Shown here: positions 1-64,000 of the stretch, in pieces
Layout: every line of letters begins with the position of its first letter
How positions within the stretch are numbered: position 1 is the first letter of the stretch
NCBI GenBank assembly: GCA_022484595.1
Contig: JAKVLB010000007.1
Location: 1-64,000 of the forward strand
Direction of reading: 5' to 3'
Length of the DNA: 64,000 nucleotides
Source: Mageeibacillus sp.
GTDB lineage: Bacteria; Bacillota; Clostridia; Saccharofermentanales; Saccharofermentanaceae
Notes under the pieces: model-generated
The model's database searches: none
Seen by the model: the letters and a program-made list of their open reading frames with translations, nothing else
Told to the model about the DNA's origin: nothing
Made by a program: the position numbers and the translations under genes

Positions 1-383
1 ACTGTGCCATTATTGTATGCGACACAATCGAGACCGCCATTGATTTCTCCGAGGAGATAGCGCCGGAACATCTGGAACTTTGCGTCAGAAATCCCGAGGA
101 AACGCTGAAGAGCATTAAGAACTGCGGCGCAGCTTTTCTCGGAAACTATTCACCGGAACCTTTGGGAGATTATTTTGCAGGCCCCAATCACACATTGCCG
201 ACCAGCGGCACCGCGAGATTTTTCTCACCGCTCAACACGGGTGACTTCTACAAGAAAATGAGCGTTATAAACTATAACCGCGAATCGCTTGAACAGACCT
301 ATAAGGATGTCGCGGCATTCGCGGACAGCGAGGGCCTGACCTGCCATGCAGCGGCTGCCAGAGCCAGATTCGAGGAAAAATGA
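1..383 (+). CDS. hisD: Histidinol dehydrogenase, C-terminal part (truncated by window start)
   Basis: Frame translates ...EIAPEHLELCVRNPEETLKSIKNCGAAFLGNYSPEPLGDYFAGPNHTLPTSGTARFFSPL..., the typical HisD C-terminal region; followed by hisC. Confidence 0.95.
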   Translation, partial: CAIIVCDTIETAIDFSEEIAPEHLELCVRNPEETLKSIKNCGAAFLGNYSPEPLGDYFAGPNHTLPTSGTARFFSPLNTGDFYKKMSVINYNRESLEQTYKDVAAFADSEGLTCHAAAARARFEEK

Positions 384-1507
384 GCAGATTCTGGAACAGA
401 AAAATTAATGAGATAGTACCTTATGTGGCCGGAGAACAGCCGCGCCGCGGGACAAAAGTTATAAAACTCAATACCAACGAGAATCCTTTTCCGCCGTCAC
501 CGAAGGTCGCGGAATCGATAGCTCAGTTTGATATTGCGGATCTTCGATTGTATCCCGATACCGATGCGACTCTTGTGGCGGAGGCAATTGCTGCACAGGA
601 AGGCGTGTCTCCGGAACAGATATTTGTGGGAAACGGTTCTGACGAAGTCCTGGCGCTTTGTTTCCAGACTTTTTTTGAGACGCGGGACAACAGCGTGCTG
701 CCTGTTCTTACGCCGGAGTTCTCATACAGCTTCTATCCTGTTTTCGAAGAATTCTATAATATCAAGGCGGCGAAAATACCGCTTCACGAGGAATACAGGC
801 TGGACGCTTCCGACTATGTCGATGTTGCCAATTGCGGAATCTGCATAGCGAATCCGAATGCGCCTACATCCCGTGCAATCGCGCTGGAAGACATCGCCCT
901 GATCTGCAGGAGCAATCCAGACAGTGTTGTAATCATTGACGAAGCCTATGCTTATTTTGAAGAGAAGTATGAGACAGCTGTGAGCCTGCTCGGGCAGTTC
1001 CCCAACCTTTGTGTAGTCAGAACCCTGTCGAAGTCATACAGCCTTGCCGGGCTCAGAGTAGGGTATGCAATTGCTTCGGAAGAGCTGATAGAAGGTCTGA
1101 AGAGAGCGAGGGATTCATTTAACTCCTATCCTATAGACAGGCTCGCGCAGACCGCGGCGGCAGCGGCGATAAATGACCGGAAGTATCACGAGATATGCAG
1201 AGTAAAAATTATTGAGGCGCGTGAGTATACGGTTCGTGAACTGACAAGACTGGGATTTGCCATGCCTGAGTCATCGGCGAATTTCGTTTTCGCAAAACCG
1301 CCTGCAATAATAAGCGCTGAAACACTGTACAAAAATCTTCGCGCAAAGGGTATACTTGTTAGGTATTTCGGCACGCCCGGAATCAGCGATCACTTAAGGA
1401 TAGCGATAGGTACCCGAGAGGAGATGGAACAGTTCATATCGCAGGTTGAGAAGGAGGTAACGGATGTCCAGGATTGCAACAGTTGCAAGGAAGACCAAAG
1501 AGACTGA
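380..1507 (+). CDS. hisC: Histidinol-phosphate aminotransferase
   Basis: KLNTNENPFPPSP, VRTLSKSYSLAGLRVGYAIA motifs; his operon context. Confidence 0.95.
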   Translation: MSRFWNRKINEIVPYVAGEQPRRGTKVIKLNTNENPFPPSPKVAESIAQFDIADLRLYPDTDATLVAEAIAAQEGVSPEQIFVGNGSDEVLALCFQTFFETRDNSVLPVLTPEFSYSFYPVFEEFYNIKAAKIPLHEEYRLDASDYVDVANCGICIANPNAPTSRAIALEDIALICRSNPDSVVIIDEAYAYFEEKYETAVSLLGQFPNLCVVRTLSKSYSLAGLRVGYAIASEELIEGLKRARDSFNSYPIDRLAQTAAAAAINDRKYHEICRVKIIEAREYTVRELTRLGFAMPESSANFVFAKPPAIISAETLYKNLRAKGILVRYFGTPGISDHLRIAIGTREEMEQFISQVEKEVTDVQDCNSCKEDQRD

Positions 1508-2054
1508 CATCAAGGTTGAAATCAATCTTGACGGAACCGGCAGAAGCAATATCGATACGGGAATAGGCTTTTTCGACCACATGCTTACGGCACTGGCGAA
1601 GCACTCCGGCATTGACATGAATGTTGCCTGCATAGGAGACCTCGACGTTGACAGTCATCACTCCGTCGAAGATACAGGAATTGTGCTCGGAACAGCCGTA
1701 GCACAGGCGCTGGGGGATAAGACCGGAATCAGAAGATTCGGAAGTGCCGCAATTCCTATGGATGAGGCGCTCGGTAAGGCGATAATTGATATATCCGGAA
1801 GACCGTTTATCGTTTTTGATTGCGAATTTGCAGGAGATATGTGCGGACAGATGGATACCCAGCTGTTCGAGGAGTTCTTCAGGAGCTTCGCTTTCAATGC
1901 GGGAATTACGCTTCATATAAGCGCGCCGTACGGAAATAATGATCACCACAAGGCAGAGGCGATGTTCAAAGCCCTTGCCCGCGCACTCCGTGAAGCATGT
2001 GAAGAGGATCCGAGGTTCAAAGGCCAGATTGTGTCCACCAAGGGCAGTCTGTAA
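1464..2054 (+). CDS. hisB: Imidazoleglycerol-phosphate dehydratase
   Basis: GTGRSNIDTGIGFFDHMLTALAKHSGIDM, DSHHSVEDTGIVLG motifs. Confidence 0.96.
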   Translation: MSRIATVARKTKETDIKVEINLDGTGRSNIDTGIGFFDHMLTALAKHSGIDMNVACIGDLDVDSHHSVEDTGIVLGTAVAQALGDKTGIRRFGSAAIPMDEALGKAIIDISGRPFIVFDCEFAGDMCGQMDTQLFEEFFRSFAFNAGITLHISAPYGNNDHHKAEAMFKALARALREACEEDPRFKGQIVSTKGSL

Positions 2055-2085
2055 ATCAGTTATTACAATATCGGGAGGATATTTT

Positions 2086-2967
2086 ATGTTAATCAAAGAC
2101 ACAAGTTTCATCGACATGCCGGTTTTTGCGCAGGGCAAGGTCAGGAATATTTACGATCTGGGCGATTCGCTTCTCATGGTTGTAACAGACAGAATATCGG
2201 CGTTTGACGTCATTTTCGACGAGCTGATTCCTGACAAGGGAAGGGTGCTCAGCTCGATTTCAGCGTTCTGGTTCGACTACACCAAAGATATAATCCCCAA
2301 CCATGTTATTTCCACAAATCCCGCCGAGTATCCCAATGGCTTTGACAAATACAGGGAAGAGCTTGAAGGCAGATCAATGCTCGTCAAAAAGGTTGCAATG
2401 CTTCCTGCCGAGTGTATTGTAAGAGGCTACCTCGAAGGTTCCGCGCTCAAGGAATACAGACAGTCCGGCACAGTCGGCGGCGTATTGATGCCGGAAGGCC
2501 TCGTTCAGGCTGATAAGCTTCCTGAGCCTGTCTTCACTCCGTCAACAAAAGAAGAGACCGGTCACGATATCAACATTACATACGACAGACTTGTTGAAAT
2601 ACTTGGCGAAGATACTGCAAAGCAGCTTCGCGACGCTTCGCTCAACCTCTACAGGAAGGTCTCTGATTTCGCACTGACAAAGGGTCTTATACTTGCAGAT
2701 ACGAAGTTTGAGTTCGGCAAGATTGACGGCAAGCTCGTCGTGGCAGATGAGATGTTCACTCCTGATTCCTCCAGATTCTGGGATGCCGCGGATTATCAGC
2801 CGGGAAGAGCGCAGAAGAGCTTTGACAAGCAGTTCTTAAGAGAATGGCTTGAGACACTGGATTGGGATAAGACATATCCGGCTCCGCACCTTCCGAAGGA
2901 AATCATTGACAAGACCGCGGACAAATACAGGGAGTGCTACAGCCGTATAACCGGAAAGGAAATCTGA
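2086..2967 (+). CDS. purC: Phosphoribosylaminoimidazole-succinocarboxamide synthase (SAICAR synthetase)
   Basis: AQGKVRNIYDLGDSLLMVVTDRISAFDVIF, ECIVRGYLEGSALKEY; ATG 2086 preceded by gggagga RBS. Confidence 0.95.
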   Translation: MLIKDTSFIDMPVFAQGKVRNIYDLGDSLLMVVTDRISAFDVIFDELIPDKGRVLSSISAFWFDYTKDIIPNHVISTNPAEYPNGFDKYREELEGRSMLVKKVAMLPAECIVRGYLEGSALKEYRQSGTVGGVLMPEGLVQADKLPEPVFTPSTKEETGHDINITYDRLVEILGEDTAKQLRDASLNLYRKVSDFALTKGLILADTKFEFGKIDGKLVVADEMFTPDSSRFWDAADYQPGRAQKSFDKQFLREWLETLDWDKTYPAPHLPKEIIDKTADKYRECYSRITGKEI

Positions 2968-2968
2968 T

Positions 2969-3571
2969 TTGATAGCCATAATTGACTACAAAATGGGTAA
3001 TCTCGGATCGGTGAGGAAAGCGCTGACGCACCTTCACTATGATTCGGTCATAACATCCGATCCGTCAGTGATAGCAGCCGCATCCGGAGTGATTCTTCCG
3101 GGTGTCGGAGCGTTCGGACCCGCGATGAAGAACATCAGGGCCGCAGGACTCGATAATGTTATCAAAGGGATTGCAGAAAAGGGGACACCGTTTCTCGGAA
3201 TATGTCTGGGCATGCAGCTCCTGTTTGATTCATCTGAAGAGAGCGAGTCTGTAAAAGGACTCGGAATAATTCATGGCAGAGTCCTGAGATTTCCATCAGA
3301 GCGCGGACTTAAGGTTCCGCAGATGGGGTGGAACAGGCTAACGAAGGTAACAGGATCACTTCTCACCGAAGGCGACTATGTTTACTTTGTTCATTCCTTT
3401 TATTGCTGCCCCGACAATGAGTCAGATTGTGCGGCATATACCGACTACAGCGTCAGATATTGCAGCGCCGTTGAGCGCGGCAATATTTTCGCCACACAGT
3501 TCCATCCGGAGAAGAGCGGCGAGGCCGGTCTTGAGATTCTGAACAGATTTGCCGGGAGGACGAGACAATGA
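2969..3571 (+). CDS. hisH: Imidazole glycerol phosphate synthase, glutamine amidotransferase subunit (TTG start)
   Basis: IIDYKMGNLGSVRKAL, FLGICLGMQLLFDSSEES, QFHPEKSG. Confidence 0.95.
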   Translation: MIAIIDYKMGNLGSVRKALTHLHYDSVITSDPSVIAAASGVILPGVGAFGPAMKNIRAAGLDNVIKGIAEKGTPFLGICLGMQLLFDSSEESESVKGLGIIHGRVLRFPSERGLKVPQMGWNRLTKVTGSLLTEGDYVYFVHSFYCCPDNESDCAAYTDYSVRYCSAVERGNIFATQFHPEKSGEAGLEILNRFAGRTRQ

Positions 3572-4281
3572 TAATTCTTCCTGCAATCGACCTGATAGGC
3601 GGCAAATGTGTCCGGCTGAGACAGGGCAGATATGATGATGTTACTGTTTACAGTGATGACCCGGTTTCGCAGGCGGAAAGTTTTCGCGACGCAGGTGCGC
3701 AATGGATTCACATCGTCGACCTTGACGCAGCCAAAAGCGGCATTCCGGAAAACTTCAGAATAATCTCCGAGATTGCCCGCACAACCGGGCTTAAAGTTGA
3801 TACCGGAGGCGGAGTGCGCAACATGGATACCCTGAGCCGCTGGATTGAAGATTACTCGGTGTCACGCGTTGTGCTCGGCACGGCGGCGGTTAAGGATCCG
3901 GAATTTACGAGACTTGCGATCGAGCGTTATCATGAGAAGGTCGCAATCGGAATAGATGCCCACGACGGTTTCGTTTCTGTTGACGGCTGGACTTCGGATT
4001 CAAAGCTTTGCGCTATTGACTTTGCCCTCATGATGAAGGATATAGGCGCTTCAACGGTTGTATTCACCGACATAGGAAGAGACGGCATGCTTACAGGTCC
4101 GGCAGTTGAAGCTACGGCTGAGATGGTCGCCAGAACCGGGTTAGACGTCATAGCGTCAGGCGGAATCGGCTGTGACGAGGATATTTCCGCGATAAAAGAG
4201 TCGGGGTGTGCCGGAGTCATTGTCGGGAAAGCCATTTACGAGGGAAGGGTGAATCTTAGAAAATGCTTACAAAACGTATAA
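3568..4281 (+). CDS. hisA: Phosphoribosylformimino-5-aminoimidazole carboxamide ribotide isomerase
   Basis: [49 protein letters not shown]. Confidence 0.95.
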
Positions 4282-5381
4282 TCCCCTGCCTGGACGTCAA
4301 AGACGGCAGAGTCGTCAAGGGCGTAAATTTTGTGTCGCTTCGAGATGCCGGAGATCCTGTCGAGTGTGCGAAAACATATAATCTTTCAGGTGCCGACGAA
4401 CTGGTTTTTCTTGATATCACCGCCACATTGGAATCGCGCGACACCACGGTTGATATGGTCAGGCGTGTTGCATCGGAGGTTTTCATTCCGTTTACTGTGG
4501 GCGGAGGAATCAGGACCTGCGACGATATAAGGCTGATGCTCAATGCGGGTGCCGATAAAGTATCGCTCAACTCCGCAGCTGTCAGCAATCACGGATTTGT
4601 CCGGGAGGCTGCCCGGATGTTCGGGTCACAGTGCATCGTAGTTGCGATAGATGTCAAGGCGAGAGATTACGGGTTTGCTTCAGGCTATGAGGTTGTAATT
4701 GCGGGCGGAACACAGCCCACAGGTATAGATGCACTGGAATGGGCGCACCGCGTCGTTGAGCTCGGATGTGGCGAGATTCTGCTTACATCGATGGACAAAG
4801 ACGGAACCAAATCCGGTTATGACAACAGAATCACCTCGATGATTTCCGGCTCTGTAGGGGTTCCGGTTATAGCGTCAGGCGGAGCGGGTTCACTTGAAGA
4901 TTTCGCGGAAGCCATCAATACAGGCAAGGCTGACGCGGTTCTCGCGGCGAGTCTCTTTCATTTCGGCGAGATTAAAATCAACGATCTGAAAGATTATCTG
5001 AGCGGACGTGATATACCGGTCAGACAGATACCGCGAACTCTTGATATGTGGTCGCACATGAAGAAAAACAGTGACGGTATGGTTGTTGCGATAACACAGG
5101 ACTTTGCAAGCGGCGAAGTTCTTATGACGGCATATATGAACTACGAGGCCTTTAAACTTACATGCGAGACGGGATACATGCACTACTATTCGCGTTCGCG
5201 CAAGCAGCTGTGGAAGAAAGGCGAGACTTCGGGTCATGTCCAGAGAGTCGACAGCTGCCGGATTGACTGCGACAGAGATACTCTGCTATACAGGATAGAT
5301 CAGACAGGCGCCGCGTGCCATACCGGGAACAGATCGTGTTTCTATACCCCGCTGGACACATGGGATCTTGGCACCGATTAG
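4263..5381 (+). CDS. hisF-hisI: HisF-HisI fusion: imidazole glycerol phosphate synthase cyclase subunit + phosphoribosyl-AMP cyclohydrolase
   Basis: Residues ~1-255 HisF ([19 protein letters not shown]...), residues ~265-372 HisI ([42 protein letters not shown]) in one uninterrupted frame. Confidence 0.93.
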
Positions 5382-5456
5382 TGACAGACCTGACGCCCGG
5401 CTTCAGGCATTTCCCAAACCGGTACAGATATACAAACGAAGCAGGAGGATATACAG

Positions 5457-5735
5457 ATGGATATCATGAGAGAACTTTACAGCGTAATTGCCGACCGCAA
5501 GGCAAACCCGGTGGAGGGTTCGTATACGAATTATCTTTTCGACAAGGGCACGGACAAGATATCGAAAAAACTCGGTGAAGAAGCCGTCGAGACTGTTATC
5601 GCCGCGTCCCAGCGTGACCGCAAGGCTACGATTCAGGAGATTGCAGATCTTGAATATCATCTTCTTGTGCTCATGGTCGACAGGGGCATTACACTCGATG
5701 ATGTTGAAGCAGAATTAAGATCAAGAAGAAGTTGA
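5457..5735 (+). CDS. hisE: Phosphoribosyl-ATP pyrophosphohydrolase
   Basis: SYTNYLFDKGTDKISKKLGEEAVETVIAA. Confidence 0.93.
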   Translation: MDIMRELYSVIADRKANPVEGSYTNYLFDKGTDKISKKLGEEAVETVIAASQRDRKATIQEIADLEYHLLVLMVDRGITLDDVEAELRSRRS

Positions 5736-5765
5736 TTGACTTTTGCAGTAGGACTGTGATACAAT
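5736..5765 (+). promoter_or_regulatory. Probable sigma70-type promoter for rpmG-secE-nusG
   Basis: TTGACT (5736) - 18 nt - TACAAT (5760). Confidence 0.55.
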
Positions 5766-5868
5766 CTTCAAGCTAAACCCATAGAGGTCTTCTTTTAGTG
5801 CGCAAATTTGCGCCGCCTAAGACCGTGATTAATAGGGGCTCGGACAATAATTTCGGAGGTATCAGACC

Positions 5869-6033
5869 ATGGCAAAGGCCGGTGCGCGTGATAAGATCAC
5901 TCTTGCATGCACAGAATGCAAGCAGAGAAACTATCAGACATTTAAGAACAAGAAGAACGATACAGAAAGGCTTGAGCTGAAGAAGTACTGCCCTTTCTGC
6001 CGTAAGCACACGATTCATAGAGAATCCAAGTAA
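5869..6033 (+). CDS. rpmG: 50S ribosomal protein L33 (54 aa, missing from the ORF track)
   Basis: [57 protein letters not shown] ggaggt; located before secE. Confidence 0.95.
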
Positions 6034-6051
6034 TTTCGAAGGATAAATGCA

Positions 6052-6393
6052 ATGGCGGATAAGAAAGCTAACATCTTTAAGCGTACAGGCAAGAAGTTCG
6101 GCGAGGTGATTGCGGAGCTTAAGCGGGTCGTATGGCCCACTAAGGAGAAGCTCGCAAAGACTTCCGCTGTTGTTCTGCTTGTTATTGTATTCTTCGCTGT
6201 ATATCTGACACTCATTGGCCAGGGCGGCCGCTGGGTTCTGGATAAGATCGGTTTCTACGATACAGTCGAGACATCTGCTACCGAGAGTTCCGCTTCCGAT
6301 ACAGTTGCCTCTGAATCTGCAACAGCGTCAGAGACCGCAGCTTCCGCGGAGTCCGTAACAGAATCCGTGGTTAACGAGAGCAGCGAAGGCTGA
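6052..6393 (+). CDS. secE: Preprotein translocase subunit SecE with Ser/Thr/Glu/Ala-rich C-terminal tail
   Basis: FGEVIAELKRVVWPTKEKLAKTSAVVLLVIVFFAVYL; between rpmG and nusG. Confidence 0.92.
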   Translation: MADKKANIFKRTGKKFGEVIAELKRVVWPTKEKLAKTSAVVLLVIVFFAVYLTLIGQGGRWVLDKIGFYDTVETSATESSASDTVASESATASETAASAESVTESVVNESSEG

Positions 6394-6411
6394 TTTACAG
6401 GAGTAATATAA

Positions 6412-6960
6412 ATGCCGGAGAATAACGAGGCCAAGTGGTATATAATACACACTTTTGGCGGATATGAGAAGAAAGTAAAGATGTCCATTGAGAGCTATGC
6501 GCAGGCGCAGGGTATGCAGGACATCATTCAGGAGGTTTTCCTTCCGACTGACGTGGTTGTCGAGACTAAGAACGGCAAACGCAAGGAGAAGGAAGTGCTT
6601 CGTTTTCCCAATTATCTATTTCTCAAGCTCGTGTACGGCAACAATGATAAGCTTGATAAGGAACTCTGGTACAGAATCCGCAACACCAACGGCGTTACGG
6701 GATTTGTAGCACCTGATCCCAACAAGCCGATTCCGATGACGGAAGAGGACCAGATCAAGATGGGTCTTATCGTTCCTACAGTGGTTGAGGTTGATTACCA
6801 GATCGGCGATCTTATCATTATTACTGACGGTCCGTTCAAGGACAACAAGGCAGTGGTCAAGGATATCAACGCCGAGAAGCAGCAGGTTACGGTCACAGTA
6901 TCAATGTTCGGTCGTGAGACGCCTGTCACACTTGATTTCATCAAGGTGAGAAAGGTCTGA
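6412..6960 (+). CDS. nusG: Transcription termination/antitermination protein NusG
   Basis: AKWYIIHTFGGYEKKVKMSIE, FPNYLFLKL, VTGFVAPDPNKPIPM. Confidence 0.95.
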   Translation: MPENNEAKWYIIHTFGGYEKKVKMSIESYAQAQGMQDIIQEVFLPTDVVVETKNGKRKEKEVLRFPNYLFLKLVYGNNDKLDKELWYRIRNTNGVTGFVAPDPNKPIPMTEEDQIKMGLIVPTVVEVDYQIGDLIIITDGPFKDNKAVVKDINAEKQQVTVTVSMFGRETPVTLDFIKVRKV

Positions 6961-7021
6961 TTAAGGTTTATTGGAGTGCATACTGCACTTTATATAAAAA
7001 TATTTTTGGGAGGTGGCCAAT

Positions 7022-7447
7022 ATGGCTAAGAAAGTCACAGGCTATGTAAAATTACAGATCCCTGCAGGCAAAGCAACACCAGCGCCGCCGGTAGGACCAG
7101 CTCTTGGACAGCACGGTATCAACATCGCGCAGTTTGTCAAAGAGTTTAATGAGAGAACAGCGAAGGATGCAGGACTCGTTATTCCTGTAATTATTACGGT
7201 TTATGCAGACCGTTCCTTTACATTCATCACAAAGACTCCGCCGGTACCCGTTTTGCTTAAGAAGACTGCAAAGATCGAGAAAGCATCCGGCAGACCTAAT
7301 ACAGAAAAGGTTGCTACGGTATCTATGGATGATTGCAGACAGATTGCACAGATTAAGATGCCTGATGTAAATGCAGCAGACGTTGAGGCTTGCGCAAGAA
7401 TGGTTGCAGGCACGGCACGTTCCATGGGAATTGTCGTTAAGGACTGA
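7022..7447 (+). CDS. rplK: 50S ribosomal protein L11
   Basis: [37 protein letters not shown]. Confidence 0.97.
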
Positions 7448-7462
7448 GAAAGGAGATAGAGC

Positions 7463-8155
7463 ATGAAGACTGGTAAAAGATATGCTGAAATAGCAAAGTT
7501 CGTAGACCGCACTACACTCTATGATCCTTCTGAAGCCGTAAAGCTTGTTGTTGCAACAGGCAAGGCAAAGTTCGATGAGACTGTAGAGCTTCACGTACGC
7601 CTGGGCGTAGATTCACGTCATGCTGACCAGCAGGTCAGAGGCGCTGTAGTACTTCCTTACGGTACAGGCCGTACAAAGAAGGTTCTCGTACTTGCAAAGG
7701 GTCCCAAGGCTGATGAAGCTAAGGCAGCCGGCGCTGAGTATGTAGGCGATGATGACATGATTGAGAAGATCCAGAAAGAGAACTGGTTTGATTTTGACGT
7801 AATCATTGCAACACCTGATATGATGGGCAAGTTAGGCCGTCTTGGTAAGGTCTTGGGTCCTAAGGGCCTGATGCCTAACCCTAAGGCAGGAACAGTAACG
7901 ATGGATGTTACAAAGGCTGTTAACGAAGTTAAGGCCGGTAAGATCGAGTACAGACTTGACAAGGCTAACATTATTCACTGCCCGATCGGCAAGGTTTCCT
8001 TCGGTGAAGAGAAGCTCGCCGAGAACCTTAAGGCAATAATGGATGCAATCGTTAAGGCAAAGCCGTCCGCAGCAAAGGGACAGTACATCAAGAACTGTTC
8101 AATTGCTTCAACAATGGGCCCCGGAATCAAGGTTAACGCCCAGAAGTTCGGCTGA
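7463..8155 (+). CDS. rplA: 50S ribosomal protein L1
   Basis: [38 protein letters not shown]. Confidence 0.97.
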
Positions 8156-8162
8156 TAAAAAA

Positions 8163-8325
8163 CAATTAAATACCAATCTGCCAAAGACAGCAGGTGAACG
8201 CAGGCTTAACCGCGTTCTTAAATGTGCCACTTAACAGCGGGCATAGCCGGCCGAGGAAGATGAGATACTTTTCGCGAAGTACTATTCTGCCCCTGCGCTG
8301 CTGTTTTTGGCGCAGGGGTTTTTAA
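8163..8325 (+). ncRNA. Ribosomal protein L10 leader with terminal hairpin/attenuator
   Basis: ctgccaaagacagcaggtgaacg... element upstream of rplJ, ending in cccctgcgc-N-gcgcaggggttttt (8290-8323). Confidence 0.8.
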
Positions 8326-8357
8326 TAGCAAAAATAACACAAGGAGGAAAACCGAAT

Positions 8358-8915
8358 ATGGCAAGTGACAAAATTCTTGCAGCTAAGCAGAAGCACGTAG
8401 AAGAGCTTGTAGAGGCGCTCAAAGGTTCGACAACATATGTTTTCGTATCTTCACGCGGACTCACAGTGGAACAGGACACAGTCCTCAGATCTGATCTTCG
8501 TAAAGCAGGCGTTCAGTTCAAGGTAATTAAGAACACAACTCTTAAGCTGGTTTTCGAGAAACTCGGATTCAGCGGTCTTGAGGATACTTTCAAGGGTCCT
8601 ACGACAGTTGCATTCTCAAACGACCTTATCGCACCCGCAAAGGTAATTGCTAAGTATGCAGAAGATTACGAGCCTTTGGAGATCAAGTCCGCTATTATTG
8701 ATGGCAAGATATCAACAGCAGCAGACGTTATCGCTCTTTCCAAGGTACCGGATCCGACAACACTTTACACACAGGTTGCTTATTCTATGCTTTTCCCTTT
8801 CACAAAGCTCGCTATGCTGGTCAAGGCAGTTGCAGAGAAGAATGAAGAGAACAGCGGAGCATCCGCACCGGCAGCTGAAGAAGCTGCAGCACCTGCAGAA
8901 ACACCTGCAGAGTAA
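8358..8915 (+). CDS. rplJ: 50S ribosomal protein L10
   Basis: MASDKILAAKQKHVEELVEALKGSTTYVFVSSRGLTVEQ; ATG after aaggagga. Confidence 0.95.
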   Translation: MASDKILAAKQKHVEELVEALKGSTTYVFVSSRGLTVEQDTVLRSDLRKAGVQFKVIKNTTLKLVFEKLGFSGLEDTFKGPTTVAFSNDLIAPAKVIAKYAEDYEPLEIKSAIIDGKISTAADVIALSKVPDPTTLYTQVAYSMLFPFTKLAMLVKAVAEKNEENSGASAPAAEEAAAPAETPAE

Positions 8916-8945
8916 TCAATCGACTTTCATTAGGAGGAAAACAAA

Positions 8946-9320
8946 ATGGCTAGTGAGAAAATTACAAACATTCTTGAAGAAATCAAGACATTGTCAGTTA
9001 TGGAGCTCTTCGATCTCGAGAAGGCTATCGAAGACGAGTTTGGTGTATCTGCAGCTTCTGTTGCAGTAGCAGCACCTGCAGGCGGCGCAGCAGCTGCTGC
9101 TGAGGAGCAGACTGAATTTACAGTTATGCTCAAGAGCTTCGGTGATTCCAAGATGGGTGTCATCAAGGCTGTCAAGGATGCACTCGGCATGGGTCTTAAG
9201 GATGCCAAGGAGCTCGTTGAGAAGGCACCTGTTGCCCTCAAGGAGAATGTTTCCAAGGACGAGGCTGATGAGCTTATGAAGAAGCTTGACGGCTGCGGCG
9301 GCGAGCTTGAGATCAAGTAA
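8946..9320 (+). CDS. rplL: 50S ribosomal protein L7/L12
   Basis: [33 protein letters not shown]...[13 protein letters not shown]. Confidence 0.97.
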
Positions 9321-9346
9321 TCGGTTACTGAATAATTGCTGATTGG

Positions 9347-9377
9347 AATCCCGGCCTTTTATCGGCCGGGATTTTTT
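9347..9377 (+). terminator. Rho-independent terminator after rplL
   Basis: aatcccggccttttatcggccgggatttttta. Confidence 0.85.
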
Positions 9378-9510
9378 ATATCAGGCAAGGACATGATACT
9401 TCGCTCTGATTAGTCAGGTGGGGCTTCTTCTGAAACTTTTTGCTTCATTCGGAGTAACAATATTCTTGACAATCCGGGACATAGCCGATATAATCTTTTA
9501 GCATTGTCGT

Positions 9511-9587
9511 GGCGGCATAGCTCAGCTGGCTAGAGCGTCCGGTTCATACCCGGCAGGTCGTAGGTTCAAATCCCACTGCCGCTACCA
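9511..9587 (+). tRNA. tRNA-Met (CAT anticodon), CCA encoded
   Basis: Cloverleaf ggcggca...ggttcatacccggcag...tgccgctacca; paired acceptor stem. Confidence 0.93.
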
Positions 9588-9595
9588 TTATATAA

Positions 9596-9670
9596 GGCCC
9601 GTTGGTCAACCGGCTAAGACGTCGCCCTTTCACGGCGGAGTAACGAGTTCAACTCTCGTACGGGTCACCA
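9596..9670 (+). tRNA. tRNA-Glu (TTC), CCA encoded
   Basis: ggcccgt...cgccctttcacggcgg...acgggtcacca. Confidence 0.93.
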
Positions 9671-9672
9671 AT

Positions 9673-9747
9673 GGTACCATAGCCAAGTGGTAAGGCAAGG
9701 GTCTGCAAAACCCTGATGCCCCGGTTCAAATCCGGGTGGTACCTCCA
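9673..9747 (+). tRNA. tRNA-Cys (GCA), CCA encoded
   Basis: ggtacca...agggtctgcaaaaccct...tggtacctcca. Confidence 0.93.
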
Positions 9748-9777
9748 CAATAACATCGCGATGGCGGTGACGAACAA

Positions 9778-9808
9778 GCCGAGAGAGTATTATCTCTCGG
9801 CTTTTTTT
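9778..9808 (+). terminator. Rho-independent terminator after tRNA cluster
   Basis: gccgagagagtattatctctcggcttttttt. Confidence 0.85.
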
Positions 9809-9919
9809 GAGTAAACAATGACGTATCGGTCCTAATCTGATACCGATTGCAAACGAGTCAGGCGTTGGATACAATACGAGTTATTGGCTACCATAAGGAT
9901 AAAAGGAAGGCGTGATTAT

Positions 9920-10924
9920 ATGAACGATGAATTAAGAGACAACCTGAAGCGATATGACGAGATTGCCGGAATAATCCTCGAGAGCAAGCTTGATGAATTC
10001 TCATCAAAAATGGGACAGAAGCCTGAAGATGTTGATGACGAGACATTTGATGAGTATATTCAGCGTTCAGCGATGAGCGAGGTAGAGAGTCAGTCGAGGA
10101 AACTCGAAGAAGAGCCGGATGACAGACTCGGCGGCATGTCGATGCACGAGTATATAGACGAACTGGAACTCGATGAGAAGCTTGAAGCCCTTGAGTACTG
10201 CGCGCTTCATCTTGACCGTGACATTCCCGGATGCCTGATTGCCAGCATCGCAGAGGAAGACAATCATGAGAAGGTTAAGGAGTACTGCGCAAACGTTATA
10301 GGCGACTGTGCGTGGTGCGAAGGCGAGCACAAGGATAAAGATACGCTTTTCGAGATGGAGTTTCAGAAGGTCAAGGCGGCGCTTAAAGTGCTGACGCAGA
10401 TGAAGGAACCGTGTTTCGTAAAGGCCGTGCTTGACAGATTTATGAGCTACAGTGAGACAACGGAGTTCGTTGCTGATTCCATTGCGAGCTATATTGAGGC
10501 ATTTCCTGATGTGTCAGTGCCTTATCTTGTCAAAATAATCAGCGATAACGAGGATACCGGGCTTGAAGGACCTTGTGAGGATGCAGTTATTATGCTTACT
10601 ACTATTGGCCTGGAGCATCCGTCGGAAGAAATATATGAGTCCCTGCGCCACGCGTTCAGATTCATGAACAATAAGATTTACGCGGTCATCTGTCTCGCAA
10701 ATTACGGCGACAAGAGAGCGGCTGCTCTGCTGAAGAATTATATAAACCGCAATACAGGCTCGATTGACCGTGAACTGTTCTATGAAATGATGTCGGCAAT
10801 TCAAAACCTCGGAGGAGATATTTCTGACATACACGATCCGTTCGGTGATTTCCGCAAGAAGATGAATCCGGCGGACAGTGAGGGAAAAAAGAGCAGACAC
10901 GCAGGATATAACGGGAACAGATAA
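9920..10924 (+). CDS. Hypothetical acidic, probably all-helical protein (possibly HEAT-like)
   Basis: Long ORF with RBS (aaggaagg); helical repeat-like composition; no firm family. Confidence 0.7.
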   Translation: MNDELRDNLKRYDEIAGIILESKLDEFSSKMGQKPEDVDDETFDEYIQRSAMSEVESQSRKLEEEPDDRLGGMSMHEYIDELELDEKLEALEYCALHLDRDIPGCLIASIAEEDNHEKVKEYCANVIGDCAWCEGEHKDKDTLFEMEFQKVKAALKVLTQMKEPCFVKAVLDRFMSYSETTEFVADSIASYIEAFPDVSVPYLVKIISDNEDTGLEGPCEDAVIMLTTIGLEHPSEEIYESLRHAFRFMNNKIYAVICLANYGDKRAAALLKNYINRNTGSIDRELFYEMMSAIQNLGGDISDIHDPFGDFRKKMNPADSEGKKSRHAGYNGNR

Positions 10925-10925
10925 A

Positions 10926-12035
10926 ATGGAAAGCAAATATGTTAAGGGACCTCAGCTAGAGAAACTGATGTCGCTGATGGAAGATTTCTCATATTCAGAC
11001 AAGATACTGTTCGGGCATCAGAATGCCGGACACATAGGGGTAACGATAGAGACACACGACGGTTCTGATTCTGACTGTAAGGAACTGTGCGGAAGTCAGC
11101 CGGCATTCGTCGGGGTAGATACTCTGAGTTTTCTGGGTTACGAAGGCAAAATGCCGGAACTCATAAAGATTGTAAAGAATCTGCACAGGCAGGGATGCAT
11201 TGTCACGTTGTCTGCTCATATGCCGAATTTCTCACTGGGAGGAGACAGTTTCTATGACTACTCTCCGAATTCAACTGCAGGTGACTGCGGAAAACGCATC
11301 ATGCCTGGGGGAGATCTTAACGCGAAATACCTGCGCTTTCTGGATATGATCGCCGAATTTGCGAACAAGTGTGTTGATCTTGAGGGCGAGCCGATTCCTA
11401 TGATATTCAGACCGTTCCATGAGTGCAACGGCGACTGGTTCTGGTGGGGAGAGAAATATCTTTCTGATGAGGATTACGTGGCATTGTTCAGATATACGAT
11501 TGATTACCTTTTCGGAGAGTGCAAGATAGATAATTTTGCGGTTGCTTATTCGCCTAACGGACCGATAACCGACAAGAAAGAATATCTTTCACGCTATCCC
11601 GGAGATGATATCGTTGATATCCTGGGAATAGATTACTATAATGACGCACCGCACAAAGGCGATGCGTTCTGCCGCAAGCTTCAGACGTCAATGGATCTGA
11701 TGTTTCAGATTGCTCAGGTGCACGGTAAACTGACGGCATTAACAGAGACGGGATACAGGGCTCTCGATACAGAAGAGGGATACTTTGAAGGGCTTGCACC
11801 GTCGGGGAATACTGACAAGACATGGTTTACCGATTTGCTTGCAGCGCTGCTGTCCTGTGAAGGCGGAAGACGATGCGTCTATATGCTTGTCTGGTCAAAT
11901 TTTTCGGATACGCAGTTCTGGCTTCCGTACAGAAAGGAAAACTTTGAACACGAGCTCTGTCAGGATTTTGTTGAGTTCGTGCAGAATCCGCATATCGTTA
12001 TGGCACCGGTTCTTGGAATCGACAGCGTTGTTTGA
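10926..12035 (+). CDS. Glycoside hydrolase family 26-like (beta-mannanase-type) protein, no signal peptide
   Basis: ILFGHQNAGH, PMIFRPFHECNGDWFWWG, FAVAYSPNG, DILGIDYYND, LTETGYR typical of GH26. Confidence 0.85.
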   Translation: MESKYVKGPQLEKLMSLMEDFSYSDKILFGHQNAGHIGVTIETHDGSDSDCKELCGSQPAFVGVDTLSFLGYEGKMPELIKIVKNLHRQGCIVTLSAHMPNFSLGGDSFYDYSPNSTAGDCGKRIMPGGDLNAKYLRFLDMIAEFANKCVDLEGEPIPMIFRPFHECNGDWFWWGEKYLSDEDYVALFRYTIDYLFGECKIDNFAVAYSPNGPITDKKEYLSRYPGDDIVDILGIDYYNDAPHKGDAFCRKLQTSMDLMFQIAQVHGKLTALTETGYRALDTEEGYFEGLAPSGNTDKTWFTDLLAALLSCEGGRRCVYMLVWSNFSDTQFWLPYRKENFEHELCQDFVEFVQNPHIVMAPVLGIDSVV

Positions 12036-12078
12036 CATTTCTTCCCGTGTGCATTAATATTTGCTGTACATCGGTGAT

Positions 12079-12154
<76 letters not shown>

Positions 12155-12166
12155 GATTACTGTATC

Positions 12167-12206
12167 GGTCATATCTTCAATCTTTCGAAGATATGACCTT
12201 TATTAT
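12167..12206 (+). terminator. Rho-independent terminator-like hairpin
   Basis: ggtcatatcttc-aatcttt-cgaagatatgacctttatt. Confidence 0.7.
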
Positions 12207-12277
12207 GCAAAGCTTGCACGATTGATATATAATTTATAAGAAATTTGATTGTGTGCATATTTGCAGGAGGGGAATAG

Positions 12278-13168
12278 TTGAGAGTAGCGGTTTTAGGAAG
12301 TACCGGGTATCTGGGCCGTAAGCTTATCCCGGAATTAATCGGGGATGGACATGAGATTTTCTGTATACATCGTGCCGATTCGGATATCGGCTGTTTTGAC
12401 GGCATTAAGGATAAGCTTCATTTCTGTCTGAGTGATTATAATTCACTGAGAAGTCTGCTTTCCGGCGAAGGCGAATTCGAAGGCTCCCAGCCTTTCGACT
12501 GCCTGATTAACGCCTCATGCTCTTATATGTACAACAGGACCAGTGAGCAGATTACGGAATCGAACCTTGTTTTCCCGCTGCGCGCTCTCAACCTCGCGAT
12601 AGAGCATCCGAAGAACAACGGCAACCTCAGATATATCAGTCTCGGAACAGGTCTTCCGGATGATTTCAACATATACACTTTTGCAAAGGCGAAGCTCAAC
12701 TCATTCGGACACTTCCTCGGGGCAGAGAAGCGTGAGGTTCATTTTATCAATCTGGAACTTCAGAATTTCTATGGCCCGGGAGAGCCTGATAAGCGTTTTA
12801 TCGCTTCAAGCATCGCGAAAATGAGGCGCAATGAGCCTGTTGAACTCACTACGGGAATTCAGCTCAGAGACTTTGTCTATATCGATGATGTTGTTGACGC
12901 GATAAGACTGGTAATGAACCACAAGGAACTGCCTAGATATCTTGACGTTCCGATAGGAAGCGGTGTGGCACCGTCGATAAGGGAGATAATGACCTATATA
13001 AAGGAATATCTCCATTCGGATTCGGAGCTGAGATTTGGCGCGATTCCATTAAGAATCAATGAGCCGAGTATATGGGCTGATCTGTCGACATATCATATGC
13101 TGGGCGGACAAATCAGGTATACATGGAAAGAAGGAATCGCAAAGGTGATTGACGGAGGCAACAAATGA
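12278..13168 (+). CDS. NAD-dependent epimerase/dehydratase, similar to CDP-abequose/paratose synthase (TTG start)
   Basis: VAVLGSTGYLGRKLIPEL Rossmann motif; ELQNFYGPGEPDKRFIASSIAKMRRNEPVELTTGIQLRDFVYIDDVVDAI. Confidence 0.78.
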   Translation: MRVAVLGSTGYLGRKLIPELIGDGHEIFCIHRADSDIGCFDGIKDKLHFCLSDYNSLRSLLSGEGEFEGSQPFDCLINASCSYMYNRTSEQITESNLVFPLRALNLAIEHPKNNGNLRYISLGTGLPDDFNIYTFAKAKLNSFGHFLGAEKREVHFINLELQNFYGPGEPDKRFIASSIAKMRRNEPVELTTGIQLRDFVYIDDVVDAIRLVMNHKELPRYLDVPIGSGVAPSIREIMTYIKEYLHSDSELRFGAIPLRINEPSIWADLSTYHMLGGQIRYTWKEGIAKVIDGGNK

Positions 13169-14193
13169 AACGTTTACTGATTAACGGAGGATGCGGATTT
13201 CTCGGAAGCAATCTTGCATCATATGGAATAGCGAACGGTTATGACGTAACGGTTTTCGACAACCTGTCGCGGCCGGGAAGTTCCAAGAACCTGGAATGGC
13301 TGAGAACTCTCGGGAGCTTTGAGTTCATACCCGGTGACACACGGGTCAAGAACGACATAGAGACTGTCATAAAGGACGGACATTATGACGCGGTGTTCCA
13401 CCTGGCAGGTCAGGTTGCCATGACCACATCCATAGCCAATCCTTACAAAGATTTTGAGACAAATGCCATGGGTGCGCTGAACCTGCTTGATTCTATTCGC
13501 AAGTACAGTCCGCAGACAGCGGTTTTCTTCTCTTCCACAAACAAGGTTTACGGAGACCTCGAGCAATATACCTATGATGAGACGGCAACGCGATATAAGT
13601 GCCGTGAATTTCCGGATGGCTTTGACGAGAGTGTTCCGCTTGATTTCAGGTCGCCGTACGGCTGTTCAAAAGGCGCGGCGGATCAGTATATGCTGGATTA
13701 CTCGCGAATATTCGGAGTCAGGGCGACTGTGTTCAGACACTCGTCAATGTACGGGAGCAGGCAGTTCGCGACGTACGATCAGGGCTGGGTCGGCTGGTTT
13801 GTCGCCAAAGCTCTCGAAAAGAAAAACAATCCGGGCTGCGATCCCTTTACAATCTCCGGAAACGGCAAGCAGGTGCGAGATATTCTGCATGCGGATGACA
13901 TGATATCTCTTTATTTTACGGCACTTGAGAACACTGAGAAGGTCTATGGACAGGCTTACAATGTAGGCGGTTCCATGGCACAGTCGCTTTCTTTGCTTGA
14001 ACTTTTCGATATGCTGGGCGAGAAGCTCGGAATAAAAATGGAATACAGGCAGCTTGAGCCGAGAATCAGTGATCAGAAGGTATTTGTTGCAGATATCGGC
14101 AAAATCAGTTCAAGGATCGGATGGCAGCCGAAGGTGACTGCGGACGAAGGCATCTCAAGGATGCTTGAATGGGTTGGTGGAATAGAGCAGTGA
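13165..14193 (+). CDS. CDP-paratose 2-epimerase-like (RfbE-type) SDR
   Basis: INGGCGFLGSNLA, HLAGQVAMTTSIANPYKDFETNAMGALNLLDSIR, VFRHSSMYGSRQFATYDQGWVGWF. Confidence 0.85.
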   Translation: MKRLLINGGCGFLGSNLASYGIANGYDVTVFDNLSRPGSSKNLEWLRTLGSFEFIPGDTRVKNDIETVIKDGHYDAVFHLAGQVAMTTSIANPYKDFETNAMGALNLLDSIRKYSPQTAVFFSSTNKVYGDLEQYTYDETATRYKCREFPDGFDESVPLDFRSPYGCSKGAADQYMLDYSRIFGVRATVFRHSSMYGSRQFATYDQGWVGWFVAKALEKKNNPGCDPFTISGNGKQVRDILHADDMISLYFTALENTEKVYGQAYNVGGSMAQSLSLLELFDMLGEKLGIKMEYRQLEPRISDQKVFVADIGKISSRIGWQPKVTADEGISRMLEWVGGIEQ

Positions 14194-14933
14194 CAGGCTT
14201 ATCAGTTGTGATTCCGGCATACAGAGAAGCCGAGAACCTTAAAAGTATACTTCCCAGGCTTGTCCGGACATTAAAGGCCGCATGCAGCGAGTGGGAAATC
14301 CTGATTGTTGATACAATGGAGCCTACCGGGGACGGGACAGAGGAAGTATGCCTCGCGAACGGGGCAACGTATGTGAACAGAAAAGGCGGGAATCTCTACG
14401 GCGACGCTATCAGAACCGGGTTTGCAGCGGCGCGCTTTGAACGGATATGTGTTATGGACGCTGACGGTTCGCACAATCCGGATGACATTACGCGCATGAT
14501 AGATACTGCGAATCTGCAGAATGCTGACCTTGTTATAGGTTCAAGATACACAAAGGGAGGACATACCGAGAACCCGTCTGTCCTCATTGCGATGTCTTAT
14601 ATGCTTAATGTAACATACAGAATTTTGTTCGGTATTAAAGTAAAGGATGTGTCTGACAGCTTCAGACTTTATGATGCAGCCAAGGTCAAGAGCATCGGAC
14701 TTGAATGCGATAATTTTGATATTGTTGAAGAGATTCTTATTCTGCTCGGGTCACGGTATCCGAATCTTCGGATTGTTGAGATACCTATTACTTTCGATAA
14801 ACGGGACAAGGGCGAATCCAAGCGGGATCTAAAAAAATTCGTCAGGTCGTATATTAAGACAATAAGAAAACTCATGAGAATAAGGATTAAGAACAGGAAG
14901 AACAGGAGCGCAGACACGGGGGATAATGTATAA
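14190..14933 (+). CDS. Glycosyltransferase family 2, dolichyl-phosphate mannose synthase-like (GTG start likely)
   Basis: LSVVIPAYREAENLKSILPRL, VMDADGSHNPDDITRM, VIGSRYTKGG. Confidence 0.85.
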   Translation: MTGLSVVIPAYREAENLKSILPRLVRTLKAACSEWEILIVDTMEPTGDGTEEVCLANGATYVNRKGGNLYGDAIRTGFAAARFERICVMDADGSHNPDDITRMIDTANLQNADLVIGSRYTKGGHTENPSVLIAMSYMLNVTYRILFGIKVKDVSDSFRLYDAAKVKSIGLECDNFDIVEEILILLGSRYPNLRIVEIPITFDKRDKGESKRDLKKFVRSYIKTIRKLMRIRIKNRKNRSADTGDNV

Positions 14934-16400
14934 ATGACCGAAGGCAGACACAAACTCAGATCCGGTGCGGGGCCGATGACACCGATGCTGTTGCTGGCAT
15001 TGCTCGCTATCTATCTTTGTTACACATATTGCTACCGCGATATTCTTTGGACGATGGAACACGGGCTGGAGTTCTGGAATGCGCTGTTTGACGGACAGAT
15101 AATGGATTTTTACCAGCGGTGCATAGATAAATGCACTGTTCCGGCGGTATATAACATGAGCCTTTACATTGTTTTCGCAGTGTGGAACCTGCCTTGCTGG
15201 ATTATCGGACGAATTACGCATACCAACCCAATGTCGTCCGGACTGGCTCTGTATTACTGCAAGACTATGGTGCTGGTCGCTTATTTCTATTCACTAAAGA
15301 TTATGAAACGTATTTTCACGGCGACCGACAAAGAGAATGATAAGCCGCTTTCTCCGGATACCAAGATGTATTTCTACGCGACATCGCTGTTTATGCTGAT
15401 TTACGCACTTTTCGTGGGGCAATACGACATTATCAGTCTTCTCTTCATACTTCTCGGAATCGAGGCGTTCCTAGGCGGCAGACAGCTCAAGTGCTTCGTA
15501 TTTTTCGCGATTGCCGTGAGCATGAAGTATTTCGCAGTATTCCTCATTATCCCGGTAATATTGCTGTATGAAAAAAGGATTCTCTACATTGTGAGAAATC
15601 TTCTGGCAGTGCTGTCTGTCGATGCGGTCGAAAAGTTTATCTTCAGGCCTGATCAGGTAAACAGCGCAACGGAATACGGCAGCAGGTATACGGCGGCTCA
15701 TCTCATACAGGGGCTCGGCAGCTACGGGACGACGGTGAATACAGGCACCGGCGTTGTATCGGCGTTCATATGTATCTATGCGGCTGTCTGCATATACTGT
15801 TATCTTTGCAGCGCTTCATCAGGCAGAAAGCTTACCGACAACCTTATATATGTTTCTTTTGTAGTCTGGGGCTCTCTGTTCCTGATATACGGCTGCTGCT
15901 CATACTGGCTGGTGCTCTGGGTTCCGTTTATATGTCTGCTTATGCTGCGCAGCAGGAAGCTTCTGAGCATAAATATACTTCTGGAGATGCTCATGACGGT
16001 ATCGCTTTTTACGGTGAAGCTATATTCGGAAGACTGGGTTGTAGGAAATGAGCGTACCATTCGCGGAGACAACCACGCTATCGTCAATATGTTTCTGAGC
16101 GGTGTTCTAGGATGGAAGACTCCGGCGGTCATTGAGAACCTCGGACAGGTCATAATGAACGTCAATGACAATTCGTTCCCGTTTATGAATATAGTATCTT
16201 CGTTTGTGATTGTTTCATTCATCGCGCTGTGCGTTATAAATTTTCCCGGCGATGCAATACAAAGCCGTATTCACGGCATTGATGCCAAAGTAATTGACCC
16301 GAATAAGCTGATTATAATCCGCAACGCAATAGAGGTGGTTATTGCACTGATTCCAATGTCACTGTACTTCATACAATACGCTGCTGCCAATATATATTGA
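14934..16400 (+). CDS. Multi-spanning membrane protein, possible GT-C glycosyltransferase
   Basis: Multiple hydrophobic helices; translationally coupled to the upstream GT2. Confidence 0.7.
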   Translation: MTEGRHKLRSGAGPMTPMLLLALLAIYLCYTYCYRDILWTMEHGLEFWNALFDGQIMDFYQRCIDKCTVPAVYNMSLYIVFAVWNLPCWIIGRITHTNPMSSGLALYYCKTMVLVAYFYSLKIMKRIFTATDKENDKPLSPDTKMYFYATSLFMLIYALFVGQYDIISLLFILLGIEAFLGGRQLKCFVFFAIAVSMKYFAVFLIIPVILLYEKRILYIVRNLLAVLSVDAVEKFIFRPDQVNSATEYGSRYTAAHLIQGLGSYGTTVNTGTGVVSAFICIYAAVCIYCYLCSASSGRKLTDNLIYVSFVVWGSLFLIYGCCSYWLVLWVPFICLLMLRSRKLLSINILLEMLMTVSLFTVKLYSEDWVVGNERTIRGDNHAIVNMFLSGVLGWKTPAVIENLGQVIMNVNDNSFPFMNIVSSFVIVSFIALCVINFPGDAIQSRIHGIDAKVIDPNKLIIIRNAIEVVIALIPMSLYFIQYAAANIY

Positions 16401-16414
16401 AATTACGCTGCAGG

Positions 16415-16939
16415 TCAGGAAAGTCTTTTCCTGCGGACCTGATCCATCTCTTCTTCACTGATTTTCTTGTTAGCAATCATTGTATCGACCCAGAGCTGCA
16501 TCGTATTTGACGTTACCGCAATGTCTGCGAGAGCGTCCTTGATTGCCACAAATTCCGGGAGCTCACCGTCGTCGATTCTGTTGTCTATAGCGATATCTAT
16601 AAGTCTGTTCTTGCGCTCGTCAAGCTCGTTGAGCGACTTGAGCATGGACAGAGCTATCTGTGACAGGTCTCTCGGATTAATCGGAATTACAGTGCGCCGG
16701 CCTATGGGACAAGCTCCGGAACAGTACATGTTGAGCAGTTCAGGACGTTTATAGGCATCTGCCATCAGAAGAATATCTTCCGGGCGCGGCACGCATTTCT
16801 CGGACTCAATCTTCTCGATCCGGTCCGGTCCCATTCCCGGCATAAGTCCGGCGGCAGCTTCCCGTGTCAGCCCGGCGTCCTCACGGCATAAGAAGTATAT
16901 GTTCTTGTTCTCTTTTGTAGACTGTCTGCCCATAATCAA
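16415..16939 (-). CDS. XRE-family helix-turn-helix regulator
   Basis: FLCREDAGLTREAAAGLMPGMGPDRIEKIESEKCVPRPEDILLMADAYKRPEL. Confidence 0.75.
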   Translation of the reverse strand: MIMGRQSTKENKNIYFLCREDAGLTREAAAGLMPGMGPDRIEKIESEKCVPRPEDILLMADAYKRPELLNMYCSGACPIGRRTVIPINPRDLSQIALSMLKSLNELDERKNRLIDIAIDNRIDDGELPEFVAIKDALADIAVTSNTMQLWVDTMIANKKISEEEMDQVRRKRLS

Positions 16940-17100
16940 TACCTGCCTATCTTGCCAAGCTCGCGAAAAAACATGCAGCTAAACTGCCGATTGTGTCATT
17001 TTTCTTCTGTAAGTACAAATATATCATTAACACAACGGCAAGAAAACACCACTCTCCATCTTGCCTCAGGTTATGGAATAGGGATTAATTGAGAACTGAG

Positions 17101-17138
17101 AAGGATCTGCGCAACATAAAACGCAGGTCCTTTTTAGT
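17101..17138 (+). terminator. Rho-independent terminator-like hairpin
   Basis: aaggatctgcgcaacataaaacgcaggtccttttta. Confidence 0.6.
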
Positions 17139-17465
17139 TTATGATGATGCAATTGTATTATTGAAAAACTGTTAGATAGTTAAACTATCCAAAAGGATAA
17201 AAAGTTATTCGGAAATATGCAAAATTATCGTTTTTGCCGCTTTATCAGAATAAATGAACTTTATTTTACTAAACAAAAATCATCGTTTTTTAAAGAAATT
17301 TGTGCAATTTTACTATCAAAATCAATACATATCCGTAGTTTTTGAGGCACAAAGTAAAAAGACTTGACATTTCTAGGGATAAAAAGATGTTTTACAATCT
17401 CGGTAGTTGGTTAGAACACGGAAATAAATGTGTAGAAGTGTGACTGAAGGAAAGGAAGGAAAGAA

Positions 17466-20400
17466 ATGAAGATTAATGGATTTAAAACTTTAGTCAGTAT
17501 GGCAGCAGCGTTATCAATATTGCTTTCAAACGGAATACCGTTTGTGTGTACGCCGGTTAACGCGGATACCGTATCGGCAAACGGAACGCACAATGTGGAG
17601 ATTGACGTTCCCGATGAAAGCGAGGGGAGCGATTACTGCCAGATTGCAGGACAGTATTACTACAGAATTGACACGAGCAACGTAGGTGGCAACTGCACTG
17701 TCTATTACGACTATGCGGCACACGATGCAGATTCTGATACATGGTGGTATGCCGAGGCACCTGACGGCCAGGATAACAGAAGAGGCAACACGTGGATTGC
17801 TAACGATGATGATATGAAGTCTTTTGTATTCTCGTTCACGGTTGTTCCTGATGCCGGTTATCAGCTCTCGGATTATGAACTTAATTACGGTACCTCGATC
17901 GGCGGCTGGGAGAAATGCACAGACGATAATAACAGCGGCTGGATTGAAGTAAGCATCCAGTACAGCAATAATTATCATAGTGCGGCCATGATTAAGGCCA
18001 GCGCAGAGGTAATTCCTGTTACGTACACTGTTACATACGATGAGGGAGAACACGGAACAATCTATTCGTGGATCTCAAAGTCTTCCACGGTAAATTCTTC
18101 ATCATCAATACTTCTCCTGTCGTCATTCGCTGTCAAAGCCGATTCAGATTACACTTTTACAGGCTGGCTTGATGCAAACACCGGCAGTACTTATTCGGCA
18201 GGCAGCTGGATTACGGTGTCAGGAAATATGAACCTTGTGGCTCAGTATAAGATAAAGAGCAGACTTCATGACATAAAGTATGATAATGTCGATGGAACTG
18301 ACAACAGTCAGATCAATCCGTCAACATAAAACGAGTATGAGGGCATTACACTCAAAGATCCTACAAAGGAAGGCAGTATTTTTACAGGATGGTCATTGAG
18401 AACAGGAAGACGGGGCAATTATGTATATACCAATGTCGGGAAGAACTACACAATTGCCAAAGGTACAACTTTTACAGTCAATCTGCGTGCCAACTGGCAG
18501 GATGCACCTGTAACATACACAGTCACGCTTGAAGACGCCAGCGGCAGCAATTTATCAGTCGTATCCGGCGCAATAAATGCAGGCGGAACATACAGACTTG
18601 ACGCAGGCTTTACGAGAGAAAACTACACTCTTGCGGGATGGACCGAATCGGACGGTTCCGCAGCGCAATATCAACCCGGCGAATCCATAACCGTAAATCG
18701 TGATATTACGCTTTATGCAGTATGGACGGCAAATACCTATACTGTAACTTATAATGCCGGCAGCGGTTCAGGAACCGAGTATTCCGTAAGTGCAGCATAT
18801 CTTGAAGATGTTATCGTGCCGACATTCAGCGACAGCGGATTCACTCCCGCCGAGGGACACGAGTTCTCATACTGGTCAGACCGCGCTGACGGCACAGGCA
18901 CAGTATACGCCGAGAACGAGGAGCTCTATGTTGAAGGCGATATTACACTGTATGCTCAGTATGGTGCTTTGAATTATACCGTCAGATACAGTTGTTATTT
19001 GAACACGTATGAGGAAGCTGCTGTGTACGGAGAGCAGCACCAGTTAATGGATGCTGCTGTTGAGGCTCCCGAGGGGTATTATCTTGCCGCATGGAAGTCG
19101 GGCAGCAACAGCTATATTCCGGGCGGAACAGCTGAGATTAAAGGAGACCTGAATCTTACAGCCGATTACGTACAGCATCACATATGACGGTCTGGAAGAC
19201 GCGACATTTGGCGGAGATCAGACAAATCCGAACCCGGAGAGCTATACAATCGAAGATTCAATTGAAATTGTAAATCCCGAGAGGTCAGGATATGAATTTA
19301 TCGGATGGTCAAGTTCGACAAGTCCCGATATGAATATGAACTATAGTATCGATAAAATGTTTGGCGATATCGAATTAACTGCGAACTGGATGAAGAACTG
19401 CACAGTCAGTTTTGACGGAAACGGCGCAACTCTTCCGTCTGACATATTCGCTGATGTGCATACACATGTAGGCGATTCTGTTAAGATTCCGTTACAGGAA
19501 CCGACAAGAACAGGCTTCGCATTTTGTGGCTGGTCAGTGAATGCTGCCAGTACCATTGTGGATTATTATCCCGATCAGGAGCTTCAGGCTGATGACGATA
19601 CTACTCTTTACGCCATCTGGGCTCTTGAATACTACAATATAGATTATGTAGGTGCCGGCGATCTGTACGAGCCTGATTACATTTCATTTACAGTTAATGA
19701 TACGATAACCATCAACAATCCGACTCTGGATGACAAGACATTTATCGGATGGACGATTGAAGGTTCAAATGAGCGGCCGAATAAAAATCTGACAATCTCC
19801 AATCACGCAGGCAACATTAAGCTTGTTGCGAACTGGCAGGACAAGGTATCAGTCATTTATGAAGCTGACGGAAATATACTTGATTACGGTGATTATGTGA
19901 CAAGTATGTATGATCTTGGTACGGAAGTCTCTGTTGCCGGCGCAGTAGAGAAAGAGAATTTCACTTTTGTTGAGTGGCTCGGCTCTGACGGAAATGCATA
20001 TAATCCCGGCGACAGCATTAATCTGAACGGTAACATTACCCTTACAGCAGTCTATAAAGCAGAAGCGAGAACAATAACGTATCATGACAGTCTCGGTGTC
20101 AATGCTGATGTAGTTGTAAATACATATTACGGAGCTGAAGTCAGCGTGAACAAAGGATCGATCTTTGACAATCCCGGTTACGAATTTTTCAACTGGTATG
20201 ATGACAATAACAATGAAACATATGATGGAGACCAGAACATACATGTCGCAGACAGTCTTATATTGAACGCTCAGTGGACTGAAATTGAATACAACATTAC
20301 ATATGAAGGAAATGATTGTTTTGTCACAGGGAATCCTGATCATTATACAGTTACAGATTCAATAGCAATCGGCAACCCGGAACGTGAAGGATATGAGTTT

Positions 20401-21728
20401 GCCGGCTGGACGACAGGAAACAGCAGTACACCGGTAAAGAATATGTCAATTGCAGCTGGTACAACGGGCGACATAACTCTTACAGCCAACTGGTCAGCCG
20501 TAGATTATCAGCTTAACGTTGATCTGAACGGCGGTTCGGTATTGTCTTTAGCTCCGACAAGCTATAACATTGAATCCCCAAATATAGAGCTTGAGACACC
20601 GGTTCAGGCAGGACATACATTCATAGGATGGAGCGGCACCGGTATTCCGGAGAATACAACTTCACAGACGTTTGTATCGGGTCAGGAAGCACAGGCGACA
20701 GAAGCTACAAGGCCAACTGGCAGATCAACTCGTATTCACTCACGTTAGTTTCCAATAACAATTCCGGATATTGTATTACAAATTCGTATGATTACAATGC
20801 ACTGGTTACTCTTGATTCTGCGATGTTCAGCTTTGAAGGACATGATTTCGTGGAGTATAACAGCAAGCCTGACGGAACCGGCGATTCATATGCCAATCCG
20901 GGTGTTGTAAGTGTCACTGGCGATTTGACGCTTTACGCTATCTGGATCCCGGATTACGCAATTATAGAAGGTAACGATACACAAATTACACACGGATCTG
21001 ATTCTTACACGAGACTCAATCAGGATGGCATACGCGAAAATGCAGGCGGTCGTAGTCCGTCATTTACATCGAATGCACCGTTCAGTCTCTTTAAGGGCGT
21101 CTGCATTGACGATGTGGATCTTAATCAGGATCAGTTCTCTTCTGACGAAGGTTGCACGATAGTAACAATTTCAAGAAATATTCTTGAAGGGTATGGTGTA
21201 GGCTCTCACAAAATAACAATAAAGAGTACTGACGGTTCTGCTTCGACAACGTTTACGATATTCGCAGCGGCAGCAACACCTACGGCGGCTCCTACATCGA
21301 CTGTTACGCCAACACCTACGGCGGCTCCTACATCGACTGTTACGCCAACACCTACGGCGGCTCCGACATCGACTGTTACGCCAACACCTACGGCGGCTCC
21401 TACATCGACTGTTACGTCGGCACCTACGGCGGTTCCAACGGCTGCTGTTACATCAGCTCCTACGGCTGCAGTGACAGCCGCACCTACTGCGGCAACTGCT
21501 GCTCCGACTGTGGTAGCCGGCGCATCAAGGTCTTCACACGCAACGGTTGTAGCGGGTGCAACGAGGCTTAACAATGCAGGTGCGTCAGTTGCAAATGCTT
21601 CCGTAACTGCAACGGGTGAAGTTATGTCATCGTCGATATACGCCGCAGTAGCATTAATAACTATGGCGGCTGCAGGGTTCATCGTAGCGATTGCGAGAAG
21701 ACATCGCGAGGATGGCAGCAAGAATTAA
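17466..21728 (+). pseudogene. Large secreted surface protein with InlB/Flg_new-type repeats, TP-rich stalk and C-terminal TM; interrupted by one stop and two frameshifts
   Basis: Signal peptide at 17466; repeats such as YTVTYDEGEHGT..FTGWLDANTGSTYSAGSWITVSGNMNLVAQYK; in-frame TAA 18327-18329, frame changes near 19165-19180 and 20679-20681; homology resumes each time. Confidence 0.85.
21274..21430 (+). repeat. 36-bp tandem repeat encoding TPTPTAAPTSTV stalk
   Basis: Four near-perfect copies of acacctacggcggctcctacatcgactgttacgcca. Confidence 0.9.
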
Positions 21729-21753
21729 TCAAGCATAATTCCCTTCCCAAACA

Positions 21754-21792
21754 AAGGACGGCAATCAGAAATGGTTACCGTCCTTTATGTAT
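21754..21792. terminator. Bidirectional terminator-like hairpin between convergent genes
   Basis: aaggacggcaatcagaaatggttaccgtccttta. Confidence 0.65.
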
Positions 21793-21807
21793 TTACAAAT
21801 ATTAAAA

Positions 21808-22539
21808 TCAGCGCCTGCTCTGTTTGTCCAGAAATTTCCCGAGTCTGTCGCGATTGGCATACATGATAACGCATGCCACATACTCGATGAGCGCAATGGC
21901 GCCGGAAAGAACGTAACCTCCGCGAATAAGAACATGACCGATTATGCAGTAAAGCAACACCTGAAGCCAGCTTGAGAGTATCAGAGCGAGAGCGAAATCT
22001 TTGAATTTGAGACCCATGAAGGCAGCGAGATACGGACAAAGGCCATTTGGAATACCAGGCAGAAGATTCGCGAGAAACACTATGACGCCGGGATTCGCGG
22101 CTTTTACTTTGTCCATAATTTTCTCGAATCTGCCGTTCTCGGCAAGCCTTGCCTCAAATGCTTTTCCTATTGTGCGGGCGAAAAGATACACTGCGAAATT
22201 AGCTCCAAGAAACGCACTCCAACATACTATAAAAGCTTCAAACCAGTGATATATCATACCGGAAGCAACATAGATGACATTGCCTGACAGGAAAATGCTG
22301 ACGACCTGTATGGCGTTCATCAGCGATATGCAGAAATAACCCTTCCAGCGCCCCTGTGAAGTTATGTATTCTGCAATAGCCTTCTCGTTGTGAGGTTTAA
22401 ATATCTCTATCAGTCCCGGGAACAGATTTATGAAGATTAAGACTGTAAGTACTGCAAGCAGAACGCAGATTGTTACGAGCAGAATCAGATATGTCCTTGT
22501 TGCAATTGTCTTTGAAGAAGTTTCTTTTCTATCCAACAT
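21808..22539 (-). CDS. TVP38/TMEM64 (DedA/VTT-like) family membrane protein
   Basis: SGNVIYVASGMIYHWFEAFIVCWSAFLGANFAVYLFARTIGK, NLLPGIPNGLCPYLAAFMGLKFKDF. Confidence 0.85.
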   Translation of the reverse strand: MLDRKETSSKTIATRTYLILLVTICVLLAVLTVLIFINLFPGLIEIFKPHNEKAIAEYITSQGRWKGYFCISLMNAIQVVSIFLSGNVIYVASGMIYHWFEAFIVCWSAFLGANFAVYLFARTIGKAFEARLAENGRFEKIMDKVKAANPGVIVFLANLLPGIPNGLCPYLAAFMGLKFKDFALALILSSWLQVLLYCIIGHVLIRGGYVLSGAIALIEYVACVIMYANRDRLGKFLDKQSRR

Positions 22540-22669
22540 ATAGTTCCTCGCTTTTTAATACATTATATCTTTATTGATTAAAGTTACAAAATGTTCATCT
22601 TAAAATACTTTGATTATTCAGAATGAATAGTATTATAGAAACATTAATACTACATGGAGGTACAGACCT

Positions 22670-22828
22670 ATGCAGCAGTTTCAATGTAACACTTGTGGAT
22701 ATATTTATGATCCGGAAGTTGGAGACCCGGAAGGCGGGATTGCACCCGGCACGGCATTTGAGGATATTCCCGAGGATTGGGTATGTCCCATATGCGGAGT
22801 ATCAAAGGCAGAATTCAGTCCTTTGTAA
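22670..22828 (+). CDS. Rubredoxin (52 aa, missing from the ORF track)
   Basis: [52 protein letters not shown]; two CxxC(G) pairs. Confidence 0.96.
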
Positions 22829-22858
22829 TAAGTAAGCTAATTTCACCTGTAAAGGTAA

Positions 22859-22898
22859 GGCCGCGTCGGTATTGTTCCGGCGTGGTTTTATTTTAGGG
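22859..22898 (+). terminator. Terminator-like hairpin after rubredoxin
   Basis: ggccgcgtcggtattgttccggcgtggttttatttt. Confidence 0.6.
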
Positions 22899-22977
22899 GC
22901 TGTTTTGAGCGGGATTCGGTCTATATACCGATTGCGCGAAAATATAGTATAATAACCAAGTCTACGGGAGAGTTAAG

Positions 22978-24099
22978 ATGGCATCGGAACAGAGGGAAAG
23001 CATTATTTTCAAGACAGGGGTTGTCGGAATTGTCGCAAATGTTTTGCTTGCGTCGTTCAAGGCTGTTGTCGGTCTATCTGTAAATTCCATCGCGATGGTA
23101 CTTGACGCTGTGAACAATCTGAGTGACGTACTGTCGTCAGTTGTCACAATAGTCGGAACGAAGATTGCAGGAAAGAAGCCTGACAAGAAACACCCGATGG
23201 GTCATGGACGTGTGGAATATCTGAGCGAAATGATTGTCGCGGCAATAATTCTCTACGCCGGCGCGACAGCCCTTATTGAGTCTGTAAAGAAGATAATCGC
23301 GCCGGAACAGGCAGACTACAATAAAGTATCACTTGCGGTCATCGGCATTGCAATCGCAGTTAAGATTTTCCTCGGTCTGTACGTAAAGAAACAAGGCGTG
23401 AGAACTAATTCTGAACTGCTGAAGGCTTCAGGATCAGATGCGCTTTTCGATGCACTTCTGTCCTCTGCGGTACTTGCATCGGCAATTATTTATATAGTTA
23501 CGGACATAAGTCTTGAAGCTTATGTCAGCGTCCTGATTTCAGGGTTCATTATTAAGGCCGGTTTTACGATGATTGCGGGCGCAGTAGACGAGATGCTCGG
23601 ACACCGCGTCGAGGGCGAGATAATCCGCAACATTAAGGAAATCGTAACACAGATTGACGGTGTCCACGGGGCTTACGACATAATTCTTCACAACTACGGA
23701 CCGGAACATTATCTGGGATCGCTCCATGTCGAGGTTGATGATACGATGACCGCGGCGCAGTTTGATGCACTTACGCGTGACATTGAAGAGGAAGTCTACT
23801 GCAAGACAAAGGTAATACTGACCGCAGTCGGGCTGTATTCACGCAACACCGGCGATGATTCCCAGCTTGCTGTACGCTCGGAGATTACGAGACTTGTAAT
23901 GAGCCATGAGAATATAATACAGATGCATGGTTTTTATATTGACGAGAAACGGAAGAGAATCACATTTGACATAATCATAGACTTCGACGACGAGGATCGC
24001 GAAGCCCTGTACAGTCACATTCTTGAGGATGTCCGCAAGGCGGCACCCGGCTATGATATCCGTATCACACTGGACAGGGACGTGAGTGATATAGAATGA
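22978..24099 (+). CDS. Cation diffusion facilitator family transporter
   Basis: SINSIAMVLDAVNNLSDVLSSVVTIVG, KKPDKKHPMGHGRVEYLS. Confidence 0.92.
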   Translation: MASEQRESIIFKTGVVGIVANVLLASFKAVVGLSVNSIAMVLDAVNNLSDVLSSVVTIVGTKIAGKKPDKKHPMGHGRVEYLSEMIVAAIILYAGATALIESVKKIIAPEQADYNKVSLAVIGIAIAVKIFLGLYVKKQGVRTNSELLKASGSDALFDALLSSAVLASAIIYIVTDISLEAYVSVLISGFIIKAGFTMIAGAVDEMLGHRVEGEIIRNIKEIVTQIDGVHGAYDIILHNYGPEHYLGSLHVEVDDTMTAAQFDALTRDIEEEVYCKTKVILTAVGLYSRNTGDDSQLAVRSEITRLVMSHENIIQMHGFYIDEKRKRITFDIIIDFDDEDREALYSHILEDVRKAAPGYDIRITLDRDVSDIE

Positions 24100-25187
24100 A
24101 CCCGTTTATTCCGATAATTATTCCGACATTTCAGCCGGATGCTCATTTGCTTGAGCTGGTTGCGGCCCTCGCGGAAGGCGGCGCCGATGCAATTGTTATA
24201 GTGGACGACGGCAGTGGTGACGACTTCAGTGAAGTAATCAATTCCGCGCGCGAGCTTGCGGGCGACCGCGGCTGTGTTCTGACACATAAGAAGAATATGG
24301 GCAAAGGTGCGTCTTTCAAAACTGCGTTCGCGTATATACTCGAGAACTATCCTCAGGCAACCGGTGTTGTCACCGCGGATTCCGACGGTCAGCATTCGCC
24401 GGCCTGTGTATTGAAAATAGCCAGGTGCCTTAGTGCGAATCCACAGTCGTTTGTTCTTGGCGTCAGAACTTTTGACAGCAGAGGGATTCCGTGGAAGAGC
24501 AAATTTGGCAACACACTGACAATAAAAGTGCTTCGTTATGTCACAGGTATCCGTATTCAGGACACCCAGACAGGACTTCGAGGTATTCCAAGAGATTTTA
24601 TGCAGTACCTTTTGGCTGTCAGGGGTGAAAGATTTGAGTTTGAGATGCAGATGCTGCTGGAGAGTGTCGGCCGCTGTCCCATACTTGAGGTTCCGATTGA
24701 GACCATATATGAACCGAAAGAGAGTTATCAGACGCATTTTAATCCGGTGGCGGATTCTATAAAGATATACAGGATACTGGGTAAGAAATTCTTCCGTTTT
24801 ATATTCGCTTCGATGTTCTGCTTTGCTATTGACCTTACGCTGTTTACGTTATTCTGCCGATTTTTTGACACGCGTGTTCCGGGTTACTATGTCGCACTGT
24901 CGACTCTGGCGGCAAGATTTGTTTCGGCCTCAATTAATTACACTATAAATTATAAGATGGTCTTTAAGCCGGATGCCAAGGCAGGTATAGCCGGACTCAG
25001 GTTTCTTCTGACTTCTGTAGCTCAGATGTCTTTATCTGCAGGATTTACGACTCTTGGAGTAATCGCATTTCATCACGTTCCGGAAACCATCATAAAGGCG
25101 ATTGTAGATATGGTATTGTTTTTCGTAAACTACAAGGTTCAACAGAAATTTGTATTCAGAACGACGCCTCCCAAGACACAAAAATGA
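24096..25187 (+). CDS. GT2 glycosyltransferase fused to C-terminal GtrA-like membrane domain
   Basis: PIIIPTFQPDAHLLELVAAL..VTADSDGQHSPACV..QDTQTGLRGIPRDFM, then FFRFIFASMFCFAIDLTLFTLF...INYKMVF...FVNYKVQQKFVF. Confidence 0.9.
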   Translation: MNPFIPIIIPTFQPDAHLLELVAALAEGGADAIVIVDDGSGDDFSEVINSARELAGDRGCVLTHKKNMGKGASFKTAFAYILENYPQATGVVTADSDGQHSPACVLKIARCLSANPQSFVLGVRTFDSRGIPWKSKFGNTLTIKVLRYVTGIRIQDTQTGLRGIPRDFMQYLLAVRGERFEFEMQMLLESVGRCPILEVPIETIYEPKESYQTHFNPVADSIKIYRILGKKFFRFIFASMFCFAIDLTLFTLFCRFFDTRVPGYYVALSTLAARFVSASINYTINYKMVFKPDAKAGIAGLRFLLTSVAQMSLSAGFTTLGVIAFHHVPETIIKAIVDMVLFFVNYKVQQKFVFRTTPPKTQK

Positions 25188-25248
25188 AAATACAAATGCA
25201 AATTTGTGGTTGACAAACAGAGGCCTCATAAATATAATAATCAAGCAC

Positions 25249-25323
25249 GCGGGATTAACTCAGTGGTAGAGTGTCACCTTGCCAAGGTGAAAGTCGCGAG
25301 TTCGAGTCTCGTATCCCGCTCCA
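25249..25323 (+). tRNA. tRNA-Gly (GCC), CCA encoded
   Basis: gcgggat...tcacc-ttgccaa-ggtga...atcccgctcca. Confidence 0.93.
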
Positions 25324-25324
25324 G

Positions 25325-25358
25325 TAACGACGTTTCCAATAGGGAACGTCGTTTTTTT
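25325..25358 (+). terminator. Rho-independent terminator after tRNA-Gly
   Basis: aacgacgtttccaatagggaacgtcgttttttt. Confidence 0.85.
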
Positions 25359-25588
25359 TAATTATTTTCAAGTTTTAAAATATGAGCATTTTTATTGCCT
25401 TAACTATTATTTCTGTGCCTAAAGCTGACAACAGAATAAGATTAGTTGGAGAGTAGCTAAAGCTGCGGTCGTTGCAATAATGCGTGTAAATGCTATAATT
25501 AATTGCAAAAATTCTTATGCAAGAGCATGTTTGTCATGGTAAGTTGCTAACAAGAGTCGGGAAATTTGAGAGGGAGACATTATTAGTG

Positions 25589-26521
25589 ATGAAGATATTA
25601 TCATTCGTAATACCGTGTTATGGTTCAGAAGATACGATTGAGACCGTGATTAGTAGTGTTGTTGCGAAAGTAAGAGAGAGAGAAGATTTTGATTATGAGA
25701 TTATTACTGTAAATGATTGCTCTCCTGACAATGTACTGATTAAACTCAAGAATTTGGCTGCAGATGATCCCAATATTAAAGTTGTAAATTTGGCGAGAAA
25801 CTTTGGCAAGCATCCGGCACTAATGGCGGGTTTCTCTATTGTTACTGGGGATTACATAGTTCTTATTGATGATGACGGACAATGTCCGGTAGAGAATCTG
25901 TGGGAACTCATCGATCCGTTGGAGAATGAGACTTACGACGTTTCGATGGCAAAGTATGTTGAGAAGAAACAGTCTGCATTTAAGAACTTTGGAAGCAGAG
26001 TCAATTCATGGATGTCGCGTACAATGATTGGTAAACCAAAGGAATTGGAGTTCACTAATTTTCTTGTTATGAGAAGATTTGTTCTTGATGAGATAGTAAG
26101 ATATAAGAATCCTTATCCTTACATGGAAGGATTAGTATTAAGGGTTACAAGGAAGATTAAGAATGTAACTATGGAAGAGCACGAACGGTTTGCAGGAGAA
26201 GGAAACTTTAACTTCAATAAATCCCTGGAACTTTGGGTAAACGGTTTTACGGCTTTTTCTGTTAAACCGTTGCGTGTATCCTCATTTATCGGAATGATGT
26301 GCGCAGTAATCGGGTTCATCTTTGGATTTGTAACAATAGTTAGAAAGTTGATTATTCCCAATATCAGCGTAGGCTGGAGTTCGATAATAGCCATCTTAAT
26401 GTTTGTAGGCGGTTTAATTATGATTATGCTTGGACTTATTGGTGAGTATATCGGCAGAATATATATCAGTTTGAATAACTCGCCACAGTATGTCATTAAA
26501 GAAACTATAAATGTTAAGTGA
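25589..26521 (+). CDS. ArnC-like GT2 with two C-terminal TM helices (polyprenyl-phosphate glycosyltransferase type)
   Basis: LSFVIPCYGSEDTIETVI..NDCSPDN..VNLARNFGKHPALMAGF..DDDGQCP; C-terminal TMs ending LGLIGEYIGRIYISLNNSPQYVIKE. Confidence 0.88.
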   Translation: MKILSFVIPCYGSEDTIETVISSVVAKVREREDFDYEIITVNDCSPDNVLIKLKNLAADDPNIKVVNLARNFGKHPALMAGFSIVTGDYIVLIDDDGQCPVENLWELIDPLENETYDVSMAKYVEKKQSAFKNFGSRVNSWMSRTMIGKPKELEFTNFLVMRRFVLDEIVRYKNPYPYMEGLVLRVTRKIKNVTMEEHERFAGEGNFNFNKSLELWVNGFTAFSVKPLRVSSFIGMMCAVIGFIFGFVTIVRKLIIPNISVGWSSIIAILMFVGGLIMIMLGLIGEYIGRIYISLNNSPQYVIKETINVK

Positions 26522-26544
26522 TTCTGCACGGAGGATAACAACAG

Positions 26545-27268
26545 ATGAGAATAGTTGATGCTGTATGGGAAAAACGAAATCTTGGCGTGGACACAGTTGA
26601 AATAGCTTTGGACGAAGACGACGATGTTAATGTTTTTGAAGAAATCAATACATTGAAGCAACCATATCAAGTCTTGAAAATTCCCAATGGAAGAATTGAT
26701 ATTTCTTCAGCTGCACAGAAAAAATGGGTTTTATCTGATTGAGACACAATTGAACTTGATTTCACGTTTTAGCGAACCAAATTTTTCTCCACTTGTGAAA
26801 AGATTTTTAGACAGTATCAATTTCGAAGATGCAAATGATGTTGAAACCGAATTGGTGCTTTCGGAAATAGCATCCGGTGAGATTTTTAAAACAGATCGAA
26901 TCGCACTTGATCCACATTTTGGCTGCAAAATTGCAGGTGTCAGATACGCGAACTGGATTAGAGATACCCTAAATTGCAGTGGTCATTTACTTGTGGCAAA
27001 GAAAAACGGCGCTCTGTCGGGGTTTGTTTCCGTTGCGTTGAAAGATGACTACGCAGATGCAATTCTGGGAGGTGCCTTGTCGTCAAATAGAATTCCATCT
27101 ATTGGGGTAATGTGTTCATATGCGGGAGTAACATTTGCAAGAGAAACGGGTGCAAAATATGTCATTACTTCGGTTTCCTCAAACAACATACCGGCCATGA
27201 AAATTAATCTTGCTGCTGGATATGAAATTAAAGATTCACTTTATGTACTTGTAAGACATATCAGCTGA
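26545..27268 (+). pseudogene. GNAT-family acetyltransferase-like gene with apparent frameshift at A6 (26719-26724)
   Basis: Two overlapping ORFs (26545-26742, 26687-27268) join into one protein if one A is removed: ...ISSAAQKNGFYLIETQLNLISRF... Confidence 0.75.
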
Positions 27269-27283
27269 GAACTTTGGGAGGAA

Positions 27284-28032
27284 ATGATGTTATTAGAAGG
27301 AAAAACAGCTTTTATTACCGGAACCAATCGTGGAATTGGATTTGCTCTGGTGGAGAAATTTTCCCAAGAAGGCGCAACAGTCATTGCCCATGCACGCAAA
27401 ACTAATGCTGAACATGAGGACAATTTATTGAAAATTTCCAACAAATATAATAATTCTATAATTCCTGTTTATTTTGATATGCAAGATATTGCAGGAATGA
27501 GAGCAGAGGTTAAAGCTGTTCTTTCAAAAGTTGATAATATTGATTTTCTTGTTAATAATGCAGGAGTATCCTCATGGCAGCTTTTCCCCATGACTAAAGT
27601 GCAAACAATCAGAGATGAATTTGAAGTGAATTTGTTTTCACCTATGGAGTTGACACAAATTGTACTGCGAAAAATGATGAAGCAGGGATATGGATCAATA
27701 GTCAATATGCGTTCAATCGCGGCGATAGAGATTTGTCCGGGCAATTGTGCATATGGTGTGTCAAAGGCGGCAGTAAAAATGTGGACAGAGGTCCTTGCTT
27801 CTGAGGTAGGACAATTTGGAATCAGAGTAAATGCAGTTGTTCTTGGTATGACAAATACTGATATGGCACGACAGATTGAAGAAAAAAGCAGGACAAGAGA
27901 TGCTTCGTTCGTGTCTGCCCTAAAGAGATTGGATGAGCCGGAAGAGATTGCAAATGCGGTTATTTTTTGTGTTCTGACAATGCTTCGTTTGTTAATGGAC
28001 ATACGTTAGTTGTTAATGGTGGGGAGACATAA
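27284..28032 (+). CDS. Short-chain dehydrogenase/reductase; C-terminus appears frameshifted at T6 (27963-27968)
   Basis: KTAFITGTNRGIGFALVEKF, NNAGVSSWQLF, CAYGVSKAAVKMWTEVLA; alternate frame restores VIFLCSDNASFVNGHTLVVNGGET*. Confidence 0.85.
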
Positions 28033-28036
28033 CGAA

Positions 28037-28843
28037 ATGAGCAGCAATGAGATTAGAGGTATCTGTAAAAAAATGAGACAGGACTGTCTAATAATGGCAG
28101 ATTCTGCAGGTTCAACAGGATTTCATTTTGGCGGTACTTTTTCGATGATAGAGATTGTTGCTACACTATATTTTAGTGTTATGCATATTGATAAGGATGA
28201 TTTTAATAGTAACAACCGTGACAGACTTATTATAAGCAAAGGACATGGTATACCTGCAGTGTATGCTGCATTAAAGGAAATGGGAGCATTAACTGAAGAG
28301 AACTTGAGGACTTATAAGAGCGATGATACGATACTGTACGGTCATCCGGTAATGAATGAGAGTATTGGCATAGAATTCTCAACCGGAAGCCTTGGACAGG
28401 GACTGTCTCAAGGAACAGGTTGTGCATTGGCATTGAAACATTTTAATAATGCTGCACGTGTATACGTCGTGATTGGTGACGGAGAATGTGATGAGGGATC
28501 AATTTGGGAAGCTGCAATGTCAGCTTCAAAGTTCGGTTTGGATAATTTAGTGGTTATAGTTGATAAGAACAAGATTCAGTACGACGGAGATACAGAGAAC
28601 GTAATGCCTCTCCTGTCACTGGAAGACAAATTCAACAGCTTTGGATGGAATGTATGCACCATTGATGGTCATGATATTGATGCATGTGAAACCGCATTTT
28701 CAAACCAATCCGATAAGCCTATGGTGGTTATTGCGAACACAGTTAAAGGAAAAGGCATTTCTTTTATGGAAAACGATCCTGCTTGGCATCATGCAAGAAT
28801 GACAGCAGCACAACGTCTGGCTGCAGTAAAGGAGCTTGAATAA
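28037..28843 (+). CDS. Transketolase-like, N-terminal (TPP-binding) subunit
   Basis: DRLIISKGHGIPAVYAAL, SLGQGLSQGTGCALA, VIGDGECDEGSIWEAAMSASKFGLDNLVVIVDKNKIQ. Confidence 0.93.
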   Translation: MSSNEIRGICKKMRQDCLIMADSAGSTGFHFGGTFSMIEIVATLYFSVMHIDKDDFNSNNRDRLIISKGHGIPAVYAALKEMGALTEENLRTYKSDDTILYGHPVMNESIGIEFSTGSLGQGLSQGTGCALALKHFNNAARVYVVIGDGECDEGSIWEAAMSASKFGLDNLVVIVDKNKIQYDGDTENVMPLLSLEDKFNSFGWNVCTIDGHDIDACETAFSNQSDKPMVVIANTVKGKGISFMENDPAWHHARMTAAQRLAAVKELE

Positions 28844-28844
28844 C

Positions 28845-29816
28845 ATGGAATTCAACAAAATGAATATTCGTACATGGTCTATGCTTGGTCCTTCAGGCGC
28901 ATTTGGTTTAGCTGCATGTGAGCTGGCAAAGAATGATAAGGATTTTGCAGTTCTAACAGCGGATTTGTGTAATTTCTCTGGTTTGGATAGATTTGCAAAA
29001 AATTACCCCCAACAGTTTTATAATATAGGTATTGCTGAACAGAATATGATTGGCGTGGCTGCAGGAATGACAAAGGAGGGAATGAACACATTTGTAACAA
29101 CATATGCATCTTTCATATCTACACGAGTTATGGATCAAGTAAAAGTCAATTTAGGATATATGGGACTCCCTGTTAAACTTGTAGGTTTAACTTCTGGATT
29201 CTCAGCAGGGATACTTGGCGCAACGCACATGGCACTGGAGGATATTGCTATTATTCGAGCTATCCCTAATATAGTGATTTTGTCACCGGCAGATGCTGCT
29301 GAAACAATGAAATCTGTTTTGGCTGCTGCGCAGTTGAGTGTACCAGTGTATATTAGAATGAGCGGGGCGTCAAGGTCACCTGTATTACATAATGGAGATT
29401 TTGATTTTGAAATTGGAAAGGCAATCAGGCTTAAGGATGGCAAAGATATCGCTATCTTTGCTACTGGCACTATGGTAAGTGAAGCAATGACAGTTGCCGA
29501 TAGATTCAGCGACATTGGCATCTCGTGTGAGGTTACTGATATACATACCATAAAGCCAATAGATTATGAAGCGATTGGAAAAGCATGTAGTAAGAAACTA
29601 ATCGTTACTGTTGAAGAACATAGCAGAATCGGAGGTTTAGGCTCTACGGTCGCTGAAGTATTAGCACCGATTAGTTGCGTTCCGCCACAGCTGCTAATAG
29701 GGACGGATGATACATACTTGCATGCTGCTTCATATAGTACGCTTATGGAACGTAGCGGGTTAACAGCAGAGCAAATATATAATCAGATTTTTAAATTTTA
29801 TAAGGAGAACATATAA
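28845..29816 (+). CDS. Transketolase-like, C-terminal subunit
   Basis: FAVLTADLCNFSGLDRFAKNYPQQFYNIGIAEQNMIGVAAGMTKEG; Tkt C-terminal domain. Confidence 0.92.
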   Translation: MEFNKMNIRTWSMLGPSGAFGLAACELAKNDKDFAVLTADLCNFSGLDRFAKNYPQQFYNIGIAEQNMIGVAAGMTKEGMNTFVTTYASFISTRVMDQVKVNLGYMGLPVKLVGLTSGFSAGILGATHMALEDIAIIRAIPNIVILSPADAAETMKSVLAAAQLSVPVYIRMSGASRSPVLHNGDFDFEIGKAIRLKDGKDIAIFATGTMVSEAMTVADRFSDIGISCEVTDIHTIKPIDYEAIGKACSKKLIVTVEEHSRIGGLGSTVAEVLAPISCVPPQLLIGTDDTYLHAASYSTLMERSGLTAEQIYNQIFKFYKENI

Positions 29817-29817
29817 C

Positions 29818-30057
29818 ATGACAAACGCAGAGAAGTATACAAACGCATTTACGGAGACTTTTGAAATCTCACCAGAGCAGACGGAAGGTCTTGTTTACAC
29901 TGGAATTCCAGCATGGGATTCAATAGGGCATATGCGCCTTATTGCAGCAATTGAGGATGCCTTTGATATAATGATGGATACTGACGATATCATAGATTTC
30001 AGCTCTTTCGAGAAGGGAAAGGAAATACTCGCTAATAATTATGATTTGGAATTTTGA
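29818..30057 (+). CDS. Acyl carrier protein
   Basis: 79 aa acidic protein with IPAWDSIGHMRLIAAIEDAF phosphopantetheine site. Confidence 0.9.
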   Translation: MTNAEKYTNAFTETFEISPEQTEGLVYTGIPAWDSIGHMRLIAAIEDAFDIMMDTDDIIDFSSFEKGKEILANNYDLEF

Positions 30058-31456
30058 GCAATTTGCAGATAGAATTGCTCTTACCGATGATGCGGGAGCA
30101 AGTATAAGTTACAGCGAACTTCAGAGTGAAACAGATGCGCTTGCAGGGAAGATCGGCAGGCGGTGTCTTGTATTTTCACTTTGTAGCAATACTATAGATT
30201 CTGTAGTAGGGTATGTGGCATTTGTTAATAACAGAATTGTCCCGGCACTGCTTAACTCGCAACTTGATTCGGGGTTGCTTTTGTCTTTGATTGATACATA
30301 TAAACCATCATATATATGGTTGCCGGATGGAGATTTATCTAAATATAGAAATTTTGAAAAGGTCTTCAGTGGCAGAACTTATTGTCTTTTGAAGACAGGA
30401 TATCCAAATGAATACACACTTCACAGTGATTTAGCACTGTTGCTTACTACATCAGGATCTACTGGCAGTCCTAAATTTGTACGTCAGATGTACAAGAATA
30501 TTGAGATTAACACGAAGCAGATTGTTGATTATCTTCAGTTGGACGAATCAGAGAAACCCATTACTACTCTGCCGATGAATTATACATACGGTTGTTCGAT
30601 AATCAACACACATCTTTTGGTTGGTGCTGAGATACTGTTGACGGACAAGACTTTTTTTCAAAGAGAATTTTGGAATTTCTTTAAGGAGAAAGGGGCAACA
30701 TCATTCGGAGGAGTTCCATATACTTATGAGATGCTTGAGAAACTCAGATTTTTTAGAATGAAATTGCCTTCGCTGCGTTCTATGACGCAGGCAGGCGGGA
30801 AACTTGATCCGGAACTTCACAAGAAATTTGCTGAGTATGCTATTGAGAACAATAAGCACTTTGTTGTTATGTACGGAGCGTGTGAAGCAACGGCAAGAAT
30901 GGGGTATCTGCCTTATGATAAGGCACTTGTGAAAATAGGCAGTATGGGAATACCAGTTCCTGGCGGTAAATTTGCAATTATTGATACCGAGAATAATGAA
31001 ATCAAAGATGCTGGTATCGCAGGAGAACTTGTATACAGTGGCGATAATGTCACTATGGGGTATGCAGTTTGCGGCGATGATCTTGCAAGAGGAGATGAAC
31101 GTGGCGGAATTCTTCATACAGGAGATGTGGCTAAACGTGACGATGATGGATATTATTATATTGTTGGTAGATTGAAGCGTTTTCTCAAGATATATGGAAA
31201 CAGAGTGAATCTTGATGAAATAGAACAATTAATCAAATCACAATTTGATTGTTTGAATTGTGCAGTAGGTGGAGTAGATGATCTTGTTTATATTTTTATT
31301 ACTGATAGTGTAAAGGCTGATGCTGTAAGAAAATATATATCAGAGAAGACTGTACTCAATGTAGCTGCATTTAAGATTGTTACTCTGGATAGTATTCCAA
31401 AGAGTGATTCTGGAAAGACGTTATACAGGGAACTCGAAAAGTATTACAGTAAATAG
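30041..31456 (+). CDS. AMP-binding (acyl/aminoacyl-adenylating) ligase
   Basis: LLLTTSGSTGSPKFVRQMYKNI, YGACEATARMGYLP, GELVYSGDNVTMGY, RLKRFLKIYGNRVNLDEIE. Confidence 0.92.
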   Translation: MIWNFEQFADRIALTDDAGASISYSELQSETDALAGKIGRRCLVFSLCSNTIDSVVGYVAFVNNRIVPALLNSQLDSGLLLSLIDTYKPSYIWLPDGDLSKYRNFEKVFSGRTYCLLKTGYPNEYTLHSDLALLLTTSGSTGSPKFVRQMYKNIEINTKQIVDYLQLDESEKPITTLPMNYTYGCSIINTHLLVGAEILLTDKTFFQREFWNFFKEKGATSFGGVPYTYEMLEKLRFFRMKLPSLRSMTQAGGKLDPELHKKFAEYAIENNKHFVVMYGACEATARMGYLPYDKALVKIGSMGIPVPGGKFAIIDTENNEIKDAGIAGELVYSGDNVTMGYAVCGDDLARGDERGGILHTGDVAKRDDDGYYYIVGRLKRFLKIYGNRVNLDEIEQLIKSQFDCLNCAVGGVDDLVYIFITDSVKADAVRKYISEKTVLNVAAFKIVTLDSIPKSDSGKTLYRELEKYYSK

Positions 31457-31469
31457 GAGTTGAATTAAG

Positions 31470-32561
31470 TTGGATTATAAAGATATATTGGAAATCTCAC
31501 CATATTCTTTGAATAGAATAGAGAAAGGACGACTTCTAACCGATAGGTTGAAAGAACTCAGCTCGTATCATATGGAGAACTGCCTTGAATACAGAGCTAT
31601 GATGAAGAGTATCAACTTTGATTCAGAAAGAATTGAATCATATTATGATATTCCGTTTCTTCCTGTGAGGCTATTCAAAGAGATGGAACTCAAAAGCGTG
31701 ACGGATGGAGATGTATTTAAAGTGATAACGTCATCTGGAACGACAGGACAGGCTGTATCAAAGATATATCTTGACAGGTTGACATCTAGCAATCAGCAGA
31801 AAACACTAGTAAAAATTGTTTCATCTTTCACGGGAGCAGCAAGGATGCCAATGTTGATTATTGATTGTCCTTCTGTTGTGAAGAATCGACTGATGTTTTC
31901 AGCGAGAGGTGCAGGCATACTTGGTTTTTCAATCTTTGGACGAGATGTAACCTATGCACTTGATGATGATATGAATCTAAACGTAGAAGGAGTGTTGGAA
32001 TTTCTCGAGAATCACAAAGGAGAGAATATTCTAATGTTCGGTTTTACTTTTATAATATGGCAGCACTTTTATAAGGAATTGTTGCGTCTCAGAGAGGATA
32101 AGATAGAATTTGATTTTTCAAAGGGAATACTGATACATGGTGGCGGTTGGAAAAAACTTGTGACTGAAGCGGTATCTCAGCAAGATTTTCATAACAGGCT
32201 TCATGAAGTCTGTGGTTTGGATTCGATTCATGACTATTATGGTATGGTAGAGCAGACAGGCTGTATTTATATGCAGTGCGAATATGGGCATCTGCATGCA
32301 AGTGTTTTTTCTGATATTATTACGCGAAGAGCAGGTGACTTCTCAGTATGTGATTATGGTGAACCAGGCATAATACAGGTGCTTTCTATGATACCTCATT
32401 CATATCCGGGACATTCATTACTTACTGAGGATGAAGGAGTTGTGCTTGGCGAAGATGATTGTCCTTGTGGCAGAAAAGGGAAGTACTTCAAAGTTATTGG
32501 AAGGCTCAAGAATGCTGAAATAAGGGGGTGTAGTGATACCTATGCAGCAAAATTTAAATGA
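31470..32561 (+). CDS. LuxE-like acyl-protein synthetase
   Basis: YYDIPFLPVRLFKEMELKSV, KVITSSGTTGQAVSKIYLDR; immediately followed by a LuxC-like gene. Confidence 0.88.
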   Translation: MDYKDILEISPYSLNRIEKGRLLTDRLKELSSYHMENCLEYRAMMKSINFDSERIESYYDIPFLPVRLFKEMELKSVTDGDVFKVITSSGTTGQAVSKIYLDRLTSSNQQKTLVKIVSSFTGAARMPMLIIDCPSVVKNRLMFSARGAGILGFSIFGRDVTYALDDDMNLNVEGVLEFLENHKGENILMFGFTFIIWQHFYKELLRLREDKIEFDFSKGILIHGGGWKKLVTEAVSQQDFHNRLHEVCGLDSIHDYYGMVEQTGCIYMQCEYGHLHASVFSDIITRRAGDFSVCDYGEPGIIQVLSMIPHSYPGHSLLTEDEGVVLGEDDCPCGRKGKYFKVIGRLKNAEIRGCSDTYAAKFK

Positions 32562-33750
32562 TATTTCTGTGCTTCCGATAGATTTCTATTCAGGGAGTCG
32601 AGAGATTATAGCGGGAATGAATGAGATAAATTCTATGGAAACGTTTTCAGATGAAATTATTGATTTCATGAATAGCGTTTCAAGAGAAATACTGGCAGAT
32701 GTTTCAGCACGAGAATTCCCGGATGTAATTACTCTGGCATTCTGGTTGAGGAAAGCTTCGATTATGAAACAGAAGGAGCGCTTTGTTGTTTCAACGAAAG
32801 CTATCCGTCGAGGTCGTGGTATCGTGCTTCATATTGCACCTTCGAATGTTCCTGTGAACTACGCATATTCACTGTTTACAGGCCTTGTCTGCGGGAATGC
32901 GAATATCGTTAGGATTCCGACAAAGAATTTTCCGCAGGTAGAATTGATTAATTGCGCAATCAATAAAGCTCTTGAGAATCATGAGAATATAAAACCATAT
33001 ATTGCTCTAATAAAATATGGTCATAGTGCTGAGACAAACAGGTATTTATCGTCTATTGCAGACGTGAGAGTTATTTGGGGCGGAGATGAAACTATCAGGG
33101 AGATTCGAGAGTTTTCACTAAAACCAAGAGCTACAGAGATTACGTTCGCAGATCGTTATTCACTTGCTGTTATTGATTCGGATACATACATGGCTATGGA
33201 TAATAAAGATAGAATTGCTAATGATTTTTACAATGATACATTTCTTACCGATCAGAATGCCTGTACTTCACCAAGAGCAGTGATTTGGATTGGCAAGAGA
33301 AAGAAAGAGGCACAAGATGTCTTTTGGAGTGAGCTCCACTCAATTGTTGAGAAGAAGTATGAGCTTCAGGGTGTTCAGGCAGTAAACAAACTGACAAGTG
33401 GTTATTTACTGGCAGTTGATCGTAGCTGCCACAGAATTCCTATGGCGGATAATCTTATAGTTAGAATGAAGGTGGAAAAGCTTGACAGTGAGATTATGAA
33501 CCTCAAGGATAATTCAGGATATTTTTTCGAGTATGATTGTAATAATGTTGTGGATATGCGTGAAGTTTGTAATAATGAGCGTTGTCAGACGATATCATAT
33601 ATAGGAAATACAGAAGTCCTCTTGCCACTTATCAGAAGTGGCATAAAAGGTGTAGATAGAATAGTCGAGATAGGAAAGTCTATGAATTTTGATTTTATAT
33701 GGGATGGATATGACTTGGTTGAAAGACTGACGAGATATACTACCTATTGA
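32542..33750 (+). CDS. LuxC-like acyl-CoA/acyl-ACP reductase
   Basis: GRGIVLHIAPSNVPVNYAYSLFTGLVCGNANIVRIP, DTFLTDQNACTSPRAVIW. Confidence 0.9.
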   Translation: MQQNLNDISVLPIDFYSGSREIIAGMNEINSMETFSDEIIDFMNSVSREILADVSAREFPDVITLAFWLRKASIMKQKERFVVSTKAIRRGRGIVLHIAPSNVPVNYAYSLFTGLVCGNANIVRIPTKNFPQVELINCAINKALENHENIKPYIALIKYGHSAETNRYLSSIADVRVIWGGDETIREIREFSLKPRATEITFADRYSLAVIDSDTYMAMDNKDRIANDFYNDTFLTDQNACTSPRAVIWIGKRKKEAQDVFWSELHSIVEKKYELQGVQAVNKLTSGYLLAVDRSCHRIPMADNLIVRMKVEKLDSEIMNLKDNSGYFFEYDCNNVVDMREVCNNERCQTISYIGNTEVLLPLIRSGIKGVDRIVEIGKSMNFDFIWDGYDLVERLTRYTTY

Positions 33751-33865
33751 TTGGTTTTACGAATTTATACTAAATAGTAGCGCAGGTAGGTGATTTACCT
33801 GCGCCACTTTGTTTTTAGAAGTTTATGTTGTTATATTGTCCCAAAAAGTAAATAGACACGAAACA

Positions 33866-33894
33866 GCCCCTTCTCCGGTATCAGGAAAAGGGGC
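33866..33894. terminator. Bidirectional terminator-like hairpin
   Basis: ccccttctccggtatcaggaaaagggg between convergent genes. Confidence 0.6.
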
Positions 33895-33935
33895 ATGAAT
33901 TCTGAATATTCGCATTCAGCCGCAACGAAGACTTG

Positions 33936-35612
33936 TCAGCGGGAGACGAGGCTATAGTATGTCTGCGCACGGCTGAGCGCGCTTGCGGCATCGGCAACAT
34001 ACTGGTTGAACGCGGTCTTGTATGCTGAAGGCGTCATCGAGTTGGCGGCGCTGATGCTGCCAAACATTTCCTCGGCCACGTTAGACATGTATCCGGTCTC
34101 ACTGAATGACGCAAAGGCAAATCCTGACTGAGTGTAAACCGGATTGATGATGTTCACATAATGTCCGCCTTTGCTGGCCTTCTCGTCGGTGTACCAGCCG
34201 GTGAACGGATCGGCGTAGCCCCAGGCGAGGTTCTCTGCGCGATAGCCGCCAAGGTCTGAGAAATAGCCGTTGTGGAACGCAATGTGGTCATATGTCTTGG
34301 ACGATATGACAGCTGAACCTATGGACGCTGCCATAAGTGCCGAGTTGACCTGAAGAGGAGCAATACCTTCTGATGCGCGAAGGCTGTTGCACTCTGCGAT
34401 ATAGTCCACCGATTTGTTGATGTTGTCTGCCGTCAGGAATCTTGTGTAGATGCTTAAGTCAGTTCCCGGAACCAGATTGTCTGAAGCTGCTTTGTTCACG
34501 TAGTATTCAACAGTGTGACCGCCGGCTGCAGTTGACTGAGTATCGATCCAGTCGAGAACGACCTCGTTGTAATGCTTCTGTGCGTCAGCAAGTGCTGCGG
34601 CAGCTGCGTCTGCGGTGGACTTGTCTATGAACGAAAGTGAGACAGAGCCGGGAGCGGAGGAGCCTTTGGCTACGAGCTCTATCTGGATTGCCTCGAGACG
34701 GTATGAGAAACCTGATGTGCCCGCGCTCGCACCGTTGCAGGCCCAGTCGAGCCAGCCGAAATTCTGAGAGTGAACGCGGTAGTAGATGTCGTAATGATCA
34801 GCTATATCGCCGGTGAGCTTTATCTGGATTGCCTCAAGCCGTTTACCTTCGCCCTGTGTTCCGGAAAGCGTGCCGTCTGATACCCAGTCCTGCCAGCCGT
34901 AGTCCTGAACGTGTGTTTTGTAAGAGATTGACCCTTTGTATGCCGCGCCTGTGAGAGCGATTGAAATTGCTTCAAGTCTCTTGGAGCTCCCGGTTGTGCC
35001 GGATACAGCGCCGTCGGCAGACCACGCCGATTCCCAGCCGTAATCCTGGCAATGGACGCGGTATGCTACGCCTTCGTTGCTGCTGTATCCTATCGGGACT
35101 ATCTTTATCTGGACTTCTTCAAGCCTTTTGGATTCGCCTGTGGTTCCGGCAAGCGCACCGTCTGAGACCCATCCCTGTGCGTCGCCGTAGTCCTGTATGT
35201 GGACGTGGTACATTATTGTATAGTGGTTTGCGAGTTCACCTGTCAGGCGCATTCTCAGTCCTTCGAGTCTTAAACTTTGATGCGATGTACCGGCAGTCTC
35301 TCCTGCATTCACCCAGTTCATCCATCCTATATTCTGAACGTGCACCTGGTATTGGATTGTTCCGTCATATCCGAGCTGATTGTCAAAATTTACGCATATA
35401 GATTCTACGCGCTTGCTGTTTCCCCGGGTTCCGAGTGTTAAGGTACCCGACGAAAATGAGCCTTCAGTGTCCCCGTAATCCTGGACATGCGCTGTACCGT
35501 TAAGAGTGTAGGAAGCGCCAGCCGAAGCTGTGTTAGGAATCGCGGTGGCGATTGAGAAAGCCATTACTGCGGATATGCAGGCCGACAGTATTTTCTGTAG
35601 TGTTTTATTCAT
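33936..35612 (-). CDS. Secreted protein with ~6 ChW repeats and a C-terminal CAP/SCP domain
   Basis: Signal peptide MNKTLQKILSACISAVMAFSIATAIPNTASA; repeats like THVQDYGWQDWVSDGTLSGTQGEGKRLEAIQIKLTG; CAP-like ECNSLRASEGIAPLQVNSAL..YRAENLAWGY. Confidence 0.88.
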   Translation of the reverse strand: MNKTLQKILSACISAVMAFSIATAIPNTASAGASYTLNGTAHVQDYGDTEGSFSSGTLTLGTRGNSKRVESICVNFDNQLGYDGTIQYQVHVQNIGWMNWVNAGETAGTSHQSLRLEGLRMRLTGELANHYTIMYHVHIQDYGDAQGWVSDGALAGTTGESKRLEEVQIKIVPIGYSSNEGVAYRVHCQDYGWESAWSADGAVSGTTGSSKRLEAISIALTGAAYKGSISYKTHVQDYGWQDWVSDGTLSGTQGEGKRLEAIQIKLTGDIADHYDIYYRVHSQNFGWLDWACNGASAGTSGFSYRLEAIQIELVAKGSSAPGSVSLSFIDKSTADAAAAALADAQKHYNEVVLDWIDTQSTAAGGHTVEYYVNKAASDNLVPGTDLSIYTRFLTADNINKSVDYIAECNSLRASEGIAPLQVNSALMAASIGSAVISSKTYDHIAFHNGYFSDLGGYRAENLAWGYADPFTGWYTDEKASKGGHYVNIINPVYTQSGFAFASFSETGYMSNVAEEMFGSISAANSMTPSAYKTAFNQYVADAASALSRAQTYYSLVSR

Positions 35613-35738
35613 GGTCAACCCCTCCTTTGAATATATCAAATGATAGCCTTTAGTGAGACATTTTTCTATGGTTTGTTAGCAAATTTCACATAAAAATAAA
35701 AAAAAAATCCAAATAAATCTGTATAAAGCCCAAGGAAA

Positions 35739-38513
35739 TTGAAAATTTACAGGCGTATTATACTCGATTGTATGAAACGCATAGTTCACATCTTTCTATA
35801 TTTTCTTCTGGCAGCGGCTGTTTTCGGCCTCCTTCTTGCGTCATTTGCAATGATCTGGACAATGGATGTCTGGAGACATATTACTTTCGATGAGATTATT
35901 TATCATCTGTCCGCGCCTATTGAAGGAACCAATCCCAGTGTAATACTGAGCTTTGTTTTGAGAAATCTTATTCCCGCTGCAGTTGTGGGACTTGGATTAT
36001 GGGGACTTAATATAGTTAATATATTAAAGAGAATCAAGAAAGCTAAACTCGTTAAGCAGATAAATGCCATAGCAGTAATTGTTTCTGTGGCGGTAATCGT
36101 TGTTGTTGCGGCACTTTTTATAAACAAGTATGACGCAATCGGGTATTACAAGGCTATGAACGAGAATTCGGATTTTGTCAAGGATAACTACGTGAAGCCG
36201 ACTGATGTTGATATTCAGTTTCCTGAGAAGAAGCGCAATGTTGTTTATATTTTTCTGGAGTCGATGGAGATGTCATATGCTGATAAGTCCGTCGGAGGCG
36301 CATTTGATGAGAATTACATCCCGGAGCTTACGGATCTGGCGCTTGGTGATAACGCCGAGTGCTTCGCCGGCAATGATGAGACGCTGAACGGCGCGGTGCC
36401 TATGCATGGAGCTACGTTCACATCCGGTGCCATGGTGGCGCAGACTTCCGGACTTCCGGCAATGGAGGAGATAGGCAACGCTGCGGGAACTCAGTCGAGT
36501 TTCTACCCGGGAGCTACCACAATCGGCGATATCCTGGGAGCTCAGGGCTACAATCAGGAGCTCATGGTTGGTTCGGACGCGGTTTTCGGCGGAAGAGCAC
36601 AGTATTTTTCCGGTCACGGCGGATACAAAATTTTCGATTATAATTACGCGCTTAATAACGGTTATATTCCCGCAGGCTATAAGGTATGGTGGGGATACGA
36701 GGACCAGAAGCTTTTTCAGTTCGCAAAGTCAGAGATACTGGCGCTGGCCGATGAAGATCAGCCTTTCAATTTTACGATGCTGACCGTGGACACACACTTT
36801 GAGGATGGCTATGTATGCCCGCTTTGCAGAGACGAGTGCGGCGACAACCAGTACGGCAACGTTATGCACTGCTCTTCACGTCAGGTTACAGAGTTCGTTG
36901 CATGGCTTCAGCAGCAGGATTTCTATGACAACACGACTATTGTCATTTGCGGCGACCACACAACGATGGATTCGAATTTCTGCTCCAGTGTGGATGATGG
37001 TTTCCTCAGACGCACATATATGACGATTCTTAATTCTGCCGCGACATGTGACAGTACCGAGCAGCGTCTTTATTCTACTTTTGACATGTTTCCTACGACG
37101 CTCGCGGCTATGGGCTGCCAGATTGAAGGCGACCGCCTCGGACTTGGAGTGAATCTGTATTCCGGGCAGAAGACGCTGCTCGAACAGTATGGCATTCAGT
37201 ATGTAAATACGGAGCTGTCGAAAAACTCCGACTTTATAAAGAACGATATCGCAGGTTATAAGTCCTTTGACGAGGCGGTTTTTGAGACAAATGCCGTTCT
37301 TGACACAAAGTACACGCCTGTCGTCGATGACGGCAAATTTACGGGTGTCGAATTCTCACTGTCGGGTCTCGAGACTACGGATGAACCCATACAGGCGATT
37401 CAACTGGATGTGTCAACACCGGGAGGGACATGGTCAACATCTTCACAGATGCAGCGAAATGAAGATCTTTCCTACTCAACTGTGTTCAGCGTCGACGGGC
37501 TTACTGACAGACAGCTTCTTAACCTGACGGTTACAGTAACAGATTCCAACGGAGATCAATATGAGATCTACAAAGATACGGGCTACCTGGGTAATATTTT
37601 TCACTACCTGCACTATGACATAAACGAGTACATAGACTCGGTGATGAATCTTGATAACGTGGTAGTTTTCGCCGCCGCATGCGACGACTGTTCGGGTGCA
37701 ATTTCGGATTCTACACTTGAGCTGCTGAGGGAACACGGTCTCGAAGCCAAATTCGACGAATCTGAGGGACTAAGCTGGTACGGAGTTGTGGCAAACGGTC
37801 ATGCCGAGCACGAAGATTGTTCAGACAGTCTTTTAAGTTACGGAGGAAGTCTGCCAAACGGCGATTTCTTCAGTCTTGAGAGCCTCGGAAGTGCCGGAGT
37901 TGCGGCGCAGATTGCCGCTCAGACCGAGAGTGTCCGCGAGAATGAGTCCATCGGGAATGAGAGCAACTCTCTTGTTAACGGAGTCGTCGATACGTTCCCG
38001 CAGGTAGCGGCCGTTACCAACGATGTTTTGGATGGCGATGTTCCGAAGCCGATGAGTTCTATAGTCGTAAACGGCAAAGAATACTCACCCAGCAACCGCG
38101 GTCTGCTTTTCGTTGTGTATGATCTCAATGAGGGCTGCGTGATTGATGCTGCTTCGTTCGATACGGCGCGCGACAGTTTCACCGGTGAGCAGTCAAAGGG
38201 TACTCTGGACTACGAGATATCTTCGTTCATGGGTTCTTCGAGACTTTCAGTGTCAGTGTCTGATATTGCGAGCCTTATTAACCTCAACAATACAGGAACC
38301 GCGGATCTTTATATCTGGGACGCCTCGACGATTGATACGCCGAAGCACTACGCACTGTCACTTGAGAACGGAAGCAACGGATACACTTATACCAAATCGG
38401 TGGATATCGATGATCTTGATCTGAGCACTGCGCATATGTCGATTTATATCAAGAAGGCCGGCGGAAGAATTCTGCTGAGATACAATGTACCGATCACATC
38501 AACTCAGAATTAA
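35739..38513 (+). CDS. LTA synthase/phosphoglycerol transferase-like membrane sulfatase-fold protein with long C-terminal extension (ILEI/FAM3-like)
   Basis: N-terminal TMs; RNVVYIFLESMEMSYADKSVGGAF, MVAQTSGLP, FNFTMLTVDTHFEDGY, TIVICGDHTTMD, TFDMFPTTLAAMG. Confidence 0.88.
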   Translation: MKIYRRIILDCMKRIVHIFLYFLLAAAVFGLLLASFAMIWTMDVWRHITFDEIIYHLSAPIEGTNPSVILSFVLRNLIPAAVVGLGLWGLNIVNILKRIKKAKLVKQINAIAVIVSVAVIVVVAALFINKYDAIGYYKAMNENSDFVKDNYVKPTDVDIQFPEKKRNVVYIFLESMEMSYADKSVGGAFDENYIPELTDLALGDNAECFAGNDETLNGAVPMHGATFTSGAMVAQTSGLPAMEEIGNAAGTQSSFYPGATTIGDILGAQGYNQELMVGSDAVFGGRAQYFSGHGGYKIFDYNYALNNGYIPAGYKVWWGYEDQKLFQFAKSEILALADEDQPFNFTMLTVDTHFEDGYVCPLCRDECGDNQYGNVMHCSSRQVTEFVAWLQQQDFYDNTTIVICGDHTTMDSNFCSSVDDGFLRRTYMTILNSAATCDSTEQRLYSTFDMFPTTLAAMGCQIEGDRLGLGVNLYSGQKTLLEQYGIQYVNTELSKNSDFIKNDIAGYKSFDEAVFETNAVLDTKYTPVVDDGKFTGVEFSLSGLETTDEPIQAIQLDVSTPGGTWSTSSQMQRNEDLSYSTVFSVDGLTDRQLLNLTVTVTDSNGDQYEIYKDTGYLGNIFHYLHYDINEYIDSVMNLDNVVVFAAACDDCSGAISDSTLELLREHGLEAKFDESEGLSWYGVVANGHAEHEDCSDSLLSYGGSLPNGDFFSLESLGSAGVAAQIAAQTESVRENESIGNESNSLVNGVVDTFPQVAAVTNDVLDGDVPKPMSSIVVNGKEYSPSNRGLLFVVYDLNEGCVIDAASFDTARDSFTGEQSKGTLDYEISSFMGSSRLSVSVSDIASLINLNNTGTADLYIWDASTIDTPKHYALSLENGSNGYTYTKSVDIDDLDLSTAHMSIYIKKAGGRILLRYNVPITSTQN

Positions 38514-38547
38514 TGAGCTGTTAGTTTGATTGCAATTGGTTTAAAAT

Positions 38548-39645
38548 ATGGGCAAATATGCGGAGGATTTACACAGAATGCCCGACAATGCGGATTCATT
38601 ACCGACAGTTACTATTGTTATGCCCGTGTATAACGGCGAATGTTGCCTGAACGATTCCATCGGGGATATTTTCGCGCAGAGTTACAGAAATATCGAGCTT
38701 ATCGCAGTTAATGACGGGTCGTCGGACGATTCCGGCGAAATTCTTGCGAAGCTCTGTGAGAAGCAGCCGGAAGGCATTGAGATCAAGGCGGTCACTCAGA
38801 TAAACTCCGGTATATGCTCGGCAAGAAATCGCGGACTTGATCTGGCACGCGGCAGGTATATTGCATTTATGGATCAGGACGACAGAATGCCTGAAGATTA
38901 TGTCATGCATCTCGTAAAAGAGATGGAGGGTACGGAAGACGGATCCGCAAAGCCGGACGCGGTAATCGGCGGCAATGTCGAGATGCGAAAAGGTCTGCGG
39001 ACAAACCGGGACCTTGAGCCGGATATGACGTGGAGCCTTTACCGTAATAACGCGCCATGGGGAAGAATGTTCAGAAGGACTGTGATTGAGGAGAATCACA
39101 TAAGGTTTTACGACACCAGAATAAGCGAGGATTTTTACTTCAATTTTGTTTATTTGAGTTTTTGTCGTAAGGTAAAGGTAGTCGCTCAGACGGGATATGT
39201 CTGGCGGATAGACGAGCGGTCGGAGTCGCACTCGGGCATGAGACGGTATTCGCCGGAACGTGATGTGACAGAGATGTTAGGCAGGCTTCTGGCTGATATG
39301 AGGACGATTGATGACAGTTCTGTTCTGGACAAAGAACTTTTCGAGTACCTGATAATAAAACACATTGTGTGGTATCTGCTGTTTATATCGGAAGGTTCGT
39401 CCTCGCGGGATGTCAGGGAGGCATATGACAGGGCGTTTGGCTGGCTCAAGTCAAATTTCCCGGACTACCGGCATAACAGTCAGGTCAGATGGGGAAAGCC
39501 GGAGGGAGAGAGCGCGGGAGTCAGGCACATTGTGACAATCGCTGTAATGATGCAGAAGATGAATCTGTTTAAGCCATTTTTGGCTTTAAGGAGTATAAGA
39601 GGGTCGAAAGAAGGACAATGCTATGACAGACAAAGTGACAAATAA
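38548..39645 (+). CDS. Glycosyltransferase family 2
   Basis: VTIVMPVYNGECCLNDSIGDIFAQSYRNIELIAVNDGSSDDSGEIL, ARNRGLDLARGRYIAFMDQDD. Confidence 0.93.
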   Translation: MGKYAEDLHRMPDNADSLPTVTIVMPVYNGECCLNDSIGDIFAQSYRNIELIAVNDGSSDDSGEILAKLCEKQPEGIEIKAVTQINSGICSARNRGLDLARGRYIAFMDQDDRMPEDYVMHLVKEMEGTEDGSAKPDAVIGGNVEMRKGLRTNRDLEPDMTWSLYRNNAPWGRMFRRTVIEENHIRFYDTRISEDFYFNFVYLSFCRKVKVVAQTGYVWRIDERSESHSGMRRYSPERDVTEMLGRLLADMRTIDDSSVLDKELFEYLIIKHIVWYLLFISEGSSSRDVREAYDRAFGWLKSNFPDYRHNSQVRWGKPEGESAGVRHIVTIAVMMQKMNLFKPFLALRSIRGSKEGQCYDRQSDK

Positions 39646-41932
39646 CACGGCAGGAATAAAGAACAGGACAGGCCTGAAAGAGAGAATTTCCGCGTTGGCT
39701 GTTTATGCGGTTGTTATCTGCGTTATGACCGCTGTATTCTGCCACAGTATCGGGAAAACCGAGAAGTATGACTATCAGGATAATTACTGGGGAATGAGCG
39801 CGACAGACACTGTGGACCTTAAGGATGGAACAGTGCTGACGGAGGTGCTTCCCGCAGCGTGTTTCAGTTTTGACGGGATTACACTGAGAGATTTCAACAG
39901 CAACGGCAGTTACAGCGGCAATGAGAAGCTTCATGTTGTGCTGAGTGACGATGCGACAGGTGAGGTTTTCGACAACTGCGTTTATCCGCTCCGCAATCAT
40001 CAGTTTGACGACGCAACAGTGTTCATTCCCTGTAAGTTTGCAAACGATAAGCCGGTAGCGCTTCAGATTGATGTCTATACCGAAGGCCTGACAGACAAAT
40101 TTGTCACAGTGTCACTGTCTGATTCATCAGCGGTGGGCGGAGCATTCTTTATAAACGATGTGGCACAGCCGGCTCAGCATTTCTGCATGAATTCAGTTGT
40201 TATTACTCCGGTTCAGGATAATGCCGCCTGCATTGTGTATTACGTTGCGGGAATTCTGGCGGCGAGCGCACTGCTTGTGCTGTGTCTTACCGGAAAAATC
40301 CGGCTGGCGTCGGGAAATAACTGCGGCGACACTGAAAGTGCAACCGACAGGAAGATTGCTGCCCGTAAGAGATTTCCGTTGTATCTGACGGTTTTCATAG
40401 TTATGAATCTTGTGTTTCTGCTTTTCTATTATGTTGTCCTCAAATCAATTGAACCGGATGGCAGCTCGCTTCGCAAATATTACGTAATCATCGGACTTAT
40501 TGCGGTTGCCGGTGCTAATATAACTCTCGCACTCGTGGCTTGGGGAAGAGCAAAGATTACGACTGTTTATATCGTGTCTGCCCTGATACTCGGTACAGCG
40601 TTCTGTTTTCTTATTCCGTCCTACTGCGTGCAGGATGAGAGATTCCATTTTGATCAGGCCTATATTATGTCGAATGAGTGGATGGGAATTGATGATACGG
40701 GTTATCCTGACAGAATTTACAAAAGAAGCTGCGATATTGACGGGTCTATTCCGGCGACTATGGAAATTACAGAGCTTGAGTATTCGGTTATCTGCGGAAG
40801 ACTGTTTGATAAAGTTGACGGTGATGACACCGAGCTTCAGCCGGCTTACGCGGTAACTGACGGCGTGAGAACCGCACCTGAGGTGAGCTATCTGCCGCAG
40901 GCCATAGGAATTACCGTGGCGCGAGTAATGAACTTCAATATGATAACAATGACGTTCTTTGCGAGAATGGCAAACCTTGTGGCAATCACACTGCTAATGG
41001 CACTGGCACTTCGCAGAATGCCTTTTGGCAAAAGCGCACTTGCCGTTACCATGCTCCTGCCCATGACACTGCTGCTGTCGGCTTCGGCGTCGTACGACGG
41101 CTTTATTCTGGCATCAGCGTTCCTGTTTACGGCGTATTGTCTCGATGCGGTGTATCACCCTGAATCAATATCGGCATTGAACCTCGGTGTATTAATTGTT
41201 TCAGCGCTGCTTCTGGCCATGAGCAAGGGCGGAGTCTATATACCGATGCTTTGTCTTGTGTTTATGCTTTTGAAGAACCCTGTCAGGGATTCCAAATCCG
41301 CATTGTTACGCCGTGTTGCCATTGCAGTTTTTGCTCTGGCTGTTGTGGGAGCCGCGGCAATAAAACTATATCCTACGGTCAAAGAGACGCTTGATGCGAC
41401 AGGGTTCAACAACGAGAATATCTATGAGGCAAGGACTCTGTACAATGTTCCTTACGCCTTGGATAACATAGGCCGCGTTGTGAGGCTTGTTTTCTGGAGC
41501 CTTGCACGCAAAAGCTACAGTTATTGCAGGGGAATGTTGGGAACGCAGCTCGGACTGTCTGTAAGGCTTCCGGTTATGCTGTCTGCTGTATATCTGTTTC
41601 TGCTTGTCATATCGTCATTCAAGCATAAGGCACAGGAGCTGTCGCTTACTGTCAGCCGCAAAATACTGGCCGCTGTTATAGCTGTTGTCTGTATTCTTCT
41701 TATCATGGTGTCGATGCTTTTCGCTGTCACGGATATTACCGATAAGACAATAAGAGGAGTTCAGGGCAGATACTTCCTGCCGTTTCTGCCACTTGTGCTT
41801 CTGCTGTTCAGAAACAGAAAAACAGTAACGACAGGTATCAGCGAGGGTGATATGATACTTGCGGTAACGATCGTAAATACAATTACGATAGGGCTTGCAA
41901 TGAGTGTTATTGTGGCAATTGAGGCTTTTTAG
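39623..41932 (+). CDS. DUF2142-like polytopic membrane protein (probable GT-C)
   Basis: FLIPSYCVQDERFHFDQAY..., many TM helices, N-terminal extracytoplasmic beta-rich segment. Confidence 0.8.
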   Translation: MTDKVTNNTAGIKNRTGLKERISALAVYAVVICVMTAVFCHSIGKTEKYDYQDNYWGMSATDTVDLKDGTVLTEVLPAACFSFDGITLRDFNSNGSYSGNEKLHVVLSDDATGEVFDNCVYPLRNHQFDDATVFIPCKFANDKPVALQIDVYTEGLTDKFVTVSLSDSSAVGGAFFINDVAQPAQHFCMNSVVITPVQDNAACIVYYVAGILAASALLVLCLTGKIRLASGNNCGDTESATDRKIAARKRFPLYLTVFIVMNLVFLLFYYVVLKSIEPDGSSLRKYYVIIGLIAVAGANITLALVAWGRAKITTVYIVSALILGTAFCFLIPSYCVQDERFHFDQAYIMSNEWMGIDDTGYPDRIYKRSCDIDGSIPATMEITELEYSVICGRLFDKVDGDDTELQPAYAVTDGVRTAPEVSYLPQAIGITVARVMNFNMITMTFFARMANLVAITLLMALALRRMPFGKSALAVTMLLPMTLLLSASASYDGFILASAFLFTAYCLDAVYHPESISALNLGVLIVSALLLAMSKGGVYIPMLCLVFMLLKNPVRDSKSALLRRVAIAVFALAVVGAAAIKLYPTVKETLDATGFNNENIYEARTLYNVPYALDNIGRVVRLVFWSLARKSYSYCRGMLGTQLGLSVRLPVMLSAVYLFLLVISSFKHKAQELSLTVSRKILAAVIAVVCILLIMVSMLFAVTDITDKTIRGVQGRYFLPFLPLVLLLFRNRKTVTTGISEGDMILAVTIVNTITIGLAMSVIVAIEAF

Positions 41933-41949
41933 TGTAAAATACAGCTACT

Positions 41950-42648
41950 ATGAAAAAAATCGTAATTATTCCTGCTTTCAATGAGAGCAAAGTCATAATA
42001 GACACGATAAATGACATCAGGGCAAAGGCTCCTGATTTTGATTTTGTCGTTGTAAACGACCATTCAAAAGACGATACACACAGGCTTCTGGCCCGTGAGG
42101 GAATTCCGGCGCTTAATCTGCCGGTCAATCTCGGTATCGGAGGTGCGGTCCAGACGGGCTATCTCTATGCATACCGAAACGGGTATGATATCGCGGTTCA
42201 GCTCGACGGAGACGGTCAGCATGACCCGGCTTTCCTGCATGATATGGTGACATTTATGCAGAAGAACGAATCGGATATGGTTATAGGCTCGAGATACATA
42301 ACGAAGGAAGGTTTTCAGTCCACATCGCTGAGAAGGACGGGAATCAGATTTTTCTCGTGGCTCATAAGGCTCATTACCGGTAAGCGTATCACCGACCCGA
42401 CTTCGGGGTACCGTATGATCAACAGGAGGATAATGAAGATTTTCGCGAAGGATTATCCGCGGGATTTTCCGGAGCCTGAGAGCGTGGTGACTGTCCTTAA
42501 GAACGGATTCCGTGTTGACGAGCTCCAGGTGATAATGCGTGGCCGTCAGAGCGGCAAGTCATCTATCAACCTTATCAAGTCACCTTACTATATGATTAAG
42601 GTTACTTTTGCCATTATTCTGGAAGGAGTTCGCAAACATGCTGACTGA
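41950..42648 (+). CDS. Glycosyltransferase family 2 (DPM1-like)
   Basis: IIPAFNESKVIIDTINDI, NLGIGGAVQTGYLYAYRNGYDIAVQLDGDGQHDP, GSRYITKEGFQS. Confidence 0.92.
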   Translation: MKKIVIIPAFNESKVIIDTINDIRAKAPDFDFVVVNDHSKDDTHRLLAREGIPALNLPVNLGIGGAVQTGYLYAYRNGYDIAVQLDGDGQHDPAFLHDMVTFMQKNESDMVIGSRYITKEGFQSTSLRRTGIRFFSWLIRLITGKRITDPTSGYRMINRRIMKIFAKDYPRDFPEPESVVTVLKNGFRVDELQVIMRGRQSGKSSINLIKSPYYMIKVTFAIILEGVRKHAD

Positions 42649-43000
42649 ACGAATACAGTTAATCGTCGCGGTTATGATTCTGGCGTTTTTAATTGTTCTG
42701 TTTGAACTCGCCAAGAAGAAATTTATGGACCCCAAGTATACTCTGGCGTGGTTTCTCGTGACAGTCGGCGTCATGATTCTGGATCTGATTCCTGACGCGA
42801 TGAAGTATCTGTCCAAACTTATCGGAATTTATAATCCTATGAACATGGTGTTCTTTATAGGGTTCATATATATGGCGTTCATTATTTTCGCGCTCTCTAT
42901 TGCAATGTCGAGAATGTCGGGAAGAGTCAAGAAACTCATTCAGGAAGTCGCGATACTCAACAGAGAACTCGAAGACCGCACGGGAAGCAAGCGGAAATGA
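42638..43000 (+). CDS. DUF2304-like small membrane protein, partner of the upstream GT2
   Basis: MLTERIQLIVAVMILAFLIVLFELAKKKFMDPKYTLAWFLVTVGVMILDLIP. Confidence 0.85.
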   Translation: MLTERIQLIVAVMILAFLIVLFELAKKKFMDPKYTLAWFLVTVGVMILDLIPDAMKYLSKLIGIYNPMNMVFFIGFIYMAFIIFALSIAMSRMSGRVKKLIQEVAILNRELEDRTGSKRK

Positions 43001-43854
43001 ATCCTCTCGTAAGTATATGCATACCGCTTTATAACAACGCTTCTACGATAGAAGAGACGGTGCGCTCGGTCATAAGCCAGACATACAGGCCGTTAGAGCT
43101 TGTCATAGTCGACGACAATTCAACAGACAATTCATACGACGTGGTTAACAGCATTCTTGCGGAGCTGCCGGAGAATCTTGACGTTCTGAGGCATCTGGAG
43201 CGCAACACGTCAAATCTCGGAATGTCCGGAAACTGGAACCGCTGCCTGTCTCTTTGCAACGGCAGATATATAAAGCTTCTTTGCGCAGACGATACCATAG
43301 ACAGCTCGCTTGTTGAGCGCGAGGTGGAGGTTCTGGAGCATTTTCCTGAAGTCCTCTCGGTAGAATCCGATACGGCTTTTGTAGACAGGAACGGCAAAAT
43401 CACAGGTCATTACAATCGTTACCGCAAGAGCGGAACGGTATCCGGGCGCGAGACTGCGAGATATTCTCTTTTTCACCGCGATTACCTCGGTGCACCCCTC
43501 GCCAACCTGTTTCGTCGCACGGCATATGAGCAATATGGCGGTTTCGACCCTGACTTCCATTACATTGTCGACTACGAGTTTTTTATGCGGCTTGCCTGCG
43601 CAGGAGACGTGTTTATTATTCATGAGCCGCTGAATTTCTTCAGGCTGCGTCATGATTCGAATACTTCACAGGTGTTGGGCGGCGACGAAGGCAGATGCTA
43701 TGTTGAAGAGCATCGCCGGCTCGCCGAAAAGTTTGCCGCAGAACTGTCGTTATCGCCGTCAGATATCCGCCGCAGTGTCAGAATCCGCCGGCTTATGAAC
43801 CTGCTTGGCGGCATATACCTTAAGCTTCATATCGGGGGGAGGCAGAATGTCTGA
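42997..43854 (+). CDS. Glycosyltransferase family 2
   Basis: PLVSICIPLYNNASTIEETVRSVISQTYRPLELVIVDDNSTDNS. Confidence 0.93.
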   Translation: MNPLVSICIPLYNNASTIEETVRSVISQTYRPLELVIVDDNSTDNSYDVVNSILAELPENLDVLRHLERNTSNLGMSGNWNRCLSLCNGRYIKLLCADDTIDSSLVEREVEVLEHFPEVLSVESDTAFVDRNGKITGHYNRYRKSGTVSGRETARYSLFHRDYLGAPLANLFRRTAYEQYGGFDPDFHYIVDYEFFMRLACAGDVFIIHEPLNFFRLRHDSNTSQVLGGDEGRCYVEEHRRLAEKFAAELSLSPSDIRRSVRIRRLMNLLGGIYLKLHIGGRQNV

Positions 43855-45277
43855 TAACAGGCGGCACCGTTATTCTTTTAAACAGTTCGAAAAGATGGTA
43901 GAATTACACAATATGCAAAAGAACAGATTGATCATCAGCTTATTACTTATTATTTTTGCGGCAGCGGTTAACGTTGCCGTTTGTGTGAGACCGGAATCGT
44001 ATGATGACGCGACTGTCTCGCTAAATGTCACACTGGAATCGGATTCAAATCTCAGTACTCAGGTCTTCTATGCCGACACCAAAGATGCCGCAGGTCCTGA
44101 ATTTACCGAGGATAATTCGGTAAAGGCGGCGTATGCGGCAGGCAGCGGCGAAGCGACTTTATCATACGCAATTCCTGTAAGCGCCGTTTATGTCAGATTT
44201 GACCCTGCAACAGAAGCCGGAGTTACAGTCCTGATCAGGAAAATAACAGTATCATATGGTGATACTGTCATAGATACTCTTTCAGGCGAACAGACGGTTA
44301 CCGCCAAGGACAGCGACCCGTATATTCTCTTAGGCGAGCTTGATACAGATTTGGAGACGGCGGCAATTATACCGGCCGTTCACCGCAGGACACTTATCAG
44401 AAATATTGCAGAGTGTCTGGCGGTAGACCTGATAATTCTGCTTCTAATAATCAAGTGGTATTCTGTTGTTCCTGTTCCGAGGGAAATATGGCAGAACAGG
44501 GTACTTACGATGTCTCTCGCAAAAAACGATTTCAAGACAAGGTTCGCGGGTTCCTATCTCGGAATTGTCTGGGCATTCGTTCAGCCGGTCGTAACGATAC
44601 TTCTGTTCTGGCTCGTGTTCGAGAAGGCGATGCACGCAGGTCCGCAGCCAGCTGCCAATGGTACGACAGTGCCTTATGTACTCTGGCTTACAGCCGGTCT
44701 TGTTCCGTGGTTCTTCTTTCAGGACGCTCTTAATTCCGGAACATCGACATTTATGGAATACGCTTATCTTGTTAAGAAAGTGGTCTTCAACATAGGTATT
44801 CTTCCGGTGGTCAAGGTAATATCGAATCTATTTGTTCACCTGGCATTTGTGGCATTCATGTTTGTAATGTATCTGGCGCTTGGTCAGCCTGTCACGGTTC
44901 ATGCCGTACAGATTCTCTACTACTCTGTGGCAATGATCTGCTATGTTACGGCTCTGGTATACGTAACAAGTGCACTGTGCGTCTTTTTCCGGGATCTGTC
45001 ACAGATAATCGGAATCTTTATGCAGGTTTTCATGTGGTCCACGCCGATTATGTGGAACCTCGACAGTATGAGCGTATCGGCACCGGTCGGGCTGATCCTC
45101 AGACTCAATCCGATGTTCTACATTGTCCAGGGCTATCGTGACGCCATGATAAACCGGATATGGTTTACTCAGCGTCTTGATATTACCGTTTATTTCTGGA
45201 CGCTTACAGTGCTTCTGTTTATCTTAGGTACGACGATATACAGAAAGCTTAAAGTTCATTTTGCAGATGTTCTCTGA
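43847..45277 (+). CDS. ABC-2 type polysaccharide export permease (Wzm/TagG-like) with N-terminal extracytoplasmic domain
   Basis: LAKNDFKTRFAGSYLGIVWAFVQPVVTILLFWLVFEKAM, VPYVLWLTAGLVPWFFFQDALNSGTSTFMEYAYLVKKVVF. Confidence 0.93.
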   Translation: MSDNRRHRYSFKQFEKMVELHNMQKNRLIISLLLIIFAAAVNVAVCVRPESYDDATVSLNVTLESDSNLSTQVFYADTKDAAGPEFTEDNSVKAAYAAGSGEATLSYAIPVSAVYVRFDPATEAGVTVLIRKITVSYGDTVIDTLSGEQTVTAKDSDPYILLGELDTDLETAAIIPAVHRRTLIRNIAECLAVDLIILLLIIKWYSVVPVPREIWQNRVLTMSLAKNDFKTRFAGSYLGIVWAFVQPVVTILLFWLVFEKAMHAGPQPAANGTTVPYVLWLTAGLVPWFFFQDALNSGTSTFMEYAYLVKKVVFNIGILPVVKVISNLFVHLAFVAFMFVMYLALGQPVTVHAVQILYYSVAMICYVTALVYVTSALCVFFRDLSQIIGIFMQVFMWSTPIMWNLDSMSVSAPVGLILRLNPMFYIVQGYRDAMINRIWFTQRLDITVYFWTLTVLLFILGTTIYRKLKVHFADVL

Positions 45278-45291
45278 CAAAGGGTGTTGAT

Positions 45292-46557
45292 ATGGATAAT
45301 GATTACGCTATTAGAGTTAAAAATGTAACCAAGATTTACAAGCTTTTCGAGAAAAACACAGACAGAATCAAGGAGAGCCTGGGACTGAGCCGCAAGAAAC
45401 TGTACAGGGAGCACTATGCCCTGCGCAATCTGTCGTTTGATGTCCATCGCGGCGAAGCTGTAGGTATAATCGGTGTAAACGGTGCAGGCAAGTCCACAAT
45501 ATTGAAAATTATTACCGGAGTTCTCAATCCGACAGAGGGAGAAGTTGAAATCAACGGAAGAATATCCGCGCTTCTCGAACTCGGCGCAGGTTTCAATATG
45601 GAATACACCGGCATTCAGAATGTATACCTCAACGGAACGATGATCGGATTCACGAAGGAAGAGATTGACGCCAAGCTCAAAGATATTCTTGAGTTCGCAG
45701 ACATTGGCGATTTTGTCTACCAGCCGTGCAAGACTTACTCTTCAGGTATGTTTGTGCGTCTGGCGTTCGCGGTTGCGATTAACATCGATCCGGAGATACT
45801 GATTGTAGACGAGGCACTGTCTGTGGGAGATGTGTTCTTCCAGACGAAATGTTTTCGCAAGTTTGAAGAATTCAGAAAGAACGGCAAGACGATACTGTTT
45901 GTCAGCCATGACTTGAGCTCCATACGCAAATACTGCGACAAGGCAATATTGCTTGCTCACGGCGAGAAGGTCGGGGAGGGAACTCCGGCCGAGGTCATCG
46001 ACATGTATAAGAGGGTTCTTGTCGGACAGTTTGAGGATGATGACGAGAAGGCTCAAAGTGCGGCCGCGGCTCCTGCCGTAACCGGCGAGTGGAAGAAGAA
46101 TTACGTTATCAATCCGTCGTTTGATGAATATGGGGACAGAGACGCGGAGATTGTAGACTTCGCGATTGTTGACAGCCGCGGCAAGTACACAAGTGTTCTT
46201 GCAAAGGGAGACGATTTCCAGATCAAAATCAGGATAAGGGCGAACAGAACCGTTGAAGAACCTATTGTCGCCTATACGATAAAGACGCTAAAGGGCACGG
46301 ATATAACCGGAACCAACACGATGTTCGAGAAATATAGTCTGGGGACGATGAATCCCGGCGACGAGAAGACCGTAACCTTTACACAGAAGCTCGACATTCA
46401 GGGCGGACAGTATCTGATGTCATTCGGATGTACCAGATACGAGAACAATGATTTCAAGGTGTTCCACAGGCTCTATGATATAATCAATCTGTCGATAGTG
46501 TCTGAGAAAAATACCGTCGGCTATTATGATATGAATTCTGTTATTGAAGTGAAATGA
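45292..46557 (+). CDS. ABC transporter ATP-binding protein with C-terminal Wzt-like carbohydrate-binding domain
   Basis: GIIGVNGAGKSTILKIITGVLNPTEG, YSSGMFVRLAFAVAINIDPEILIVDEAL; ~170 aa C-terminal beta domain (EWKKNYVINPSFDEYGDRDAEIVDFAIVDS...). Confidence 0.94.
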   Translation: MDNDYAIRVKNVTKIYKLFEKNTDRIKESLGLSRKKLYREHYALRNLSFDVHRGEAVGIIGVNGAGKSTILKIITGVLNPTEGEVEINGRISALLELGAGFNMEYTGIQNVYLNGTMIGFTKEEIDAKLKDILEFADIGDFVYQPCKTYSSGMFVRLAFAVAINIDPEILIVDEALSVGDVFFQTKCFRKFEEFRKNGKTILFVSHDLSSIRKYCDKAILLAHGEKVGEGTPAEVIDMYKRVLVGQFEDDDEKAQSAAAAPAVTGEWKKNYVINPSFDEYGDRDAEIVDFAIVDSRGKYTSVLAKGDDFQIKIRIRANRTVEEPIVAYTIKTLKGTDITGTNTMFEKYSLGTMNPGDEKTVTFTQKLDIQGGQYLMSFGCTRYENNDFKVFHRLYDIINLSIVSEKNTVGYYDMNSVIEVK

Positions 46558-47471
46558 GAACTATGGATACAAGAATTGGCAAAGTAAAGCTCAACTGCGA
46601 TTTCTACAGCGGTACGGATACATATTCTGACGGGGATATTGAGAACAGGCTTCTCGATATCGTCAAATCCGGCAAAGACCTCGAAGAAGTGTTGATTGAG
46701 GACACGGATTGGCCGGTGCTGTATCATCTGTCTGACATAAGAAAGAACATTGTCTCATGGTATGATTTTAACAGCAAGGGAACCGTTCTTGAGATAGGAT
46801 CAGGATGCGGCGCGATTACCGGGGCCCTGTGCGAAAAGACATCCAGAGTCGTCGCCATTGATCTGTCGAAGAGACGTTCAGAAATTAACGCTTACCGCAA
46901 TAATTACGATAATCTTGAGATTATCGTCGGTAATTTCGAAGATATAAAAACTGACGAGAAGTTTGATTACGTCACGCTGATCGGCGTTCTTGAGTATTCA
47001 ATCTATTATATTAATTCACCGGAGCCGTTTCTCGATATGCTCAGAAAAGCAAGGGAATATCTTAAACCCGGCGGGCAGCTCATCATTGCAATAGAGAACA
47101 AGTACGGCCTTAAGTACTGGGCCGGCGCCAAGGAGGATCACACCGGCGTGGAATTCGACGGAATACAGAATTATTCGGGCGTAGACAGAGTGAGGACCTT
47201 CTCAAGGGGCACTCTTGACAGACTTCTTTGTGAGGCCGGATTTAAAGATAACGATTTCTACTATCCGTTTCCTGATTATAAGCTCCCGCTGGAGATTTAC
47301 TCACCTGAGCATCTTCCGGGTACCGGTGAGCTCTTATCGTATTCTCCGGCATATGACAGAGACAGAGTGGTTCTGTTTGATGAAGCCAAGGCGGCGGAAG
47401 CGCTGGTGCAGGACGGTCTGTTCGAGGAATTCGCCAACTCATTCCTGGTTATCAGCAGGAGGGCCGACTGA
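46554..47471 (+). CDS. Class I SAM-dependent methyltransferase
   Basis: GTVLEIGSGCGAITGALCEKTSRVVAIDLSKRRSEINAYRN, DYVTLIGVLEYSIYY, LKPGGQLIIAIENKYGLKYWAGAKEDHTG. Confidence 0.92.
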   Translation: MRTMDTRIGKVKLNCDFYSGTDTYSDGDIENRLLDIVKSGKDLEEVLIEDTDWPVLYHLSDIRKNIVSWYDFNSKGTVLEIGSGCGAITGALCEKTSRVVAIDLSKRRSEINAYRNNYDNLEIIVGNFEDIKTDEKFDYVTLIGVLEYSIYYINSPEPFLDMLRKAREYLKPGGQLIIAIENKYGLKYWAGAKEDHTGVEFDGIQNYSGVDRVRTFSRGTLDRLLCEAGFKDNDFYYPFPDYKLPLEIYSPEHLPGTGELLSYSPAYDRDRVVLFDEAKAAEALVQDGLFEEFANSFLVISRRAD

Positions 47472-47473
47472 TT

Positions 47474-50400
47474 ATGGACAAGATGATTTACATAAAATAC
47501 AACTCACTCAGGAAGCCGGAATACAGGGTAAGCACAGAGATCCGTGAGAATGATGACGGCATGCGCAGCGTCGTGAAAAGACCGATGAACCGGGCTTCAG
47601 CTGCTCAGATCAATACAATCAAGAGCAACTTTACAAAGCTGTCCGGACTCTATCGCAATGTCGGTATTATTCCTTTTACCGAAAACGGTGACGTGTTGGT
47701 ATTCCCGTTTATCTTCGGCAGACCTCTTGCGGCAGACATTGATCTGCAGCACATGTCAACAGACGAGATATACGGCAGGATAGATGAAGCATTGAAGATT
47801 ATCTACGATTTCAGAGAGGATGCCGGTAATTTTGTCATTACAGACAGATTCAAGTCGGCGTTCCCGGGACTTGTTCCGGGTGAGAACGAACCGGCGTATT
47901 CCGTCACCAACATCGATTCCAATATTGATAATTTTCTTGTGTCGGAGGGCAAAGTATGGTGCATAGATTATGAATGGGTATTCGATTTTCCTGTGCCCGT
48001 CAGATATGTCAGATTCAGAACTCTCCTGTATTACTATGCTAAGCAGAATGCCTTCATCGCCGACAGAATCAGCGCCGATGAATTCTATTCCCACTTTGGA
48101 TACACTAACGAAGATGTCAGACTGTTTACCGAAATGGAGGACTGCTTCCAACAGTATGTACACGGTACAAACCGCAGATACATAGTTACTTCTCACTACG
48201 AGAAGACACACAGAAGCTTTGCTGAGATAAGCGAGCTCGCGACAAAGCTTCCGGAAGAAATCAGGCTCAAGGACGCGCACATAGGAAATCTTAATGAGAT
48301 TATTAGTAGCGACAAGGAACTGCTTACGGAGAAGGATTCCCACATAGGTAATCTAAATGAGATTATACATACCGACGAAGAAGCCATCACTTCATTGAGA
48401 GGCGATGTGGATATGCTCAACAACACGGTGAGTGAATGCAATAGTACAATCAGTAAGCTCAACTCAGATATCTGGGAACTCAACTCAACCGCCTTTTCAC
48501 TCAAGTCAAAAGTCAGAAGACAGCAGGAGCTGCTTGACTGTGACAGAAGGACAATCGAGAGCAAGGATAACCACATCGGCAATCTCGAAGCTATAATTTC
48601 CAACCGGGAGGATATTATTTCCATCCGTGAAGAACAGTTAAGCCAGCGCGATGCGTATATAAGTGAGATCATGCACGCCATAAAGAATCCGTTCTACGGA
48701 ATGTATCTTGTCTGCAGGAAGATTAAGAACAGAATTGTACCCGCAGCAGGTGATAAAACTGCAAAGCAAAATTCCGAATCTGCCGCGGGCGATGCCGCAG
48801 ACAATCAGAGCGGAATGAATGTTAAGACAGAGAACTGCACAGCTGGCGGTTCGGAAGCTCCGAGTATTGCGGTAAATGATTATGAGGAATGGATAACAAA
48901 GATAGAATCAGGTCAGACCTATGACGACAAGTTCGATTATATGCCGACAATATCGGTCATAGTTCCAGTCTATAACGTGCTGGACAAGCACCTGGTTCCA
49001 TGCATTGAATCAGTGCTTAACCAGATATATCCTAACTTCGAGCTCTGCATGGCAGACGATTGCTCCACATGGGACAACGTCAGGACTACGCTGAAGAGGT
49101 ACGAGGACAATCCGAAGGTAAAGATAGTCTACAGGAAAGAGAACGGCCATATTTCACGGAGTACCAATTCCGCAATGGAACTCGCGACAGGCGAATTCGT
49201 AGCGTTCCTCGACTGCGATGATACGTTAAGCCCCAACGCCCTGTATGAGGTGGTGAAAGAACTCAACAGGAACAACAAGCTTGACTTCATCTACAGTGAT
49301 GAGGACAAGACAGATGACGACGGAAAGAACCGTCACAGTCCGTTCTTTAAGCCTGACTGGTCTCCGGATACACTTATGTCTCTTATGTATACCTGCCATC
49401 TCGGCGTATACAGGACTTCGATTGCCAGGGAGATAGGCGGTTTAAGGACAGGCTTCGAAGGCTCACAGGACTACGATTTTGTTCTTAGATTCACGGAGAA
49501 TCTCGCGCGCGACCACATAGCGCATATTCCGAAGATTCTCTACCACTGGCTTGAGCGCAAGGAATCGACTTCCGTCAATCCTGAATCCAAGCCTTATATA
49601 TTGGAAGCTGCACTGAAGGCAAAGCAGGAAGCGGTCGAACGCCGCGGTCTTACGGCAAATATAGAGCTGATCAGGGAACAGTATCAGTACAGAGTGGATT
49701 ATGTAAGCCGCACCAATTCCAAGGTGAGCATAATTATGCCTTCAAAGGATAATCCGGAAGTAATAAGACGCTGCATAGAATCGGTCAGGTATCTCACCAG
49801 ATATCGCAACTATGAGATTATTGTAGTCGACAACGGAAGCTCCGATGAGAACAGGGCTCTGTATCAGAAGCTGGTCTCCGAGGTGAACGGAAAGTATATA
49901 TATTTCCCCGAACAGTTCAACTTCTCTCACATGTGCAATCTCGGTGCGGCAAATTCTGAAGGCGAGTATTATCTGTTCCTCAATGATGACACAGAAGTGC
50001 TTGACGGAGAATGGCTCGGCAGGATGCTGGGACAGGCTGAGCTGGCTCATACAGGTGCCGTCGGAGTCAAGCTTATATATCCGCAGAACAATCTGATTCA
50101 GCATTGCGGAGTGATCAACACAGGTACAGGCCCGGTGCATGCATTCGGCATGATGAGCGATGAGCCAAGCTATTACTACGGCCGCAACAAGCTGACCTAT
50201 AATTATCTTGCGGTTACGGCAGCCTGCCTCATGGTATCGCGGGCTAAGTTCGAAGAGATCGGAGGCTTCAACGAGAATCTCGCTGTCGCCTATAACGACA
50301 TGGATTTCTGTTTCAAACTTGCGGAAGCCGGATACTATAATGTCGTTAGAAATGACGTCGTGCTCTATCACTATGAGTCTCTGTCAAGAGGCGATGACAG

Positions 50401-50911
50401 AGCTGACGAGGCTAAGATGATAAGACTCGGCAAAGAGAGAGAACATTTATACAGCATTCACCCGGATTATTATTATACCGATCCGTACTACAACGAGAAC
50501 CTCAACCAATATGCGAATGATTTCTCGATTAACTTTCTCAAGCTTACCGAGAACGTATGCAGGATTGAGGCCGCTTCACAGGAGTATGAAGAATCTGATG
50601 AAGTTTGCGGATACCTTGATTCCGTCTATAACAACCGTCGTATCTTCATCCAGGGCTGGGGCTTTCTCAAAGGTCATTGCGGGAGCGTGCCGGCAAAGAT
50701 TCTTTTCTCAGGCGGCAGCATAAGCTACGTTATCTCGACGGAAGCTATGCCGAGACCGGATCTCGCAGTGCCCTTCGCTCAGGAACAGGGCGTAGCATCA
50801 TCCGGATTCAGAGCACTTATAGACAAAAGCAAACTTAATCCGGGAACATACAGTCTGTCAATTGTATGCGGCGACCTGAGAGTTGACGCTAAGAGAACGG
50901 TAGAGATATAA
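47474..50911 (+). CDS. 1145-aa multidomain protein: N-terminal kinase-like domain + coiled coil + tandem GT2 glycosyltransferase domains
   Basis: Kinase-like NIDSNIDNFL..WCIDYEWVFDFP; heptad-rich segment ~48245-48690; GT2 motifs SVIVPVYNVLDKHLVPCIESVLNQIYPNFELCMADDCST and SIIMPSKDNPEVIRRCIESV...DNGSSDENRALY. Confidence 0.85.
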   Translation: MDKMIYIKYNSLRKPEYRVSTEIRENDDGMRSVVKRPMNRASAAQINTIKSNFTKLSGLYRNVGIIPFTENGDVLVFPFIFGRPLAADIDLQHMSTDEIYGRIDEALKIIYDFREDAGNFVITDRFKSAFPGLVPGENEPAYSVTNIDSNIDNFLVSEGKVWCIDYEWVFDFPVPVRYVRFRTLLYYYAKQNAFIADRISADEFYSHFGYTNEDVRLFTEMEDCFQQYVHGTNRRYIVTSHYEKTHRSFAEISELATKLPEEIRLKDAHIGNLNEIISSDKELLTEKDSHIGNLNEIIHTDEEAITSLRGDVDMLNNTVSECNSTISKLNSDIWELNSTAFSLKSKVRRQQELLDCDRRTIESKDNHIGNLEAIISNREDIISIREEQLSQRDAYISEIMHAIKNPFYGMYLVCRKIKNRIVPAAGDKTAKQNSESAAGDAADNQSGMNVKTENCTAGGSEAPSIAVNDYEEWITKIESGQTYDDKFDYMPTISVIVPVYNVLDKHLVPCIESVLNQIYPNFELCMADDCSTWDNVRTTLKRYEDNPKVKIVYRKENGHISRSTNSAMELATGEFVAFLDCDDTLSPNALYEVVKELNRNNKLDFIYSDEDKTDDDGKNRHSPFFKPDWSPDTLMSLMYTCHLGVYRTSIAREIGGLRTGFEGSQDYDFVLRFTENLARDHIAHIPKILYHWLERKESTSVNPESKPYILEAALKAKQEAVERRGLTANIELIREQYQYRVDYVSRTNSKVSIIMPSKDNPEVIRRCIESVRYLTRYRNYEIIVVDNGSSDENRALYQKLVSEVNGKYIYFPEQFNFSHMCNLGAANSEGEYYLFLNDDTEVLDGEWLGRMLGQAELAHTGAVGVKLIYPQNNLIQHCGVINTGTGPVHAFGMMSDEPSYYYGRNKLTYNYLAVTAACLMVSRAKFEEIGGFNENLAVAYNDMDFCFKLAEAGYYNVVRNDVVLYHYESLSRGDDRADEAKMIRLGKEREHLYSIHPDYYYTDPYYNENLNQYANDFSINFLKLTENVCRIEAASQEYEESDEVCGYLDSVYNNRRIFIQGWGFLKGHCGSVPAKILFSGGSISYVISTEAMPRPDLAVPFAQEQGVASSGFRALIDKSKLNPGTYSLSIVCGDLRVDAKRTVEI
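48914..49337 (+). repeat. Long near-identical direct repeat, copy 1 (copy 2 at 51091-51514)
   Basis: 424 bp aligned by eye at offset 2177; 2 mismatches noticed (near 49083 and 49163). Confidence 0.9.
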
Positions 50912-50913
50912 GA

Positions 50914-52731
50914 ATGATCAATTTATTCGCCAAGATTGCAAGAGTCATCTATGTATTCAGAATGAACTGGAAACAGGGCATCTATTACATCAGAAAATTC
51001 GGCATCAGAGTGACATATGCCAAAGTAGTTTCGTGCTTCAAGGCTGTAAAAACCGATTACGCTGACTGGATTGAAAGCGTGGAGGCAAAGCAGACCTATG
51101 ACGACAAGTTCGATTATATGCCGACAATATCGGTCATAGTTCCAGTCTATAACGTGCTGGACAAGCACCTGGTTCCATGCATTGAATCAGTGCTTAACCA
51201 GATATATCCTAACTTCGAGCTCTGCATGGCAGACGATTGCTCCACATGGGACAACGTCAGGGCTACGCTGAAGAGGTACGAGGACAATCCGAAGGTAAAG
51301 ATAGTCTACAGGAAAGAGAACGGCCATATTTCACGGAGTTCCAATTCCGCAATGGAACTCGCGACAGGCGAATTCGTAGCGTTCCTCGACTGCGATGATA
51401 CGTTAAGCCCCAACGCCCTGTATGAGGTGGTGAAAGAACTCAACAGGAACAACAAGCTTGACTTCATCTACAGTGATGAGGACAAGACAGATGACGACGG
51501 AAAGAACCGTCACATGCCGCACTTCAAGCCCGACTGGTCTCCGGACACTCTGATGTCCAACATGTACACCTGCCATCTCGGAGTATACAGGACTTCAATC
51601 GCCAGGGAGATAGGAGGTCTTCGCGTCGGTTACGAGGGGTCACAGGACTATGATTTTGCCCTGAGATTCACGGAGAACCTCTCGCGCGACCACATAGCGC
51701 ACATTCCGAAGATCCTCTACCACTGGCTTGAGCGCAAGGAATCGACTTCCGTCAATCCTGAATCCAAGCCTTATATATTGGAAGCTGCACGAAAAGCAAA
51801 AGCCGATGCTATCTCACGCCGGGGACTTGAAGCTGATATCGAGCTTGTCGATATCATGTATCAGTGGCGCGTAAATTATAAGGTTCAGGGCAATCCTAAA
51901 GTCAGCATAATTATTCCTTCAAAGGACAATCCGGAGATAATCGAGCGATGCATTAATTCTGTGGTTAATCTTACGGACTACAGGAATTATGAGATTATTG
52001 TCGTTGACAACGGCAGCAACGGGGCAAACCGCGCAGTTTATGAAGCACTTATCGGCAGAGCCGGAGGAAGGTATATTTATCAGCCGGAGGTTTTCAATTT
52101 TCCTCATATGTGCAATACCGGGGCAGCTGCCGCTACAGGCGATTATTATCTGTTCCTCAATGACGATACCGAAGTCACCGAGGGGCAATGGCTGCAGCGG
52201 ATGCTGGGTCACGCTCAGATCCCGCACGCCGGTGCGGTCGGGGCCAAGTTGCTCTATCCTGACAGTAAGAAAATCCAGCACTGCGGAGTCATTAATATCG
52301 GCAACGGACCTGTGCATGCCTTCGGCGGAATGACGGATGAGTATACGTATTTCTTCGGCCGCAACAGAATTGATTACAACTGGATCGCGGTAACCGCCGC
52401 GTGTCTCATGGTCGGTGCCGACAAATTTGCCAAGGTGTCAGGCTTTGATGAAGAGCTGGCAGTGGCATATAATGATGTGGATTTATGCTTTAAGCTTTAC
52501 GAAGCCGGTTACTATAACATAGTCAGAAATGATGTTATTCTCAGACATTATGAATCCGTCAGCCGCGGCGACGACAGAGCCGATGCAGAAAAAATGGAGC
52601 GCCTTAACAACGAACGAAGCAGTCTCTATTCCAGACATCCGTCAATTGGCTGCGGTGATCCGCTGTATAACATTAATCTCAACCAGCACGCTAATGATTT
52701 CTCTTTAAATTATGAACTGGAACAATACTGA
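50914..52731 (+). CDS. Tandem-domain GT2 glycosyltransferase, paralogous to the C-terminal part of the preceding gene
   Basis: Same GT2 motifs; near-identical first GT domain. Confidence 0.92.
   Translation: MINLFAKIARVIYVFRMNWKQGIYYIRKFGIRVTYAKVVSCFKAVKTDYADWIESVEAKQTYDDKFDYMPTISVIVPVYNVLDKHLVPCIESVLNQIYPNFELCMADDCSTWDNVRATLKRYEDNPKVKIVYRKENGHISRSSNSAMELATGEFVAFLDCDDTLSPNALYEVVKELNRNNKLDFIYSDEDKTDDDGKNRHMPHFKPDWSPDTLMSNMYTCHLGVYRTSIAREIGGLRVGYEGSQDYDFALRFTENLSRDHIAHIPKILYHWLERKESTSVNPESKPYILEAARKAKADAISRRGLEADIELVDIMYQWRVNYKVQGNPKVSIIIPSKDNPEIIERCINSVVNLTDYRNYEIIVVDNGSNGANRAVYEALIGRAGGRYIYQPEVFNFPHMCNTGAAAATGDYYLFLNDDTEVTEGQWLQRMLGHAQIPHAGAVGAKLLYPDSKKIQHCGVINIGNGPVHAFGGMTDEYTYFFGRNRIDYNWIAVTAACLMVGADKFAKVSGFDEELAVAYNDVDLCFKLYEAGYYNIVRNDVILRHYESVSRGDDRADAEKMERLNNERSSLYSRHPSIGCGDPLYNINLNQHANDFSLNYELEQY
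51091..51514 (+). repeat. Long near-identical direct repeat, copy 2 (copy 1 at 48914-49337)
   Basis: See copy 1. Confidence 0.9.
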
Positions 52732-52746
52732 AGGAGACATTGAACA

Positions 52747-54375
52747 ATGACTGATAAACCGAGACTCACGAGCAAGATTTACTTATGGTGGAACGATAAC
52801 GGGCGTTTCAAAATCCAGACAATTATACTGTTCGCAATGTTTCTTATTACACATATTCTGTTCTTGTGGGCGCCTGTTTTCGCTGCCGATGAGGAGGACG
52901 TAACACTCGGAGGCAAGGCAATCGCCCGAGGATATCTGCTCTACAGGGACTTTACCTCGCAACATATGCCGGTGACTTATTACATAAGTGCGCTCTTTGA
53001 CTTTCTGGGCGCTCACTCCATCTATCAACAGCGCATAGCTTTCTATATTTTCTATTCGCTGATGTGGACATTTATATTTGTCAGATACCGTAAAGACTTT
53101 GATGCCAAGGCACTCGCACTGTTCCCGTTTCTGTTTATGTGTGTAACCTGTTCTTATGATATGGGAACGCAGATACTTTCCGAGCACGTTGCCGGCATCG
53201 GTTTTGTACTTATCTTCCTGGAATATCTCAGATTTAAGAGCTTTAAGGATATGACGCTCAGCAGCTGCATCATCTTAAGCGTCTCGATACTTCTGACGTT
53301 CGGCACAATCTTCGTTGCCGCGTACGCGCTGGCGGTAATTGTAATAGCTGTATTTATCAAGGAGATCATGTCGATTGTCAAAGACTTAAGGACTTCAGGC
53401 AGACCGGAAATGAAGAAGAGACTTGCCGGATTTGCAAAACTTGCCGGAATAATCATTCTGCCTTGGGCTATATATTTAGTCTACCTGTTGGCGACAGGTA
53501 CGCTATATGAATTCTATTTCTCAGCCTATGAGATGAATCGTACCATATATCCAAAGTATATGGGCGGAGGTCTTGGCACAAGCGCCCTCATGACACTCGG
53601 GTCGAGCTTCATATCCGGATTCATGTGGTTTACAGAATACTGCAACATTCTTACCGGAACCGACGCTGTCACGGTGACGCATGTTATCACAATTGTGCTG
53701 TTTCTCGGCGGACTTGTACATATCTTCAAGAAATACGGAGCTTACGATATGGTTATGACATTCGGCTTTGTGATCTATCTCGCGGGAGTGCGCGGAATGT
53801 TCAATTTCCACGGAACACACTGCGTTGAAGTAATGTGTCTTCTCGGCGCCATTTTCTTTATAGAAGTGGTATGCAAGAACTGCAGAAACGTTCGCGAAGC
53901 CGGTGCCATTACGCTTCTTATTACTGCAATCTGCGCAGTCTGGATGCTTAAGCCGATGTCTGCAATGGTGGGTTATCTGGGCGGTCTGTTCTCTCCTGAG
54001 CCGCATAACAGCACAGACATCCTTCTTAATGAACTGACCGACAAAGACGAGGCAATCTGGAACTGCTCATGTGAGAATGACCTGTTTATGAGAGCCGACC
54101 GCACCGCGATGTACAGCATAGCTTTTACACCGTGGGGCTACGAAGCTCACGAAGAAAGAATTATGGATATGTTCAAAGAGAACGGCGCGCCGAGAATCTG
54201 CGTCCTTGATACCGGATATAACACATGGGAGTATGAGGTTGACGATTATGCTGCCGATATGATTGATTATATTCATGAGAACTACACACTGATTCCGGCT
54301 GAAGGTTCTTGCGGCAGAATATACGTGAGGAATGATATGGTTGATACAATTCCTGAGAAGTATATGGAGAAATAG
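52747..54375 (+). CDS. Polytopic membrane protein, probable GT-C (ArnT/PMT-like) glycosyltransferase
   Basis: ADEEDVTLGGKAIARGYLLYRDFTSQHMPVTYYISALF, multiple TM helices. Confidence 0.8.
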   Translation: MTDKPRLTSKIYLWWNDNGRFKIQTIILFAMFLITHILFLWAPVFAADEEDVTLGGKAIARGYLLYRDFTSQHMPVTYYISALFDFLGAHSIYQQRIAFYIFYSLMWTFIFVRYRKDFDAKALALFPFLFMCVTCSYDMGTQILSEHVAGIGFVLIFLEYLRFKSFKDMTLSSCIILSVSILLTFGTIFVAAYALAVIVIAVFIKEIMSIVKDLRTSGRPEMKKRLAGFAKLAGIIILPWAIYLVYLLATGTLYEFYFSAYEMNRTIYPKYMGGGLGTSALMTLGSSFISGFMWFTEYCNILTGTDAVTVTHVITIVLFLGGLVHIFKKYGAYDMVMTFGFVIYLAGVRGMFNFHGTHCVEVMCLLGAIFFIEVVCKNCRNVREAGAITLLITAICAVWMLKPMSAMVGYLGGLFSPEPHNSTDILLNELTDKDEAIWNCSCENDLFMRADRTAMYSIAFTPWGYEAHEERIMDMFKENGAPRICVLDTGYNTWEYEVDDYAADMIDYIHENYTLIPAEGSCGRIYVRNDMVDTIPEKYMEK

Positions 54376-54448
54376 AAGGTACTTCAAGCAAGTATATCAT
54401 TACAGATTTGAATAGAATAAATGCATATTACAAAGGGACGGCACATTG

Positions 54449-57010
54449 ATGGAGAAATATAAGTGTAAAGCACATATAATCTCTACTCATATATTATGTT
54501 TTTTCCTTGTTACAGTATTACTAACGCTGACACTTACTTTATTCTGGACGATGAGAATCTGGAAAACAATAACATTCTCTGAGATTGCTTATTATCTGAC
54601 ATCCAATATAGAAGGAACAAACTCCGATGTAATTAACAGCTTTTTTATGCAAAACCTTTTGCCATCAGTAATCATTGCGGCTGTTTGGGCTATTTTAAGA
54701 ATAGTCTGGATAAGATATGGACACAATGCAAAGCTGTTTACTGCAGCAACATTTGTTTTAGTTTCCGTTTTATTTGTCTGTTCATTGATTATATTTACTA
54801 TAAAATACCGGGTAATCGATTACATCAAGAACTGTGGTGAGAATTCTGATTTCGTTGAACAGGTATATGTTGATCCTGAACAGACTATTATTACGTTCCC
54901 CGAGAAGAAACGTAACATTATTTATATCTTTCTCGAGTCCATGGAAATGACGTATGCCGATCAAAATGACGGCGGAGCATTTGAATCAAATTGTATTCCG
55001 GGACTGACGGCACTTGCTGAGTCAAATGAATGTTTTTCTGATTCAAATGAAAGTCTTAATGGTGCTTCTACGGTTTATGGATGTACATATACGATGGGAG
55101 GCATGGTGGCACAGACATCAGGGCTTCCGATATTCAGCGGCGTTGGAAATGCAATGGGAACAAAAACAGAGTTTTATCCCGGTGTAACTGCTATCGGCGA
55201 CATACTGGAAGATAATGGCTACAATCAAGAGCTTATGATTGGTTCACCGGCAGAATTTGGCGGAAGAAACCAATACTTCAAAGAACACGGTAATTACAAA
55301 ATATTCGATTATGATTATGCTATAGCAAACGGATATATACCTGAAGATTATTCTGTCTGGTGGGGTTATGAGGATGCGAAGTTATTCTGCTTTGCCAAAG
55401 AAGAAATTACTAATCTGGCATCGGAAGACGAGCCGTTTAATTTCACTATGCTTACTGCGGATACTCACTTTGAAGACGGCTATTGTTGTGAACTGTGCCA
55501 AGATGAGTTTGACAGCCAATATGCAAATGTTATGGCATGTTCAAGTCAACAGGTTTGTGAGTTTGTAACGTGGATTAAAGAACAGAGCTTCTATGAAGAT
55601 ACGACTGTTGTTATTTGTGGCGATCATTTAACCATGGACTCTGATTTCTGCGATGATGTTGACAGCGATTATCAGAGAAGAACTTATGTAAGTATTATTA
55701 ATTCTGCAGCCGACCTAGAAGATGATGACAACGCAAGACAGTATACAACGCTTGACATGTTTCCTACGACGCTTGCTGCTATGGGGTGTGATATAGATGG
55801 AAACAGACTTGCTCTTGGTGTTAATCTGTATTCATCGTCCCCAACTTTGCTTGAACAATATGGAATCAATTATCTGAATGAAGAGTTATCTAAAAGTTCT
55901 GAATTTGTAAACGAGAATATTGCAAGTATCGATTCTTTTGACACGGATATTATTGCAGCCGGTAATCTATTGAATCTTGTCATAAGTCCAAGTATTTATA
56001 ATTCTGATGGGAAGGTGGAATTATCGCTAAGCGGACTTGAGAACATTGAGTCCGCGATTCAATGTGTCTACGTGGAGATATATGACGAGAATGGAAACCT
56101 TGTGGACACTATGGAAATGGAAAGATACCCCGATCTCACATACAATGCCCTGATTGATTCTTATAAATACAGAGACAGCGAAGATTACATAATGAGATTC
56201 TTTGTTACCGATGAGAGTGATGAGAAACATTTTGTATATTCTTACACATGCAGATTGGGAAATGACTTTTGCTGCTGTCACTCGGATATAAACGCGTATT
56301 TGAGATTACTTCGGCAGACCAAAGACATTGTTATATTTGGAGCAGTAAAGGATGACGCCGCTGTCAGTCTGGGTACATCCACAATCAATTATATGCATTT
56401 ACTTGGTTTCAAGGCAAAATTTGCAGGTTCATATAGATCCGTATGGGTAGGAACTAATTGCAATCAGTACAGCGAACAGATTGGAACAGCAGAAGAGTGC
56501 GTCAGCTTCGGAGGTCATCTTGAGGACGGAACAAAATATTCACTCGTCAGCTCCGGGTATGATAGAGATAATTATTGTTCAATTGCAATTGATGGAGTTG
56601 AATATGCAGTGTGTGAGCGTGGAATTAACCTTGTAATATATGATACTCGTAAAGGCAGAGTAGTTGACAGCGTTGCTTTTGATACATATGGTTCATATAT
56701 GACTTGCGACGAGCAGCCAGGATATCTGATAAACTCCATTCATGGAGAGACTATCGATATTTGTCTGACTGACTTAAAGAGAAATATGAATGTCTCAAAC
56801 ATCAGCGAAGTTTACGCATATATTTGGGATAAGGACACTGAAGGATGTCCAACAAAGGTTTCATTATCTGTTGACAGTAACTTTAATTTTATGTATACAT
56901 GTAGTATTGTTGATATGGACAGACAGTCCATGTACATTTCTGTATATATAAGAGCCAATGGCGGTTGTGTAATTTGGAGAGAAATTCAGAGGGTGAATTA
57001 TGGTAATTAA
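54449..57010 (+). CDS. LTA synthase-like protein, second paralog, with ILEI/FAM3-like C-terminal extension
   Basis: RNIIYIFLESMEMTYADQNDGGAFESN, MVAQTSGLP, FNFTMLTADTHFEDGY, TVVICGDHLTMDSDFCDDVDSDYQRRTY; collinear with 35739-38513. Confidence 0.88.
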   Translation: MEKYKCKAHIISTHILCFFLVTVLLTLTLTLFWTMRIWKTITFSEIAYYLTSNIEGTNSDVINSFFMQNLLPSVIIAAVWAILRIVWIRYGHNAKLFTAATFVLVSVLFVCSLIIFTIKYRVIDYIKNCGENSDFVEQVYVDPEQTIITFPEKKRNIIYIFLESMEMTYADQNDGGAFESNCIPGLTALAESNECFSDSNESLNGASTVYGCTYTMGGMVAQTSGLPIFSGVGNAMGTKTEFYPGVTAIGDILEDNGYNQELMIGSPAEFGGRNQYFKEHGNYKIFDYDYAIANGYIPEDYSVWWGYEDAKLFCFAKEEITNLASEDEPFNFTMLTADTHFEDGYCCELCQDEFDSQYANVMACSSQQVCEFVTWIKEQSFYEDTTVVICGDHLTMDSDFCDDVDSDYQRRTYVSIINSAADLEDDDNARQYTTLDMFPTTLAAMGCDIDGNRLALGVNLYSSSPTLLEQYGINYLNEELSKSSEFVNENIASIDSFDTDIIAAGNLLNLVISPSIYNSDGKVELSLSGLENIESAIQCVYVEIYDENGNLVDTMEMERYPDLTYNALIDSYKYRDSEDYIMRFFVTDESDEKHFVYSYTCRLGNDFCCCHSDINAYLRLLRQTKDIVIFGAVKDDAAVSLGTSTINYMHLLGFKAKFAGSYRSVWVGTNCNQYSEQIGTAEECVSFGGHLEDGTKYSLVSSGYDRDNYCSIAIDGVEYAVCERGINLVIYDTRKGRVVDSVAFDTYGSYMTCDEQPGYLINSIHGETIDICLTDLKRNMNVSNISEVYAYIWDKDTEGCPTKVSLSVDSNFNFMYTCSIVDMDRQSMYISVYIRANGGCVIWREIQRVNYGN

Positions 57011-58955
57011 TAATAAGAGAGTGTCGGATAGAGTGAAGTTGGTGGCAACGAAGATAATTGATTACAGGTGGATTATTGCGTTGCTGATATTTTGCGTATG
57101 TGTTTGTCTTCACCTAAACGGTTCTTCAATGAGCACTATCAGCGTTTATCTGCCTACTGTAACTGATGCATATGTGGATGAGAGCTACAACATCGTCGGC
57201 GAAGCACGAGGCGTACGTTCTGACGAATACGCTGTTCATACTCCGACTTACTTCTCACAGGAATATAATAACTATGCAAAACACAGCGACAGGATGGGAG
57301 TCGGGAAGACCAATATGGTTCTTGATTACTATGCGCCGACACGGGATGTTACAACTATCGGTAAGCCATTCAACTGGGGATATCTGATGTTCGGAAATGA
57401 AATAGGATTGAGCTGGTACTGGTGCGGTCTTATGATAATGTTGTTCATGACGGCATTCGAGATGTTCTGGATACTTACAAAGAAAGATGCTGTTTTGTCG
57501 TTGGCGGGAATGCTGTTGATAGGATTCTCTCCTGCAATGCAATGGTGGATGATACCTCATATTACGATAGTATTTGTTTACGCTATGGCACTGTTTGATA
57601 TTGGTTATTACTTTTTCTTTGCAAAGAAGAAATGGATAAAATGGCTAGTGACAGGGCTTGCTGTAATTGCAATTATTGGTTTTGCATTATCGATATTCCC
57701 TTCTTGTCAGTTGCCATGCGCGCTTGTTGTCTGCGCTCTTCTTGCAGGGTGTTTTATGAGAGACAAGGATGAGTTTATATTTGACAGATATTTAGCAGTC
57801 CGTATTGCGGTTGTTGTGCTTGTTGTCGGTGCGGTTCTTGGAGAGTTCCTTATCAGCTCAAGGGAAGACCTCAAATTGTTGATGAACACCGCCTATCCCG
57901 GACAACGTGTCAGTACCGGCGGAGAAATAACACTATATGGTTTATTCACAAATCTATCATCGGTCTATTTGTCTTATAAAGATTCAAATGTAATTAACAA
58001 CTGTGAAGTTGCAGGATTTGTCCATTTCGCACCATTGTTCCTGTTGCTGTATCCGCGAATTAACCAGAGACTTAGACAGGACAGAGACGGACAGATTTTT
58101 GTCGGCAGATCTCTCTTTGCAGCTTTGATTATTGAGATAATATTCATGTGTGCCGGTTTTCCCGAGACTCTTTCCAAGCTAACTATGTTCAAGTTCTGCA
58201 ACCGTATGTCGATTTGTTACGGATGGACAGCTGCAATTTTCACACTATGGTGTGTTTATGTAATTGTCAACAAGAAAGATATATTCCGGAAATTGGAGAT
58301 GATAGCATATCCGATTCTTTACGGAGCTATATATTGCACTTTTATAGATGCAACGGTGCTGGAATATCTTCCAATGAAGTATCAATTGCTTGAGATAGGT
58401 TGCTTTGTATTAATATTGATTCTTGCAATGACGAATCATAAGAGGTGTTTTTCCTGTGCAATGAGCGTCGTAATGATACTTGCGGGTTTTGGCGTTAATC
58501 CTATCAACCGCGGAATATCACCGATAACAAACCGCCCAATTAGCCACTATGTATCTGATACCGTCAAATCAGATCCTGACTCAAAGTGGCTGACAGTCAA
58601 CACGTCGTTTGTTGTAAGCAACTTAATTATGGCTAATGGCGCTCGTGTTCTTGATGCCACAAATTTCTACCCCGATAATGCAAAGTGGGAAATCTTAGAC
58701 CCAGACAAGGAATATGAGGATTGTTATAACCGTTATGCCAATATGGTATTTTTCTTTACTGATGGAGAGGAATATATGGAGAATCCAACACCGGATTCAA
58801 TCAATGTGTATATCTCTCCTTTGGAATTGGAAAAGCTTGGAGTAAAATACCTTGTAAGCGGCGGAGACTCATCATCAATTCTTGATAAATATGGCATAAA
58901 GTATACAGTCGAGTTTGTGCAAGACAATTACTTCGTTTATAATATTCAGTATTGA
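57000..58955 (+). CDS. Large polytopic membrane protein (GT-C/YfhO-like)
   Basis: Many TM helices, conserved-looking DEYAVHTPTYFSQ..GKPFNWGYLMFG..GLSWYW segment. Confidence 0.72.
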   Translation: MVINNKRVSDRVKLVATKIIDYRWIIALLIFCVCVCLHLNGSSMSTISVYLPTVTDAYVDESYNIVGEARGVRSDEYAVHTPTYFSQEYNNYAKHSDRMGVGKTNMVLDYYAPTRDVTTIGKPFNWGYLMFGNEIGLSWYWCGLMIMLFMTAFEMFWILTKKDAVLSLAGMLLIGFSPAMQWWMIPHITIVFVYAMALFDIGYYFFFAKKKWIKWLVTGLAVIAIIGFALSIFPSCQLPCALVVCALLAGCFMRDKDEFIFDRYLAVRIAVVVLVVGAVLGEFLISSREDLKLLMNTAYPGQRVSTGGEITLYGLFTNLSSVYLSYKDSNVINNCEVAGFVHFAPLFLLLYPRINQRLRQDRDGQIFVGRSLFAALIIEIIFMCAGFPETLSKLTMFKFCNRMSICYGWTAAIFTLWCVYVIVNKKDIFRKLEMIAYPILYGAIYCTFIDATVLEYLPMKYQLLEIGCFVLILILAMTNHKRCFSCAMSVVMILAGFGVNPINRGISPITNRPISHYVSDTVKSDPDSKWLTVNTSFVVSNLIMANGARVLDATNFYPDNAKWEILDPDKEYEDCYNRYANMVFFFTDGEEYMENPTPDSINVYISPLELEKLGVKYLVSGGDSSSILDKYGIKYTVEFVQDNYFVYNIQY

Positions 58956-58990
58956 TGGTATGACTATATGATTATTGGGAGAGAAGCTTA

Positions 58991-59920
58991 ATGGACAAAA
59001 TAGCAGTTCTTATTCCTTGCTACAATGAGGGAAAGACAATCAGGAAGGTTGTATCTGATTTTAAATTACACCTGCCACCGGAGGCGGTAATTTACGTATA
59101 TAATAATAATTCTACTGATAATACTGTAGATGAGGCTTTGGCTGCCGGTGCGACAGTACGCAGTGAGTATATGCAGGGAAAAGGTAACGTTATCCGAAGA
59201 ATGTTCCGTGAGATAGATGCGGACTGTTACATCATGGTTGACGGAGACGATACTTACCCGGCGGAAGCTGCCTATGATATGGCGAAGCTTGTTCTTGAAA
59301 AGAAGGTAGATATGGTTGTCGGAGATCGTCTGTCGAGCACATACTTTACAGAGAACAAAAGACCTTTCCATAATTTTGGAAACAGTCTGGTAAGATTCGC
59401 AATCAACAGAATATTCAAATCGGATATCAAAGACATTATGACCGGATACAGAGCTTTCAGCTATGAATTTGTTAAGACATATCCCGTTCTATCCAAAGGC
59501 TTTGAGATTGAGACTGAGATGACAATTCATTCGGTTCATCGCAACATGTATGTTGATAACTATGTAATTGATTACCGTGACAGACCGGAAGGATCGGTGT
59601 CAAAACTCAACACGTATTCTGACGGAATGAAAGTTCTGCGAACGATAGTAAGACTTTACAGAAATTATAAACCACTGTCATTCTTCAGCGTTATATCCGT
59701 GATTATGGCGGCAGTAAGTGTCGGGTTTGTTATTCCTATTTTTGTAACGTTTGCAAATACCGGTGAAGTTCCAAGATTTCCTACACTTATCGTGTGCGGA
59801 TTTTTGATGATAACGTCGATAATTACTTTTATAGCGGGTCTGATTCTTGAGAGTCTTCTCCAGCAGGACAGAAGTGATTTTGAGTTCAAACTACAACAGG
59901 CAAGTTATATGAAGAAGTAG
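58991..59920 (+). CDS. GT2 (DPM-like) with C-terminal TM helices
   Basis: IAVLIPCYNEGKTIRKVVSDFK, MVDGDDTYPAEAAYDMAKLV, DIMTGYRAFSYEFVKTYPVLSKGFEIETEMTIHS. Confidence 0.92.
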   Translation: MDKIAVLIPCYNEGKTIRKVVSDFKLHLPPEAVIYVYNNNSTDNTVDEALAAGATVRSEYMQGKGNVIRRMFREIDADCYIMVDGDDTYPAEAAYDMAKLVLEKKVDMVVGDRLSSTYFTENKRPFHNFGNSLVRFAINRIFKSDIKDIMTGYRAFSYEFVKTYPVLSKGFEIETEMTIHSVHRNMYVDNYVIDYRDRPEGSVSKLNTYSDGMKVLRTIVRLYRNYKPLSFFSVISVIMAAVSVGFVIPIFVTFANTGEVPRFPTLIVCGFLMITSIITFIAGLILESLLQQDRSDFEFKLQQASYMKK

Positions 59921-60064
59921 CATGATGTGGTTGCAGTAAGCATTGAGATAAGTGAGAACTGTATTAATTCAGGTGTCTTAAATCTATAGTTTGTAAGAAA
60001 GAATTGTTTATAATTGTAGGCTGTGCTAATATAACCATGGCTATTACAGGTTGGTTTACATTAT

Positions 60065-61213
60065 ATGTCAGGGAAAATGCAGATGATTAATTTTAATATT
60101 CCGCCTTATACAGGTAAAGAAATAGAGTATATTCAGCAGGCTGTTGCCAACAGGAAAATCTGCGGAGACGGGGAGTTTACAAAGAAATGTAACAAGTGGC
60201 TTGAAGACCGTTTCTGCGCTACCAAGGTTCTTCTTACAACAAGCGGAACAACGGCGCTTGATATGGCTATGCTGTTGTGCGACATTAAGCCGGGTGATGA
60301 AGTTATACTTCCAAGCTATACATTTTCGAGCACAGCAACATCAGCAGTATTGGCAGGTGCCAAGCTGGTGTTTGTAGATGTCCGGCCTGATACGATGAAC
60401 ATTGATGAGAGTAAAATTGAGCAGGCAATTACTGACAGAACCAGAGTGATTGTAGCAGTTCATTACGCAGGCGTAGCATGTGAGATGGATACCATCATGG
60501 GCATCGCCCGTCAACATGGAATTATGGTTATTGAAGATGCTGCCCAAGCTGTTATGAGTACATACAAAGGGGTTGCTCTAGGGACGATTGGCGATTTTGG
60601 ATGCTATTCATTCCACGAGACCAAGAACTATTCTATGGGCGAAGGTGGAGCCATATGCATTAACAGGCCCGAGTATATTGAGAAGGCTGAGATATTAAGG
60701 GAAAAAGGAACCAACAGGTCAAAATTCTTCAGAGGTCAGGTAGATAAATATACTTGGGTAGATTTTGGAGATTCTTATCTGCCGTCAGAGTTGAATGCCG
60801 CATATCTCTATGCACAGCTTGAGGTGGCTGACAAGATAAACAGTGACAGAATGAGGACATGGAACACATATTGGAACGCATTTAAGAAGCTTGAAGACAG
60901 CGGAAAAATCAAGCTTCCGACAGTGCCTGAAGGTTGCGTACATAATGCTCACATGTTTTATTTTAAGTGTAACAGCTTACAAGAGCGTACATCACTTATA
61001 AGTTATATGAAGGAGAATGGAATAATGCTGGTTTTTCACTATGTTCCGCTTCATTCTGCTCCTGCAGGTATAAAATTTGGAAGATTCAGCGGGGATGATG
61101 AGTATACGACTTCTGAGAGTGAAAAGCTTGTTAGACTTCCAATGTATTATGGTATTACTGATGAAGATAAGCAGAAAGTTATTAGGAAAGTAATGGAGTT
61201 CTATGGAGAGTAA
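60065..61213 (+). CDS. DegT/DnrJ/EryC1/StrS aminotransferase, RffA/WecE-like (dTDP-4-amino-4,6-dideoxy-galactose transaminase)
   Basis: IPPYTGKEIEYIQQAVANRKICGDGEFTKKCNKWLE, LTTSGTTALDMAMLLCDIKPGDEVILPSYTFSSTATS, CYSFHETKNYSMGEGGAICIN. Confidence 0.9.
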   Translation: MSGKMQMINFNIPPYTGKEIEYIQQAVANRKICGDGEFTKKCNKWLEDRFCATKVLLTTSGTTALDMAMLLCDIKPGDEVILPSYTFSSTATSAVLAGAKLVFVDVRPDTMNIDESKIEQAITDRTRVIVAVHYAGVACEMDTIMGIARQHGIMVIEDAAQAVMSTYKGVALGTIGDFGCYSFHETKNYSMGEGGAICINRPEYIEKAEILREKGTNRSKFFRGQVDKYTWVDFGDSYLPSELNAAYLYAQLEVADKINSDRMRTWNTYWNAFKKLEDSGKIKLPTVPEGCVHNAHMFYFKCNSLQERTSLISYMKENGIMLVFHYVPLHSAPAGIKFGRFSGDDEYTTSESEKLVRLPMYYGITDEDKQKVIRKVMEFYGE

Positions 61214-61690
61214 TTTAAAAAGATGTCTGTCATATGTTATTCCGTGTTATTGTTCAGCTAAAACTATATCTTCAGTAGTAGATGAAATAGATTTAACTAT
61301 GAGGAAAATGTCAAGCCATTTTGATTATGAGATTGTTTTAGTCAATGACGGTTCTCCTGATAATACGGATGTTATTATTTCAAATCTTGCTAGAGCAAAG
61401 AAATATATAACATCGGTGAATCTCGCGCGTAATTTTGGTCAGCATGCGGCATTAATGGCCGGGTTAAAGCAAACCAGGGGTGACATAATATAACCATTAT
61501 AATCGCAAGGAAGGAGAATCATGATACAGTATAGAGAGACTGCTTAGTTTATGGTTGAATGGTTATATGTCTTTCTATACAACGGCAATTACTCTGATAA
61601 TGATTGGTGAATATGTCGGGAGAGTTATTGAGTGTACAAATTTAACTCCACAGTATGTCGTAAGAGAAGTAATAAAAGGGAATGATAAAG
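61203..61690 (+). pseudogene. Internally deleted ArnC-like GT2
   Basis: 61203-61493 encodes the GT2 N-terminus (YVIPCYCSAKTISSVV..VNLARNFGQHAALMAGLKQTRGDII*); downstream ~61540-61697 encodes the matching C-terminus (ITLIMIGEYVGRVIECTNLTPQYVVREVIK); middle missing. Confidence 0.85.
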
Positions 61691-62209
61691 ATGAATAGCA
61701 TAATTGAGGGTAATCTTGTCAGTTTACGAGAGATGGATGAGGGTGATATTGATAACATTATCCGTTGGAGGAACAATCCAAGGGTGAGGTGCAATTTCAT
61801 ATATAGAGAAGATTTCACCCGTGAAAGCCAGTTGAAGTGGATTGAAGATTATGTGAGAACCGGCAAGGTATTGCAGATGATAATATGCAGCAATGAGCTT
61901 AATCGGCCGGTTGGCTGTGTGTATTTCAAAGATATAGACAAGGATAGTTTGCAGGCAGAATATGGCATTTTCATAGGTGATGATGCAGCCGTAGGAAAAG
62001 GTTACGGAACTGAAACTGCAAAACTTGCGTTTGCTATTGCAAAGGAGAGACTCGGAATAAAGAGAGTTATTTTGAGAGTGTTTATGAGTAACAGATATGC
62101 GATTAAAAGTTATATGGCGGCGGGGTTTACAGTTGTAAAGAATATGCCTGGTATTGTTTGTTCTGATGGAACTGCTCAGGATATGGTACTGATGAAGTGT
62201 ATTCTTTAA
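61691..62209 (+). CDS. GNAT acetyltransferase, RimJ/RimL-type (likely amino-sugar N-acetyltransferase)
   Basis: LVSLREMDEGDIDNIIRWRNNPRV, GIFIGDDAAVGKGYGTETAKLAFAIAKERLGIKRVILRVFMSNRYAIKSYMAAGF. Confidence 0.9.
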   Translation: MNSIIEGNLVSLREMDEGDIDNIIRWRNNPRVRCNFIYREDFTRESQLKWIEDYVRTGKVLQMIICSNELNRPVGCVYFKDIDKDSLQAEYGIFIGDDAAVGKGYGTETAKLAFAIAKERLGIKRVILRVFMSNRYAIKSYMAAGFTVVKNMPGIVCSDGTAQDMVLMKCIL

Positions 62210-62212
62210 CGC

Positions 62213-63409
62213 ATGAACAGCACAATTAGCAGGAGACAATTTATGAATCGAAGAGGTACATTTAGAAATGCAATTAAGAATGTGCTGATAATTGTAATAT
62301 TATGTGCATTTTTTGTGGCTTTGTTTTCCTTGCATTCAAGACAACTTAATCCTGATTTCTGGAGTAAAGGCATATACAGTTCTGATTTTCCTGCTCACAT
62401 GGGAGTGTTTACAAGCGGTAAAACTTACTCATGGCTTAGGTACCTGCTCCCTTTTGTACAGAAGTCATTTGGAAATAATGGAGTTGCGTTTGTTATTGCA
62501 TGTGCGGAGATACTTACTGTATTTGCGGTTGCATTATTGCTGTGTCAAACAATGAATAAAGTTAAAAGCTATTCTACTGCATTAATTTTGGGAGTTGCCT
62601 GCCTAATAGAGAAGTCGTTCTGGTATCCAAATGTGAAATATCTGTATTTTGGTTGCGCAGTAACAACTGTATTGCATAACACAACTTATATTTTTATGCT
62701 TCTCGCAGAAACGCTTGCGATCCTGTTTTTCTTTAAGATGGTTGAAGATGGGATAAGTGTAATTAAGTGGAAGTATTGGGTGGCATATACTTTGTTCCTG
62801 ACACTGGCAACCGGTATCAAGGGATCGTTTCTGACCTGTTTTGCACCGGTGCTTTTGGTGTTATTAATTGTGGATTTTATTAGGACAAGATGTAGAAATA
62901 TTACTAATGAAGTCCTGATTGGAATAAGTGTATTTCCAAGCTTACTAATATTGTATCTGCAGACATTGCAGCTATTTGACGATACTTCTAGAGTAATTTT
63001 CAAGCCATTTGCTCTTTGGCAAGATTATTTTCTATCGAGTCAATTGAGAAGCATACCTTTTGTACTGTGTGTAATGGTAATGTTTTTTAAGAAATATAAG
63101 GGTAAACTGTGGTACATTTTCTCATTGCTGATGGGATTTTGCGGATATGCTGAGTTTCTCCTGTTAGCAGAGTCTGGGCCAAGAATGATGCACGGGAACA
63201 TGGGATGGTCATGGTTTTCCGGGTATTTTGTGCTATTTTCAGCGTCAGTGTCAATATTCGCAAATGAATGGTCACTGTTTTTAAGAGAAGATCACAAGAA
63301 CAGAAAGAAGTTGGTATGTCTGGTGTTCTGTAGTTTACTACTTTGCTGGCATGTATTTTCAGGTGTTGTATATTTGCGACGGTTACTTAATGGATCTTAT
63401 TATTGTTAG
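62213..63409 (+). CDS. Polytopic membrane protein of unknown function, probable GT-C
   Basis: Multiple TM segments; surface glycan gene context. Confidence 0.65.
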   Translation: MNSTISRRQFMNRRGTFRNAIKNVLIIVILCAFFVALFSLHSRQLNPDFWSKGIYSSDFPAHMGVFTSGKTYSWLRYLLPFVQKSFGNNGVAFVIACAEILTVFAVALLLCQTMNKVKSYSTALILGVACLIEKSFWYPNVKYLYFGCAVTTVLHNTTYIFMLLAETLAILFFFKMVEDGISVIKWKYWVAYTLFLTLATGIKGSFLTCFAPVLLVLLIVDFIRTRCRNITNEVLIGISVFPSLLILYLQTLQLFDDTSRVIFKPFALWQDYFLSSQLRSIPFVLCVMVMFFKKYKGKLWYIFSLLMGFCGYAEFLLLAESGPRMMHGNMGWSWFSGYFVLFSASVSIFANEWSLFLREDHKNRKKLVCLVFCSLLLCWHVFSGVVYLRRLLNGSYYC

Positions 63410-63467
63410 CGTGTGATGGTAGCGGCTGTAAATGTGTTATTATGACTAATGGAACGAGAATTAATAT

Positions 63468-63857
63468 ATGAACAAGAAAAAAGTAATAACTATTGCTTTG
63501 CTTCACATAATGCTTATGGTTTACTCAATGAGCGGGATATGCAGCAAGATGGCATCAAAACAGGAATTCCTGAGCCTGAGATTTCTACTCTATTATGCTG
63601 GGGTCATTGTTTTGTTGGCAGTTTATGCTGTCGCATGGCAGCAGATAATCAAGCGAATTTCTCTCACTCTGGCATATGCTAACAGGGCTGTGACGGTTGT
63701 CTGGGGGCTTGTGTGGGGAATGATATTTTTCCACGAACAAGTAACAGTGGGCAAAGCTGTTGGTGCCATGCTGGTTGTAGCGGGAGTAGTTTTCTACGCA
63801 TTGGCAGACAATAAACAATCAGATGACAAAGCGGAGGAATGTAAACATAATGGATAA
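63468..63857 (+). CDS. EamA/SMR-like small membrane transporter (ArnE/F-type flippase-like)
   Basis: FLLYYAGVIVLLAVYAVAWQQIIKRISLTLAYANRAVTVVWGLVWGMIFFHEQVTVGKAVGAMLVVAGVVFYA. Confidence 0.82.
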   Translation: MNKKKVITIALLHIMLMVYSMSGICSKMASKQEFLSLRFLLYYAGVIVLLAVYAVAWQQIIKRISLTLAYANRAVTVVWGLVWGMIFFHEQVTVGKAVGAMLVVAGVVFYALADNKQSDDKAEECKHNG

Positions 63858-64000
63858 GTCAATCTTACTTTATTCTCTTGTTCTTCTCTGCGGTACCTTT
63901 GTCAGTTCAATCTCTCAGGTAATGCTAAAGAAAGCTTCACAGAAGCACTATTCTTCTTTACTGAAGGAGTATTTGAATCCTTTGGTCTTTTTTGCATATG
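63850..64000 (+). CDS. Second EamA/SMR-like subunit (truncated by window end)
   Basis: MDKSILLYSLVLLCGTFVSSISQVMLKKASQKHYSSLLKEYLNPLVFFAY, overlapping the upstream gene. Confidence 0.75.
   Translation, partial: MDKSILLYSLVLLCGTFVSSISQVMLKKASQKHYSSLLKEYLNPLVFFAY

Follow-up and report, generated by a model that had tools for sequence, protein, structure and literature searches.

Two described polysaccharide systems are closest in layout to the locus considered here. In Klebsiella pneumoniae O7, ORF6 comprises a methyltransferase-kinase, a coiled coil, a GT2 domain with a DXDD motif and a GT2 domain with an NXD motif; module I (DXDD) adds two rhamnoses, module II (NXD) adds one, and the methyltransferase-kinase caps the chain (PMC11231755). 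In Escherichia coli O9a, WbdD is a kinase-methyltransferase terminator with a coiled-coil ruler (PMC3482155). Exchange between gene copies has been described in bacteria for Salmonella tufA/tufB, where the measured conversion walk is ~500 nt either way (PMC5485169), and for class-I release factor genes (PMC4530459).

The window, i.e., the whole stretch of 64,000 nucleotides that was analysed, contains an ABC-exporter polysaccharide cluster with two neighboring genes, A and B, that are predicted to encode two-module GT2 enzymes. The features are as follows.

43805–45277, + strand: ABC-2 exporter permease, Wzm-like (PF01061)
45292–46557, + strand: ABC exporter ATPase with a C-terminal glycan-binding domain, Wzt-like (PF00005, PF14524)
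46554–47471, + strand: methyltransferase gene (Pfam PF13847 and others), directly before gene A
47474–50911, + strand: gene A, an ORF of 1145 aa with a kinase-like domain, coiled coil, GT2 module I, GT2 module II and C-terminal domain (Pfam PF00535 twice)
47474–48163, + strand: kinase-like domain of A (about aa 1–230), from an AlphaFold model, Foldseek and conserved residues
48914–49337, + strand: tract I in gene A, the first near-identical block, within GT2 module I
49338–49505, + strand: diverged island in gene A, between the tracts (partner 51515–51682; 35 differences in 168 bp)
49506–49613, + strand: tract IIb in gene A, the second near-identical block, at the end of GT2 module I (2 synonymous differences to its partner)
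49614–50539, + strand: linker and GT2 module II of A, with old divergence from B
50914–52731, + strand: gene B, an ORF of 605 aa with just the two GT2 modules, I and II (Pfam PF00535 twice)
51091–51514, + strand: tract I in gene B, the partner of gene A tract I, with 2 mismatches
51683–51790, + strand: tract IIb in gene B, the partner of gene A tract IIb

Architecture of genes A and B and of their cluster

The N-terminal domain of A was modeled by AlphaFold with a mean pLDDT of 88.5. Foldseek matched the domain to APH, macrolide (MPH) and Rio kinases with a best E of 7e-6, at TM-scores of only 0.3–0.5, and the residues Asn146, Asp148, Asn153, Asp165, and Glu167 are conserved (N-x-D, D-N-F, and D-x-E-W motifs). 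The coiled coil, read from the sequence, is modeled as one long helix from aa 249. Within it (48272–48598, aa 267–375) lie three near-copies of the motif D-x-HIGNLxxII, at aa 267, 288, and 365, and some relatives carry one similar motif. If the coil of A acts as a chain-length ruler, the repeat number could tune it. Both A and B contain FLDCDD (DXDD) in module I and FLNDD (NXD) in module II. The nearest relatives of the protein are found in Lachnospiraceae and other Clostridiales.

As in K. pneumoniae O7 ORF6, a kinase, a coiled coil and two GT2 modules follow one another in a single protein, A, and the donor-site motifs of both A and B are DCDD and NDD. An ABC exporter and nearby dTDP-rhamnose genes are likewise shared with the O7 cluster. 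Indeed, a set of rmlA, rmlB, rmlD, and rmlC lies at C7:67065–70524, 3 to 7 kb past the window (rmlC by Pfam, the others read from their sequences), and in Sinorhizobium NGR234 a homolog of the GT2-GT2 portion adjoins rfbB, rfbD, and rfbA. Unlike in O7, the methyltransferase is a separate gene here, although it is fused to an A-type protein in two genomes of the same genus, G052 and G023 (L069 and L070); moreover, a second bi-GT2 gene is present and the host is clostridial. By its layout and motifs, the cluster resembles the O7 polymerase-terminator. Judged by their architecture, A and B would be glycan polymerases of this kind, and the glycan made by the cluster probably contains rhamnose. If A worked as ORF6 does, rhamnosyl transfer and methyl-phosphate capping would be expected, of which the nearby rmlABDC genes are no more than suggestive. 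With E. coli O9a WbdD, the locus shares a kinase, a methyltransferase and a coiled coil, encoded in both cases next to an exporter with a glycan-binding domain on its ATPase; unlike in O9a, the coiled-coil protein A also bears the GT2-GT2 modules. No WbdD chain occurred among the PDB sequence matches of the methyltransferase or gene A at E 0.01, and WbdD was absent among the Foldseek matches listed for the N-terminal domain of A.

Other repeated elements are present in the window. Two long sulfatase-family (LTA-synthase-like) membrane-protein paralogs of the same cluster (35739–38513 and 54446–57010) share 44% amino-acid identity and 66% nucleotide identity over 1 kb, without a near-identical patch. 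A tandem DNA repeat at 21274–21469 (124 bp at 88%, offset 72) encodes a linker rich in Pro, Thr, and Ala, close to the C-terminal end of a predicted surface protein (20628–21728). A 77-bp repeat was set aside as a pair of tRNA genes.

Young identity within old paralogs

With the offset fixed at 2177, each base of gene A was set against its counterpart in gene B. An earlier note had described 48914–49337 and 51091–51514 as matching with only 2 mismatches between diverged flanks, and the comparison bears this out: in the 424 bp of tract I, only 49085 (A/G) and 49163 (A/T) differ, both nonsynonymously. The second patch is also present, with 2 synonymous mismatches in 108 bp, at 49525 and 49537; its end, previously placed at 49614, is at 49613, since the bases paired at 49614 differ. 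The island between the tracts (168 bp) shows 79% identity. On the 3′ side of the tracts, identity is ~65% overall, roughly 50–76% per 50 bp, up to ~50540, where the homology ends; upstream, the homology starts only at ~48878. Hence, the paralogs are a mosaic, as proposed, with per-50-bp identity dropping outside the tracts rather than uniform along the pair. All near-identical patches are confined to the first GT2 module, and a whole-genome DNA search revealed only two copies of the tract, those in A and B. When codon columns were shuffled 20,000 times, no 141-codon window came below 51 differences, in comparison to 2 observed.

The contrast is strongest at synonymous sites. In tract I, none of 86 synonymous sites differs (135 codons encode the same amino acid in both genes and allow a choice of codon), and synonymous divergence in tract IIb is 0.08. 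The island has a pS of 0.60 and a pN of 0.09, and the linker and module II (49614–50539) have a pS of ~0.7–0.8, i.e., saturation, with a pN of ~0.25–0.28. Within tract I itself, 15 relatives compared with A and B are saturated (mean pS 0.90), which shows that tract I is neither under nucleotide constraint nor an invariant element. In segment trees, the A–B distance is 0.017 for module I versus 0.74 for module II. A and B are sisters in both trees, weakly supported for module II (82/82), with A–B branch lengths that differ about forty-fold. Scaled by the distance to other species, the A–B amino-acid distance is 0.05 in tract I, 0.08 in tract IIb, 0.39 in the island (95% range 0.13–0.67), and 0.83 in the rest after the tracts (range 0.75–0.93). 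Collectively, the scaled distances, the segment-tree distances and the synonymous contrast show that the paralogs are old and their identity is young. The recent duplication that the earlier note had offered in its heading as an alternative to gene conversion is therefore not supported, given the age of the copies.

Probable gene conversion and competing explanations

The tracts are very probably the product of a recent homologous exchange between old tandem paralogs, preceded by a probable earlier and wider exchange of module I. Gene conversion, as first proposed for this pair, is supported by zero synonymous differences in the tract versus saturation outside, and by patchy tracts in an otherwise alignable pair. 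In the mechanism that we propose, homologous recombination between the direct copies, presumably RecA-type, would recently have copied ~424 bp and a further ~108 bp nearby from one gene to the other. This exchange would have erased nearly all differences from most of the first GT2 module, while the second module kept its old divergence. The island is more alike than expected (pS 0.60 versus 0.82 for module II, Fisher P 0.008; scaled amino-acid distance about half that of module II), which points to an older exchange that probably spanned the whole first module (~700 bp, 48914–49613) and was partly overwritten by the recent one. The two ages of exchange are suggested by the 56 codons of the island. 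The two young tracts may reflect either one exchange with patchy repair or two separate exchanges. Exchange between sequences ~20% apart is normally suppressed; thus, the event would have needed local anchors or the history left by an earlier exchange. In the single genome of this species, neither third-position G+C nor the two residual differences pointed clearly to a direction of transfer.

The lengths of the tracts fit the conversion walk of ~500 nt either way at the Salmonella tuf genes (PMC5485169). As in tufA/tufB and the class-I release factor genes (PMC4530459), diverged copies share unbroken tracts, a few hundred bp long, that have sharp edges and reset synonymous sites. Unlike those genes, A and B lie side by side as direct repeats within a variable surface-glycan cluster, and only one of their two catalytic modules shows the exchange. 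Outside the tract, they are also far more diverged than tufA/tufB, which has 12 differences.

A single consensus placed into both copies by the assembler or polisher is a very unlikely source of the identity. An assembler that merges similar copies could smooth a few differences in this single assembled genome of the species, and related draft-genome contigs can break here, as at a contig end within the module in G070. Collapse, however, requires copies that are already near-identical, and surroundings of 65–80% identity are kept apart by assemblers. Moreover, two differences survived in tract I and two in tract IIb, and each copy is embedded in unique flanking sequence, with both on one 125,744-base contig.

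Import of the same module I stretch into both genes from another strain or species is given very little credence. Such glycan clusters do swap modules between species (PMC11231755), and third-position G+C is slightly higher in tract I (0.65) than in the flanks of A (0.53–0.57). Yet two events with almost the same tract would be required, the closest relatives found reach at most ~79% amino-acid identity in the segment, and module I has a similar third-position G+C (0.60–0.65) in two of three same-genus relatives. No mobile carrier emerged from phage and plasmid records, which yielded only relatives below 60% identity, or from viral contigs, which yielded three at 23–41%.

A tandem duplication of the GT2-GT2 region in recent times, after which selection quickly drove the second modules apart, would agree with the adjacency of A and B, their weak sister grouping in module II and the A-type gene without a close B in same-genus relatives. 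It is hardly credible, however, and was rejected on the strength of the synonymous contrast, which it could survive only if the mutation rate varied by orders of magnitude within the gene. Protein-level selection cannot leave tract I unchanged while saturating the synonymous sites of module II, and synonymous sites have diverged in the island as well.

Tract I forms a 424-bp direct repeat whose copies are 2177 bp apart and in the same codon phase, so that a recombination product would be in frame. A 2177-bp deletion is predicted to yield a 1026-aa fusion in which the kinase domain and the coil come from A, module I is a hybrid, and module II comes from B. The RecA-type deletion of ~2.2 kb suggested earlier is thus sound as a prediction, and the deleted allele was not seen in the one genome available.

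Neighboring bi-GT2 genes in Clostridia

A survey of Clostridia with one genome per species comprised 49 same-strand bi-GT2 pairs within 12 kb of each other, at 34 loci. Only the A/B pair has any 40-codon window above ~82% identity. Within this sample, the neighboring bi-GT2 architecture recurs in Clostridia and recent homogenisation does not; with none in the other 48 pairs, homogenisation is not supported as a habit of the family. In the same genus, no close B was found beside the A-type gene in G052, G023, or G033. Two apparent parallels were rejected. In the three-gene array of L118, the first half is the more alike one for two of the three pairs, but one module is synonymously about as diverged as the other. 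In G036, a 194-bp direct repeat of 99.5% identity (L127, 3342–3535 and 7076–7269) flanks a bi-GT2 gene (3556–7020) and hence lies outside it. A psuG-like gene has its 3′ end in one of the copies, and the repeat looks like a gene insertion with target duplication or an assembly join. Contig C160 of G070, a same-genus genome that is only 75% complete, stops ~130 bases into GT2 module I of an A-type gene (L072, 3374–3505), as it would at a repeat, and a repeated module may be present there too. In G557, tandem repeats with a 306-bp unit and >99.6% identity (L130, 16978–18197) lie ~6 kb downstream of a bi-GT2 pair. Gene conversion in this kind of glycosyltransferase or capsule locus was not found in the literature, which was covered partly by title.

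The event is ordinary in kind, since ectopic gene conversion is already known, and the locus offers a clean natural case of gene conversion limited to one module of polysaccharide polymerase genes. It also carries a caution: for such proteins, a tree built from the first GT2 module can be misleading. The in-frame A–B deletion is a specific prediction from the repeat. It seems unlikely that selection maintains repeated exchange so that two polymerases keep one first catalytic module in common and can vary freely in the second. If it does, the glycan would be variable at one linkage with a common linkage retained, and the repeat would also permit A–B fusion. If exchange recurs among strains of the species, it would provide a route for re-assorting surface-glycan enzymes.
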